From Gibbula magus (lineage: Eukaryota; Mollusca; Gastropoda; Trochida; Trochidae), in NCBI GenBank assembly GCA_936450465.1, contig OW388291.1, positions 32,650,656 through 32,714,655 on the forward strand: a stretch of DNA of 64,000 bases, written 5' to 3'. Each line of letters begins with the position of its first letter. Position 1 is the stretch's first letter. Both the position numbers and the translations under genes were made by a program. Shown here in pieces: positions 1 to 64,000 of the stretch. The notes below the pieces were generated by a model. It was not told where the DNA came from and ran no database searches. It saw only the letters and a program-made list of their open reading frames with translations.

Positions 1-73
1 GAGGCGAGCGTTCACTACGAGGCTATGTTGGACCAGCTCATAGAGGGACATCAATGGCTCCACACTAATATAG
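1..73 (+). CDS. MAN2A: MAN2A exon a (5' truncated by window)
   Basis: Reads [20 protein letters not shown] then HTNI, the conserved GH38 stretch just upstream of the nucleophile. The donor GT is at 74-75 (ATAG|GTATGG). It ends in phase 1. Confidence 0.85.
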
Positions 74-3000
74 GTATGGGAAATGATCTCTAGATTTTAA
101 ATTGGATAGGTACGGTAAACTTGGGCAGATGAGATACTGATGTCATGTTGTAAGTGACTGCCTAGGGATTCTTATAACTTTTGAATCTTCCAAAAAATTA
201 AATTTATTCATATTTTTGTCAAAGTGTAAAGTAAATAAATGGAAATAACTTTTTTCATGGGTACTGGATAACAATGTTAACATTTGCCTGTGGACATTTT
301 ACAAAAAAACATTTTGAACATAGATTAGTTCATCTAATATAAACTCAAATATATGTAGCACTTGTGCGAAATTATAGTCTAGTTATATGCTGGACTAGAA
401 CATAGATATGCTGCAATGTTGAACCACATCATTTTGTTTTTGGTTTGTTGCACTGTGCATGAAAGTGTATTTTTACCTTGTACATAATTTATGTTTTTTA
501 TCCCCAGCTGTGCGTTTAGCGTGAAACGGGGGATATAGTATTCGGCTACGTCCATCCGTACGTCCGTACGAAATGGAATAACTCAAATACTATTCACATC
601 TTAATGTACATGTAAAGCTTGTCAGCGGGATATCTCAAGAACCATTCACTGGATTTTTTTCATATCTTACTCATAGCTTCTCCAAGGGAAGACAAAGGGC
701 TGATCAGATTTTGGTGACCTTGACGTTTTTGCTCAAGGTCACAGCGGAACTTTGAGTTTGTCGACATGTTTGGTTTGTAAGGGGAATCGATATCACAAGA
801 ACTGTTCATTGGATTCTCATCATTATCTTACACCAGTGGTTCTTTTAGGGAAAATTCAGGGCCCAGTCGATTTTGCTGATCTTCACATTATTTTACAATT
901 TTGAAGTATTAATTTGCGGCGGGTGATCATGTCACCTTAGTGACAACTACTCGTGATTGTGTGAAATGTTTTTAATATTTTCAGGTTTTCTTTAAGTTTT
1001 ACGTACAAAGGACTTTATTTTCAAGAAAATATATTAACTTTTGAATTTAGTTTGTTGCATGCTTGGTTCTGAAACAAACCAAAAATGTACTGAACTGAGA
1101 GTTCTGTATCACAATACATACCGAACCAAAGCTCAAGTGTTTCACCCCAATGACTGATGTCTGTTGATCTGCAGGAGTGGAAGCTAGGACGGGGTGGTCT
1201 ATAGATCAGTTCGGGTACTCACCCACGATGCCCTACCTCATGAAGCATTCTGGGATAGACAACCTGGTCATACAGCGTGTTCACTACTCGGTCAAGAAAC
1301 ACCTGTCTGCCAGCAGGAGTCTCGAGTTCTTCTGGCGCCAGACTTTCGGTAAGTAGAACTTTGTTATTGTTAACAGTTAAATGAATTATTTTAGTTTGTG
1401 CAATAACTATAGATTGTATTCTCTCATTCACTTTCATATAGCATCTCATTTCACGTCTACCCACCAGAAGTGTGTCAATTTCATAAACGTAAACGTCCCT
1501 GTGCAGGTATATACCTCTGCCTGTTTATGCTAATATTGCCATCAGTTGCTGTGTGTTCATTCCAGGGAAGCAGAAATCGGTCTATTTGCCGGACATGTCC
1601 GATTGTAAATCCAGTTTGACCGAATGGAAAATTGACCTATCGGACATCAGTTGACCGATTGCAGAAAATAAAAGGAAAACTAAACTTACAAGCATATTAA
1701 ATAAAGGCAAACGGCCCTGCTTGTGTCGGTCATAATTGTTTATGAAATTGAAATATGTTGATCCAGTCAAGAAGTCACATTTATTCTTCACAGCACGAGG
1801 CACGACGTCAATCGTCATTATCTTCAGTAAATTATAATTGTCGGCAGAAAAAACACTTACCGTTTGATATTTAATTGAAATTTTCAGTGTCATTTAGTGA
1901 CTGAAAGATATGACCCATTTCACAACATTATTTACGAAAAAGATTTCATTAAAATCGCATTGTAAACAAATTTTGTCAAAGATAAACATTGCATGAACGT
2001 GTGGCTTCACCGTACCGGTGATTCATGAATTTGTTACAGATTAAGATTTTGCTACTTTGAATCTCGATAAATTTAATAATATCTCGTTCATAAAACAAAG
2101 GTGACATATTGTAACAAAATATGATAGATCAATATCGATGTATGGTAAAGCTATTTTACAAATTCAAAATAAATAAACCTATCAAAAACGAATAATTAGC
2201 AATATTATTTCACGAGACGTTATGTAGTCTAAACACCGTTTGTATGACGCTACGAACACGCGATCGCATTTACATGATGACACACGTTATAAAGAGGTAC
2301 GCTAATTTAAAAACTCCAATTTCTCTTGCGTTTACATTAGTTCTTTTTGTTCTATAAATATTCATTTACAATTGCGAAATATGTCTCCAAATAAAATATA
2401 AAAGTAATCTTATTAGAATAAGTTCCAATTCGTAACTACATCTTGAATAGGAAATAGTCGTATGGAAAATAGTTGGACCACGTGCTCTGCCGAGTTGTGA
2501 GTTTACGTAAATTATATCGCTATTGAAAACGAGTTCCTTTGAATTTAAAATGATTATTTAGAAGGTATATATCATTTGGTCCATGATTTGAACTTTTGAT
2601 GAGCTATGTGCAATTAAATTATTAGAATTTTCTCGTCCATCTTGACGCAAAAATCGCTTGTAAACTCGCTTGTGTAAACTCGCTCAAACTAGCACTGTCG
2701 GTAAATCGTAGTTGGTAAACATTGATTTTAAATTATGAACCATTTTATGCATGTTAATGATAAATTAATAGTTATCGTTAATTGCTTTCGTGTTATGTTT
2801 AATAGTATGCAATGAATGAAGAACCAACAAATAGTAATACTTTCTGATACTTTATTCATAAAAAAATTTGTTACTTCCGGGTTCGTCTTTTTGGGTCAAA
2901 GATGAAATGTCCGACTGGCAAAAATTTGAATCTGCATCCCTGGTTCATTCTGAAACAATTACTTTCATATTTTTCAAATTAGCTGATTCAGCTATTTCAC

Positions 3001-6000
3001 AAATAAAAAGTCATTAAAATTAAACGAAATTATCAACCTTTTGACCAAGAAAAATATACAGTAACTTTTACATCTGCTTCAATCAATGAAATTAAATCTT
3101 GATTCATCGATATATATATGAATGGGATGCCTCAATTTTTCTGATACCATAAATTCAAATTCTTCCTTTCAGTACTAGGGACTTTAGGCCCTGGGTACAA
3201 ACCGTACAAAGTTTTTTCAAACATGAACCCTACAAAATACATAATAAATAGTCAAATAAGCTACATACGAGATAATTTCATGAGACAGACAGCTACGTGG
3301 AAGAGATACTTGACTTCGCCATGTTTCAGATGCTAGCAGTGATGGAGGATTATTCTGCCATCTGATGCCGTTCCTGAGCTACAGTATTCCCTACTCCTGC
3401 GGTCCTCAGCCTCACGTGTGCTGCAAGTTCGACTTCACTCACAAAAAGTGCATGTTCGGTCACCAGCCGGTGTCTCCTGCTCAAGTCACAGATGAAAATG
3501 TGGAGAAACTGTATGTTGTCGTCTACTTTTGTGTCATAATGGCCGAACATATTGCAGGGATTGGGAATGACACCTTTGACAATAGGCCATTTCTAGGGCT
3601 ATTATTCCTTTTAGGAATTTTAAATAGGCCATTCTCCTTTGTAGGAATTGTAAAATTTCAAATCTCAATGGGCCTTTTTTTCATCCAATGTGCAAAATGA
3701 CCCATGGCCTCTACCTTTCCCAATCCCCGATATTGGCTAATGATTTTAATTGATTTATGTTATTGCTGAAAATCCATCTCTCGGTGAACTGTTACTGAGC
3801 ACACTAGCAAGAGTAGGCTTGGAAAAGCAGATTACTTGAGGACATAAAAACTTAGATGGAGTTTAAAAATTAAAGTAACACTTTTGTTTTTTCTGTAGTT
3901 ATGTTCCATTTTTAACTCTGTTCATAGTATCTAAAAAATGGACAACTTATAACCAAATTTGGTGTGAGGCCTGATGGCCAAAATATCTTGATGGAGTTCG
4001 AAAATAAGAAGTCAATTTCATTTTTATAGAGAGCCAAAATGGCAGGGATGATGACCATGTCTTCTTCATAATAAGACACTGTAAGTATTTGATTAAAGTC
4101 TGTCACTGGTGCTGCAGATCGTGGGAGCTGTGGGATCAGCTACAGAGGAAGGCACACCTGTACAAGAGTAACGTCCTTCTTGTACCTCACGGAGACGACT
4201 TCAGGTACTCCGACAACCAGCACTGGGACAAACAACTCGGCAGTCTACAGAAGATATTCACCTTCATGAACAACAGGAAACAGTTTGGTGTCAAGGTAAA
4301 TGTTTGTTTTCATGTGATAACGGTCAAATAGATCTTTATTTTTCTTTTTAAGGGTGAAATATGGCATTTGTCAGTTAAGATGTAAAAAGATTTTCTACTC
4401 TGTGAAATAATGCTGTCAATCACGATATGTCATAGTTGATATACAATATGAGGATGTTATGTGATAACGTGATTAAGTATGGGATATGGATAGTGCTTTC
4501 TTAAAATGAAATTTGGCATTAATTTGGGTATGTGTTAAGTAGAAAATTGACATATCATTTTGAATACCACGTGTATTGTATCTCCTGCAGTCCAATTTAT
4601 TATGTTTGAAAACATATTGTCCTGTTTTCGATCAGAAATCGCTACTTTTACCTGTATATTATCGGTATACTGAGTCGACTGTCATGAAAATGGCAATTTT
4701 CGGCAACAGTCAGTACTTCTCGATAAAATGACACTTGGTAACATTTGGTAAATATGAGACCAAACAACATAATTGATGTACCTTTAATCGAATACCAACA
4801 ATGATTTTCATTTAGATGGAATTTGGCACCCTAAGCGACTACTTCTCTGCACTGGAGAAAGATAAGTCTCACTTCCCCGATGAGAGCTTCCCCTCACTGA
4901 GTGGAGACTTCTTCCCCTACACTGACCGGAGTGACCAGTACTGGACTGGCTTCTATACCTCCCGCCCACTCTACAAGCATATCACACGGGTTCTACAGGC
5001 CAAAATCAGGTGCGAGCAATTAACAAACTGTCGTTTCTAAAATAGACACCAATTTTCTGTTTCAACTTTCATTTTACCCCAGTGTCTATTTTAGGTCTGC
5101 ATTTATAACCCATATGTAATATTTTTTATAGGAGCACAGGTTTGCCTAGCAACCATTGTTTCAATGAGGTTTCCCGTAATTTGTCGTCAATTACATCATA
5201 ACACAATTGTTTGTAACATTGTAGCTTGCCATCATATCCTGATTATTTTACACAATTCAAATGGAGTAGAATGGGTAATAAAGAAATGATTACACTTGAA
5301 AGTGTGTCATATGACTTTTACGAAACTTGTACAAATTTGTGTATAACCCTTGTTCACGCTCTGGCAAAACAAGTTTTCACACTCGTTTCGTTAAAGTCAC
5401 ATGACACGCTTCCTCAGGTAGTGATCTCTATTTATTGGCAGTCTTGCTGGTATTTTTCCAACACATAGTTGTTACCACATTGATTTTCAACGATCCTATG
5501 AACATAGAAGTAATACATTTTATTACTTTTTGCAGACTGCTGGATATATGGTACATTTTGTGCCTAGCAAGAGCTATTCACGTCAAGAACACGAGAGTCT
5601 ACGAGTACCTACGAGGCATGTTGCCAGGGATAACAAGCATCAGGAGAGCTAATGGACACTTCCAGCATCATGATGCAATCACCGGGACATCGTCTGCCAA
5701 CGTGGTTAAGGATTATGCCAAGATGTAAGTGTGATATTCAGTCTCTTCATTGAAGAACATTCCTGATTTTAACCTTTGTTAGAAATTGATATCTATAATC
5801 TGAAACATTCCTCAGCAGTATATTGTCATTGTATTTAAGAATTGTTTTAACAATAGCTGCCATGTATTTCGAGTTGTCATGGTGTCATGTCACACAGAAT
5901 TTAAAATCTGAAATAAGTCATTTCACTTTACTTTTGAGAATTGTTCTGATAGAGGGGTGAAATGAGGGTTCACTTTGGGGACCATAAAATTTGCATGCAA

Positions 6001-9000
6001 AACTTTTTTAAAGGGCAGTTGCAAGTTTTTTCGCTCAAATAATTTGATGAAATGTATTTGAAAAATAATTTCACCAATAGTAAAACACCCTTCCCTCTTC
6101 GGAAAATCAAGTTACAAATGAGTGTACATGGCTCAGTAAAGCCATTGGAATCGTTTGCCATTCAAAATAATATAATGTGTTCACAATAAAATGGCCCCCT
6201 GAACCCTCCCCTGGATCCGCCACTGGCATTTTGTCATCATTAATTTCCTTGATGGTAACTGGAATCTTAAAACTGTTGCAGATTACAGCGAGCAATGGAG
6301 AAAGCTGATGACCTCATTGGGATAGTGACCACCATTTTGGCTACTGATGGTATAAAACATGGGGAACCAATCAAATCTCATATTACCTGGGTACGGATTT
6401 CAGAGAATGTCATTGATCAAAATTATTTGTTATTATATTTTTAGCTCATCAGGCCTGAAAGGCCTGATGGGGTTATGCTATGGCATCCTTCCGTCCATCT
6501 GTCCGTAAACTTTTTGTTTTTTCAACTTCTTCTCCAGAACCGCTCGCTTTAGGAATCTGAACTTTTATGTACAGACTCCTTAGCCAATGGGTCTTTTGAA
6601 TTGTAAAATGGTGACCCTGCGACCCCAATGTGGGTCACAGGGGTCATGATTTAAAACCTATTTTCATCTTCTTCTCCAGTCTGAAAATTGTTGTGTACAG
6701 ACTCCTCAGACAATGGGGATTCCAAATTGTAGATTTTGTGACCCTGTGGCCCAAAATAGGGTCACAAAGGTCATAACCTAAAAAACTATGTTCACCTTCT
6801 TCTCCAGGCTAAAAATTGTGTTTGCACGTATAACCTTCACAATATCACAAAATATTTAAGAAATGTTTAATCTAAATCATTACATATAGGTAATGAAACA
6901 TAGCACGCAGGTAGTCCGGATAATACCTTGATTGAGTTCAAAAGCCAGTACTGAAATATTTTTTTACTGAGTAAATGACCCTTGAATCTATAATTGAGCT
7001 TGGTACAAAGTACAAAAGAATGTTTGAAAATTGTTTGATAATCATTTCTAATTTCTTACTGATTGATTATCGTCATAGGTTATCTTATCTTTTAATCATT
7101 ATTATGTAAATCCAATAATCAGTTGATTTCATTGTGATGTTTTTACATCAAATGTTTCAAATATATAAGGTATCTTAAAATACTCATTTAAAAGTTAAAT
7201 CATTAAAGGCAGGGTAAATGCACGTTAAATACGCACCCCAAATGTGTATACAATGTTCATCTTCATGACTTGCTCTTTTAAGAGGGATGACTGGAAGAGT
7301 TTGGACGAGCCTCCCCTGCGACATATTTATGAAGTGAACGAGAAAAGGTACGCTTAAAGTGACATTTAGTGTGTTGTTGTAGTCACATATGTCAAACATT
7401 ATAAATGGTGTTGTTTTATCGAGAAGTACCGATTGTTGTCGAAAATTTAATGCTCGTCGATTTAGTATAGTGACGTTATAAATGTGAAAGTAGTGATTTC
7501 TGATTAAAAAAATCGGTCTCAATTACCAAAAGTAATTTTTGAAACTTGTGTACAGTGGAAACCTGATGAGTAAAATATCCAGGGACTCGAGAATATGTTT
7601 TACTTATCAGGTATTTCACTTGTCCAAACTTGTGACATTGATAATTGGTCTAATCACTAAGTCCCAGGCTATTTAATACAATGAACAATAGATAACATGT
7701 TGTCAGTGTATTGTCAACTTATTGAAACCAGCATTGTTTATTTAACTGGGGACGGACACGTGCTGGCGCCCCTCAAGTCTGATCATGTTGTGATAAGTAT
7801 TTTGGTTATGTAGTTTTATTTGTTAAGTAATTTACTTCCAGGTACCACGAGAAGACGTTTAGTTAAGAGGTAAATTTTACTTATCCGATTTGAGTTAACC
7901 GGACTCAAATAGTGATAATTACTGAAGGAATTTGCCGGGACCAAAGAAAAGTGTTTACTTATCATGAATTTTTTTAGTTTTACCAGTAAGCTGTTTTTAC
8001 TATGGTGGTTTCCGCTGTGCATGACTCAAAAAGAAAAAATTGGGTTTGTAATGTTTGATTAGTCAAAGCTAATGTGCATGTAAGCGGGATGTACTCTCTG
8101 CATATATATATAGTCGAGTGAAATTATTTGAACTGAAAACGCCTCATTATGTTGTGACATGTATCAAAATGTTCTGAACAAAAACAAGAATGTCACTTGA
8201 AAGTGACAGTTTAGTAGTTATTGCCAATTGCAGGAGGTGGCATGCAATTAATCAATTTTCTTCTTTCCAAAATTCCAACCCTATCCGTAACTTGCCCCTT
8301 GCACAATCCAATATATATGATCTTATAAATATGACATATGAAGAAAGAATTGAGATTGTACATTTAATAAGTAATGAGTCTTTTTTTCAGTAAGACAGAG
8401 ATTTATGTAGATATGACCTGAAACACAATGTTTTCTAACAAGCAATATCGGTTGACTTGTCTCACATTCCATTCAAATCCAAGATCAAGAATTACCATAC
8501 CACATTACAACCAACAATTTTGTAATAGAATGTAATTGAATAATGGAACAATAGCATAAAGATATATTTGCATGGAGCACAATGGTGTACATCTTCCCTA
8601 TCCATGGCATAACAAGTACCAGTTTCCATCACTGGCTTAGTTAAACCTTGCAGCATTTCCTTCACTTCTTTTCTAGCGAATCATAGTCCACTATGCATTT
8701 TAGTTAAAGTGCTCCCCTATGTTATTTATTATGTTCACATTATTTGCAGAGTGGTGTTGATAAACAACCCCCTGACAGGGAGAAGAAGAGAAGTGATGAC
8801 AGTGGTTGTATCTTCCCCGGATGTTGTAGTGACCGATGCTCACGACAAGGAAATACCTTACCAGATAAACCCAGTACTTACTTCAGATTTCAGGATTTAT
8901 AACAATAGATTTGAGGTAAGTAATCTCTTGTTAAGCCTTGTCAGTCCATCTTGAAAATCTCAAGGAAAAACATTCTGAAATTGTTCAGATTAGGATTTTC

Positions 9001-12000
9001 TGTGAAGGAAAAAACACAGCTACAAGGTCTTTTGCTGAGTAAATCCCAAACTTGACCAGATGTCTGAGGAGTAGTATTTTCATGGCTCTATTTTTAATTA
9101 TAAAATCTCATACAGGGTAACTCTCAGAAGAAAAATCTCCTAAGAGGCTATTCCAAGAAAATAATTACGGACAAAACAATGAGTGAAATAAGACCTAGGT
9201 TTATAAATAAATGTATTACCTCCCTCTGAATGTATAAGGCTGATAAAGTGAACCAATAGAAACATTGAAAAATTGTGTTTGTGTAAGCTTTGGTACTTAA
9301 GTAATAAAATAATAATGACATTACATATGTTGACAGTGTGTTTCAATTATAACAATAGTTTCTTATATTTATGTTTGTTTCATTTTAACCATGTGCATAT
9401 AAAATACCCTGTGTCCTCTGGTAGAATCACAATTATAGTTATTTCTCATTACTGCCAAATCCAATGTTGTAAACAGCCTTGTGACTAAAACTTTTTTTTT
9501 CAAAATCAATGAATTTATAAATAACAATGATTGTCAGTCGTAACATGATATCAATTTCTGAATCGCTTTGTTTGCAGGTTGCTTTTGAAGTAGACATATC
9601 GCCACTGTCCATAAAAAAATACTACCTAAAGCCACATAGAGATGGCAAAAAGTTTCTTTCTCGGGTGTCAACGTTTAATGTTAACATGAATGGGTAGGTT
9701 ATCATTTTTATCTGATTCTAATACTCATTACCATAGAAGTGTGTTATATGATATGATGAACATTTAAAAGATTATGATGATGCCAATCTTAGAATAAATG
9801 AAGGAAAAACAAGTTCTATGGATTTGCAATATCTCTATGGCAGTAGTTGCGACGCTTTCGTGTAAATGCTTAAACCGTTATCAAGCAAATCTGAAGAGTT
9901 ACAGTTCACCCTGCCAGTATTTTTTAACAGTATCACTCATGAAGTTAAAACCATTATAGAGTCTATGCACCTTTACTTGAAAACAGGGCTATTTTACCAT
10001 CACTTTAAGTTCATAACTCATGACTTTGTCAATGTAAAGCACAGCTGAGGAGCTTTCACTTGGAGATAAGGTGCTATATAGATTCATTATTATATTGGAA
10101 ATTCATGTAATTATGTCCCCGAAATTTTTTTCGGGAGACATAATGTTTTCGCCTCCGTCCGTTATTCCCTGATTCCGTCATTCCGTTATTCCGAAATGCT
10201 TTCTTTTCCCGGCTATATCTCAAAAACCATTCAATATTTTTTCACGAAAGTTGGTATGTAGTTAGACCTAGGGGTGGAGTGATGCCTTTTGCTATTTTGG
10301 TTATTCTGAATTTTTTTTTTTTTCTGGGTTCCATGGAAACAATTTAAACTTAGTGCAAATTGGGGTTAGGGACCTTTTCCGGCCTCTTATTTCAAAATCT
10401 ATTTAGTATTTCTTTACGAAACTTGGTATGTGGTTAAACCTAGTGGTGGAGTGGTGCCTTTTGCTATTTTGGTTATTCTGAATTATTTTGTTTCTGGTTT
10501 CCATGGAAACAATTTGAACTTAGTGCAACAATTTGAACTTAGTGCAAATTGGGGTTAGGGACCTTTTCCGGCCTCTTATTTCAAAATCTATTTAGTATTT
10601 CTTTACGAAACTTGGTATGTGGTTAAACCTAGTGGTGGAGTGGTGCCTTTTGCTATTTTGGTTATTCTGAATTTTTTTTTTTTCTGGGTTCCATGGAAAC
10701 AATTTAAACTTAGTGCAAATTGGGGTTAGGGACCTTTTCCGGCCTCTTATTTAAAAATCTATTTAGTATTTCTTTACGAAACTTGGTATGTGGTTAAACC
10801 TAGTGGTGGAGTGGTGCCTTTTGCTATTTTGGTTATTCTGAATTATTTTTTTTCTGGTTTCCATGGAAACAATTTGAACTTAGTGCATATTGGGGGTAGG
10901 GACCTTTTCCGGCCTCTATCTCCAAAACCGTTCAATATTTTTTCACCAAACTTTGTATTTGCTTAGACCTAGTGATAGAGTGGTGCCTTTTGCTACTTTG
11001 GCTATTCTGAATGTTTAGCTCATCAGGCCTGAAAGGCCCGATGGGCTTATGGCATGGGATGGCGTCCGTCCATCCGTCCGTCCGTCCGTCCGTAAACTTT
11101 TCACTTTTTCGACTTCTTCTCCAGAACCAATAACTCTAGAGAGCTGAAATTTTATGTACAGACTCCTTGGCCAATGGGGATTCTAAATTGTAGATTTGGT
11201 GACCCTGTGACCCCAAATAAGGGCCCCAGGGGTCATAACCTTAAAAGCTATTTTCATCTTCTTCTCCAGAACCAATGACTCCAGAGAGCTGAAATTTTAT
11301 GTACAGACTCCTTGGCCAATGGGGATTCTAAATTGTAGATTTGGTGACCATGTGACCCCAAATAAGGGCCACAGGGGTCATAAGCTAAAAAGCTATTTTC
11401 ATCTTCTTCTCCAGAACCAATGACTCCAGAGAGCTGAAATTATATGTACAGACTCCTTGGCCAATGGGGATTCTAAATTGTAGATTTGGTGACCCTGTGA
11501 CCCCAAATAAGGGCCTCACAGGCCATTACCTAAAATCCTGTTTTCATCTTTTTCTCCGGAACAAAAAGACCTAGAAGGCTGTAATATTGTATGCAAACTC
11601 TTTAGCCAATGGGGATTCTAACTTGTAAATTTGGTGACCCTGAGACCCCAAATATGGGCCACAGCCTAAAAAACCTGTTGAAATTGAACTTTGAACTGAT
11701 ATTTTATGTGCACTTCTTTCACTTTATTTGAAATGTATGTCGACTTGAAATAACAATCTACATTGTGGACATGTTTGTCAAATTGATGTAATCAATGTGA
11801 AATGAGAACTGTTGAATAGCCTATGAAATGAAAATTGTGACAAGTCATAAAGGACTAAATTGAAGAGGAGTTAAGAATTCTTTTATTTTACATGAGATAT
11901 GTGAACTGCATATGACTGGTGATGAAATGATAAGATAAGATTATTTTCATCTTTTTCTCCAGAACGAAAAGACCTAGAAGGTTGTCATGTTGTGTAAAGA

Positions 12001-15000
12001 GTCTTTAGCTAATGGAGATTCTAAATTGTAGATTTGGTGACCCTGTGACCCCAAATAAGGGCCTCACAGGCCATTACCTAAAATCTTGTTTTCATCTTTT
12101 TCTCCGGAACAAAAAGATCTAGAAGGCTGTAATATTGTATGCAAACTCTTTAGCCAATGGGGATTCAAACTTGTAAATTTGGTGACCCTGGGACCCCAAA
12201 TATGGGCCACAGCCTAAAAAAAACTATTGAAAATGAATTTTGAACTGATATTTTATGACACTTCAATCACAATGATTTGAAATATATGTCTACTTTAGAT
12301 AACAATCTACATTGTGGACATGTTTGTCAAATTGATGTAATCAATGTGAAATGAGAACTATTGAATAGCCTATGAACTGAAAATTGTGACAAGGCATAAA
12401 GGACTAAATTGAAGAGGAGTTAAGAATTCTTTTATTTTACATGAGATATGTGAACTGCATATGACTGGTGATGAAATGATAAGATAAGGTTATTTTCATC
12501 TTCTTCTCCAGAACGAAAAGACCTAGAAGGTTGTCATGTTGTGTAAAGAGTCTTTAGCTAATGGAGATTCTAAATTGTAGATTTGGTGACCCTGTGACCC
12601 CAAATAAGGGCCTCACAGGCCATTACCTAAAATCTTGTTTTCATCTTTTTCTCCAGAACAAAAAGATCTAGAAGGCTGTAATATTGTATGCAAACTCTTT
12701 AGCCAATGGGGATTCAAACTTGTAAATTTGGTGACCCTGAGACCCCAAATATGGGCCACAGCCTAAAAAACCTGTTGAAATTGAACTTTGAACTGATATT
12801 TTATGTGCACTTCTTTCACTTTATTTGAAATGTATGTCGACTTGAAATAACAATCTACATTGTGGACATGTTTGTCAAATTGATGTAATCAATGTGAAAT
12901 GAGAACTGTTGAATAGCCTATGAAATGAAAATTGTGACAAGTCATAAAGGACTAAATTGAAGAGGAGTTAAGAATTCTTTTATTTTACATGAGATATGTG
13001 AACTGCATATGACTGGTGATGAAATGATAAGATAAGATTATTTTCATCTTTTTCTCCAGAACGAAAAGACCTAGAAGGTTGTCATGTTGTGTAAAGAGTC
13101 TTTAGCTAATGGAGATTCTAAATTGTAGATTTGGTGACCCTGTGACCCCAAATAAGGGCCTCACAGGCCATTACCTAAAATCTTGTTTTCATCTTTTTCT
13201 CCAGAACAAAAAGATCTAGAAGGCTGTAATATTGTATGCAAACTCTTTAGCCAATGGGGATTCAAACTTGTAAATTTGGTGACCCTGGGACCCCAAATAT
13301 GGGCCACAGCCTAAAACAAACTATTGAAAATGAATTTTGAACTGATATTTTATGACACTTCAATCACAATGATTTGAAATATATGTCTACTTTAGATAAC
13401 AATCTACATTGTGGACATGTTTGTCAAATTGATGTAATCAATGTGAAATGAGAACTATTGAATAGCCTATGAACTGAAAATTGTGACAAGGCATAAAGGA
13501 CTAAATTGAAGAGGAGTTAAGAATTCTTTTATTTTACATGAGATATGTGAACTGCATATGACTGGTGATGAAATGATAAGATAAGGTTATTTTCATCTTC
13601 TTCTCCAGAACGAAAAGACCTAGAAGGTTGTCATGTTGTGTAATGAGTCTTTAGCCAATGAAGATTCTAAATTGTAGATTTGGTGACCCTGTGGCCCCAA
13701 ATAAGGGCCTCACAGGCCATTACCTAAAATCCTGTTTTCATCTTTTTCTCCGGAACAAAAAGATCTAGAAGGCTGTAATATTGTATGCAAACTCTTTAGC
13801 CAATGGGGATTCAAACTTGTAAATTTGGTGACCCTGTGATCCCAAATATGGGCCACAGCCTAAAAAAAACCTTTGAAAATGAATTTTGAACTGATATTTT
13901 ATGACACTTCAATCACAATGATTTGAAATATATGTCTACTTTAGATAACAATCTACATTGTGGACATGTTTGTCAAATTGATGTAATCAATGTGAAATGA
14001 GAACTATTGAATAGCCTATGAACTGAAAATTGTGACAAGGCATAAAGGACTAAATTGAAGAGGAGTTAAGAATTCTTTTACATGAAATATGTGAACTGCA
14101 TATGACTGGTGATGAAATGATAAGATAAGATTATTTTCATCTTCTTCTCCAGAACGAAAAGACCTAGAAGGTTGTCATGTTGTGTAAAGAGTCTTTAGCC
14201 AATGGAGATTCTAAATTGTAGATTTGGTGACCCTGTGACCCCAAATAAGGGCCTCACAGGCCATTACCTAAAATCTTGTTTTCATCTTTTTCTCCAGAAC
14301 AAAAAGATCTAGAAGGCTGTAATATTGTATGCAAACTCTTTAGCCAATGGGGATTCAAACTTGTAAATTTGGTGACCCTGGGACCCCAAATATGGGCCAC
14401 AGCCTAAAAAAAACTATTGAAAATGAATTTTGAACTGATATTTTATGACACTTCAATCACAATGATTTGAAATATATGTCTACTTTAGATAACAATCTAC
14501 ATTGTGGACATGTTTGTCAAATTGATGTAATCAATGTGAAATGAGAACTATTGAATAGCCTATGAACTGAAAATTGTGACAAGGCATAAAGGACTAAATT
14601 GAAGAGGAGTTAAGAATTCTTTTATTTTACATGAGATATGTGAACTGCATATGACTGGTGATAAAATGATAAGATAAGATTATTTTCATCTTTTTCTCCA
14701 GAACGAAAAGACCTAGAAGGTTGTCATGTTGTGTAATGAGTCTTGAGTCAATAAAGATTCTAAATTGTAGATTTGGTGACCCTGTGGCCCCAAATAAGGG
14801 CCTCACAGGCCATTACCTAAAATCCTGTTTTCATCTTTTTCTCCGGAACAAAAAGATCTAGAAGGCTGTAATATTGTATGCAAACTCTTTAGCCAATGGG
14901 GATTCAAACTTGTAAATTTGGTGACCCTGTGATCCCAAATATGGGCCACAGCCTAAAAAAAACCTTTGAAAATGAATTTTGAACTGATATTTTATGACAC

Positions 15001-18000
15001 TTCAATCACAATGATTTGAAATATATGTCTACTTTAGATAACAATCTACATTGTGGACATGTTTGTCAAATTGATGTAATCAATGTGAAATGAGAACTAT
15101 TGAATAGCCTATGAACTGAAAATTGTGACAAGGCATAAAGGACTAAATTGAAGAGGAGTTAAGAATTCTTTTACATGAAATATGTGAACTGCATATGACT
15201 GGTGATGAAATGATAAGATAAGATTATTTTCATCTTCTTCTCCAGAACGAAAAGACCTAGAAGGTTGTCATGTTGTGTAAAGAGTCTTTAGCCAATGGAG
15301 ATTCTAAATTGTAGATTTGGTGACCCAGTGGCCCCAAATAAGAGCCCCGCAGGCCATTACCTAAAATCCTGTTTTCATCCAGAACAAACTAGAAGGAATA
15401 TTTTGTTCAGAATGTTTAGATGTTTGGATGACAAGGCTTAGAACCGAGATTGTTTAGCCAAGGTGATTCAAAATTGTACTATGTACCATGAGATTCATCA
15501 CATTGCCTGTTCTCTTTAAGCCTTATACAGTTAGATCAGTGCTGCCAGTGTTTAGTGCAAGCAAGAGTCTATTACATAATTTGGCGGTAAAACACAAAAA
15601 ACACAGCTGGCTTGTAACCAGAGCCAAGGGGTCAGAATATTGCATAATCTCCTGTGTGTTGACCTTGCTGATTGCTCTCTCTCAATTTCAAGACTAAGAT
15701 TTGTCAGGGTTAGGGATTGTGCATTATATTGAGACAACATATTTCTGTCTTCATCATCAAACAAAATAAACTCTGATGAGCTACAGAGCCCATGGCTCTA
15801 TTTTTTATTTCTCGTTATTAATGCAGTATTGAACTTAGTGCTTAGCATAAGTGAAAAATAAGGGTAATATGACTAGGTTGGATTTAAAGTTGGAGCGGGG
15901 GACATCACAGTGCATCACATGCACATATTTCTAGTTCAGTTTTTGTTTACTATAATTTTCAAGCAGATCTATATAATAAAAATTTAGAGGGCAGTTGTTT
16001 CTTTCCGTTTGTTTTGAAGAGAAAGTGCTACATAAAATGTACTCATTTACATACTGGATGATAATAGACTTTATGAAAAATTAAATAACTGACTGTTCTA
16101 TATACGATTTTATAATGGCGATAATGTTGTAGTCTAGTCATGTGTAATTGTTTGTTAAGGTACGTTGCTAAATTAGTGCCTTTGGATTGAGTTTGACTGT
16201 TGTGTGTTACAGTGGCCACTTCAAGATTTACTCGGGACAAGAAGTGCGGGTAATCGAGATGGACAATGGCTACTACCGTGTGTCCATTTCAACTTGCTCA
16301 GGGTTCATGCAGGTTAGAATTTGACAGTTAACGTTATTACAGAATGATAAACTCTACCTGGAGTTGATCAAATGTTCAGGGCTGCTGATAATGACCTGTG
16401 AACTCCACAATTTGGAGAAAAATAAAGACTGGATTTCCAGCTCTTTTAGGGCTCAGATAGTTGTAAGTAGCATATATTAAAGGGAGGGGTCTGTCGCCAT
16501 CTTGGATTTGTGGTAGTACGTGAAATGAAAACACACTATATTGTACCTAATTTTACAACTTCATAATAATAAAAGACATACACTGATAGAGTATTCACAT
16601 TGTAACACATAACAAATCTTAAAACTAATAAACAATATGCTGTTATGCTGTAGCAAACTTTCCCCATTCGCATTGCCAATTCTCATTGTTTTTATTTTGC
16701 AACAAATGTGCGCTTGTGTTTATCAAGTTGTGAAATATAAGTCATCAAAATATTACCTTCATTAGTATCTTTCAATTTGACTGTGTTTTAAACATATATT
16801 TATAACATATGTGGAAACAGGAATATCTTATCGAATTATGTTGCCACAAACCTCCTTCTAAGGTGAGATGGGACAATGAAACGAACTATTTTAGAATTTG
16901 CTGATTTGTTCTTAATTTCAAGTTTATCATGTCTTTTGTCAAAAAATATAAGAAAAGTGGGGGGTCACTGAATGATTTAAAGAGTTATCGGTATCCATGG
17001 TAACACCCCTGTCAGCAAATTAAGCTATTTTTGACCGATTTCACCTACTTGAATAAAGTGCGCTTGTTCGAATTCTTTCAGATTAAATTTTTTCACAAAG
17101 GCTGATACATAGCAAGTTTATATTTTCAAAATACATTTTTCGCATTTTCAACAGGATTTTTCAGTGATACACATATTTAGATAAATGTTAAAACTGTAAT
17201 ATGATGTGCACAGTTGAATAAACAAACGAATTTAGAAATAATAAAAGGGGGTCACCGAACGTTTTTCATCACGGACACACTTCGTCTCGCATTTCGTCCA
17301 ACGTACGCATCTCGCCAAGGGGTCTAACATTTTTCTCTATGAGCCTCCCGGATAATTCCGGGACCCGCAAGTTAAGGGTTAAAAGTCATTTTTTAAATTA
17401 CCCTCATAAACGTAAAAACCTGATGTCACCGCAGTTTTGATCAATTCAAGTGTGGAAGAACAACTATCAGTAAATTATACAAAGCGATTTATATTAATCA
17501 CTTACTGGAGATATCTATGTATTTGAAATAACACACATAATAACATATTTACCGCAAATATAGATGAGGGTAATGACATGTGGCATGTCGTAAAATGCCC
17601 ATTAGAAATACGTTGCGGTAAATGTAAGTGCTTTCCGTTAGTTTATTAATAAATGTAAGCTTTGAAAGATTTAATGCATATATTTTGAGACTTATTCACA
17701 GTATTAAATCGTTGTCACAAAATGTTACCATAAGTGCGTTCGGTTTCTTTGTCCCATCTTTCCTTAACATTGGCTGACAAAGATCTTAGCACTCAGCTCT
17801 TCAGTCCTGAAACAGTGTGATTTGTATAGATGAAGGAGAACAAAATGAACAGGCTTCACGATCCTATCAAGTTCCTTCCGCAGGGCAGAAGTTGTGCCAA
17901 TGTCCATCACTGGCTAATTAAGTCTGGTTGCATTTTCTTTACTTTCCTGTGCTAGTGTAGTGTTGCACTGCACCTGAACTTGTGCTACTCCAGCACAGGA

Positions 18001-21000
18001 AATTTCAGGAAATGCAGCTAGGTTTAAATTAGCCAGTGATGGAAACTAGCACTAGTTATGCCTTGTGGGGGAAGTTTTGTTCCTCCAAGAATGATAAAAC
18101 TGATATTTTTTAAGACTACATCTTTATAGTTGTTTTTATTATAAAACTTCTATACTGATACACTGAGGTTGAGGTTGATGATACAGTAATACAAGTTTAA
18201 TGTGAAAAAAATGAAGACATCTTGCTTTCTTTAAATGTTAACAACCATGATAAAGTTAACAAATATCCAGCGAAAAAACCTTAATATTCTTTGACCAAGA
18301 TGGTGACTCCATCAAATAATATCAAAATTAACTTTGTAAAAAATTGGTAACAAAATCCATTGTAAATATTTCCAACCTATGAACAAAGGGAGATAAAAAG
18401 GATTTTATGAATGCTTCAATAACATATATGCTGCCTTGCCATCTTTCACTATTAGGCCAGGACCATTAGTCAAAAGATATGGACAACCCGGAAAAAAATA
18501 GTAGAAAGCTGATTTTTTCTGAAGACCTTAAAAATATTGTCCTTATATCAATGGCACAAAGTTCTGCAAATTCTAGCTGGTGGCTTTTTCAAAATGGCCG
18601 CCATTTCCAAGATGGCCTCCGGCGTTTCGGTAAATTGTTAAATTATTTTTATTTTTAAGTTTATCATGTCATGTTATATATCAAATGAAAGCCCTCTTCA
18701 AATGGAATCCAAAATTATTGTATCCATTATTGGGTTTTGAAAATTGCACGCTCAACAGGAGTTGACTCAGTGGTTCAAGAGGAACATACTTGAAGTATGT
18801 GTTCAAAATCTGCTGCCGATGCGAGTAGGACAGCCAAACTCTGGACTGCATATGTTAAGCAAGTATCAATTCTACCTTAAATCCGAGCTGAACGCACAAG
18901 ACATTGGAATTTGCATCTTGATGCAATCACAGAAATGATCCCACTGTTTCATGCTGCAGGTCATCTTGTTCATGCAAAGTCTGCTCGCCTCTATGTTGAC
19001 CAGATGGTCTTCTGACCAATCCTACAAGTACAGACACATTCTTGAGTGGGAATGTAGGGATAAAACAAAATTTAGAAGAATCTAATGAGATTGTTGAAAG
19101 TATCTGGAGATATGACACATGGCCATGGCACCAAGGATAGCACTTTTTATCCCACCGGTATGTAATAGTGTGGGATATAGTCGTCGCCTTGTCCGTCTGT
19201 CCGTCCGTAATCATTTCGTTTCCAGAGCAGAACTCGAAAACGGTTCATGATATATTGTAGAAACTTTCCATGTGTATTACCCACCAACTGAAGTGGTGCC
19301 TTTTGATATTTTGAGATTTCTGAATATTTTATTATTTTTCGTTTCCATAGAAACGTGTTGGATTTGGACTTTGTTCAGAGATAAGTTCGTTTCCGGAGCA
19401 CAGTTCCAAAACTATTCATCATATCTTCCTGAAACTTTGCATGTGTATTACCCACTGACTGAAGTGGTGCATTTTGATATTTTCAAATTTCTGAAAAAAA
19501 TTTTTTTTCGTTTCCAAACACGTTGGATTTGGACTTTGTTCAGGGATAGGTCTGCTTCTGTTGTAGAACTCCAAAACCCTTCATCATGCCTCAAACTCAC
19601 CATGTGTATTACCCCCTAACTGAAGTAATTTATATACAATTATCTGTCAAAGATGTGTTTTATAAATTATGTGGGACCGGTGGGATATGTCATCTTCTGA
19701 TGACTCTTGTCTTAAAATGAGTCCATTCCATGCCACGCTGCATTCAAATATGTGATGCTCTGAAAAAGTTCAAAGATGTACATACACACACACACACACT
19801 TGCGCTTGAGTAGCATGTCTAGAGGTGCGAGAAACTATGAAACACATATTCTTCAACCGACTGAACATGCAGGAAGTTATTGCTAGAAAATCGGCAAATA
19901 CAGATCCAGCAATTTCAGTTGGAAGCAAAGCAGCATCAGCTATAACTGATCAAATATGTGTAAACGTAGCCAAACCACAGTGAGTGGGGTTGAATTGGAA
20001 GTAAATTAAACCATGCTATTCATGAGAGTCACATGTGTGATTCAAGTTAAGTCCAGAAATGAAATCATATCTCCTCCACGAGTTTGCAAAACCACCACCC
20101 TCGTATTTAAACAATTTCATATCACTGTGATTTCTGACGATGAACTCCCGGGAGATGCACTCTTTGTCTATGATGGTGGTCACCTTCTCCGTTGTCTTTC
20201 CTGACCTGTTGATGTTACATATGGTCAGATCTGTGACCGTTATATATTGCACATAATCATTATGTGGTTCAGAACCCAAATAGTGTTTGATGGATATAAT
20301 AATATCCCATGTGCAAACAGTTTTTTTTTTAGAGCATGAACATCTTATGTTTGCACATGCAGCGTCTGGGTGTCTCAACTCTCTATAATCAAGGAAAGAA
20401 GAAAGCTCTAGCCCTCCTGTTGGACAATGCTCAAAACTGGGATTCTTTGGATATGTTCGATCAGCATGGAAGTTCTCAGGATGACATAACTTGTGTTTGA
20501 GAAATATTCCTCTTGCAACTCTGTCTCTGGACAACCATCGATGCAAAAAGTATTTCAAATCAGTCCATAGAGCTAGATTATCACCCACTTTCAAATTGGA
20601 ATCACTCCCTCCAACATCTTCAGAGCATACCTCACATAGACAGAATTTTAGCAAAAGCGATGAAGTTGTAAAAGTTATGAAGATTTTTTTTTCTTTTGGA
20701 TGCAAGACACGCATTTTGGTAACTAATGAACTTGTTTTAAAGCTAGGTTCAAGCCTGTGTAGTGGATGTCATGGAAACTCCTACAGTCTTTGATTTAAGT
20801 GACTTACTGTGAATACATGATATATGTATTTGACAACGATTATAGTCATTATGACACTACATTTCCATTCTACAATAACGACTTGCACATTTCTGAAAAG
20901 GATTATAGCCTTTCTTTTGATACACTACATGCCATGATTGGCACAAATGTATTATACAAGTCGATGATAAAGGAAATATCCGTCCAAAACAGCCGCCATT

Positions 21001-24000
21001 GGGAAAATGCCACCAGCTGGAATATGCAACTCAACTTTATAACTGAAACCTCCAAAGGCACGAATGTATTTCTAAATGTTTTAATCATCAATACACGTAA
21101 TATGATTTTAATGTACCATCATTTATCATGATAAGCATGGTTTGGGTTTAGAAATTATGTTTTAAAATAGTAAACCGAAAAAAGGTATTGAAGACATGTT
21201 CAAAACCCAAATATGGATAAACTAATCACCACATGTGGAAAAACACTTGAAATGCACTTGAAGAGGGCTTTCATTTGATATATGACATGACATGATAAAC
21301 TTAAAAATAAAAATAATTCATTAATTTACCAAAACGCCGGCGGCCATCTTGGAAATGGCGGCCATTTTGAAAAAGCCACCAGCTAGAATTTGCAGAACTT
21401 TGTGCCATTGATATGAGGACAATATTTTTAAGGTATTCAGAGAAAATCAGCTTTCTACTATTTTTTTCCACCTCATGTCTAATGGTCCTGGCCTAGGCCA
21501 GGACCATTAGTCAAAAGATATGGACAACCCGGAAAAAAATAGTAGAAAGCTGATTTTTTCTGAAGACCTTAAAAATATTGTCCTTATATCAATGGCACAA
21601 AGTTCTGCAAATTCTAGCTGGTGGCTTTTTCAAAATGGCCGCCATTTCCAAGATGGCCGCCGGCGTTTCGGTAAATTGTTAAATTATTTTTATTTTTAAG
21701 TTTATCATGTCATGTTATATATCAAATGAAAGCCCTCTTCAAATGGAATCCAAAATTATTGTATCCATTATTGGGTTTTGAAAATTGCACGCTCAACAGG
21801 AGTTGACTCAGTGGTTCAAGAGGAACATACTTGAAGTATGTGTTCAAAATCTGCTGCCGATGCGAGTAGGACAGGCAAACTCTGGACTGCATATGTTAAG
21901 CAAGTATCAATTCTACCTTAAATCCGAGCTGAACGCACAAGACATTGGAATTTGCATCTTGATGCAATCACAGAAATGATCCCACTGTTTCATGCTGCAG
22001 GTCATCTTGTTCATGCAAAGTCTGCTCGACTCTATGTTGACCAGATGGTCTTCTGACCAATCCTACAAGTACAGACACATTCTTGAGTGGGAATGTAGGG
22101 ATAAAACAAAATTTAGAAGAATCTAATGAGATTGTTGAAAGTATCTGGAGATATGACACATGGCCATGGCACCAAGGATAGCACTTTTTATCCCACCGGT
22201 ATGTAATAGTGTGGGATATAGTCGTCGCCTTGTCCGTCTGTCCGTCCGTAATCATTTCGTTTCCAGAGCAGAACTCGAAAACGGTTCATGATATATTGTA
22301 GAAACTTTCCATGTGTATTACCCACCAACTGAAGTGGTGCCTTTTGATATTTTGAGATTTCTGAATATTTTATTATTTTTCGTTTCCATAGAAACGTGTT
22401 GGATTTGGACTTTGTTCAGAGATAAGTTCGTTTCCGGAGCACAGTTCCAAAACTATTCATCATATCTTCCTGAAACTTTGCATGTGTATTACCCACTGAC
22501 TGAAGTGGTGCATTTTGATATTTTCAAATTTCTGAAAAAAAATAATTTTCGTTTCCAAACACGTTGGATTTGGACTTTGTTCAGGGATAGGTCTGCTTCT
22601 GTTGTAGAACTCCAAAACCCTTCATCATGCCTCAAACTCACCATGTGTATTACCCCCTAACTGAAGTAATTTATATACAATTATCTGTCAAAGATGTGTT
22701 TTATAAATTATGTGGGACCGGTGGGATATGTCATCTTCTGATGACTCTTGTCTTAAAATGAGTCCATTCCATGCCACGCTGCATTCAAATATGTGATGCT
22801 CTGAAAAAGTTCAAAGATGTACATACACACACACACACACTTGCGCTTGAGTAGCATGTCTAGAGGTGCGAGAAACTATGAAACACATATTCTTCAACCG
22901 ACTGAACATGCAGGAAGTTATTGCTAGAAAATCGGCAAATACAGATCCAGCAATTTCAGTTGGAAGCAAAGCAGCATCAGCTATAACTGATCAAATATGT
23001 GTAAACGTAGCCAAACCACAGTGAGTGGGGTTGAATTGGAAGTAAATTAAACCATGCTATTCATGAGAGTCACATGTGTGATTCAAGTTAAGTCCAGAAA
23101 TGAAATCATATCTCCTCCACGAGTTTGCAAAACCACCACCCTCGTATTTAAACAATTTCATATCACTGTGATTTCTGACGATGAACTCCCGGGAGATGCA
23201 CTCTTTGTCTATGATGGTGGTCACCTTCTCCGTTGTCTTTCCTGACCTGTTGATGTTACATATGGTCAGATCTGTGACCGTTATATATTGCACATAATCA
23301 TTATGTGGTTCAGAACCCAAATAGTGTTTGATGGATATAATAATATCCCATGTGCAAACAGTTTTTTTTTTAGAGCATGAACATCTTATGTTTGCACATG
23401 CAGCGTCTGGGTGTCTCAACTCTCTATAATCAAGGAAAGAAGAAAGCTCTAGCCCTCCTGTTGGACAATGCTCAAAACTGGGATTCTTTGGATATGTTCG
23501 ATCAGCATGGAAGTTCTCAGGATGACATAACTTGTGTTTGAGAAATATTCCTCTTGCAACTCTGTCTCTGGACAACCATCGATGCAAAAAGTATTTCAAA
23601 TCAGTCCATAGAGCTAGATTATCACCCACTTTCAAATTGGAATCACTCCCTCCAACATCTTCAGAGCATACCTCACATAGACAGAATTTTAGCAAAAGCG
23701 ATGAAGTTGTAAAAGTTATGAAGATTTTTTTTTCTTTTGGATGCAAGACACGCATTTTGGTAACTAATGAACTTGTTTTAAAGCTAGGTTCAAGCCTGTG
23801 TAGTGGATGTCATGGAAACTCCTACAGTCTTTGATTTAAGTGACTTACTGTGAATACATGATATATGTATTTGACAACGATTATAGTCATTATGACACTA
23901 CATTTCCATTCTACAATAACGACTTGCACATTTCTGAAAAGGATTATAGCCTTTCTTTTGATACACTACATGCCATGATTGGCACAAATGTATTATACAA

Positions 24001-27000
24001 GTCGATGATAAAGGAAATATCCGTCCAAAACAGCCGCCATTGGGAAAATGCCACCAGCTGGAATATGCAACTCAACTTTATAACTGAAACCTCCAAAGGC
24101 ACGAATGTATTTCTAAATGTTTTAATCATCAATACACGTAATATGATTTTAATGTACCATCATTTATCATGATAAGCATGGTTTGGGTTTAGAAATTATG
24201 TTTTAAAATAGTAAACCGAAAAAAGGTATTGAAGACATGTTCAAAACCCAAATATGGATAAACTAATCACCACATGTGGAAAAACACTTGAAATGCACTT
24301 GAAGAGGGCTTTCATTTGATATATGACATGACATGATAAACTTAAAAATAAAAATAATTCATTAATTTACCAAAACGCCGGCGGCCATCTTGGAAATGGC
24401 GGCCATTTTGAAAAAGCCACCAGCTAGAATTTGCAGAACTTTGTGCCATTGATATGAGGACAATATTTTTAAGGTATTCAGAGAAAATCAGCTTTCTACT
24501 ATTTTTTTCCACCTCATGTCTAATGGTCCTGGCCTATATAGTCTACTGCAGATTTTAGTTACTCATGCCATATTTCCAAATGACCTTTGTTATAATAACA
24601 ATTCATTCATGGTTTTGAATAGAAGACCAGTGACTGTGAAATCTTTCATGACAATTTATCACCCTTTCTCTAATCAGTCATAAAACCTACAAATAATTTT
24701 TAAACATGATTGATATTTATATAGATATGTGCGAATATGTAACAGAGGTGATTATAGGGTTACAACTACGGAAGAGAAATGTATGTTAAAGATTATTATA
24801 TTCCGTGCTATGTAATGTTGCAGCATTTGCATCGTAAGGTCGATGACCTTATGCACGAAGTCAAGGTGAAATTCATGACCTATGACACAGGGTCAATGTT
24901 CAAGGACAAAAGTGGGGCCTACACGTTTCAGCCAAATGGACCAGCAACGGTATGTTAAAAATTTAATCTCTGTTCCAAAATTCAAAGTGTTAATTGATTT
25001 ATTGTTATTGTCTTAAGGCAAAGATATGGTTTCTTTCATGAAATAGTTAGAATATTTAGAACATTATCATTATGAACAGATGGAATGAAAGAATTGATTA
25101 ATCCTTATGAAAGTTGTAAGTCATGTTTGGTCACCTCAATGAATCACACTCAGGGCCTTGATTTACAAAGGGTAATTAACTAAGGCATAACTGGAACCAG
25201 TCTCCATCACTGGCTAATTCAAGCTTTGCTGCTTTTCCTGAACTTTTCTGTGCTGCGGATTGTTGCATATGAACAGCATAGTGGGCTCTGCTTAGCTAGC
25301 ACAGAAAATTTAAGGAAATGAAGCAAAACGTAGATTAGCCAGTGATGGAGACGTGATGGATGCTTTGATGAGGGAAGTTGGTTTGCCTAGGAACGTTGCA
25401 TAGCCTAGGAAATGTTCTGGGTTTGAAGAGAAAATAATAGGTAGAATAGTGGAATATTTAGATGATATTGGACATTGCTCATTGAATACCATGTCTATGT
25501 GATAATATAAGTATATATTTTTTCAAGTTCAGTGAGAAATATCAAATGTTCTATTTATTAGATTTAACAAATTTTGAGAAGTTTATAAATTACATGAATT
25601 TTATGAAGCATCTAATGATGTCATTCTTTTGTTACGATGATGTCATATGAATGAAAGTGTTATTTCACTCAGTGAATATACGGATATTATTTTCACAAAT
25701 AAATGCTGTATTTCACGACTTAAAATATAATAAAACTGCAATAGTAGATAATTGTTAAAGTGTCTACTGTCTACAGGAGCTGGATGTAGAGTTCCCGGAG
25801 ATGATTCTGGTGGAAGGTCCTCTCATGTCTGCTGTGCACACATCCATCAATGGAGTCACACACTCTGTCACTCTCTACAAGATAGAAGGTGGGTGTATCT
25901 CTTGCTAGAACGGCATTTAGGCTCTTAAAAAAGTATATATAAAAAACTAGTATCTGAACTTCCCTTCGCAAGACATAACTCATGTCTGTCTCATTTCTAA
26001 TTTCTTATTCCTTCATCAGGGGGAATGATTCCACCTCATGAAGGATTAAGCATAATACGCTTGAGAAACGGTGTGTATGTTCACAATAAAGAAATTATTA
26101 TCTTGATTTTCTTAAACATTATTAGCAAAACAAAAAAACACCTGTCACAATATATGACAGAAAAAATGAGGTGGAATCATTCCCCCTGATGAAGGAATAA
26201 GAAATTACCCGGATGTTCTGCGGCTGAGACACTTGATTTTGGACGACTGAACAAGTCTGAGGTACCGCCTGTCATCCAAATGAGCCAGTTTCATTGTGGT
26301 TGGCTTGTGTTTCACCCGATACAGTTGATTCCTCCAGTAAGCCAGCCGGCCGGTCATGTGTGAGTGCACTGGCTTTAGAACAAATCAAGTAAAGCCTTTA
26401 CTACTGAGACTAACTTTTCATGCAGGTGGCGCTGTGAGTGGTTGTGGTTGGCTTCTGTGTTTCGCTCGATGCAGTGCACTGGCTATCAGTCGGTTTAGAA
26501 CAAAACAAGTGTACACTTTACTACTGCAATAACTTTTCGTGCAGGTGGCGCTGTGAGTGGTGTACACATAGAGAACAATGTGCACATGAACAGTCGAGAA
26601 TGGGACAACAAGGAGCTTGTGATGAGACTCGACTCAACCGTCTACAACCTGGACCACTCCCTCTGTGTCGACCTCAACGGGTTCCAGGTGGGACATCCTC
26701 CTTACATTATGAGATTCTCTTTATATCTAAACATCATTTTCACCATCACCAGAGCACTCATAATGTCTTCCAAGTGACTATGTCAAGATGCTAGTTTCAC
26801 CAAACTTATCACAAAGGTTAACCTTGACCCTTACATGTGCCTTCCATGGCTTCGACCTACATTAGCATTTAATTTTTGCGGTTTCAATGGAAACATGACA
26901 TGAACATTGCCTGTATGAGGAAGTCATTTTCAGACACTACTTGATACATGTAATAACTATGATTTTTAGATCTGCCTATTGCATGTATCAAATTATCTTA

Positions 27001-30000
27001 GTTTTTCATTTTCCTGTAATACCACAACTTCCCAATGCAAGGCATAACTCTTGCCAGTCTCCATTACTGGCTGATTTAGGCCTTGCAGTATTTCCTTAAG
27101 AAATCTGGTGCAGCGATTCGCTGTCTTGACACAACAAAGCGAGGGAATTACCGCAATGGTTAAATCAGCCAGTAATGCAGACTGGCAAGAGTTATGCCTT
27201 GCGTTTGGAAGTTGGTAATACCAGAGCACTGATAAAATCTACAAGTGTTTCAATGAGGAAATGCTAGTTTCACCAAACTTATCTCACATTTCAACCATGA
27301 TCCCGATGTGTTCCTTCTATGGGTTCGACCTACTGGTACATATGAATTTATTTTTGGTGGTTTCCATAATGCGAACAGTGACTTTATGAGGGAGTCATTT
27401 TGTATGAAGTATATTTCCCCAAATAAAAATCTTAGCTTCATCATAATTTATACAAATGTCAACTATGATATCTAGATCTGAGTTATGTTTTGTGGTTTTG
27501 ATCAATTTATGACATAGTTTCAATATCTGAAGAATTATCATGTTGTCCTTTCTTAAATTTATCTCTGAAATGTCACACCCGCTTTCATAAAACTGCAGTG
27601 GACAAAGGACTATATTGTGCCTTTTACAATTCTGAAGCTTTTTCATTGATCAGTGTTGAAAGCAGTGTTATAATCAGTAAGCTGTGCTAATTCTCTTGTG
27701 TGGATAGATCCTGATTATTTATACAATATAGAAATCAATGCATTATAGCCATTCATAAAATATGTTTATCTTGTGTTTTTAACACTTATCAACAGCTTGC
27801 AGTAGGCTTATATGGTTTCAAAAATGTAAACACACATTTGATTGGACTGTTTGTTTTATTGATAGTCCAATAATTGGACAATTTGTTTTACTGGTAGTCC
27901 AATAGCTGCTTGAGCTATGTGGGTCTATGTGACAGGGTCTGTGATGTTAATATTTGTATCGACTCAATCATGGTCAGGAGAGGATGATGGGTAACTATGG
28001 TAACATGTAGCATGGAGAGAGGCTGAATGTTCAATGTTTTTGATTGTTAAATGTTTTCCAGATGCACAGAAAGCTGTATCGATCCAAGTTGACACTGCAG
28101 GGGAACTTCCTGCCCCTGACGACGATGGCATACATAGAGGACACATTTGGGTCTCGTCTGTCTGTGCTGACTACTGAATCACATGGGGTAGCGAACCTTC
28201 TTCCAGGTGTGTGTCAGCAGCCCCTTATTATCCTCCGTTACCAAGTGGAAAGGGATATAGGTTTGGACTCTGTGCATCTGTCCATGCATCGAACACAAAG
28301 GGGACAGCTTTTCTCAGAAACTTTTAAAGATAGGATATTCAAATTTGGTGTGTGGCTGAGGGTATCAATACCTTGATGGAGTTTGAAAATAAATAGCCCA
28401 ATTATTTTTTCTGGAGTTATTGCCCTTGTTCTGATTTTTGGACTATGATCATGGTAACTCCAAAGGGGACAGCTTTTCTCAGGAACTTTTTAAGATAGGA
28501 TAAGCACATTTGGTGTGTGGCTTGAGGAAAGAAATACCTTGATCAAGTTTTAAAAAATGAGAAGTGGTCAATTATTTAGTAAGATGAGATGTGAGTGAGA
28601 TGAGTGAGATTTTAATGAGAACCAATATGGCGGGGAATGTTGATGACCATATATCTTCTTGTTATATAGTCAGTTACATAGTACTCTGATACCAATTGGC
28701 TTATCCATACCCAATGAAATTCTACCGACTTGTGCCTTGTGCCTCTGCTAACTATTTGTATTTTTTCTTTGATGGTCTATCTTATACCCCCGCTACGAAG
28801 TAGTCGGGGGTATATAGCGGTCAGCACGTCCGTCCGTGCGTCCGTCCGTGCGTCCGTCCGTGCGTCCGGTTTTTGTTCCACTCATAACTCTGAAACCAGT
28901 TGTTCAAATGTTACGAAACTTGATATGTACAATCACCATGATGTGTACATCTGCCTTTTGTATGTTTCATACCCTCATTTGCATAATTTATGCAAATTTT
29001 TTCTTTTGCTATGTTCAAACATTTCTCTTTGACCAATGTTAAAAGCGGGGGTATCATGAGTGAGCTGTGCTCACTAATTCTCTTGTTGCAACAGGGGTAT
29101 GTAAACTAAGCTCACTTTTGTCTTGTAATGAGTCAATCTTTATTAGAGACTACATTTTAAATTAAAATAATAGCTGTATCTTTTGCAAAAGGGGTATGTG
29201 AATACACCTAATATTTGTCTTTTTTCAGTTGATCTTTATGATTGACAAACTATATTTTGAATTAAATTGTATGTCACACATTTTTACAAGTGGTCTTTGA
29301 TTGACAAAATTAATATTTTGAAACTCTATGCTAGGATGGCTGGAGGTTGTGTTGGATCGGCGACTGATGCAGGGAGACTGGCGGGGACTGAACGAAGGAG
29401 TGAAGAACAACATGCCTACAAGGAGTCACTTCATTCTCATGCTGGAGCGGGGACCACGGAAAGTGGACACTGGGGTGCGTATAGTTAGTACTGATTAAGA
29501 GTGATACTCTCATCAGCTAAAAAGTTAATTCACTAGTCCTCATGGTATCGCAAACACAAATTAGCTGCCCTTGATTCTTGACATGAAAGTATTATCTTGT
29601 GAAGACATCATCAGCATGTTGACATGTGGATACTATATACTACTTTACATTAAACTACATTACGCTATAAAACAGTATATACAATATATATATATACACT
29701 ATGTTACAATTGTCTTACTGAAATTGCTGTTGGCAGACCCTAATCTCTAGAATTGGCATCCTCCACCCTAGCACATTTATTATACCCCCGACCAACGGTT
29801 GGGGGTATATAGTTATACCAACGATTCCGTCCGTCGGTCCGTCCGTCTGTCCTTCCATCCGTCTGTCTGTCCTTCCGTCCGTCTGTCTGTCCTTCCGTCC
29901 GTCTGTCCTTCCGTCCGAAGACATTTTTTGTCCGATAGATTACAGAAAAACTATTCGTCTCATCCTTTTTAAATTTGGTACATGTCTTCTTCACCACTAG

Positions 30001-33000
30001 GAGAGGTGCAGTGCGAATTTTAAACCGAATTGGTGAATTTTTTATTTTTTGGCGATTTTTTTTATTTTTTAACCCTTACGTTGCGTATATATATTTTACC
30101 ATTTTTAGCCCCTGTGGCGGAATTTACAGGCTCGCAGCTCGCAGCAGTAGTTTGGGCTTTGGCACTAACTAGCTCTGCTGGCGGAATTTCCAGGCGGCGA
30201 TTCCGGTATCGTTTTTACAAAATATACCGCATCTACATGGCGAATAAGGACTATATACGGGCGTTCAATACAAATTCAAGTAGCGAAACCCGTACACAAA
30301 TGGCTAATTCACACTCGAAACTTTGAATGAATTTTCTATGTTTTTTCGTTTTTATTCTATTACTTTCGAAAGATTGTCTTTTATTCGGGCCTCGTAACAT
30401 CATAAATACCAAACGAAAAAAATTCCATTTATATACGGAATTGAAGACAAGATGTCTAGCTTCACAATGATATAAAAATTATTAGAATGCGACCTTTGGT
30501 TATAATTCTATAGCTATGTAAAGTTTGTCTTTATTCCCACCTATAAAATCGTCAATACTTACAACATGTATGCGGCATTGCAAACGGTCGTTCATCGCAC
30601 TTTTCCAAGAAATCATAATCTCGAACCAGTTGACAAATAAGCACATGTCAACCCAAATATGGTTATGTTGTTTGACTTTTCAAATAAACGCTAACCTCGA
30701 ACCATAACTGATGAAAATATGTTGATTAGTTTGTGTGCCGTTTGGTTTCACGTGCCTCTCAGAAAGGTAAAATTGTATCTTTATTTCTGTGAATAAATCT
30801 GCGCATTTTATATAGAATAAAAGATTATTCTTTTCGGTTTATTGTGATATAAAAATTATGAAAATGCATTCAGTATTTTAGCCTTGATAAATGTTTTAGA
30901 AGTTGTGAAAATCGCCGATTGTTTCAAAATTGATGAAGTGTAAACATGACCTTTTTCACGGCGCTTGCTGTGTCTTTATTATTTTTTTGAGATTTTCTAA
31001 TTTTATATGGGAATGTAGTCCATTGTTTCCCCTTTATTTTGCCGTATTTTTTTTTGAAAACAAACAATTCGCTCACATGATATGAAGTGCGGGAGTAAGG
31101 CGAGTTAGCGATTTTTTTCCCCGTCTCGCGAGATGCGAGGCAGATAGCAGTCTCGGGCGAGGCAAACCCGAGGCAATACAAACACGTGGGTGAAAATAGC
31201 CTCAAGCGAATTAATGCTTCGGGGGCTAAGCCCGACATAATTGGCCTTTTGTAAAGCTAATTATCGATGCGTTACGGGTCAACAATGCAAATTGGTGTGA
31301 ATTTTGCTTGATATTCCGACCACACACTGAACAAAGCTTTATTCTCATGTCGGGTCGCGATGCGTAAATACAGCCATTCTCATGGGTCGGGTCGCGGACA
31401 CAATCGACTCGTGACCCGGTATGGAGGCTAGCCCAGTACATAGACAGGCGTGAATTCTTCTAAGTAAGCGATCCGGGATCCATACTGGAGTACCTACGAA
31501 TCGCTTATAGCCCGCCCGGATTATTCCGTCGCCCGCATGTTAAGGGTTAACTTAGTCAAATTCTGAGCATTTTTTGTCCGATCGATTACAAAAAAACTAT
31601 TCGTCTCATCCTATTTAAATTTGGTACATGTCTTCTTCACCACTAGGAGAGGTGCAGTGCGAAGTTTAAACCGAATTGGTGAATTTTTGAATTTTTGGCG
31701 ATTTTTTAAATTTTTTAACTTAGTCAAATTCTGAGCATTTTTTGTCCGATCGATTACAAAAAAACTATTCATCTCATCCTTTTCAACTTTGGCACATGTC
31801 TCCTTCACCACTAGGAGAGGTGCATTGCAAAATGTAACACGATTTGGTGAATTTTTGAATTTTTGGCGATTTTTTATATTCTTTTACTTTATCATAGCTA
31901 GAATGACTGAAGCTACTTCTGTATTGTGATTTGTTGACTTCATCATTTTCTTTTTCATGTAACTTTCATCAAAAGCTACTTCTGTGTTCTCGTTGATTTT
32001 ACTATTTTATATTTCCACTGGTTATATTTTGGGAAAAGTTAAATTTTCTTTCCTTTCAGCCATAAACTGTTGTATATCTCTCACTGTGCCTTCAGGGGTG
32101 TGCTTCCATGTACCTGTTGTTTAAAGTCACTCGAATGAATCATTATGATGGATTAATTTCCAAAATAAAGTTGAAATCAGTGGTAATAGCAGTAGTGTAT
32201 TATATTACCAATACCTTTTCAAGTTACTTTTATTCCTATTTTGACTTAAACCACCTTTTTCACATGAAGATCGAGACTTGTCCTACCATTTTCACAAACA
32301 GTTTAATCTTAGCAATTACATTTCAAAGCTTATCAATCCTTAGGTGTGCAGACACCTCTCTCTTTAAGTAAAATAAAAATGTCAAACTTAAACAGTCGGG
32401 GGTATTAGTGAGCCACGCTCACTTTTTTGCTTGTTTACTTTTGGCATCAGGAGCATGCATTAGTGTGTGACACTCTCCAATATTATTATTTAAATTGACT
32501 AACATTCTGTGGGCATTTGAGACCCAGGGACCTGAAGTTAAGGATAAAATTAATATATAAAACGTTTTGAATTTTAAAATAATTTTGTATCTTAACTACT
32601 TTCAGCCGTTCACGCCAGCCTGTTTCCCATCTCCAAGCAGTCACCAGTTGTCACGGAGACTCAACCACCCCCTGACGGTTGGAGTGGTTGACCTTGAGGA
32701 CTCCCCCAGTATCACCTTCCTCCCTCAACTCTCCCTCCTTTCTCACGGCTTTCCTCCTGGCCTTGAACTTGTCAATCTGAGGTCACTGGAGGTCATCAAC
32801 TCCTCAGAGGTCACATGCCTGATGATTCTTCACCATGCAGGTTTTGACTGTGATTTTCAAGAAACTATGGAGGAGCAAGATCATTTTGATAAAGTAAGAT
32901 GTTCAAAGGTCAAGGACGTTCAAGGTCATTTTAAAGGATGAATATTTAAAAAAAAATTCATTAGTTTGTTTTTGTTTTGTTGAGAGCAATCCACATATGA

Positions 33001-33487
33001 AAACAAATCCAACAGGTACATAAAGGTTGGTTAAAGCTTTATTCATTGCTACAGTTGTCGAAGAACAAGGGATCACCTGAAAATTACGGTGAAAGGGGAA
33101 ACTCTCTGTTATGTCACACACATTATTTTCATGGCATATATGGAATTACAAAAGGACAGTTACTCCTACAGCCCTGCCGAACCATTACCTAAAGAATTAT
33201 AATCATTACGCAATATGACATTATAACTATGGTAATTTCACATAAATGAGTTCTTAACCGTATCATCAAAAACACAATGATAAAAATGTAGCTATTAATG
33301 CATATCTTTTACATATCAGTTACTTCTTTTTCAGGAGAATCAAAATCTGGATGTGTTTAAAGATGTGACAATTTTGAAAGCATCTGAAACCAGCCTAAAT
33401 GGTCTGAAAACAAAGAAGAAACTGAATTTCTTTCAATCCGTAGTGCCACCAATGGAACTCAGAACCTTCAAGATCTCATTTGGATAG
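1..33487 (+). CDS. MAN2A: Class II alpha-mannosidase gene, 3' part (18 exons)
   Basis: Golgi alpha-mannosidase II family (GH38) trims mannoses from hybrid N-glycans in the Golgi lumen before complex glycan synthesis; that role is family knowledge. Exons seen: 1-73, 1175-1348, 3330-3510, 4118-4295, 4816-5009, 5536-5724, 6282-6390, 7283-7347, 8750-8915, 9578-9693, 16213-16312, 24824-24949, 25777-25888, 26545-26687, 28062-28206, 29335-29474, 32606-32893, 33335-33487. They total 2652 nt, an exact 883 codons plus stop, and every junction keeps phase with GT/AG borders. Family hallmarks are [20 protein letters not shown] (nucleophile Asp), [15 protein letters not shown] (zinc His), [13 protein letters not shown] and the C-terminal MELRTFKI. 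Vertebrate members have about 1140 residues, so roughly 250 N-terminal residues (cytoplasmic tail, membrane anchor, stem, start of the catalytic domain) lie upstream of the window. Lysosomal GH38 is less likely given the match to MAN2A-type motifs. Confidence 0.93.
508..953 (+). mobile_element. Helentron-like non-autonomous element, family 1
   Basis: It begins with a palindromic head (TTATCCCCAGC ... CGGGGGATATAG), followed by a short CCGT/ACGT-rich stretch and two diverged copies of a core of about 170 bp (AAGAACCATTCACTGGATT, AAGAACTGTTCATTGGATT). It ends with GGCGGGTGAT, roughly inverse to the head, and the hairpin GTCACCTTAGTGAC. The same plan recurs at six other places in the window. No ORF is present. 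Confidence 0.55.
1175..1348 (+). CDS. MAN2A: MAN2A exon b, nucleophile exon
   Basis: The acceptor is CTGCAG and the donor G|GTAAGT. It encodes [20 protein letters not shown] and [13 protein letters not shown]. The Asp of SIDQFG matches the catalytic nucleophile and zinc ligand of Golgi mannosidase II. Most relatives I know read DPFG here, so Gln in place of Pro is a small deviation. Confidence 0.9.
1563..2942. mobile_element. hAT-like non-autonomous DNA transposon with 8-bp TSD
   Basis: The ends are CAGGGAAGCAGA on the left and TCTGCATCCCTG on the right, an inverted pair with one mismatch in the outer 12 bases. A further matching block, TTGCCGGACAT against ATGTCCGACTGGCAA, lies inside. The flanks carry a perfect 8-bp direct repeat, GTTCATTC, at 1555-1562 and 2943-2950. 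CAGGG termini with 8-bp target duplications are typical of the hAT superfamily. The 1380-bp interior shows no transposase reading frame, so it would depend on a transposase supplied elsewhere. It sits in the intron between MAN2A exons b and c. Confidence 0.85.
3330..3510 (+). CDS. MAN2A: MAN2A exon c
   Basis: Acceptor TTTCAG at 3324-3329. It encodes [20 protein letters not shown] and the Cys-rich [13 protein letters not shown] and [15 protein letters not shown], the usual GH38 class II region after the nucleophile. Donor CT|GTATGT, phase 2. Confidence 0.9.
3835..4080 (+). repeat. Dispersed repeat, related to 28240-28670
   Basis: It contains AAATTTGGTGTGAGGCCTGA, CTTGATGGAGTTCGAAAATA and AAAATGGCAGGGATGATGAC, which recur with mismatches near 28340, 28520 and 28625. 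It has no recognisable ends and no coding sequence. It may be the core of another Helentron-like family. Confidence 0.5.
4118..4295 (+). CDS. MAN2A: MAN2A exon d
   Basis: Acceptor CTGCAG. It encodes [33 protein letters not shown] and [13 protein letters not shown]. The GDDFRY motif carries the Asp pair that includes the general acid/base in characterised Golgi mannosidase II. Donor AAG|GTAAAT, phase 0. Confidence 0.92.
4816..5009 (+). CDS. MAN2A: MAN2A exon e
   Basis: Acceptor ATTTAG. It encodes [37 protein letters not shown] and [19 protein letters not shown]. This is the DFFPY..R...[10 protein letters not shown] signature of GH38. Donor AG|GTGCGA, phase 2. Confidence 0.95.
5536..5724 (+). 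CDS. MAN2A: MAN2A exon f, HHDAITGT exon
   Basis: Acceptor TTGCAG. It includes [20 protein letters not shown], the most conserved GH38 class II motif; the first His of HHD is a zinc ligand in solved structures. Donor AT|GTAAGT, phase 2. Confidence 0.96.
6282..6390 (+). CDS. MAN2A: MAN2A exon g
   Basis: Acceptor TTGCAG. It reads [20 protein letters not shown] and [16 protein letters not shown], in phase on both sides. It lies in the helical linker after the catalytic core. Donor TGG|GTACGG. Confidence 0.75.
6442..6830 (+). mobile_element. Helentron-like element, CATCAGG family, truncated
   Basis: It starts with TTAGCTCATCAGG and the perfect palindrome CATCAGGCC-TGAAA-GGCCTGATG, then CCGTCCATCTGTCCGT and about three copies of a core of about 120 bp (CTTCTTCTCCAG, GTGACCCTG). 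It lacks the hairpin tail, so it is 3' truncated. Full relatives lie at 11014-15805 and 43441-44742. Confidence 0.7.
7283..7347 (+). CDS. MAN2A: MAN2A exon h
   Basis: Acceptor TTTAAG. It encodes [20 protein letters not shown]. This short, variable exon fits phase 0 to phase 2. Donor AG|GTACGC. Confidence 0.72.
7553..8017. mobile_element. Foldback element with CAGTGGAAACC ends
   Basis: The left end CAGTGGAAACC and right end GGTTTCCGCTG are inverse with one mismatch. Both subterminal regions are rich in short motifs such as ACTTATC and TTTTACT in opposing orientation. The left flank ends in TA, while the right flank starts with TG, so the expected TA duplication of a pogo or mariner-like MITE is not confirmed. 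No ORF. Confidence 0.5.
8593..8695. repeat. Half copy of the GGCATAAC foldback MITE family
   Basis: It matches the left arm of the MITEs near 17.9, 25.2 and 27.0 kb: GGCATAAC, CAGTTTCCATCACTGGCT and CCTTGCAGCATTTCCTT. The right arm is missing. Confidence 0.5.
8750..8915 (+). CDS. MAN2A: MAN2A exon i
   Basis: Acceptor TTTGCAG. It encodes [20 protein letters not shown] and [17 protein letters not shown], matching the family's (L)VVYNPL...R...V.V.V.SP stretch in the beta-sandwich domain. Donor GAG|GTAAGT, phase 0. Confidence 0.9.
9578..9693 (+). CDS. MAN2A: MAN2A exon j
   Basis: Acceptor TTTGCAG. It encodes [20 protein letters not shown] and [15 protein letters not shown]. The ISPL....Y.L pattern follows the beta-sandwich strand seen in relatives. 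Donor GG|GTAGGT, phase 2. Confidence 0.88.
11014..15805 (+). mobile_element. Helentron-like element, CATCAGG family, expanded and nested
   Basis: The head is TTAGCTCATCAGGCCTGAAA, then a run of CCGT units (near 11066-11092), three copies of a repeat of about 120 bp, a long 548-bp tandem array (see separate entry) and the tail TGATGAGCT plus the hairpin AGAGCC-CAT-GGCTCT and a T-run. The tail is inverse to the head. It is inserted at a T-rich point inside the element at 10111-15934. No transposase or helicase ORF is present. Confidence 0.75.
11530..15370 (+). repeat. 548-bp tandem array with A/B unit types
   Basis: The anchor TTATTTTCAT before CTCCAGAACGAAAAG occurs at 11941, 12490, 13038, 13587, 14131, 14680 and 15224, spacing 544-549 bp. 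Two unit types alternate. Type A (ATGTATGTCGACTTGAAATA) is near 11740 and 12830; type B (ATATATGTCTACTTTAGATA) is near 12285, 13380, 13930, 14470 and 15020. The order A-B-A-B-B-B-B, plus a short deletion shared by units near 14070 and 15170, indicates growth by dimer duplication. It is non-coding. Confidence 0.85.
16213..16312 (+). CDS. MAN2A: MAN2A exon k
   Basis: Acceptor GTTACAG. It encodes [20 protein letters not shown] and [13 protein letters not shown]. The glycosyl hydrolase C-terminal domain matches in phase 2 to 0. Donor CAG|GTTAGA. It is followed by an intron of 8.5 kb that hosts the paired TIR elements. Confidence 0.82.
16855..17768. repeat. Imperfect inverted repeat pair around a possible older element
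   Basis: AAGGTGAGATGGGACAATGA at about 16860 is inverse to a block ending CCATCTTTCCTT at about 17764, with matching GTTTCNTT/AANGAAAC extensions. The interval also contains the piggyBac-like end at 17378, so it is a mosaic. No target duplication is clear and no ORF is seen. Confidence 0.35.
17270..17378. mobile_element. Right-end fragment of the TTAA-inserting element family
   Basis: CCCGGATAATTCCGGGACCC and GCAAGTTAAGGG followed by TTAA match the right end of the complete element at 30073-31546 (CCGGATTATTCCG, CCCGCATGTTAAGGG, TTAA). I find no partner left end upstream, so this is a solo or truncated end. Confidence 0.5.
17868..18079. mobile_element. Foldback MITE, GGCATAAC family
   Basis: The arms TCCATCACTGGCTAATT and AATTAGCCAGTGATGGA are perfectly inverse. 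The outer parts (CAAGTTCCTTCCGCAGGG and GCCTTGTGGGGGAAGTTTTG) are inverse with mismatches. It has the same layout as 27025-27214. No clean target duplication was found here. Confidence 0.65.
18755..20340 (+). pseudogene. Decayed element-borne gene of a widespread invertebrate orphan family, copy 1
   Basis: The + strand reads, in pieces, [18 protein letters not shown], then [19 protein letters not shown] and [19 protein letters not shown], later [59 protein letters not shown] and [10 protein letters not shown] ... IVFDGY. I recognise this motif order from memory as a repeated, poorly characterised protein family of molluscs, corals and fish that may include a PIN/XPG-like nuclease. In-frame stops at 18791 (TGA), 18878 (TAA) and 19013 (TGA) and an insertion at 19146-19714 show it is dead here. 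Some gaps may be introns (for example CCACA|GTGAGT near 19979). Confidence 0.65.
19146..19714 (+). mobile_element. Helentron-like element nested in TIR copy 1
   Basis: The head is TATCCCACCGG, followed by CCGTCTGTCCGTCCGT, then three core repeats of about 120-130 bp (TGTGTATTACCCACCAACTG and variants). The tail is CCGGTGGGATA, inverse to the head, then the hairpin GTCATC-TTCT-GATGAC and CTTGTCTT. It interrupts the orphan-family reading frame after GHGTKDST; the frame resumes at [20 protein letters not shown]. Confidence 0.7.
21494..21495. other. Shared TA at the junction of two tandem TIR elements
   Basis: The junction reads CCTGGCC-TA-GGCCAGG, a 16-bp palindrome. Only one TA lies between the end of copy 1 and the start of copy 2. 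Confidence 0.9.
21796..23381 (+). pseudogene. Decayed orphan-family gene, copy 2
   Basis: Exact positional equivalent of the pseudogene in copy 1, with the same three in-frame stops (21832, 21919, 22054) and the same nested insertion. The shared lesions predate the duplication of the pair. Confidence 0.65.
22187..22755 (+). mobile_element. Helentron-like element nested in TIR copy 2
   Basis: Counterpart of 19146-19714 at the same offset, with the same head, CCGT core and hairpin tail. It arrived before the two TIR copies separated, not as an independent insertion. Confidence 0.7.
24824..24949 (+). CDS. MAN2A: MAN2A exon l
   Basis: Acceptor TTGCAG. It encodes [14 protein letters not shown] and [15 protein letters not shown]. 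The DKSGAY.F.P.G pattern is a strong GH38 class II signature. Donor ACG|GTATGT, phase 0. Confidence 0.94.
25183..25380. mobile_element. Foldback MITE, GGCATAAC family
   Basis: GTCTCCATCACTGGCTAATT and ATTAGCCAGTGATGGAGAC are inverse arms, with GGCATAAC on the left and GGGAAGTTGG on the right as in the other copies. Inner arms CTGTGCTG / CACAG also pair. The edges are approximate. Confidence 0.65.
25777..25888 (+). CDS. MAN2A: MAN2A exon m
   Basis: Acceptor CTACAG. It encodes [20 protein letters not shown] and [17 protein letters not shown]. The V..GPL...V pattern is conserved in the family. Donor G|GTGGGT, phase 1. Confidence 0.88.
25998..26207. mobile_element. 210-bp MITE with perfect 42-bp TIRs
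   Basis: Bases 25998-26039 (TAATTTCTTATTCCTTCATC...) are the exact reverse complement of 26166-26207. The ends begin and finish with TA, so the target is either TA or the TA belongs to the repeat. The 126-bp centre is A/T-rich and non-coding. Perfect arms suggest recent activity. Confidence 0.8.
26297..26560 (+). repeat. Duplicated segment carrying the exon n splice acceptor
   Basis: A segment with GTGGTTGGCTT, GTGCACTGGC, TTTAGAACAAA and TTTACTACTG occurs twice in tandem. The second copy leads into the real exon. TTTTCATGCAG|GTGGCGCTGTGAGTGG at 26416-26440 mirrors TTTTCGTGCAG|GTGGCGCTGTGAGTGG ending about 119 bp later, so a decoy acceptor with the first exon bases lies upstream. Confidence 0.75.
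26545..26687 (+). CDS. MAN2A: MAN2A exon n
   Basis: Acceptor CGTGCAG. It encodes [20 protein letters not shown] and [15 protein letters not shown], then [13 protein letters not shown] and DLNGFQ are family landmarks. Donor CAG|GTGGGA, phase 0. The frame stays open a short way past the donor, but the next exon starts in the right phase. Confidence 0.93.
27025..27214. mobile_element. Foldback MITE with perfect 9-bp target duplication
   Basis: The arms CAACTTCCCAATGCAAGGCA and TGCCTTGCGTTTGGAAGTTG are inverse with few mismatches, and the pairing continues through AACTCTTGCCAGTCT / AGACTGGCAAGAGTT. The flanks carry GTAATACCA at 27016-27024 and 27215-27223. A 9-bp duplication with long arms fits Mutator-like MITEs; an 8-bp reading would fit hAT. 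It is the best-preserved member of a family with copies near 8.6, 17.9 and 25.2 kb. Confidence 0.85.
28062..28206 (+). CDS. MAN2A: MAN2A exon o
   Basis: Acceptor TTCCAG. It encodes [20 protein letters not shown] and [20 protein letters not shown], with the conserved P......I.D...R......Q/E.. stretch. Donor G|GTGTGT, phase 1. Confidence 0.92.
28240..28670 (+). repeat. Dispersed repeat with two internal copies
   Basis: GGGGACAGCTTTTCTCAG(A/G) and AAATTTGGTGTGTGGCT / ACATTTGGTGTGTGGCTTGA recur about 165 bp apart. ATATGGCGGGGAATGTTGAT closes it. It is related to 3835-4080, with no ends resolved and no coding sequence. Confidence 0.55.
28782..29085 (+). mobile_element. Helentron-like element, ACCCCCGC family, complete (304 bp)
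   Basis: The head is TTATACCCCCGCTAC with the palindromic partner GTAGTCGGGGGTATA, then six CCGT/GCGT units, a core of about 150 bp, the tail GCGGGGGTAT inverse to the head, the hairpin AGTGAGC-TGT-GCTCACT and AATTCTCTTG. It is the most compact complete example of the layout in this window. Confidence 0.75.
29335..29474 (+). CDS. MAN2A: MAN2A exon p
   Basis: Acceptor ATGCTAG. It encodes [20 protein letters not shown] and [17 protein letters not shown]. The LDRRL..D..RGL motif is diagnostic of GH38 class II. Donor GGG|GTGCGT, phase 0. Confidence 0.95.
29783..32431 (+). mobile_element. Helentron-like element, ACCCCCGAC family, split by a TTAA element
   Basis: The head is TATACCCCCGACCAACGG with GGTTGGGGGTATA, then a long CCGTCCGTCTGTC run. 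Three core repeats of about 165 bp contain TTTTTTGTCCGAT and CACCACTAGGAGAGGTGCA; a second element lies between core copies 1 and 2. The tail is GTCGGGGGTAT, inverse to the head, the hairpin AGTGAGC-CAC-GCTCACT and TTTTTTGCTTG. About 500 bp before the tail is unique A/T-rich DNA. Confidence 0.7.
30073..31546. mobile_element. piggyBac-like non-autonomous element with TTAA duplication
   Basis: The left end is CCCTTACGTTGCG and the right end is CGCATGTTAAGGG, inverse with mismatches. TTAA lies at 30069-30072 and 31547-31550. Removing the element restores ATTTTTTAACTTAGTC, the sequence seen intact in the next core repeat of the host element (about 31711-31726), which confirms the insertion point. 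Right subterminal DNA is rich in CGGGTCGCG/CCCGAGG motifs. No transposase ORF is present across 1474 bp. Kolobok also uses TTAA, so the superfamily is provisional. Confidence 0.8.
32606..32893 (+). CDS. MAN2A: MAN2A exon q
   Basis: Acceptor CTTTCAG. It encodes [20 protein letters not shown] and [20 protein letters not shown], then [14 protein letters not shown], the C-terminal beta domain with the LPC.. / H..G.DC patterns of the family. Donor AAA|GTAAGA, phase 0. Confidence 0.92.
33335..33487 (+). CDS. MAN2A: MAN2A terminal exon r
   Basis: Acceptor TTTTTCAG. It encodes [20 protein letters not shown], ending [11 protein letters not shown] and TAG at 33485-33487. The MEIRTF-type C-terminus is shared by Golgi mannosidase II proteins. 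Confidence 0.93.
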   Translation, partial: ENQNLDVFKDVTILKASETSLNGLKTKKKLNFFQSVVPPMELRTFKISFG

Positions 33488-33552
33488 CTTGTGGCATTTA
33501 AGTTTTAGAAATGTTTTGACTATCATACTTAAATGGCTCATTTACCTAATTA

Positions 33553-33558
33553 ATTAAA
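33553..33558 (+). terminator. Possible MAN2A polyadenylation signal
   Basis: ATTAAA, the common variant signal, lies 66 bases after the stop. No AATAAA is present in the next 150 bases. Weak on its own. Confidence 0.35.
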
Positions 33559-33840
33559 TTGTGTATTGATCACTGTGGCAAATGCATTATTCTTTCGTTT
33601 GATTATTGTTATAAAACTTGCAGTGATATTTGTTTAAAGATAATAGAATCTCTCTGTTTTTTCTCTGGTAATTCGTTTATTCATATAGACAATACTTTCA
33701 ACTAAACAAAACACATAAGATTATTTCGAAGCGTCAACTACTTACTAAGATATGGCCATTCAAAGTGAGTAAAATTGACCAGCTGATTATCTCAATCCTT
33801 AAACAGTCTGCCGGGCCGCCGTTAGCTTTCGTTAGCGATG

Positions 33841-33980
33841 TGACGTCATACACAGGAGTTGCTTAATGAAATCCTTAGGCGATTTCTCGATTTTCGTCGA
33901 AAATTCTTTTAAAACATAATAAGAACGTTTCGACATTACAAGTTTCCGATAGAATGGGTATCTGTGCGTCCGTTGTGAGT
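33841..33980 (+). promoter_or_regulatory. Candidate promoter and first coding exon (MGICASV)
   Basis: A perfect CRE palindrome TGACGTCA at 33841-33848 follows a GC-rich patch (GCCGGGCCGCCG). ATG at 33954 opens M-G-I-C-A-S-V and stops at a strong donor, GTTGTGAGTAA (GT at 33975). An MGxC start fits dual myristoylation and palmitoylation. I see no partner exon downstream, so this may be chance, or the 5' end of a gene that continues beyond the window. Confidence 0.25.
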
Positions 33981-35211
33981 AATTTTGGAGTTTTTGGAGT
34001 ATTTGTCGATATTCAATCGCTGATTTTAGATTTGTTCTTTTCCCAATCGGGTGGAATGTTATGTTATCTTATAGGCTACAATAGGTTTTGAAGTGAATAA
34101 CTGACAATTCAAAAATAAAAAATACCAGGCAATTTTTAAAATTATAACGTCATTATTAGTTAATTTTTTTGTTGTGCTTGATTTTGTGTTTGAAGAGGCG
34201 TGTCGTTTCAAATCTACTGCATCATTATTTCTCATGGTGACGTTATATTGCTAATAGAATAGTTGCATTATAACTAAGAAAATCATATCATTTTCATCAT
34301 TGTTACTGGTTTACACATTTTTAGATACAAATATTCGGGCTATCTTTAAATCTATAGTCGTGTACATTTACAATTACTTAGATTCGGTGTAATACCACTG
34401 ACCTAACATAAACATTCATTAGATTATAGCATTGCATGAGCTTTACTAAAAATCATCAGACTTTCTCATTTTCCTAGCATGATATAAAACAGGCCTTGCA
34501 TTTTAAATTGCATGTATTGTTTGGTGGTCAATTCATGTGTTTTTGGAAATAAAATAATGTTTAAATCACATCGGATAAAAATATGGAAAATGAATCTTTC
34601 CCATTTTCAAATAAAAGAATTGGAACTATAGAACTTTGATCAACTCGCCATGGCCTTGTGTTGTTTGGTTTGCAATTTAAAAAATATTACTCAGGCTATA
34701 TAGTTCAGTCGTGTAGATATTAATATTTATCTAAGTTAGAGTGTCAATAACGCAACTACATCACTTATTACATATCGTTTCATTGATAAACAAAACTATG
34801 GAAAATATAGTTTGTTATTTCCCAAATGGACAAATGTGAAAATATAAATTATTCAACAAACCCATGAGTCAATGAATGAGGTGTGTTAACATCGTTATAA
34901 TTTGTATGAAATGTGTAATAGATCTCTGTGAAGTTTGAACATCTTCATCATCTGACATGCGTGCCGCCGCCATATTGGGCAATGATAAGAATTGTTTCAA
35001 AACACATTGCAGAATTACGGGTCATGCAATGGTCGCATCACGTAGTAAACAGTGTTGACATCTAAATTTGCTGCAATTTGTAGTACGTTTTAATGGGCGT
35101 GTATATATGTAATTTTGTTGTATAAGGACAACGGTAAATATGTTATTTAAGCAGTTATGTAAGGCTAATTCTAGTGGATTCTGTGAATAGACGCCAAGCG
35201 ACTCCTGTGTA

Positions 35212-35330
35212 TTACGTCACAAGGCATAGCACGCAGCATTCGCTCTCGCCTAAAGTTTTACGAGGCGTAATTGAGCGGCGTTCTAAAAAGGCCTTATAAA
35301 AGGTGTTTATTGGTTGAATTGACATATATC
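35212..35330 (+). promoter_or_regulatory. Candidate TATA promoter
   Basis: TTACGTCA (CRE-like, 35212-35219) and TATAAAAG (35295-35302) precede a 36-codon ORF starting at 35384 (MAEVCGSLSLF...). The spacing is plausible for RNA polymerase II, but there is no further gene support. Confidence 0.25.
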
Positions 35331-35696
35331 AAGTGGAATCCTCGTCATCTTTGAATATGCTTGAATAAAAACCGAAAAGTGATATGGCCGAGGTTTGTGG
35401 ATCTTTAAGTTTGTTTATAATTTCATTAGAAGAGAAACAGGACTTTACTTTTGTAACCTGTCTCAATTCCTTACTGTTGCCACATATTGAATAATACGTG
35501 TTACATTTTTTTTATATACTTTTTTGTTGATTTACAACACAACAGGGGCCGGCTATTTTACCTTGTATCTTTGCTGCCATTGTTTTCATATATTCAATTA
35601 TACTCTTGAAAATTTGTTTATTCATACTTAACATTTACATCTCTTGTTTCAAAATGTTATTTAGCGTCATATATCAAATAATATTTTATGATTTTT

Positions 35697-35895
35697 TTAG
35701 TTCATCAGTGCTGAAAGGCCCCAAGGCCTGATGGGCTTATGGCATGGCCTCGGGCATCCGTCCATCCGTCTTTTTCTACTTCTTTTCCAGAACCATTAGC
35801 TTGAGAACTTAACCATTGGGGATTATAAGTTGTAGATTTTGTGACCCTATGACTGCAAATAAGGGTCACAGGAGCCATGACCTAAGAACCTATTT
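35697..35895 (+). mobile_element. Left part of a CATCAGG-family Helentron-like element interrupted by DIRS
   Basis: TTCATCAG...CTGATGGGCTTATGGC, CCGTCCATCCGTC and GATTTTGTGACCCTATGA match the CATCAGG family. It breaks off at CTATTT where the DIRS element begins; TTTTCTTCTCTGG after 42438 looks like its continuation (family core: CTATTTTCATCTTCTTCTCC). Confidence 0.65.
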
Positions 35896-35906
35896 ATTCT
35901 TTTTCA

Positions 35907-36112
35907 GAAGGGATCCTCCTTGGGGTACATATAGCATAAAAATCCTAATTTTTAACTTGATGACAGATTGTAACTTAATTTTTAAAAATAACAGTAAAAA
36001 TAAGTTAAAAAAACACAAAATAAGTGTTTTCCGAACGTGTGACCACCCTGTGTAGAGCCCCATCCCAGCGCAAACCAAGGGATGTAACTCTAATCTCACC
36101 ACTTATCAATCT
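35907..36112 (+). repeat. DIRS left inverted terminal repeat
   Basis: From GAAGGGATCCTCCTTGGGGT to CACTTATCAATCT. It is the reverse complement of 42201-42406, with one mismatch in an A-run. Outside it, 35896-35906 is the unique left extension used in the ICR. Confidence 0.92.
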
Positions 36113-36654
36113 GTCATTGACCAGACAAGACATGTTTTTGTTTGAGAGACCTTTTGACTTGAGTTTCACAATTTGATGAAAATGGACAAGACTAAGAATA
36201 CTGTATGTGTGGTAACCCCTTTTTATTCGTAGAGGCGAATGTTTAGGTTACTTATATGGTTTTTGTCGCGTTGTAACTTTGTTTTTCAATTCGCACGTGC
36301 TTCGTATGCTTCGAATAATGGCGGATGGAAAACGCTCAAAATGGCGGATCTCAAACAAAATGCAATGTGTTAGTACTTTGCTATTCTTGTATTGAGATTT
36401 GTTTGTTTTGGAGGTTCTTTATCATGCTTCGCATTTTAGGGCAGCACTTTACTGATGAGGATTTCTCCCTTTTTGAATTTTTTCATTCTCGGGGTTATCG
36501 TCTCAGTCGGCAAGATATACTAGGTATATTCATGCTCTATTTCTTTCAGTGGCTTACTATTTATTACTTGCCGAGTGCTTAGTTATTATAGTAGCGCCTC
36601 TGCGTTTGTTTGTATGATGCACTTTTATGAAACATAAACATTGCACTTACACAC
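36113..36654 (+). other. DIRS 5' leader
   Basis: A 542-base stretch between the left ITR and the first ORF. It would carry the promoter and 5' UTR. No TATA box or conserved motif is obvious. Confidence 0.5.
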
Positions 36655-38644
36655 ATGCACACCCCTAAACATTCTGTGTTTGACTTGCAGTCTTTCACCG
36701 AATGTTTGGGGTGCAAGTCCCGCATCCCCCCTGCTGACAAGCACGACAGGTGCTTAGCATGCCTGGTAGAGGATGAGCACGACGACTCTACCTGCCAGCT
36801 GTGCCTCAACTTCACACCAAGGGCGAAGAAGGAGAGGGGCATTGACATGCTCTTCTTCCGTAACCTCCAGAAGGCAGGGCAGGAAATTAAAGGGGCCATC
36901 CCACCCTCTAAAGAGAAAAGGTGTAAGTCAAAGGGTAAGGGGAAAAAGAAGGTGCAATCCACTCCTGTCCCCTCTTCCTCATCGGATGAGGCGGATATGG
37001 AGGTGGGGTCACCGGCTGCGGGGGGTTCGCCTCCCCCTCCAGTTCTTTCTCCACAACCACAGACTAACGTAAACGTTGCTGTTGCTAACACACCCATGAC
37101 TAATACTAATCTGGACGCGGCAGCTATCGCTACCATAATCCAAGGGCAGATGACGGGGATGGTGGGGTCGATGATGGAACAGCTCCGTAAGGAGTTGACC
37201 GTCGTGGCCCTGCCGGACCTTGATGCCCAAGGGTCGGCCGGCACTCGTGCAGGTAACGACCTCGGGGGCACTACTGAACCGGGCGCAGGCCCCGGCAAGG
37301 TAGTGACTCCCGACGTAGGCATCCGAGAGACTGCTCCGGCTCTGCCTCGTGCTCAAGTAATCAAAGCCCCCTCGTCGGTGCAAGGTGCCGAGGTGCCGAG
37401 CACGTCGAGGGGCGCCGTTAACCCCAAGGGCAAGAGCGCCGGTGCTTCGGCGCCGGTGCCGTCGCAGCCCCGGGGACCGGCTCCGGTCGGGGGACGAGCG
37501 CCGGTGAGCAGCGCCGGGTACCGCATCCCTCTCAAACGGACAATCCGAGATCGGGCTTCGGACACTGGGTCACTGCAGAGTGGCTCCGGTGCCGGGGACC
37601 CGGAGGAGGAGGAATCCGAGTATTCAGAGGAGGATGAGGAATCCGGCCGTGCTGTTTCGCTCGCCGAGCTTCTAAAGGAGACGCGTGACCGAATAGCGAT
37701 CGCTATCCCGCAGACGCTTGTTCCCGTTCCGGAGCAGGTCACCGAGGAGTTCCGACTTCCGGGGGAGGCTTTTGCTCCCAGCAAGCCTCCGGCGACCAGG
37801 CTCCGCATCATCGACAGCTTGTTGGTCGAGGCGATCAATCCTCTTCTTTCTGGTGCCCGTACGAAGGCTGATTTGCCTGAACTCAACAAGGTACCAGTTG
37901 GGAGAGGACGGTCTCTTCGACCTTCCGGTTGTGGACGAATGCGTCCTGACCTCCGTCACCCTGTCCGGCGCTCAGGCGCAGCCTTCTGTAGGCAAACAGG
38001 GCCGGCGACTGCCTCCATTTCTGTCGCAGGCTGCCATGTTTAAGGCCGAGTTCCGTGCCCACGAGGACACATATAGGAACGGAGCCCAACAACTGAGGGT
38101 AGCAGTGCACGGGGCCTACCTTGCTGCTATGCAGGCTAAGGACCTGGCAGAGATGCAGGAACTGGGCACTAAGGTGACCACGTTCCAGAAGCAGTTGGCG
38201 GAGGTATCAAGTTATCTGGCTCGGGACTCAATCAGGAGTGCCTCGAGTCAGATAATGGGCGCAGTTATGGGGATGCGCCGGCTGTGGCTAGCGACGTCTA
38301 AGTACTCGCAGTCCACACGCCTCACCTTGCAGAACCTGCCTTTCAGGTTGGGGTCAACCCTCTTTCCTGGATCGCAGGCCGTAGTCAAGGAAGCCGCCGA
38401 GCAGAAGGTTGCCTTCGAGGACTCTAAAGTGCTCCTCGAGGAACCAGCTCCGCAAGAAAAGCGAGTGCGGTCTTCCCCCCTTGATGACCTATACCCCACG
38501 CCGGGGGGTTCCGGTCGAGCTTCTTGGAATGGCCCTATGGGCAACAAGAAGAGATTCAAGGGGAAGGGAAAGAAAGGGCAATTCCGTGGGCATAAAGGCC
38601 AGCGGAATTTTCGGAGCCGAGGGAAGCAAAACAAGCCGACCTAG
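36655..38644 (+). CDS. gag: DIRS ORF1 (gag-like), one frame break
   Basis: Putative nucleic-acid-binding structural protein. The first frame (36655-38043) has three CxxC pairs near its start (Cys 17/20, 33/36, 47/50) that could bind zinc, then a long Pro/Ser/Gly-rich low-complexity part. At about 37891 the conserved-looking sequence leaves this frame: after LPELNK the +1 frame continues with YQLGEDGLFDLPVVDECVL to the stop at 38644. That C-terminal half is helical (AAMQAKDLAEMQELGTKV) and ends in a basic Gly/Lys/Arg tail (GNKKRFKGKGKKG). One extra base, programmed +1 frameshifting or an assembly error could explain it. The next ORF begins 44 bases later. Confidence 0.75.
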
Positions 38645-38688
38645 GTCCTCCCAAGCCCGAGTCACCACCCAAAATTCCAGCAGCTCGA

Positions 38689-40758
38689 ATGCTGCCGGAG
38701 ACGGGGGTACACTGTCTTTCCAGAGATCTTCCAGTGGGGGGCAGACTATCTCACTTCATCTCAGAGTGGGAGAAAGTCACCTCAAATACCTGGGTCCTGT
38801 CCACACTCAGGGAGGGCCACTTACCACTTTGGAAGTACGACCCACCGACTTTCTCCGGGATACGGCACACGAAGGTGCCCGAGTTGCCCGAGAAGGCGGA
38901 AGTCCTTCGTGCCGAGGTGCAGGCTTTGCTAGACAAAGCAGCCATCGAGGTAGTACCGAAGGGTCAGGAACAGAGCGGTTATTACTCGACCTACTTCCTG
39001 GTACCCAAGAAGGACGGAGGGTTCAGACCGATTCTCAATCTGAAATATTTGAATCGCAGTCTACAGGTTCCAACGTTCAAGATGGAAACCTTGAGAACGG
39101 TCATAGCGTCAGTAGAGAGGGGAGATTGGCTGTCGTCAATAGACCTCAAGGATGCTTATCTCCATGTTCCAATGCACCCCGACTTCAAGGAGTTTCTTCG
39201 GTTCTCCTTCGACGGGGCTTGTTACCAATTCCGGGTGTTACCCTTCGGCATTTCAACTGCTCCGAGGGTATTCACCAAGTTGATGTTGATACCGGCGCAG
39301 GCCGCCAGGTCGCAGGGCAGGTGTTGTCATCCGTACCTGGACGACTGGCTGATCAGAGCCTTGTCTCGAGAACTAAATCAGGAAGCCACCCAGCAGGTGT
39401 TAGACATCTTGCTCAAGCTGGGTTGGATCATCAACCTGAAGAAGTCAGACATAGCCCCCAGACAGGACCTGGTCTTTCTGGGCGCAAGGTTCGATACGGC
39501 CTCCGGTTCCGTGTCCCTGGCCCCGGATCGGGTGCCCAGAGTGATCGGGGCAGTCCACTTGTTCCTTCAATCGCCAACCCACACAGCCAGGACTTGGCTT
39601 CAGTTGTTGGGGCATATGGCGGCGACAGTGGACGTGGTTTGGAGAGCTCGCTTGAGTATGAGACCGGTTCAGCAAGCGCTGGCACGAATGTGGTCACACT
39701 CGGACAGCTTCGAGAAGGTTCTAACCACACCGGTTTGGGTGCTAGAGCATCTTCGGTGGTGGGTTTCCGAGAGCAACCTTCTCAAGGGTCTACCGCTAGA
39801 GCTTCCAACGCCTTCGGTCACCATCCAGACAGACGCCTCCCTATCAGGCTGGGGGGGAGTCCTGGAAGACCTGACAGCCTCGGGCCTTTGGTCACAGGAG
39901 GAGTCGAAATTGCACATCAACGTGCTAGAGCTCAGGGCAGTTCGACGTGTGTTCGAGTGCTTCAAAGAGCGGATCAGGGGGCTTGTGGTTCGTCTAGAGA
40001 TGGACAACCAAACAGCCATATCCTACATTCTGAAACAGGGCGGCACAGTGTCTCCATCTCTCCTTCAGGAGTCGTGGCAGTTCCTACTGTGGTGCGACCA
40101 GTTCAGCATTCAGGTGGTCCCTGTTTATCTCCCGGGGGTGGACAACGTCCGTGCGGACGCTTTGTCTCGGCGCATCCTAACACCTCACGAGTGGATGCTC
40201 GACCGGGGGATATTCGGAACTATCTCCCTGTTGTTCGGGTCGTTCCAGGTGGATCTGTTTGCGTCAGGGATGACGAATCAGATACCTGTGTTCTGCTCAA
40301 GAATTCCAGATCCAAGGGCTCTATCCAGAGACGCCTTCGCGATCGACTGGACGGACAGAGTACTATGGGCGTTCCCGCCGGTACCTCTGATCCCCAGGGT
40401 TCTTTCTCAGTTGACCAATCAACCAGCTCGCCTCCTGGTGCTTATCGCACCACTTTGGACGGCTCAGAGTTGGTTCCCGTCCGTTCTCAGGTTTCTCGTA
40501 CAGCCTCCTGTACTGTTACCCTCGAGACGAGACATACTATTTCAGGAAGGGGCGCCACACCCGAATCCCAGGATTCAGTGGGTGGCTTGGCCACTGTCCG
40601 GAATCGCCTCCAGGAGAGCGGTATTCCTGCACGAGTTGCAGACACAATACTGGCTTCGAGGAGGGATTCGACAAACCTTCAGTATGAAGATCGATGGGCC
40701 TGTTATGCGCGCTGGTGTGGCGATAGAGGGCTTCTCGATCCCTTTTCTACAGATCTAG
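38689..40758 (+). CDS. pol: DIRS ORF2: reverse transcriptase and RNase H (689 aa)
   Basis: Residues 15-45 carry the DIRS-like lead GGRLSHFISEWEKVTSNTWV. The RT spans about 85-270: LVPKKDGGFRPILNLKYLN, SSIDLKDAYLHV (Asp152), VLPFGISTAPRVF and YLDD at 216-219 (catalytic Asp218/219). RNase H spans about 378-495: TDAS (Asp382), VLELRA (Glu414), MDNQTA (Asp439) and ADALSRR (Asp490), so all four acidic residues are present. Residues 515-640 (VDLFASGMTNQIPVFCSRIP, DAFAIDW, LWAFPPVPLI) match the post-RNase H region sometimes described as methyltransferase-like in DIRS1 elements; no DPPY/NPPW motif is seen. No internal stop. The start ATG follows the gag stop closely. Confidence 0.93.
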   Translation: MLPETGVHCLSRDLPVGGRLSHFISEWEKVTSNTWVLSTLREGHLPLWKYDPPTFSGIRHTKVPELPEKAEVLRAEVQALLDKAAIEVVPKGQEQSGYYSTYFLVPKKDGGFRPILNLKYLNRSLQVPTFKMETLRTVIASVERGDWLSSIDLKDAYLHVPMHPDFKEFLRFSFDGACYQFRVLPFGISTAPRVFTKLMLIPAQAARSQGRCCHPYLDDWLIRALSRELNQEATQQVLDILLKLGWIINLKKSDIAPRQDLVFLGARFDTASGSVSLAPDRVPRVIGAVHLFLQSPTHTARTWLQLLGHMAATVDVVWRARLSMRPVQQALARMWSHSDSFEKVLTTPVWVLEHLRWWVSESNLLKGLPLELPTPSVTIQTDASLSGWGGVLEDLTASGLWSQEESKLHINVLELRAVRRVFECFKERIRGLVVRLEMDNQTAISYILKQGGTVSPSLLQESWQFLLWCDQFSIQVVPVYLPGVDNVRADALSRRILTPHEWMLDRGIFGTISLLFGSFQVDLFASGMTNQIPVFCSRIPDPRALSRDAFAIDWTDRVLWAFPPVPLIPRVLSQLTNQPARLLVLIAPLWTAQSWFPSVLRFLVQPPVLLPSRRDILFQEGAPHPNPRIQWVAWPLSGIASRRAVFLHELQTQYWLRGGIRQTFSMKIDGPVMRAGVAIEGFSIPFLQI

Positions 40759-41642
40759 TCGCTGTTTTGGAGTTCCTCCAGTCCAGGTTAGATGCTGGTT
40801 TAGCCGCATCGACTGTCAGGGGATACTCTACGGCTATTTCTGCTTTCCACATACCAGTGGACGGTGCTCTTTTGGGATCGCATCCACTGGTACAGCATTT
40901 CTTAGCAGGCGTGGACAGGATACGTCCGGTTGTCCGGCGTATCAGCCCCACTTGGGACCTTTCAATTGTTTTGGATTGGCTCTCAGGTCCGGGGTTCAAA
41001 GACTTGAACGCACTGTCACTGCAGCTTCTGACGTGGAAGGCCGCTTTTTTGGTGGCTTTGGCGTCGGGCAGGCGGGTAGGCGACATCCATGCGATGTCTG
41101 CTGATCCCGAACTGACTGTCTTTCATAAGGACAGAGTCAGTATCAGGCTGCCCGACAGCTATCGTCCCAAGGTCGACCACTCGTTCCATGTGACGGCTCC
41201 TATCGAACTGCCGACTCTTATGCAGCCGGCCTCTTCGGGGTCCACTGGAAACCATGCACACATTTTGGATGTGCGCAAGGTTCTTAAGACTTATATCAGA
41301 CGTACCAGGGCTATCCGTAAGGATCAGCAACTGTTCTGTTGTTACGGAGGTAGCAAGCCTGGTTTGCCGGCGTCAAAGCAGTCAATATCCAGGTGGATAG
41401 TGTCTGCCATTGTCATGGGCTACGTTCACAAGGGCTTAGAGGCCCCAGGTCAGTTGAAAGCTCACTCGGTTAGAGCGGTTGCGACGTCTAAGGCGTTCGC
41501 TGCGGCTCTGCCCATCGAAGAGATCTGCTCCGCCGCTATCTGGAGCCGGCCGAGCACGTTCATTCGACACTACCAACTAGACAGGCACTCTAGAGAGCGC
41601 GCTCGGTTTGGTCAGTCGGTTCTCTCAGGTGGGCAGAGTTGA
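40365..41642 (+). CDS. DIRS ORF3: tyrosine recombinase (425 aa)
   Basis: Integrates the circular DNA by site-specific recombination. From ATG 40365, the core-binding domain is at about residues 88-190 (YEDRWACYARWCGDRGLLDP, ASTVRGYSTAISAFHIPV) and the catalytic domain at about 195-410. Catalytic residues are visible: Arg237 in SGRRVGD, His367 and Arg370 in AHSVRA, Trp393 in the H/W position, and nucleophile Tyr403 in RHYQLD. It overlaps the RT ORF by 394 nt in another frame, typical of DIRS1. The same frame is open from 38409, so the true start is uncertain; ATG 40365 is the last good one before the domain. Confidence 0.9.
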   Translation: MGVPAGTSDPQGSFSVDQSTSSPPGAYRTTLDGSELVPVRSQVSRTASCTVTLETRHTISGRGATPESQDSVGGLATVRNRLQESGIPARVADTILASRRDSTNLQYEDRWACYARWCGDRGLLDPFSTDLVAVLEFLQSRLDAGLAASTVRGYSTAISAFHIPVDGALLGSHPLVQHFLAGVDRIRPVVRRISPTWDLSIVLDWLSGPGFKDLNALSLQLLTWKAAFLVALASGRRVGDIHAMSADPELTVFHKDRVSIRLPDSYRPKVDHSFHVTAPIELPTLMQPASSGSTGNHAHILDVRKVLKTYIRRTRAIRKDQQLFCCYGGSKPGLPASKQSISRWIVSAIVMGYVHKGLEAPGQLKAHSVRAVATSKAFAAALPIEEICSAAIWSRPSTFIRHYQLDRHSRERARFGQSVLSGGQS

Positions 41643-42067
41643 CACTCTCTAGCTGATTGAGCTTTCGAGTTATTGTTGAGTTTGGTTCAGTTCAGTTTTC
41701 TAAGAAGACTAATAAACTAACCTTAATTGTTCATCCTAACCAGTTACACTGTTTTGGGCATTTATATCCTCCGCAGCAGGTGTCCCGGTGGCACTGCCTA
41801 GCGGGAAATACTTACTCCTATTGCTCCCCAATAGTCTTTTGTAAAAAAAAGAGGGGGGGGGGGGGGGGGTATTTGGCTCGAATAACGGTAATCAGGCTGG
41901 TTAGCCGATTGGTTAGTCCCCAAGGGATCACCCATCCTCAGCCCTCGGCGCGGGAGGTCACGTGATCTGGTAAGTGTGACACCTTTCTTGGATTGAGTAG
42001 AGCACTTTTAAGGGGTATTTAGTATACAGACAGAATCCACATCCTAAGTCTTCTTTGGGAGTCTGCC
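41643..42067 (+). other. DIRS 3' region before the ICR
   Basis: Non-coding. It contains a run of about 18 G residues around 41850-41869, a likely sequencing-error hotspot, and no recognised signal. Confidence 0.5.
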
Positions 42068-42164
42068 TTATGCTATATGTACCCCAAGGAGGATCCCTTC
42101 TGAAAAAGAATCGAACCAACCTGCAGAGGTTGCAGATTCTTTGAAGGGATCCTCCTTGGGGTAC
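42068..42164 (+). repeat. DIRS internal complementary region (ICR)
   Basis: Bases 42068-42111 are the reverse complement of the left end 35896-35939, and 42111-42164 that of the right end 42385-42438. Read on the minus strand it gives right end then left end (GGTTGGTTCGATTCTTTTTC), the circle junction. In DIRS-1 this region is thought to template completion of the ends. Confidence 0.93.
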
Positions 42165-42200
42165 GGCCACCCACCTCCCCTTATTCTGTCTGACATGGTT

Positions 42201-42406
42201 AGATTGATAAGTGGTGAGATTAGAGTTACATCCCTTGGTTTGCGCTGGGATGGGGCTCTACACAGGGTGGTCACACGTTCGGAAAACACTTATTTTGTGT
42301 TTTTTGAACTTATTTTTACTGTTATTTTTAAAAATTAAGTTACAATCTGTCATCAAGTTAAAAATTAGGATTTTTATGCTATATGTACCCCAAGGAGGAT
42401 CCCTTC
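42201..42406 (+). repeat. DIRS right inverted terminal repeat
   Basis: Starts AGATTGATAAGTGGTGAGAT and ends GGAGGATCCCTTC, inverse to 35907-36112. The unique right extension 42407-42438 (AAAGAATCTGCAACCTCTGC...) follows and is represented in the ICR. Confidence 0.92.
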
Positions 42407-42438
42407 AAAGAATCTGCAACCTCTGCAGGTTGGTTCGA

Positions 42439-43170
42439 ATTTTCTTCTCTGGTATGAAAAGGACATTTTTTTTAGCCCTCTGACAAGTACTACATTTTGA
42501 CCCTTATATACCGGTAGGTTATGGCCTGGGAAGCGTGATTTACAAAACTAATTTGAAAATTAAAGGTGCTGCGCCGGTACTAGTCAATGTACAGTGATTA
42601 CAGAATGCTGTTTCCACGGTACTTCATTCCCTCCGTTAAAAGAAAAGAGTTAGTCATGCAGATTCATAGCATTTATCATAAAAGACACATTTTACGAAAT
42701 AGATTCAATCTTATGTTATATCCTTGTTTTACATAAATATGAAATCAATAGCAAAAAATCAAAATAACATAAGCACATGGTAATATCATTTTTGCCACAT
42801 CTCACACTACAAATGTAAAAGTTCAGACACATGTTTTGTGTATTGTAGCTCACCTATCATGTTGTTCACAAGGGAACACAGTCCTTACAGCATTATGGGC
42901 GGCAAGTCCAACTGGAATGTCTTACGATTAAGGAAACCATTTCCGTGATGAGCAATTACACACAAATATACAAAAGTAGCTTCTGTCTTGTTAGGCAACA
43001 ATTAAACAGTATACCAGGGTGAACATGTGACCGTCAAACTTGGCATGCAGGGTGTAGATTTGCTTAAACAGTTAGGGTGCCGTCATCCGCTGCATGTCAT
43101 GGTCCACTTTCCCTCCAAGTCAATCTCTCAAGAGGCACCTTAGGACGAGAACATCTAGCTAGCTCTATTT
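42439..43170. other. Flank of DIRS without a recognised gene
   Basis: The first bases (ATTTTCTTCTCTGG) look like the continuation of the interrupted host repeat. The rest is A/T-rich and I see nothing definable in it. Confidence 0.4.
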
Positions 43171-43440
43171 CTAGGGGATCACATCGTAATTTACTATACT
43201 ATCTTTAACATCACCTGCAAATGGAAATACAAACTCAGATTGTTTAATACTACAAGAGCGATAATGTACTTTAGTTTTATTTACATTAACCATTAAATGG
43301 CAAATCCAGCACCATTGTGATAAACATGCTAGCATACATTGTAGACTTCTATTATCTGGGGCTGGAAAAGCTATGTCGTCAGCATAAAGTAAAAGGCTAA
43401 GCATATTGCCATCTAATAGGATGTACCACAATTCAGATTA
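43171..43440 (-). pseudogene. Non-LTR retrotransposon reverse-transcriptase fragment
   Basis: The minus strand reads LSLLLYADDIAFPAPDNRSL, then QCMLACLSQWC and LMVNVNKTKVHYRS. YADD plus the N..KTK motif is the catalytic core and following region of LINE reverse transcriptases (CR1, L2 or Jockey type). Only about 85 codons remain; it is cut at 43440 by the adjacent Helentron-like element. Confidence 0.8.
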
Positions 43441-44742
43441 TTAGCTCATCAGGCCTGAGAGCCCCGATGGGCTTATGGCATTGGATGGCGTCCGTCCATC
43501 CATCCGTCCGTAAACTTTTCGCTTTTTCATCTTCTTCTCCAGTCCCAATGAACATAGAGAGCTGAATTGTATGTGTAGACTCCTTGACTGAAGGGGATTC
43601 TAAATTGTAGATTTGGTGACCGTGTGACCCCAAATAAGGGCCACAGGGGTCACAACCTAAAAAGCTATTTTCATCTTTTTCTCCAGTCCCAAAAGCTCTA
43701 GAAAGCTGAAATGTTATGTACAGACTCTTTGGCCAATGGGGATTCTAAATTGTAGATTTGGTGACCGTGTGACCCCAAATAAGGGCCACAGGGGTCACAA
43801 CCTAAAAAGCTATTTTCATCTTTTTCTCCAGTCCCAAAAGCTCTAGAAAGCTGAAATGTTATGTACAGACTCTTTGGCCAATGGGGATTCTAAATTGTAG
43901 ATTTGGTGACCTTGTGACCCCAAATATTGATCACAGGGGTCACCGCCTAAAAAACCTGTTTTAATGAGCTGTGAACATAATGAGATTTTATGTGCACTTC
44001 ATATGTCAGCTTAAGAGTAATACTATGTTAAGGACATGTTTGATGTAATCAATGTGAAATTAGAACCATTGAATAGCCTGTGAACTGAATGTTGTGACAA
44101 AATTGAAAAAGGGTTAAGAAATGTTTTATTCTACATTAGATATGTGAACTAAATATGACTGGTGATGAAATAAGATAAGACTATTAGAACTAGCTACATG
44201 AGTTTGTGATACCATATCTTCTTTTCCAGTAAAAGAAAATAAACAAAGATGGTGAAAACAAAATTTAAAATATATAATTCACTGGCTGTGAGTCCAGGGT
44301 CTGCATGTTGTGTAATTGCAGGTGTTAACCTGGGGAGTGACCACTCCCTGGCAGAGATGCAAATAGCAGCTAATACACAGAGGTTTCAGGTTACTACAAA
44401 CATCTCTGCTGTGTTACTGATTTAGTCTTACACTCAGATGCTAATTAAATTATTTAATTATTAATTTATTTATTATTATTGAAAAGGAGCCTTTGAGAAA
44501 CAGGATTTTTATAAACGAATCAGGGCTCTTTTTCATTATGTAATAAATGTTCATAATTCCAGAATAAAAATAAGAAGTAAAACAATAAAATGCAAAGGTC
44601 TACATTATTTATAATGAATGTGGATTAATGTGTAACCAATTTTGAAAGTAACTTTTAAATTTGATGACTTATTATGTGATATCCTTAGCGATAATTAATA
44701 AAATGATTCCTGATGAGCTTCAGAGCCAATGGCTCTTTTTTT
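43441..44742 (+). mobile_element. Helentron-like element, CATCAGG family, single-unit form
   Basis: The head is TTAGCTCATCAGGCCTGAGA, then CCGTCCATCCATCCGTCCGT and three tandem copies of about 140 bp (TCTAAATTGTAGATTTGGTG near 43600, 43745 and 43890). Then comes one diverged copy of the 548-bp-type unit (AATCAATGTGAAATTAGAAC, ATGACTGGTGATGAAATAAG). The tail is CCTGATGAGCT with the hairpin AGAGCC-AAT-GGCTCT and a T-run. It is the 1.3-kb counterpart of the expanded 4.8-kb copy at 11014-15805. Confidence 0.75.
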
Positions 44743-44825
44743 AATAAAGTTATATAAGGGGTAAATTACGATGGTCCCATTTGTATGAGTTCGAATTTAG
44801 TTACTGGGTGTGATGGGGTGCAGGT

Positions 44826-44925
44826 CAAAATGGCCATGTACAAAATGGCCACAGACCCCCTAGTCAAAATGGCCACATGTCCAAGTCAAAATTTCCACAA
44901 GTCCTAGTCAAAATGGCCACACATG
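44826..44925 (+). repeat. Short tandem repeat GTCAAAATGGCCACA
   Basis: About five diverged copies of a 15-25 bp motif (GTCAAAATGGCCATGTAC, CAAAATGGCCACAGACCCCC, AGTCAAAATGGCCACATGTC, AGTCAAAATTTCCACAAGTC, AGTCAAAATGGCCACACATG). Confidence 0.75.
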
Positions 44926-45925
44926 TAAAGTGCCACTCCGTTAAATAGATGTGTAAGTCTGGGCAGTATCAAACTTGAAACCTCCTAGTCTAAAGGTGTG
45001 ATTGTGTCATTTTCATTGCTTTTTATCAATTTTATATTTTTCAATTTTTTCTACCATTTCTGCTTTATTATGTTGTAAGAAAATACCTAATAGTACTAGG
45101 GTTTGAGTCCAATCTAACTTATACTTTAAGCCTTTTATATTGCAGCTTTGATATTTGTCTGGTCAATTGTATTTTGCTTATTGCTTATGTGTATTCATCT
45201 GTTACTTAAATCTGTTTAGTACTTTATTAATGAATTTGGCATTTTCATAAGATATGCATCCTCGGTTACCCAGGGTTTTATATATGCTACGGTTCTCTCC
45301 ACTATATCACCCATTGGAAATTTCATCAGAGAAATCTGTACTCAAATTACCCGCCCTTGGCCGGCGTGAGCTAATCAAACCGCTACGCAGCTTGGACCTG
45401 CGAGCCAATGACAATTCATATATCACTTCATTGCAAAGCACACGAGGTCATTTTGTTAGCCCTCCGAGCGACGAATATCAAACATCATAGAATTTTTATT
45501 TATTTAATTTTTTTTATATTTTTAATTTTTTTTATTAAAATTTGAATAGAATGTCCATAGAAAATTTGTTTGATTGCCAGAATTAAAAATACAGAAAATG
45601 TATAATGAGGTAAAATCAAAATATAGCATAAATTATACACTTTTTATACGTATATTTTTCACACATCAAATATATTATAGCAGGTTTTTGAAAAAAATTA
45701 AAAGGTGTTTTAAAATATGCAGTAATTTAAGAGGAAACTATTGACAATGACATGTTATTCTCACTTTTCTACCCAGAATGTACAGTCAGTATTAGACAGC
45801 GACTCTACGGGTTAATTGTAGAAAATGAATACATGTTATTTACTTATTCTATGTATTTGCTTGAATTAACATAAAAATAAACTTAACATGAAATAACACG
45901 TTGCTTTTGTTGTTATCTTCTCCTC
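44926..45925. other. Left flank of the tandem gene array
   Basis: Strongly A/T-rich. It contains no convincing ORF (a 78-codon frame at 45254-45490 has no recognisable features) and no named repeat. Confidence 0.45.
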
Positions 45926-46032
45926 TTCCAATGATCTAAAATTAAACTCACTGTTCGTTGTTTTAACTTTAACTTTAACTCTATGAGTGAGTTAATTGTT
46001 GTTCTACATCTCTACTCATTAAGCGTTGTAAG

Positions 46033-46566
46033 ATGAAGCGCCAATCCGAGGTTATTTACACCAGTAGCAGTCCCTTCAGCATACGGTTTAAGCGGAAACC
46101 TAACTTTGACTTTACATGCAAACTGCCCCTGGTGGATTATTCATTCAGCGATGATGAGGACAACACTACAGAGCAAGAAGTTGAGAGTTCTTTGAATACT
46201 TTGCGATCTAGTCTTGCACAACTCGGCAGCCCCATGCCTCCTATGAAAAGGCGAAATCATGTGAAACATAATTGCATACAAGATACTTTGAGCAGAGATG
46301 TGGGGAAGCGCCTTTCTCTTAAATTAAAAGAGGAGCAGAAAGCTGAAAGATTAAGAAAACACCAACTTATCTCACAGGTGACGGGAGAGATTCTCTCATC
46401 AATGCACGTGTGTGAAGCAGAAGCTCCAAGGAAGAAACAACGATTGGATTTCACTTTATTTACTAAACGTGTTTCTCTTGGCAGAGGGCACAAAAACAAA
46501 GGCTTAAGTTCCTACAGTAGAAAGAGGAAGACAACATTCTCGGATAAAATATTCGGCCAAAAGTAG
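46033..46566 (+). CDS. Array gene copy 1 (177 aa), edge copy without promoter
   Basis: The product is like the standard 179-residue protein, except that a 6-bp deletion removes Leu-Phe near the C-terminus (FGQK for FGLFQK). Diverged residues include Glu-Ser-Ser for Glu-Thr-Ser at 51-53, Ile for Thr 82 and Arg-Leu for Thr-Leu at 106-107. Upstream, sequence resembling the end of a unit (ACTGTTCGTTGTTTTAACTT) runs almost directly into the 5' UTR second exon (GAGTGAGTTAATTG) at about 45990. The promoter, first exon and intron present in other units are therefore missing. Whether it is expressed is doubtful. Confidence 0.7.
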   Translation: MKRQSEVIYTSSSPFSIRFKRKPNFDFTCKLPLVDYSFSDDEDNTTEQEVESSLNTLRSSLAQLGSPMPPMKRRNHVKHNCIQDTLSRDVGKRLSLKLKEEQKAERLRKHQLISQVTGEILSSMHVCEAEAPRKKQRLDFTLFTKRVSLGRGHKNKGLSSYSRKRKTTFSDKIFGQK

Positions 46567-47534
46567 AGTGTTACCAAATCACTCTTAAGTACTGTGCTAC
46601 TTCAGGGACAAGTTAATTGCAAAATGTTGTTTAAGATTTTGACATTCATTGTTTATATATTTTGTTATACGTTTAATCATGTAATATGTTACTGAAAGTG
46701 CTGAATAAAATAAACTAAAAATGAAATTCACTCTTCGTTTTTTTAACTTATATCTATACAGGATGAATCTGATCTGTCAAGACGTTTGAAATGGTTTGTA
46801 TATGAACAATGTAGGGAGTCTGGTTAACAACAAGTCACATTATTTGGTGACATGGTTTCAAGTGTCACAAAAGTAGCAGACAGTTAGGAGAGGCTATGTG
46901 CAAAATACCACATAGCTTTAATGCTGAGTTCACTGATGACATTTTGTTCAACGTCGGCATAAAATTTGCAATGCAAGATGAGCTGTTGAAGATGTTAAAA
47001 CAGTAGCCGTGCAAGTTGTTAAGAGAGGCACGTTAAGAAAGTGTCAATCAGTCACAGTGAATACACAATCAATTAGTCATGATATATTGTCTTCCTCAAA
47101 AGAAACTCTCTTTTCGTGATTGCATCAATGTTATGAAATAAATACACAAATATTGACGGACGCCGACCATGACCAAAGCAGTGCTTTGCTAATTGACTCT
47201 TGGCTACTTCATCAACAGCTTGTAATCTGCAAGCCTTTTATTTGGTCATTGTTGAATGTTTAGATAACGGAGACGAATGTCTGGGCTGCTTGTGAAAGCA
47301 GACACACTCGATTGGTGACAATCGTATATTTTGTAAATAACACTGTGAACACAAGCGGACGTCATCCCTTTAAAAGCAGCAACACCAGCCAACATTGGCA
47401 TCAAATTCAATCTGATCTATCAATGACTCAGTAAGTGTGTGTTCGCCTGGAATATTGAAAGATTAACTTTATATTTTCCAGTGCCTGAGTGAGTTAATTG
47501 TTGTACTACATCTCTACTCATTGAGCATTGTAAG

Positions 47535-48073
47535 ATAAGCGCCAATCCGAGGTTATTTACACCAGTAGCAGTCCCTTCAGCATACGGTTTAAGCGGAAAC
47601 CTAACTTTGACTTTACATGCAAACTGCCCCTGGTGGATTATTCATTCAGCGATGATGAGGACAACACTACAGAGCAAGAAGTAGAGACTTCTTTGAATAA
47701 TTTGCGATCAAGTCTTGCACAACTCGGCAGCCCCATGCCTCCTATGAAAAGGCGAAATCATGTGAAACATAATTGCACACAAGATACTTTGAGCAGAGAT
47801 GTGGGGAAGCGCCTTTCTCTTAAATTAAAAGATGAGCAGAAAGCTGAAACACTCAGAAAACACCAACTTATCTCACAGGTAGCGGGAGATATTCTCTCAT
47901 CAATGCACGTGTGTGAAGCCGAAGCTCCAAGGAAGAAACAACGATTGGATTTCACTTTATTTACAAAACGTGTTTCTCTTGACAGAGGGCACAAAAACAA
48001 AGGCTTAAGCTCTTACAGTAGAAAGAGGAAAACAACATTCTCGGATAAAATATTCGGCCTTTTTCAAAAGTAG
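47535..48073 (+). pseudogene. Array gene copy 2, start codon lost
   Basis: One G is missing from the start (AAGATAAGCGCC for AAGATGAAGCGCC), removing the ATG. The frame after it is otherwise open to TAG at 48071-48073, with several residue changes (Asn for Thr 56, Asp for Glu 101, Ala for Thr 117, Asp for Gly 150). The next in-frame ATG is at Met68, so a full-length product is unlikely. The promoter block and the 51-bp intron (47431-47481) are retained. Confidence 0.8.
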
Positions 48074-49035
48074 AGTTTTACCAAATAACACTCAACTACT
48101 GTGCTACTTCGTTAATTGCAAAATGTTGTTTAAGATTATGACATTCATTGTTTTATATATTTTGTTGTACATTTAATCATGTATTCTGTTACTGAAAGTG
48201 CTGAATGAAATAAACGAGAAATAAAATTCACTGTTCGTTGTTTTAACTTACATCTATACATGAGGAATCTGATCTGACAAGACGTTTGAAATGGTTTTTA
48301 TATGAACAATATAGGTAGTCTGATTGACAACTGGTCACATTATTTGGTGACATGGTTTCAAGTGTCACAAAAGTAGGAAAGAGTTAAGAGAGGTTTTGTG
48401 CAAAATACCACATAGCTTTAATGCTGAGTTCACTGATGACATTTTGTTCAACGTCGGCATGAAATTTGCAATGCAAGATGAGCTGTTGAAGATGTTAAAA
48501 CAGTAGCCGTGCATGTTGTTAAGAGAGGCACGTTAAGAAAGTGTCAATCAGTCACAGTGAATACACAATCAATTAGTCAGGATATATTGTCTTCCTCAAA
48601 AGAAACTTTTCTTTTCGTGATTGCATCAATGTTATGAAATAAATATACAAATATTGACGGACGCCGACCATGACCAAAGCAGTGCTTTGCTAATTGACTC
48701 TTGGCTACTTCATCAACGGCTTGTAATCTGCAAGCCTTTTATTTGGTCATTTTTGAATGTTTAGATAACGGAGACGAATGTCTGGGCTGCTTGTGAAAGC
48801 AGACACACTCGATTGGTGACAATCGTATATTTTGTAAATAATACTGTGTACACAAGCGGACGTCATCCCTTTAAAAGCAGCAACACCAGCCAACATCGGC
48901 ATCAAATTCAATCTGATCTATCAATGACTCAGTAAGTGTGTGTTCGCCTGGAATATTGAAAGATTAACTTTATATTTTCCAGCGCCTGAGTGAGTTAATT
49001 GTTGTTCTACATCTCTACTCATTGAGCGTTGTAAG

Positions 49036-49575
49036 ATGAAGCGCCAATCCGAGGTTATTTACACCAGTAGCAGTCCCTTCAGCATACGGTTTAAGCGGAA
49101 ACCTAACTTTGACTTTACATGCAAACTGCCCCTGGTGGATTATTCATTCAGCGATGATGAGGACAACACTACAGAGCAAGAAGTTGAGACTTCTTTGAAT
49201 AGTTTGCGATTTAGTCTTGCACAACTCGGCAGCCCCATGCCTCCTATGAAAAGGCGAAATCATGTGAAACATAATTGCACACAAGATACTTTAAGCAGAG
49301 ATGTGGGGAAGCGCATTTCTCTTAATTTAAAAGAGGAGCAGAAAGCTGAAACACTCAGAAAACACCAACTTATCTCACAGGTGACGGGAGATATTCTCTC
49401 ATCAATGCACGTGTGTGAAGCAGAAGCTCCAAGGAAGAAACAGCGATTGGATTTCACTTTATTTACAAAACGTGTTTCTCTTGGCAGAGGGCACAAACAC
49501 AAAGGCTTAAGCTCTTACAGTAGAAAGAGGAAGACAACATTCTCGGATAAAATATTCGGCCTTTTTCAAAAGTAA
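49036..49575 (+). CDS. Array gene copy 3, intact (179 aa)
   Basis: Unrecognised basic protein. Seen in the standard form: an N-terminal MKRQSEVIYTSSSPFSIRFK; an acidic patch at residues 39-51 (SDDEDNTTEQEVE); SP sites at 13-14 and 66-67; basic clusters KRR (72-74), RKKQR (133-137) and RKRK (163-166) that could act as nuclear localisation signals; a Lys/Glu-rich probable helix around 92-112; and a C-terminus TTFSDKIFGLFQK. Two cysteines at most beyond Cys29, no signal peptide, no membrane segment, no zinc-finger spacing. A nuclear protein is inferred; no function can be named. This copy has Ser56, Phe59 and Asn97 variants. Confidence 0.8.
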   Translation: MKRQSEVIYTSSSPFSIRFKRKPNFDFTCKLPLVDYSFSDDEDNTTEQEVETSLNSLRFSLAQLGSPMPPMKRRNHVKHNCTQDTLSRDVGKRISLNLKEEQKAETLRKHQLISQVTGDILSSMHVCEAEAPRKKQRLDFTLFTKRVSLGRGHKHKGLSSYSRKRKTTFSDKIFGLFQK

Positions 49576-50544
49576 AGTTTTACCAAATCACTCTCAACTA
49601 CTGTGCTACTTCAGGGACAAGTTAATTGCAAAATGTTGTTTAAGATTTTGACATTCATTGTTTATATATTTTGTTGTACGTTTAATCATGTATTGTGTTA
49701 CTGAAAGTGCTGAATAAAATAAACTAGAAATGGAATTCACTCTTCGTTGTTTTAACTTATATCTATACAGGATGAATCTGATCTGACAAGACGTTTGAAA
49801 TGGTTTTTATATGAACAATGTAGGGAGTCTGATTAACATCTGGTCACATTATTTGGTGACATGGTTTCAAGTGTCACAAAAGTAGCAAACAGTTAAGAGA
49901 TGCTTTCTGCAAAATACCACATAGCTTTAATGCTGAGTTCACTGATGACATTTTGTTCAACGTCGGCATGAAATTTGCAATGCAAGATGAGCTGTTGAAG
50001 ATGTTAAAACAGTAGCCGTGCATGTTGTTAAGAGAGGCACGTTAAGAAAGTGTCAATCAGTCACAGTGAATACACAATCAATTAGTCAGGATATATTGTC
50101 TTCCTCAAAAGAAACTTTTCTTTTCGTGATTGCATCAATGTTATGAAATAAATATACAAATATTGACGGACGCCGACCATGACCAAAGCAGTGCTTTGCT
50201 AATTGACTCTTGGCTACTTCATCAACGGCTTGTAATCTGCAAGCCTTTTATTTGGTCATTGTTGAATGTTTAGATAACGGAGACGAATGTCTGGGCTGCT
50301 TGTGAAAGCAGACACACTCGATTGGTGACAATCGTATATTTTGTAAATAACACTGTGTACACAAGCGGACGTCATCCCTTTAAAAGCAGCAACACCAGCC
50401 AACATCGGCATCAAATTCAATCTGATCTATCAATGACTCAGTAAGTGTGTGTTCGCCTGGAATATTGAAAGATTAACTTTATATTTTCCAGCGCCTGAGT
50501 GAGTTAATTGTTGTTCTACATCTCTACTCATTGAGCATTGAAAG

Positions 50545-51084
50545 ATGAAGCGCCAATCCGAGGTTATTTACACCAGTAGCAGTCCCTTCAGCATACGGTT
50601 TAAGCGGAAACCTAACTTTGACTTTACATGCAAACTGCCCCTGGTGGATTATTCATTCAGCGATGATGAGGACAACACTACAGAGCAAGAAGTTGAGACT
50701 TCTTTGAATACTTTGCGATCTAGTCTTGCACAACTCGGCAGCCCCATGCCTCCTATGAAAAGGCGAAATCATGTGAAACATAATTGCACACAAGATACTT
50801 TGAGCAGAGATGTGAGGAAGCGCATTTATCTTAAATTAAAAGAGGAGCAGAAAGCTGAAACACTCAGAAAACACCAACTTATCTCACAGGTGACGGGAGA
50901 TATTCTCTCATCAATGCACGTGTGTGAAGCAGAAGCTCCAAGGAAGAAACAGCGATTGGATTTCACTTTATTTACAAAACGTGTTTCTCTTGGCAGAGGG
51001 CACAAAAACAAAGGCTTAAGCTCTTACAGTAGAAAGAGGAAGACAACATTCTCGGATAAAATATTCGGCCTTTTTCAAAAGTAG
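50545..51084 (+). CDS. Array gene copy 4, intact (179 aa)
   Basis: Full length with Arg for Gly91 and Tyr for Ser95. The 5' UTR reads GCATTGAAAGATG, a small variant shared with copy 6. A displaced partial unit follows directly in its 3' UTR. Confidence 0.8.
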   Translation: MKRQSEVIYTSSSPFSIRFKRKPNFDFTCKLPLVDYSFSDDEDNTTEQEVETSLNTLRSSLAQLGSPMPPMKRRNHVKHNCTQDTLSRDVRKRIYLKLKEEQKAETLRKHQLISQVTGDILSSMHVCEAEAPRKKQRLDFTLFTKRVSLGRGHKNKGLSSYSRKRKTTFSDKIFGLFQK

Positions 51085-51188
51085 AGTTTTACCAAATCAC
51101 TCTCAACTACTGTGCTACTTCAGGGACAAGTTAATTGCAAAATGTTGTTTAAGATTTTGACATTCATTGTTTATATATTTTGTTGTAC

Positions 51189-51503
51189 GTTGTGAAACAT
51201 AATTGCACACAAGATACTTTGAGCAGAGATGTGGGGAAGCGTCTTTCTCTTAAATTAAAAGAGGAGCAGAAAGTTGAAACACTCAGAAAACACCAACTTA
51301 TCTCACAGGTGACGGGAGATATTCTCTCATCAATGCACGTGTGTGAAGCAGAAGCTCCCAGGAAGAAACAACGATTTGATTTCACATTATTTACAAAACG
51401 TGTTTCTTTTTGCAGAGGGCACAAACACAAAGGCTTAAGCTCTTACAGTAGAAAGAGGAAGACAACATTCTCGGATAAAATATTCGGCCTTTTTCAAAAG
51501 TAG
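51189..51503 (+). pseudogene. Array gene copy 4b, 5'-truncated duplicate
   Basis: The 3' UTR of copy 4 (TTGTTGTACGT) switches directly to codon 77-78 of another copy (TGTGAAACATAATTGC) and then runs to the normal stop and polyA signal. The insertion adds 423 bp. It lacks residues 1-76 and a promoter. Residue changes include Val for Ala104, Phe for Leu138 and Phe-Cys for Leu-Gly at 149-150. Confidence 0.88.
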
Positions 51504-52476
51504 AGTTTTACCAAATCACTCTCAACTACTGTGCTACTTCAGGGACAAGTTAATTGCAAAATGTTGTTTAAGATTTTGACATTCATTGTTTATATATTTT
51601 GTTGTACGTTTAATCATGTATTGTGTTACTGAAAGTGCTGAATAAAATAAACTAGAAATGGAATTCACTCTTCGTTGTTTTAACTTATATCTATACAGGA
51701 TGAATCTGATCTGACAAGACGTTTGAAATGGTTTTTATATGAACAATGTAGGGAGTCTGATTAACATCTGGTCACATTATTTGGTGACTTGGTTTCAAGT
51801 GTCACAAAAGTAGCAAACAGTTAAGAGATGCTTTCTGCAAAATACCACATAGCTTTAATGCTGAGTTCACTGATGACATTTTGTTCAACGTCGGCATGAA
51901 ATTTGCAATGCAAGATGAGCTGTTGAAGATGTTAAAACAGACAGTAGCCGTGCATGTTGTTAAGAGAGGCACGTTAAGAAAGTGTCAATCAGTCACAGTG
52001 AATACACAATCAATTAGTCAGGATATATTGTCTTCCTCAAAAGAAACTTTTCTTTTCGTGATTGCATCAATGTTATGAAATAAATATACAAATATTGACG
52101 GACGCCGACCATGACCAAAGCAGTGCTTTGCTAATTGACTCTTGGCTACTTCATCAACGGCTTGTAATCTGCAAGCCTTTTATTTGGTCATTGTTGAATG
52201 TTTAGATAACGGAGACGAATGTCTGGGCTGCTTGTGAAAGCAGACACACTCGATTGGTGACAATCGTATATTTTGTAAATAACACTGTGTACACAAGCGG
52301 ACGTCATCCCTTTAAAAGCAGCAACACCAGCCAACATCGGCATCAAATTCAATCTGATCTATCAATGACTCAGTAAGTGTGTGTTCGCCTGGAATATTGA
52401 AAGATTAACTTTATATTTTCCAGCGCCTGAGTGAGTTAATTGTTGTTCTACATCTCTACTCATTGAGCGTTGTAAG

Positions 52477-53016
52477 ATGAAGCGCCAATCCGAGGTTATT
52501 TACACCAGTAGCAGTCCCTTCAGCATACGGTTTAAGCGGAAACCTAACTTTGACTTTACATGCAAACTGCCCCTGGTGGATTATTCATTCAGCGATGATG
52601 AGGACAACACTACAGAGCAAGAAGTTGAGACTTCTTTGAATACTTTGCGATCTAGTCTTGCACAACTCGGCAGCCCCATGCCTCCTATGAAAAGGCGAAA
52701 TCATGTGAAACATAATTGCACACAAGATACTTTGTGCAGAGATGTGGGGAAGCGCATTTCTCTTAAATTAAAAGAGGAGCAGAAAGTTGAAACACTCAGA
52801 AAACACCAACTTATCTCACAGGTGACGGGAGATATTCTCTCATCAATGCACGTGTGTGAAGCAGAAGCTCCAAGGAAGAAACAGCGATTGGATTTCACTT
52901 TATTTACAAAACGTGTTACTCTTGGCAGAGGGCACAAAAACAAAGGCTTAAGCTCTTACAGTAGAAAGAGGAAGACAACATTCTCGGATAAAATATTCGG
53001 CCTTTTTCAAAAGTAG
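52477..53016 (+). CDS. Array gene copy 5, intact (179 aa)
   Basis: Full-length frame. Cys replaces Ser87 (also in copy 6), Val replaces Ala104 (also in copy 4b) and Thr replaces Ser148. The Val104 variant shared with the adjacent truncated copy suggests that the crossover that made copy 4b involved this lineage. Confidence 0.8.
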   Translation: MKRQSEVIYTSSSPFSIRFKRKPNFDFTCKLPLVDYSFSDDEDNTTEQEVETSLNTLRSSLAQLGSPMPPMKRRNHVKHNCTQDTLCRDVGKRISLKLKEEQKVETLRKHQLISQVTGDILSSMHVCEAEAPRKKQRLDFTLFTKRVTLGRGHKNKGLSSYSRKRKTTFSDKIFGLFQK

Positions 53017-53985
53017 AGTTTTACCAAATCACTCTCAACTACTGTGCTACTTCAGGGACAAGTTAATTGCAAAATGTTGTTTAAGATTTTGACATTCATT
53101 GTTTATATATTTTGTTGTACGTTTAATCATGTATTGTGTTACTGAAAGTGCTGAATAAAATAAACTAGAAATGGAATTCACTCTTCGTTGTTTTAACTTA
53201 TATCTATACAGGATGAATCTGATCTGACAAGACGTTTGAAATGGTTTTTATATGAACAATGTAGGGAGTCTGATTAACATCTGGTCATATTATTTGGTGA
53301 CATGGTTTCAAGTGTCACAAAAGTAGCAAACAGTTAAGAGATTCTATTTGCAAAATACCACATAGCTTTAATGCTGAGTTCACTGATGACATTTTGTTCA
53401 ACGTCGGCATGAAATTTGCAATGCAAGATGAGCTGTTGAAGACGTTAAAACAGTAGCCGTGCATGTTGTTAAGAGAGGCACGTTAAGAAAGTGTCAATCA
53501 GTCACAGTGAATACACAATCAATTAGTCAGGATATATTGTCTTCCTCAAAAGAAACTTTTCTTTTCGTGATTGCATCAATGTTATGAAATAAATATACAA
53601 ATATTGACGGACGCCGACCATGACCAAAGCAGTGCTTTGCTAATTGACTCTTGGCTACTTCATCAACGGCTTGTAATCTGCAAGCCTTTTATTTGGTCAT
53701 TGTTGAATGTTTAGATAACGGAGACGAATGTCTTGGCTGCTTGTGAAAGCAGACACACTCGATTGGTGACAATCGTATATTTTGTAAATAACACTGTGTA
53801 CACAAGCGGACGTCATCCCTTTAAAAGCAGCAACACCAGCCAACATCGGCATCAAATTCAATCTGATCTATCAATGACTCAGTAAGTGTGTGTTCGCCTG
53901 GAATATTGAAAGATTAACTTTATATTTTCCAGCGCCTGAGTGAGTTAATTGTTGTTCTACATCTCTACTCATTGAGCATTGAAAG

Positions 53986-54525
53986 ATGAAGCGCCAATCC
54001 GAGGTTATTTACACCAGTAGCAGTCCCTTCAGCATACGGTTTAAGCGGAAACCTAACTTTGACTTTACATGCAAACTGCCCCTAGTGGATTATTCATTCA
54101 GCGATGATGAGGACAACACTACAGAGCAAGAAGTTGAGACTTCTTTGAATACTTTGCGATCTAGTCTTGCACAACTCGGCAGCCCCATGCCTCCTATGAA
54201 AAGGCGAAATCATGTGAAACATAATTGCACACAAGATACTTTGTGCAGAGATGTGAGGAAGCGCATTTCTCTTAAATTAAAAGAGGAGCAGAAAGCTGAA
54301 ACACTCAGAAAACACCAACTTATCTCACAGGTGACGGGAGATATTCTCTCATCAATGCACGTGTGTGAAGCAGAAGCTCCAAGGAAGAAACAGCGATTGG
54401 ATTTCACTTTATTTACAAAACGTGTTTCTCTTGGCAGAGGGCACAAAAACAAAGGCTTAAGCTCTTACAGTAGAAAGAGGAAGACAACATTCTCGGATAA
54501 AATATTCGGCCTTTTTCAAAAGTAG
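53986..54525 (+). CDS. Array gene copy 6, intact (179 aa)
   Basis: Full-length frame combining Cys87 of copy 5 with Arg91 and the AAAGATG leader variant of copy 4, a mosaic typical of conversion between repeats. Confidence 0.8.
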   Translation: MKRQSEVIYTSSSPFSIRFKRKPNFDFTCKLPLVDYSFSDDEDNTTEQEVETSLNTLRSSLAQLGSPMPPMKRRNHVKHNCTQDTLCRDVRKRISLKLKEEQKAETLRKHQLISQVTGDILSSMHVCEAEAPRKKQRLDFTLFTKRVSLGRGHKNKGLSSYSRKRKTTFSDKIFGLFQK

Positions 54526-55494
54526 AGTTTTACCAAATCACTCTCAACTACTGTGCTACTTCAGGGACAAGTTAATTGCAAAATGTTGTTTAAGATTTTG
54601 ACATTCATTGTTTATATATTTTGTTGTACGTTTAATCATGTATTGTGTTACTGAAAGTGCTGAATAAAATAAACTAGAAATGGAATTCACTCTTCGTTGT
54701 TTTAACTTATATCTATACAGGATGAATCTGATCTGACAAGACGTTTGAAATGGTTTTTATATGAACAATGTAGGGAGTCTGATTAACATCTGGTCACATT
54801 ATTTGGTGACATGGTTTCAAGTGTCACAAAGGTAGCAAACAGTTAAGAGATGATTTGTGCAAAATACCACATAGCTTTAATGCTGAGTTCACTGATGACA
54901 TTTTGTTCAACGTCGGCATGAAATTTGCAATGCAAGATGAGCTGTTGAAGATGTTAAAACAGTAGCCGTGCATGTTGTTAAGAGAGGCACGTTAAGAAAG
55001 TGTCAATCAGTCACAGTGAATACACAATCAATTAGTCAGGATATATTGTCTTCCTCAAAAGAAACTTTTCTTTTCGTGATTGCATCAATGTTATGAAATA
55101 AATATACAAATATTGACGGACGCCGACCATGACCAAAGCAGTGCTTTGCTAATTGACTCTTGGCTACTTCATCAACGGCTTGTAATCTGCAAGCCTTTTA
55201 TTTGGTCATTGTTGAATGTTTAGATAACGGAGACGAATGTCTGGGCTGCTTGTGAAAGCAGACACACTCGATAGGTGACAATCGTATATTTTGTAAATAA
55301 CACTGTGTACACAAGCGGACGTCATCCCTTTAAAAGCAGCAACACCAGCCAACATCGGCATCAAATTCAATCTGATCTATCAATGACTCAGTAAGTGTGT
55401 GTTCGCCTGGAATATTGAAAGATTAACTTTATATTTTCCAGCGCCTGAGTGAGTTAATTGTTGTTCTACATCTCTACTCATTGAGCGTTGTAAG

Positions 55495-56036
55495 ATGAAG
55501 CGCCAATCCGAGGTTATTTACACCAGTAGCAGTCCCTTCAGCATACGGTTTAAGCGGAAACCTAACTTTGACTTTACATGCAAACTGCCCCTGGTGGATT
55601 ATTCATTCAGCAATGATGAGGACAACACTACAGAGCAAGAAGTTGAGACTTCTTTGAATACTTTGCGATCTAGTCTTGCACAACTCGGCAGCCCCATGCC
55701 TCCTATGAAAAGGCGAAATCATGTGAAACATAATTGCACACAAGATACTTTGAGCAGAGATGTGGGGAAGCGCATTTCTCTTAAATTAAAAGAGGAGCAG
55801 AAAGCTGAAACACTCAGAAAACACCAACTTATCTCACAGGTGACGGGAGATATTCTCTCATCAATGCACGTGTGTGAAGCAGAAGCTCCAAGGAAGAAAC
55901 AGCGATTGGATTTCACTTTATTTACAAAACGTGTTTCTCTTGGCAGAGGGCACAAACACAAAGGCTTATATAAGCTCTTACAGTAGAAAGAGGAAGACAA
56001 CATTCTCGGATAAAATATTCGGCCTTTTTCAAAAGT
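55495..56036 (+). pseudogene. Array gene copy 7, 4-bp insertion frameshift
   Basis: TATA is inserted near 55970 (GGCTTATATAAGCTC for GGCTTAAGCTC), shifting the frame after residue 157 and stopping at 55984-55986. The product would have 163 residues without the RKRK cluster and the conserved C-terminus. Asn replaces Asp40 in the acidic patch. The original stop position is about 56034-56036. Confidence 0.85.
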
Positions 56037-57007
56037 AGAGTTTTACCAAATCACTCTCAACTACTGTGCTACTTCAGGGACAAGTTAATTGCAAAATGTT
56101 GTTTAAGATTTTGACATTCATTGTTTATATATTTTGTTGTACGTTTAATCATGTATTGTGTTACTGAAAGTGCTGAATAAAATAAACTAGAAATGGAATT
56201 CACTCTTCGTTGTTTTAACTTATATCTATACAGGATGAATCTGATCTGACAAGACGTTTGAAATGGTTTTTATATGAACAATGTAGGGAGTCTGATTAAC
56301 GTCTGGTCACATTATTTGGTGACATGGTTTCAAGCGTCACAAAAGTAGCAAACAGTTAAGAGATGCTTTCTGCAAAATACCACATAGCTTTAATGCTGAG
56401 TTCACTGATGACATTTTGTTCAACGTCGGCATGAAATTTGCAATGCAAGATGAGCTGTTGAAGATGTTAAAACAGTAGCCGTGCATGTTGTTAAGAGAGG
56501 CACGTTAAGAAAGTGTCAATCAGTCACAGTGAATACACAATCAATTAGTCAGGATATATTGTCTTCCTCAAAAGAAACTTTTCTTTTCGTGATTGCATCA
56601 ATGTTATGAAATAAATATACAAATATTGACGGACGCCGCCCATGACCAAAGCAGTGCTTTGCTAATTGACTCTTGGCTACTTCATCAACGGCTTGTAATC
56701 TGCAAGCCTTTTATTTGGTCATTGTTGAATGTTTAGATAACGGAGACGAATGTCTGGGCTGCTTGTGAAAGCAGACACACTCGATTGGTGACAATCGTAT
56801 ATTTTGTAAATAACACTGTGTACACAAGCGGACGTCATCCCTTTAAAAGCAGCAACACCAGCCAACATCGGCATCAAATTCAATCTGATCTATCAATGAC
56901 TCAGTAAGTGTGTGTTCGCCTGGAATATTGAAAGATTAACTTTATATTTTCCAGCGCCTGAGTGAGTTAATTGTTGTTCTACATCTCTACTCATTGAGCG
57001 TTGTAAG

Positions 57008-57547
57008 ATGAAGCGCCAATCCGAGGTTATTTACACCAGTAGCAGTCCCTTCAGCATACGGTTTAAGCGGAAACCTAACTTTGACTTTACATGCAAACTG
57101 CCCCTGGTGGATTATTCATTCAGCGATGATGAGGACAACACTACAGAGCAAGAAGTTGAGACTTCTTTGAATACTTTGCGATCTAGTCTTGCACAACTCG
57201 GCAGCCCCATGCCTCCTATGAAAAGGCGAAATCATGTGAAACATAATTGCACACAAGATACTTTGAGCAGAGATGTGGGGAAGCGCATTTCTCTTAAATT
57301 AAAAGAGGAGCAGAAAGCTGAAACACTCAGAAAACACCAACTTATCTCACAGGTGACGGGAGATATTCTCTCATCAATGCACGTGTGTGAAGCAGAAGCT
57401 CCAAGGAAGAAACAGCGATTGGATTTCACTTTATTTACAAAACATGTTTCTCTTTGCAGAGGGCACAAACACAAAGGCTTAAGCTCTAACAGCAGAAAGA
57501 GGAAGACAACATTCTCGGATAAAATATTCGGCCTTTTTCAAAAGTAG
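57008..57547 (+). CDS. Array gene copy 8, intact (179 aa)
   Basis: Full-length. Differences from the standard form are His for Arg146, Cys for Gly150 and Asn for Tyr161. All basic clusters remain. Confidence 0.8.
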   Translation: MKRQSEVIYTSSSPFSIRFKRKPNFDFTCKLPLVDYSFSDDEDNTTEQEVETSLNTLRSSLAQLGSPMPPMKRRNHVKHNCTQDTLSRDVGKRISLKLKEEQKAETLRKHQLISQVTGDILSSMHVCEAEAPRKKQRLDFTLFTKHVSLCRGHKHKGLSSNSRKRKTTFSDKIFGLFQK

Positions 57548-58516
57548 AGTTTTACCAAATCACTCTCAACTACTGTGCTACTTCAGGGACAAGTTAATTG
57601 CAAAATGTTGTTTAAGATTTTGACATTCATTGTTTATATATTTTGTTGTACGTTTAATCATGTATTGTGTTACTGAAAGTGCTGAATAAAATAAACTAGA
57701 AATGGAATTCACTCTTCGTTGTTTTAACTTATATCTATACAGGATGAATCTGATCTGACAAGACGTTTGAAATGGTTTTTATATGAACAATGTAGGGAGT
57801 CTGATTAACATCTGGTCACATTATTTGGTGACATGGTTTCAAGCGTCACAAAAGTAGCAAACAGTTAAGAGATGCTTTCTGCAAAATACCACATAGCTTT
57901 AATGCTGAGTTCACTGATGACATTTTGTTCAACGTCGGCATGAAATTTGCAATGCAAGATGAGCTGTTGAAGATGTTAAAACAGTAGCCGTGCATGTTGT
58001 TAAGAGAGGCACGTTAAGAAAGTGTCAATCAGTCACAGTGAATACACAATCAATTAGTCAGGATATATTGTCTTCCTCAAAAGAAACTTTTCTTTTCGTG
58101 ATTGCATCAATGTTATGAAATAAATATACAAATATTGACGGACGCCGACCATGACCAAAGCAGTGCTTTGCTAATTGACTCTTGGCTACTTCATCAACGG
58201 CTTGTAATCTGCAAGCCTTTTATTTGGTCATTGTTGAATGTTTAGATAACGGAGACGAATGTCTGGGCTGCTTGTGAAAGCAGACACACTCGATTGGTGA
58301 CAATCGTATATTTTGTAAATAACACTGTGTACACAAGCGGACGTCATCCCTTTAAAAGCAGCAACACCAGCCAACATCGGCATCAAATTCAATCTGATCT
58401 ATCAATGACTCAGTAAGTGTGTGTTCGCCTGGAATATTGAAAGATTAACTTTATATTTTCCAGCGCCTGAGTGAGTTAATTGTTGTTCTACATCTCTACT
58501 CATTGAGCGTTGTAAG

Positions 58517-59044
58517 ATGAAGCGCCAATCCGAGGTTATTTACACCAGTAGCAGTCCCTTCAGCATACGGTTTAAGCGGAAACCTAACTTTGACTTTACA
58601 TGCAAACTGCCCCTGGTGGATTATTCATTCAGCGATGATGAGGACAACACTACAGAGCAAGAAGTTTAGACTTCTTTGAATACTTTGCGATCTAGTCTTG
58701 CACAACTCGGCAGCCCCATGCCTCCTATGAAAAGGCGAAATCATGTGAAACAAGATACTTTGAGCAGAGATGTGGGGAAGCGCATTTCTCTTAAATTAAA
58801 AGAGGAGCAGAAAGCTGAAACACTCAGAAAACACCAACTTATCTCACAGGTGACGGGAGATATTCTCTCATCAATGCACGTGTGTGAAGCAGAAGCTCCA
58901 AGGAAGAAACAGCGATTGGATTTCACTTTATTTACAAAACGTGTTTCTCTTGGCAGAGGGCACAAACACAAAGGCTTAAGCTCTTACAGTAGAAAGAGGA
59001 AGACAACATTCTCGGATAAAATATTCGGCCTTTTTCAAAAGTAG
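58517..59044 (+). pseudogene. Array gene copy 9, nonsense at codon 51 and 12-bp deletion
   Basis: GAAGTTGAG is changed to GAAGTTTAG, giving TAG at 58667-58669 in place of Glu51. A 12-bp in-frame deletion also removes His-Asn-Cys-Thr at 79-82. Re-initiation at Met68 could give a fragment, but that is speculative. Downstream sequence is otherwise standard. Confidence 0.88.
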
Positions 59045-60013
59045 AGTTTTACCAAATCACTCTCAACTACTGTGCTACTTCAGGGACAAGTTAATTGCAA
59101 AATGTTGTTTAAGATTTTGACATTCATTGTTTATATATTTTGTTGTACGTTTAATCATGTATTGTGTTACTGAAAGTGCTGAATAAAATAAACTAGAAAT
59201 GGAATTCACTCTTCGTTGTTTTAACTTATATCTATACAGGATGAATCTGATCTGACAAGACGTTTGAAATGGTTTTTATATGAACAATGTAGGGAGTCTG
59301 ATTAACATCTGGTCATATTATTTGGTGACATGGTTTCAAGCGTCACAAAAGTAGCAAACAGTTAAGAGATGCTATTTGCAAAATACCACATAGCTTTAAT
59401 GCTGAGTTCACTGATGACATTTTGTTCAACGTCGGCATGAAATTTGCAATGCAAGATGAGCTGTTGAAGATGTTAAAACAGTAGCCGTGCATGTTGTTAA
59501 GAGAGGCACGTTAAGAAAGTGTCAATCAGTCACAGTGAATACACAATCAATTAGTCAGGATATATTGTCTTCCTCAAAAGAAACTTTTCTTTTCGTGATT
59601 GCATCAATGTTATGAAATAAATATACAAATATTGACGGACGCCGACCATGACCAAAGCAGTGCTTTGCTAATTGACTCTTGGCTACTTCATCAACGGCTT
59701 GTAATCTGCAAGCCTTTTATTTGGTCATTGTTGAATGTTAAGATAACGGAGACGAATGTCTGGGCTGCTTGTGAAAGCAGACACACTCGATTGGTGACAA
59801 TCGTATATTTTGTAAATAACACTGTGTACACAAGCGGACGTCATCCCTTTAAAAGCAGCAACACCAGCCAACATCGGCATCAAATTCAATCTGATCTATC
59901 AATGACTCAGTAAGTGTGTGTTCGCCTGGAATATTGAAAGATTAACTTTATATTTTCCAGCGCCTGAGTGAGTTAATTGTTGTTCTACATCTCTACTCAT
60001 TGAGCGTTGTAAG

Positions 60014-60553
60014 ATGAAGCGCCAATCCGAGGTTATTTACACCAGTAGCAGTCCCTTCAGCATACGGTTTAAGCGGAAACCTAACTTTGACTTTACATGC
60101 AAACTGCCCCTGGTGGATTATTCATTCAGCGATGATGAGGACAACACTACAGAGCAAGAAGTTTAGACTTCTTTGAATACTTTGCGATCTAGTCTTGCAC
60201 AACTCGGCAGCCCCATGCCTCCTATGAAAAGGCGAAATCATGTGAAACATAATTGCACACAAGATACTTTGAGCAGAGATGTGGGGAAGCGCATTTCTCT
60301 TAAATTAAAAGAGGAGCAGAAAGCTGAAACACTCAGAAAACACCAACTTATCTCACAGGTGACGGGAGATATTCTCTCATCAATGCACGTGTGTGAAGCA
60401 GAAGCTCCAAGGAAGAAACAGCGATTGGATTTCACTTTATTTACAAAACGTGTTTCTCTTGGCAGAGGGCACAAACACAAAGGCTTAAGCTCTTACAGCA
60501 GAAAGAGGAAGACAACATTCTCGGATAAAATATTCGGCCTTTTTCAAAAGTAG
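60014..60553 (+). pseudogene. Array gene copy 10, nonsense at codon 51
   Basis: The same Glu51-to-TAG change as copy 9 (60164-60166) without its 12-bp deletion. The rest of the frame is intact to the normal stop. The shared lesion in neighbouring copies points to duplication or conversion after the mutation. Confidence 0.88.
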
Positions 60554-61521
60554 AGTTTTACCAAATCACTCTCAACTACTGTGCTACTTCAGGGACAAGT
60601 TAATTGCAAAATGTTGTTTAAGATTTTGACATTCATTGTTTATATATTTTGTTGTACGTTTAATCATGTATTGTGTTACTGAAAGTGCTGAATAAAATAA
60701 ACTAGAAATGGAATTCACTCTTCGTTGTTTTAACTTATATCAATACAGGATGAATCTGATCTGACAAGACGTTTGAAATGGTTTTTATATGAACAATGTA
60801 GGGAGTCTGATTAACATCTGGTCACATTATTTGGGGACATGGTTTCAAGCGTCACAAAAGTAGCAAACAGTTAAGAGATGCTTTCTGCAAAATACCACAT
60901 AGCTTTAATGCTGAGTTCACTGATGACATTTTGTTCAACGTCGGCATGAAATTTGCAATGCAAGATGAGCTGTTGAAGATGTTAAAACAGTAGCCGTGCA
61001 TGTTGTTAAGAGAGGCACGTTAAGAAAGTGTCAATCAGTCACAGTGAATACACAATCAATTAGTCAGGATATATTGTCTTCCTCAAAAGAAACTTTTCTT
61101 TTCGTGATTGCATCAATGTTATGAAATAAATATACAAATATTGACGGACGCCGACCATGACCAAAGCAGTGCTTTGCTAATTGACTCTTGGCTACTTCAT
61201 CAACGGCTTGTAATCTGCAAGCCTTTTTTTGGTCATTGTTGAATGTTTAGATAACGGAGACGAATGTCTGGGCTGCTTGTGAAAGCAGACACACTCGATT
61301 GGTGACAATCGTATATTTTGTAAATAACACTGTGTACACAAGCGGACGTCATCCCTTTAAAAGCAGCAACACCAGCCAACATCGGCATCAAATTCAATCT
61401 GATCTATCAATGACTCAGTAAGTGTGTGTTCGCCTGGAATATTGAAAGATTAACTTTATATTTTCCAGCGCCTGAGTGAGTTAATTGTTGTTCTACATCT
61501 CTACTCATTGAGCGTTGTAAG

Positions 61522-62061
61522 ATGAAGCGCCAATCCGAGGTTATTTACACCAGTAGCAGTCCCTTCAGCATACGGTTTAAGCGGAAACCTAACTTTGACT
61601 TTACATGCAAACTGCCCCTGGTGGATTATTCATTCAGCGATGATGAGGACAACACTACAGAGCAAGAAGTTGAGACTTCTTTGAATACTTTGCGATCTAG
61701 TCTTGCACAACTCGGCAGCCCCATGCCTCCTATGAAAAGGCGAAATCATGTGAAACATAATTGCACACAAGATACTTTGAGCAGAGATGTGGGGAAGCGC
61801 ATTTCTCTTAAATTAAAAGAGGAGCAGAAAGCTGAAACACTCAGAAAACACCAACTTATCTCACAGGTGACGGGAGATATTCTCTCATCAATGCACGTGT
61901 GTGAAGCAGAAGCTCCAAGGAAGAAACAGCGATTGGATTTCACTTTATTTACAAAACGTGTTTCTCTTGGCAGAGGGCACAAACACAAAGGCTTAAGCTC
62001 TTACAGTAGAAAGAGGAAGACAACATTCTCGGATAAAATATTCGGCCTTTTTCAAAAGTAG
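61522..62061 (+). CDS. Array gene copy 11, intact (179 aa), standard form
   Basis: Matches the commonest sequence at every residue I compared. The unit is complete, with promoter-like block, 5' UTR intron (about 61419-61469), ORF and AATAAA at 62199-62204. It is a good reference copy for the family. Confidence 0.82.
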   Translation: MKRQSEVIYTSSSPFSIRFKRKPNFDFTCKLPLVDYSFSDDEDNTTEQEVETSLNTLRSSLAQLGSPMPPMKRRNHVKHNCTQDTLSRDVGKRISLKLKEEQKAETLRKHQLISQVTGDILSSMHVCEAEAPRKKQRLDFTLFTKRVSLGRGHKHKGLSSYSRKRKTTFSDKIFGLFQK

Positions 62062-62198
62062 AGTTTTACCAAATCACTCTCAACTACTGTGCTACTTCAG
62101 GGACAAGTTAATTGCAAAATGTTGTTTAAGATTTTGACATTCATTGTTTATATATTTTGTTGTACGTTTAATCATGTATTGTGTTACTGAAAGTGCTG

Positions 62199-62204
62199 AA
62201 TAAA
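62199..62204 (+). terminator. Polyadenylation signal of the array gene (example from copy 11)
   Basis: AATAAA in GCTGAATAAAATAAACTAG, 138 bases after the stop and followed by a T/GT-rich stretch (CTTCGTTGTTTTAAC). It is present in every unit, in each case between the ORF and the spacer. Confidence 0.7.
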
Positions 62205-62806
62205 ATAAACTAGAAATGGAATTCACTCTTCGTTGTTTTAACTTATATCTATACAGGATGAATCTGATCTGACAAGACGTTTGAAATGGTTTTTATATGA
62301 ACAATGTAGGGAGTCTGATTAACATCTGGTCACATTATTTGGTGACATGGTTTCAAGTGTCACAAAAGTAGCAAACAGTTAAGAGATGCTTTCTGCAAAA
62401 TACCACATAGCTTTAATGCTGAGTTCACTGATGACATTTTGTTCAACGTCGGCATGAAATTTGCAATGCAAGATGAGCTGTTGAAGATGTTAAAACAGTA
62501 GCCGTGCATGTTGTTAAGAGAGGCACGTTAAGAAAGTGTCAATCAGTCACAGTGAATACACAATCAATTAGTCAGGATATATTGTCTTCCTCAAAAGAAA
62601 CTTTTCTTTTCGTGATTGCATCAATGTTATGAAATAAATATACAAATATTGACGGACGCCGACCATGACCAAAGCAGTGCTTTGCTAATTGACTCTTGGC
62701 TACTTCATCAACGGCTTGTAATCTGCAAGCCTTTTATTTGGTCATTGTTGAATGTTAAGATAACGGAGACGAATGTCTGGGCTGCTTGTGAAAGCAGACA
62801 CACTCG

Positions 62807-62926
62807 ATTGGTGACAATCGTATATTTTGTAAATAACACTGTGTACACAAGCGGACGTCATCCCTTTAAAAGCAGCAACACCAGCCAACATCGGCATCAA
62901 ATTCAATCTGATCTATCAATGACTCA
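62807..62926 (+). promoter_or_regulatory. Array unit promoter (example from copy 12)
   Basis: In order: ATTGG (inverted CCAAT box, 62807-62811) inside the small palindrome CGATTG-GTGA-CAATCG; GGACGTCA (CRE-like, 7 of 8 bases, 62853-62860); TTTAAAAG (TATA-like, 62865-62872); and TGACTCA (exact AP-1 site, 62920-62926) just before the splice donor. The spacing fits a polymerase II start near 62895-62900. The same motifs recur in each standard unit and are missing before copy 1. Confidence 0.55.
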
Positions 62927-62977
62927 GTAAGTGTGTGTTCGCCTGGAATATTGAAAGATTAACTTTATATTTTCCAG
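62927..62977 (+). other. 51-bp intron in the 5' UTR of the array gene (example from copy 12)
   Basis: Donor CTCA|GTAAGTGTG and acceptor TATATTTTCCAG|CGCC, with a branch-like GATTAAC 20-25 bases before the AG. The same sequence lies upstream of every standard copy (for example 47431-47481). The second exon gives a 53-base leader before ATG. It is unusually short for this genome, where MAN2A introns are hundreds of bases or more. Confidence 0.55.
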
Positions 62978-63030
62978 CGCCTGAGTGAGTTAATTGTTGT
63001 TCTACATCTCTACTCATTGAGCGTTGTAAG

Positions 63031-63570
63031 ATGAAGCGCCAATCCGAGGTTATATACACCAGTAGCAGTCCCTTCAGCATACGGTTTAAGCGGAAACCTA
63101 ACTTTGACTTTACATGCAAACTGCCCCTGGTGGATTATTCATTCAGCGATGATGAGGACAACACTACAGAGCAAGAAGTTGAGACTTCTTTGAATACTTT
63201 GCGATCTAGTCTTGCACAACTCGGCAGCCCCATGCCTCCTATGAAAAGGCGAAATCATGTGAAACATAATTGCACACAAGATACTTTGAGCAGAGATGTG
63301 GGAAAGCGCATTTCTCTTAAATTAAAAGAGGAGCAGAAAGCTGAAACACTCAGAAAACACCAACTTATCTCACAGGTGACGGGAGATATTCTCTCATCAA
63401 TGCACGTGTGTGAAGCAGAAGCTCCAAGGAAGAAACAGCGATTGGATTTCACTTTATTTACAAAACGTGTTTCTCTTGGCAGAGGGCACAAACACAAAGG
63501 CTTAAGCTCTTACAGTAGAAAGAGGAAGACAACATTCTCGGATAAAATATTCGGCCTTTTTCAAAAGTAG
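63031..63570 (+). CDS. Array gene copy 12, intact (179 aa)
   Basis: Encodes the same protein as copy 11; I noticed only silent changes (TATATACACC for TATTTACACC, GGAAAG for GGGAAG). The next unit's spacer continues to the window end, so further copies are expected. Confidence 0.82.
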   Translation: MKRQSEVIYTSSSPFSIRFKRKPNFDFTCKLPLVDYSFSDDEDNTTEQEVETSLNTLRSSLAQLGSPMPPMKRRNHVKHNCTQDTLSRDVGKRISLKLKEEQKAETLRKHQLISQVTGDILSSMHVCEAEAPRKKQRLDFTLFTKRVSLGRGHKHKGLSSYSRKRKTTFSDKIFGLFQK

Positions 63571-64000
63571 AGTTTTACCAAATCACTCTCAACTACTGTG
63601 CTACTTCAGGGACAAGTTAATTGCAAAATGTTGTTTAAGATTTTGACATTCATTGTTTATATATTTTGTTGTACGTTTAATCATGTATTGTGTTACTGAA
63701 AGTGCTGAATAAAATAAACTAGAAATGGAATTCACTCTTCGTTGTTTTAACTTATATCTATACAGGATGAATCTGATCTGACAAGACGTTTGAAATGGTT
63801 TTTATATGAACAATGTAGGGAGTCTGATTAACATCTGGTCATATTATTTGGTGACATGGTTTCAAGCGTCACAAAAGTAGCAAACAGTTAAGAGATGCTA
63901 TTTGCAAAATACCACATAGCTTTAATGCTGAGTTCACTGATGACATTTTGTTCAACGTCGGCATGAAATTTGCAATGCAAGATGAGCTGTTGAAGATGTT

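Follow-up and report, generated by a model that had tools for sequence, protein, structure and literature searches.

The array and its units

A blastn comparison of one unit with the window (the whole 64-kb stretch of DNA analysed, probably part of an animal chromosome) located 12 gene copies, all on the + strand and arranged head-to-tail, and an extra partial unit match inside unit 4. The unit period is ∼1509 bp, the start-to-start distances from u02 to u11 being 1497–1513 bp except at unit 4 (1932 bp). Because the array extends beyond the end of the window, the copy number is at least 12. The limits of the array were set by blastn self-comparison and a left-edge comparison; gene elements are given for unit 12.

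45939..64000, + strand: whole array, continuing past 64000
45939..45969, + strand: left edge, 31 bp, 93.5% identical to unit 2 positions 1184–1214, resembling the 3′ flank of a unit
45963..47035, + strand: unit 1 (u01), promoter missing; ORF 46033–46566, 177 aa
47036..48535, + strand: unit 2 (u02), edge copy with higher divergence; no start codon, remnant of the frame at 47535–48073
48536..50044, + strand: unit 3, intact ORF 49036–49575
50045..51976, + strand: unit 4, intact ORF 50545–51084; 419-bp internal tandem duplication (50772–51610)
51977..53485, + strand: unit 5, intact ORF 52477–53016
53486..54994, + strand: unit 6, intact ORF 53986–54525
54995..56507, + strand: unit 7 (u07), ORF 55495–55986, 163 aa; 4-bp insertion shifts the frame near its end
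56508..58016, + strand: unit 8, intact ORF 57008–57547
58017..59513, + strand: unit 9 (u09), stop at codon 51; 12-bp deletion
59514..61022, + strand: unit 10 (u10), stop at codon 51, common to u09 and u10
61023..62530, + strand: unit 11 (u11), intact ORF 61522–62061
62531..64000, + strand: unit 12, truncated where the window ends; intact ORF 63031–63570
62806..62873, + strand: core-promoter-like block, unit 12; three motif blocks compared across units
62806–62820, + strand: inverted CCAAT, unit 12; block identical in 10/12 units
62853–62864, + strand: ACGTCA, CRE-like, unit 12; block identical in 11/12 units
62863–62873, + strand: TATA-like CCTTTAAAAGC, unit 12; block identical in 11/12 units
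62927..62977, + strand: probable 51-nt 5′-leader intron, unit 12 (GTAAGT...TTAAC...TTTTCCAG), predicted from sequence blocks
63707..63719, + strand: poly(A) signal region GAATAAAATAAAC, unit 12; identical in 11/12 units

These 12 co-oriented copies confirm the tandem, single-orientation array described in an earlier note on this DNA. With six members of the protein family (below) as tblastn queries at E ≤ 1, none of the 81 rows lay before position 45,900 and none on the − strand; thus no further copies were found in the first 45.9 kb, and no inverted copies in the window, the latter in agreement with blastn. The twelve full-size units of that note are better described as 12 copies of which 11 have a promoter, u01 having neither promoter nor upstream spacer; the last of the 11, unit 12, ends with the window at 1470 bp. 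Its array start, at 45930, is corrected to ∼45,939 by the left-edge comparison. The 31 bp at this edge probably derive from the 3′ flank of a unit that once preceded u01 and has been lost, and appear to be joined to the u01 leader across a TTAACTT-rich stretch. Upstream of the array lie alpha-mannosidase II-like exons, and this flank resembles an ordinary gene.

Every complete unit has the appearance of a single Pol II gene, with a TATA, a probable 51-nt leader intron, an ORF and AATAAA. A full-looking transcription unit in each copy had been noted before, and the comparison agrees: the CRE-like, TATA-like and splice-site blocks, the last comprising the donor and branch/acceptor blocks of the predicted intron, are identical in 11 of 12 units. 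We take the CCAAT, CRE-like and TATA-like blocks to be promoter motifs, which would together act as a promoter; from the TATA block, transcription of unit 12 is predicted to start at ∼62,895. The exception in the poly(A) region is u02, with a one-base change. An embedded 5S, snRNA or other non-coding RNA gene was rejected, as Rfam gave no match at gathering scores across the window and none at E ≤ 1 in unit 11. A second gene in the spacer was also rejected: apart from the coding frame, unit 11 has no ATG ORF longer than 51 aa, the length of one on the − strand.

All seven full-length 179-aa frames counted previously were recovered, at the intact ORFs above; unit 11 is identical in coding sequence to the core-copy consensus. 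The remaining five copies (u01, u02, u07, u09 and u10) are broken or promoterless, the u01 ORF also being without two residues near the C-terminus. As in a macrosatellite, units of >1 kb run head-to-tail in one orientation, and a gene is present in most or every unit (homologous ORF in 12/12, full length in 7/12).

The encoded protein and its relatives

Database searches with the 179-codon ORF of unit 12 (63031..63570, +) gave five full-length relatives, 43–76% identical, which with the window protein make a six-sequence set (window protein and P0001–P0005). The family is 175–188 residues long, with 52 invariant columns in the alignment. An acidic patch ([ST]DD[ED]), one S-P site (S66-P67, invariant) and an NLS-like PxK[KR]x[RK]LD block are common to the relatives, the block fitting AP.K[KR][RQ][RK]LD in all six members; the short motifs LAQLGSPxP and HVCxAEAPxK are strongly conserved, and a PKA-like KRxSL is lost in P0005. 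The N-terminal extension of P0001 back-translates onto the 5′ leader in the window (score 9 versus −6, best of 500 shuffles). A cyclin-docking RxL motif matches the basic block in P0002, P0003 and P0005, to which it may apply, but was set aside as the window protein does not match; the residues of this region also fit the NLS in 6/6 members. Pattern searches of viral_contigs and genome_contigs gave 11 and 72 matches, respectively, none of which was confirmed as a relative.

The structure model of the protein is poor (pLDDT 56.9, pTM 0.19), and the protein is best read as basic, mostly disordered and probably nuclear. As had been claimed, it matches no known family: searches of Pfam, NCBIfam, PHROGs, PDB and Rfam yielded nothing credible, and PHROGs no match at all. 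The Pfam matches to CHD1-like_C (E = 0.091), DUF481 (0.027) and DUF7813 (0.14) and the NCBIfam match to BssR (0.14) each involved one of the six members and were taken as chance, and a PDB match to Vps27 (E = 0.1 by sequence, 0.044 with a profile), over an acidic and helical stretch, was likewise rejected. Foldseek returned two rows (best E = 4.0) for a predicted model too poor to weigh. No histone match was found in Pfam or by sequence in PDB, and no CK2 subunit, including CK2-beta, was among the Pfam matches of the six members at E ≤ 10. The IER and CDI (p21/p27) proteins and other small nuclear regulators, which we assumed to be candidate leads, gave no Pfam match for the six members at E ≤ 10, a search in which HMMER filters drop most weak matches. 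Among published work, mostly titles and the starts of abstracts, no description of the gene was found, and strings of family peptides and satellite DNA matched no paper. The likeliest assignment from these comparisons is a lineage-restricted family outside every family searched. Because the relatives in other sources are clearly conserved, the sequences argue for a real multicopy gene rather than a junk repeat; the conservation of the ORF in five relatives, which is new here, indicates that the frame is no fossil.

Signs of exchange and constraint among the copies

The core copies u03–u12 are 98.9–99.7% identical, while identity is 96.6–97.1% for u02 and 95.7% (over 989 bp) for u01. The description of the units as homogenised therefore applies strongly to the core and more weakly to the edge. 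Recombinant variant patterns are observed between copies: of 55 informative site pairs, 16 violate the four-gamete test, which suggests that the copies have undergone conversion or exchange. Core identity, edge divergence and these site pairs together give the pattern of concerted evolution within this array. There are 42 variable sites in u03–u12, 31 of them with a singleton. All 10 core units have their own substitution or gap, and 8/10 their own substitution; u09 is marked by its 12-bp deletion and u11 by a 1-bp deletion.

The earlier note had proposed computing dN/dS between copies, and the values are 0.27–0.37 at the edge and 0.82 in the core. The edge values rest on few changes: 0.37 for u01 versus core (5 synonymous, 7 nonsynonymous), 0.27 for u02 versus core (6 and 6) and 0.27 for u01 versus u02 (9 and 9). 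Differences of u02 fall at 12 of 539 coding versus 31 of 921 non-coding sites. Among the core copies, 20 changes lie in 540 coding versus 21 in 930 non-coding columns, and dN/dS is nearly neutral. Over all copies, 16 of 39 non-stop changes are synonymous against an expected ∼25% (P = 0.023 with kappa 2, 0.063 with kappa 4); without a change between two stop codons, the excess has P = 0.039 and 0.095, respectively. Four of the 23 nonsynonymous changes hit family-invariant positions (D40, S95, A104 and R146), 52 of 179 positions being invariant, and thus nonsynonymous changes do not clearly avoid these positions.

dN/dS is lower at the older divergences: there is constraint over longer times and near-neutral change among the core copies. 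The earlier proposal of selection or very recent amplification thus holds on both counts, at different depths, selection on the protein being seen in the five conserved relatives and the edge-copy dN/dS.

Explanations for the array

The reading we favour, with a probability of roughly 0.6, is a gene-bearing macrosatellite, in which a lineage-restricted gene for a disordered, probably nuclear protein was amplified head-to-tail for dosage. Each unit would be transcribed from a TATA promoter of its own, with a short intron in the leader and a separate poly(A) site, and we propose that copy number therefore sets dosage, which would be the reason for the amplification. Judged from short motifs, the protein may enter the nucleus via the NLS-like block and be controlled by a proline-directed kinase at S66-P67 and by CK2 at the acidic patch; it could act as a small adaptor, with helices (about 46–63, 90–124 and 169–178) that are induced to bind its partners. 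Unequal exchange and gene conversion would keep the copies alike, with broken copies riding along. In its favour are the 12 co-oriented copies, the five full-length homologues with their invariant columns, the edge-copy dN/dS, the synonymous excess at kappa 2, the shared CRE-like, TATA and splice-site blocks, the four-gamete violations, the fit of the P0001 extension to the leader and the upstream alpha-mannosidase II-like exons. Against this reading stand the 5/12 broken or promoterless copies, the nearly neutral core, the higher P values at kappa 4 or without the stop-codon change, the nonsynonymous changes at invariant positions and the poor structure model.

Replication-dependent histone arrays are similar in that compact Pol II genes encoding basic proteins are repeated in tandem; they differ in that the units here have no histone match, an AATAAA poly(A) signal and a probable leader intron. 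The claim that such arrangements are rare outside histone, rDNA, 5S and Stellate arrays is not supported: as far as the consulted part of PMC2588610 goes, the human genome has 20 large tandem repeats in which most or all units contain a gene. Its examples, such as CT47, GAGE, TSPY and DUB3, resemble this array in their homogenised head-to-tail units, most or all of which contain a gene, so that copy number equals gene dosage there and would do so here. However, their units are larger (2.5 kb for GAGE, 4.8 kb for CT47 and 20.3 kb for TSPY, versus 1.5 kb), and the present protein is unrelated to any family tested.

A possible, though clearly less probable, explanation is that a real conserved gene was carried along when unequal crossing-over recently expanded this DNA in the present lineage, most copies being redundant and near neutral and dosage unselected. 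The core copies, ∼1% apart with no deficit of coding changes, the broken or promoterless copies and the 419-bp duplication in unit 4 are consistent with this, but seven frames are intact. The identity of the CRE-like, TATA and splice-site blocks in 11/12 units also speaks against such an expansion, although at 1% divergence recency predicts the same, and the P0001 contig, at 1531 bp near the unit period, hints weakly that a second source also has an array.

It is rather unlikely that the array is conserved as well as the protein; the product would then be a regulatory or chromatin protein for which several lineages need a high-dosage tandem array, as they do for histones, probably to supply a brief bulk demand, e.g. 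during oogenesis or early cleavage or for sperm chromatin. All five relatives are on short contigs (longest 1.5–2.2 kb), that of the closest, P0001, having 1531 bp compared with the unit length of 1509 bp; this fits short-read assembly of an array, a weak hint as low-coverage contigs are short anyway.

Arms-race amplification of a selfish or drive-type multicopy gene of the Stellate/Su(Ste) or Slx/Sly type, with piRNA-type suppression, is improbable. A tandem, homogenised array in which several copies are broken and the product is an orphan, nuclear-like protein has counterparts among the systems reviewed in PMC10618873, in the part consulted, including Stellate and Suppressor of Stellate of Drosophila, where the repeated gene likewise encodes a small protein. 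Here, however, there is no match to a CK2-beta model, the window has no copy in inverted orientation, several sources share the conserved protein, which is therefore not fast-diverging, and the upstream flank resembles an ordinary gene; nothing in the present evidence supports drive.

A satellite with a fossil ORF that is no longer a gene, the refuting case named in the earlier note, would suit the five broken or promoterless copies but is contradicted by the full-length frames of five homologues, of which the most distant is 43% identical, and is very improbable. Equally improbable is one gene assembled many times: near-identical units do lie at the window end, but every core unit has its own substitution or gap, the duplication is in one unit only and divergence is higher at the edge.

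To our knowledge, few protein-coding genes are maintained in tandem arrays that are both short and homogenised. An orphan gene that is conserved and arrayed in this way offers a clean test of dosage selection versus neutral unequal exchange versus conflict, and the small family, with its conserved short motifs, is ready for localisation and partner screens.

Layout and surroundings of the array

The earlier note had claimed a homogenised tandem array of an unrecognised small nuclear-protein gene, in a single orientation. A blastn comparison of one unit (62531-63970) with the window bore out this arrangement: 12 gene copies in the same orientation were found from 45,984 to the window end, with an additional partial piece within unit 4, and no additional copy was found in the first 45.9 kb of the window. 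The successive units u02-u12 measure 1500, 1509, 1932, 1509, 1509, 1513, 1509, 1497, 1509, 1508 and 1470 bp, unit 4 being longer because of a 419-bp internal duplication and u12 being truncated by the window end. Twelve copies thus stand, but not twelve full-size units, since u01, which stands ahead of u02, is shorter and lacks the promoter, and u12 is cut. Pairwise identity among the core units, u03-u12, is 98.9-99.7%; u02 is 96.6-97.1% identical to them, and u01 95.7% over 989 alignable bases (an alternative figure of 92% takes in non-homologous upstream bases). Unequal exchange predicts the greatest divergence in edge copies, and u01 and u02 are indeed the most diverged.

At 45,939-45,969, 31 bp resemble the unit 3' flank (93.5% to u02), and the leader similarity of u01 starts at ~45,963, within the same TTAACTT-rich stretch. 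Our reading of this left edge is a deletion between two units, which would have taken away the spacer and promoter of u01.

Features ahead of the array
4008-4331 and 5405-5728, + strand: probable exons of an alpha-mannosidase II (GH38)-like gene, from weak Pfam matches to Glyco_hydro_38N (E 0.0053) and Alpha-mann_mid (E 6.4e-07), neither of which reaches the curated cut-off
26499-26777 and 28044-28376, + strand: further probable alpha-mannosidase II-like exons, assigned mainly by eye
11045-15465 and 43462-43960: satellite, 145-bp base unit, ~549-bp higher-order period
18453-24510: two tandem element copies, 3041 bp apart, 223-bp inverted ends, 94-95% complementary
35907-42406: DIRS-like retroelement with a GC-rich body between inverted ends of 206 bp that are 100% complementary

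The probable exons of the alpha-mannosidase II-like gene are spread over ~24 kb with repeats between them; against the PDB, 28044-28376 matched alpha-mannosidase II chains at E ~0.5, with an unrelated receptor ahead at 0.33. The DIRS-like element lies between this gene and the array and contains RVT_1 (Pfam) in 38689-40758. An overlapping long frame (38484-41642) has an end that is tyrosine recombinase-like by eye and no Pfam match at E<=0.1. On the - strand, both tandem element copies have the same 232-aa frame, for which a Pfam scan of the first copy gave no family at E<=10. Six stretches of the 549-bp satellite are 97-100% alike, and related 145-bp copies lie 28 kb away from it. The host is probably an animal, and the simple repeats give a tentative impression of a mollusc.

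Unit anatomy and coding state

Features of unit 12, all + strand (motif names are those we presume to apply)
62806-62873: inverted CCAAT, ACGTCA CRE-like site and TATA-like block
62927-62977: intron-like stretch, 51 nt (donor, GTAAGT; branch-like site, TTAAC; acceptor, TTTTCCAG)
63031: ATG
63568-63570: stop codon
~63708: AATAAA

Every unit except u01 has the same CRE-like, TATA, donor and branch/acceptor blocks (11/12); the poly(A) block is identical in 11/12 and the CCAAT block in 10/12. From the sequence, we infer that the units are transcribed. A short upstream ORF (ATG ACT CAG TAA, 62919-62930), identical in 11/12 units, overlaps what we take to be an AP-1-like TGACTCA and spans the donor of the probable leader intron, so that splicing would change it. 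Rfam gave no match in the unit, and unit 11 has no further ATG ORF >51 aa.

Seven of the 12 copies encode the full 179 aa, as had been noted. The u01 frame lacks two residues, the start codon of u02 is lost, and u07 carries an insertion of 4 bp. A stop at codon 51 is common to u09 and u10, with a 12-bp deletion in u09 in addition.

The array protein and its relatives

A phmmer search of 5.77 billion proteins with the 179-codon ORF of unit 12 found four relatives; their profile added a fifth among the best 7995 candidates scored, and a third search gave no additional relatives. Each of the five aligns over 100% of the query and has no domains assigned.

Relatives of the array protein (identity; longest contig)
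P0001: 76%; 1531 bp
P0002: 58%; 1772 bp
P0003: 56%; 1815 bp
P0004: 43%; 1478 bp
P0005: 50%; 2209 bp

Aligned together, the six sequences share 52 invariant columns and the motifs MKRxSE..YT, LV[DE]YSF[ST]DD, LAQLGSPxP, R.SL.L..E..AE..R....IS, HVC.AEAPxK...LD and S..I.....K. A frame and motifs kept at such distances would hardly be expected of a neutral ORF. The back-translated N-terminal extension of P0001 (24 residues) aligns with the window 5' leader with a score of 9 (maximum of 500 shuffles, -6), indicating that the P0001 contig contains leader sequence, although the match is plain and ungapped across the last 13 residues only. The near-unit length of this contig is a hint, no more, that its source may hold an array too.

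The earlier statement that the protein matches no known family agrees with these searches, in that no family or structure library searched named a function; the family is undescribed in the sources searched. The protein is basic (pI 9.97; 35 K/R vs 20 D/E). AP.K[KR][RQ][RK]LD, present in 6/6 family members, is similar to a monopartite NLS of the c-Myc type, and S66-P67 is invariant across the family. AlphaFold2 predicted three helices (46-63, 90-124, 169-178) at low confidence (mean pLDDT 56.9, pTM 0.19; shallow alignment of six sequences), for which a disordered protein with induced helices would be the simplest reading.

Selection, exchange and comparison with known arrays

Selection or very recent amplification had been proposed, and selection holds for the longer run. 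Relative to the core consensus, dS and dN are 0.045 and 0.017 for u01 (12 changes) and 0.053 and 0.014 for u02 (12 changes); u01 and u02 differ by dS 0.081 and dN 0.022 (18 changes), whereas the mean pairwise dN/dS among u03-u12 is 0.82. All copies together hold 16 synonymous and 23 nonsynonymous changes and one stop change. For the excess of synonymous changes over expectation, p is 0.006 (kappa 1), 0.023 (kappa 2) and 0.063 (kappa 4), or 0.012, 0.039 and 0.095 in the same order when a change between stop codons is omitted (15/38 synonymous). Taken together, these values argue for longer-run constraint on the protein, with the recent copies near neutral. In the core, 20 of 540 coding columns and 21 of 930 non-coding ones carry changes, and by that measure there is no coding constraint in recent copies; for u02 the counts are 12/539 coding and 31/921 non-coding. 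There is no clear avoidance of family-invariant positions, which make up 52/179 and were struck by 4/23 nonsynonymous changes.

The four-gamete test was failed by 16/55 pairs of informative core sites, for example by codons 87 and 91 in u04, u05 and u06. Recurrent mutation is a possible cause; conversion or exchange is likelier.

The arrangement had been thought rare outside histone, rDNA, 5S and Stellate arrays. That view finds no support in the 20 human tandem repeats reported to have a gene in all or most of their units, such as CT47 (11 precise copies) and DUB3 (9), and the window array is alike in structure to these as far as they are described there (PMC2588610). Conflict is presented as another builder of arrays, in Stellate and Slx/Sly (PMC10618873). 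The window protein, however, falls outside the Stellate definition. The arrangement is thus of an already known kind. The array gene appears to be genuine and conserved, an orphan whose tandem array is young or actively homogenised, and dosage is the likeliest, though unproven, reason for the array.
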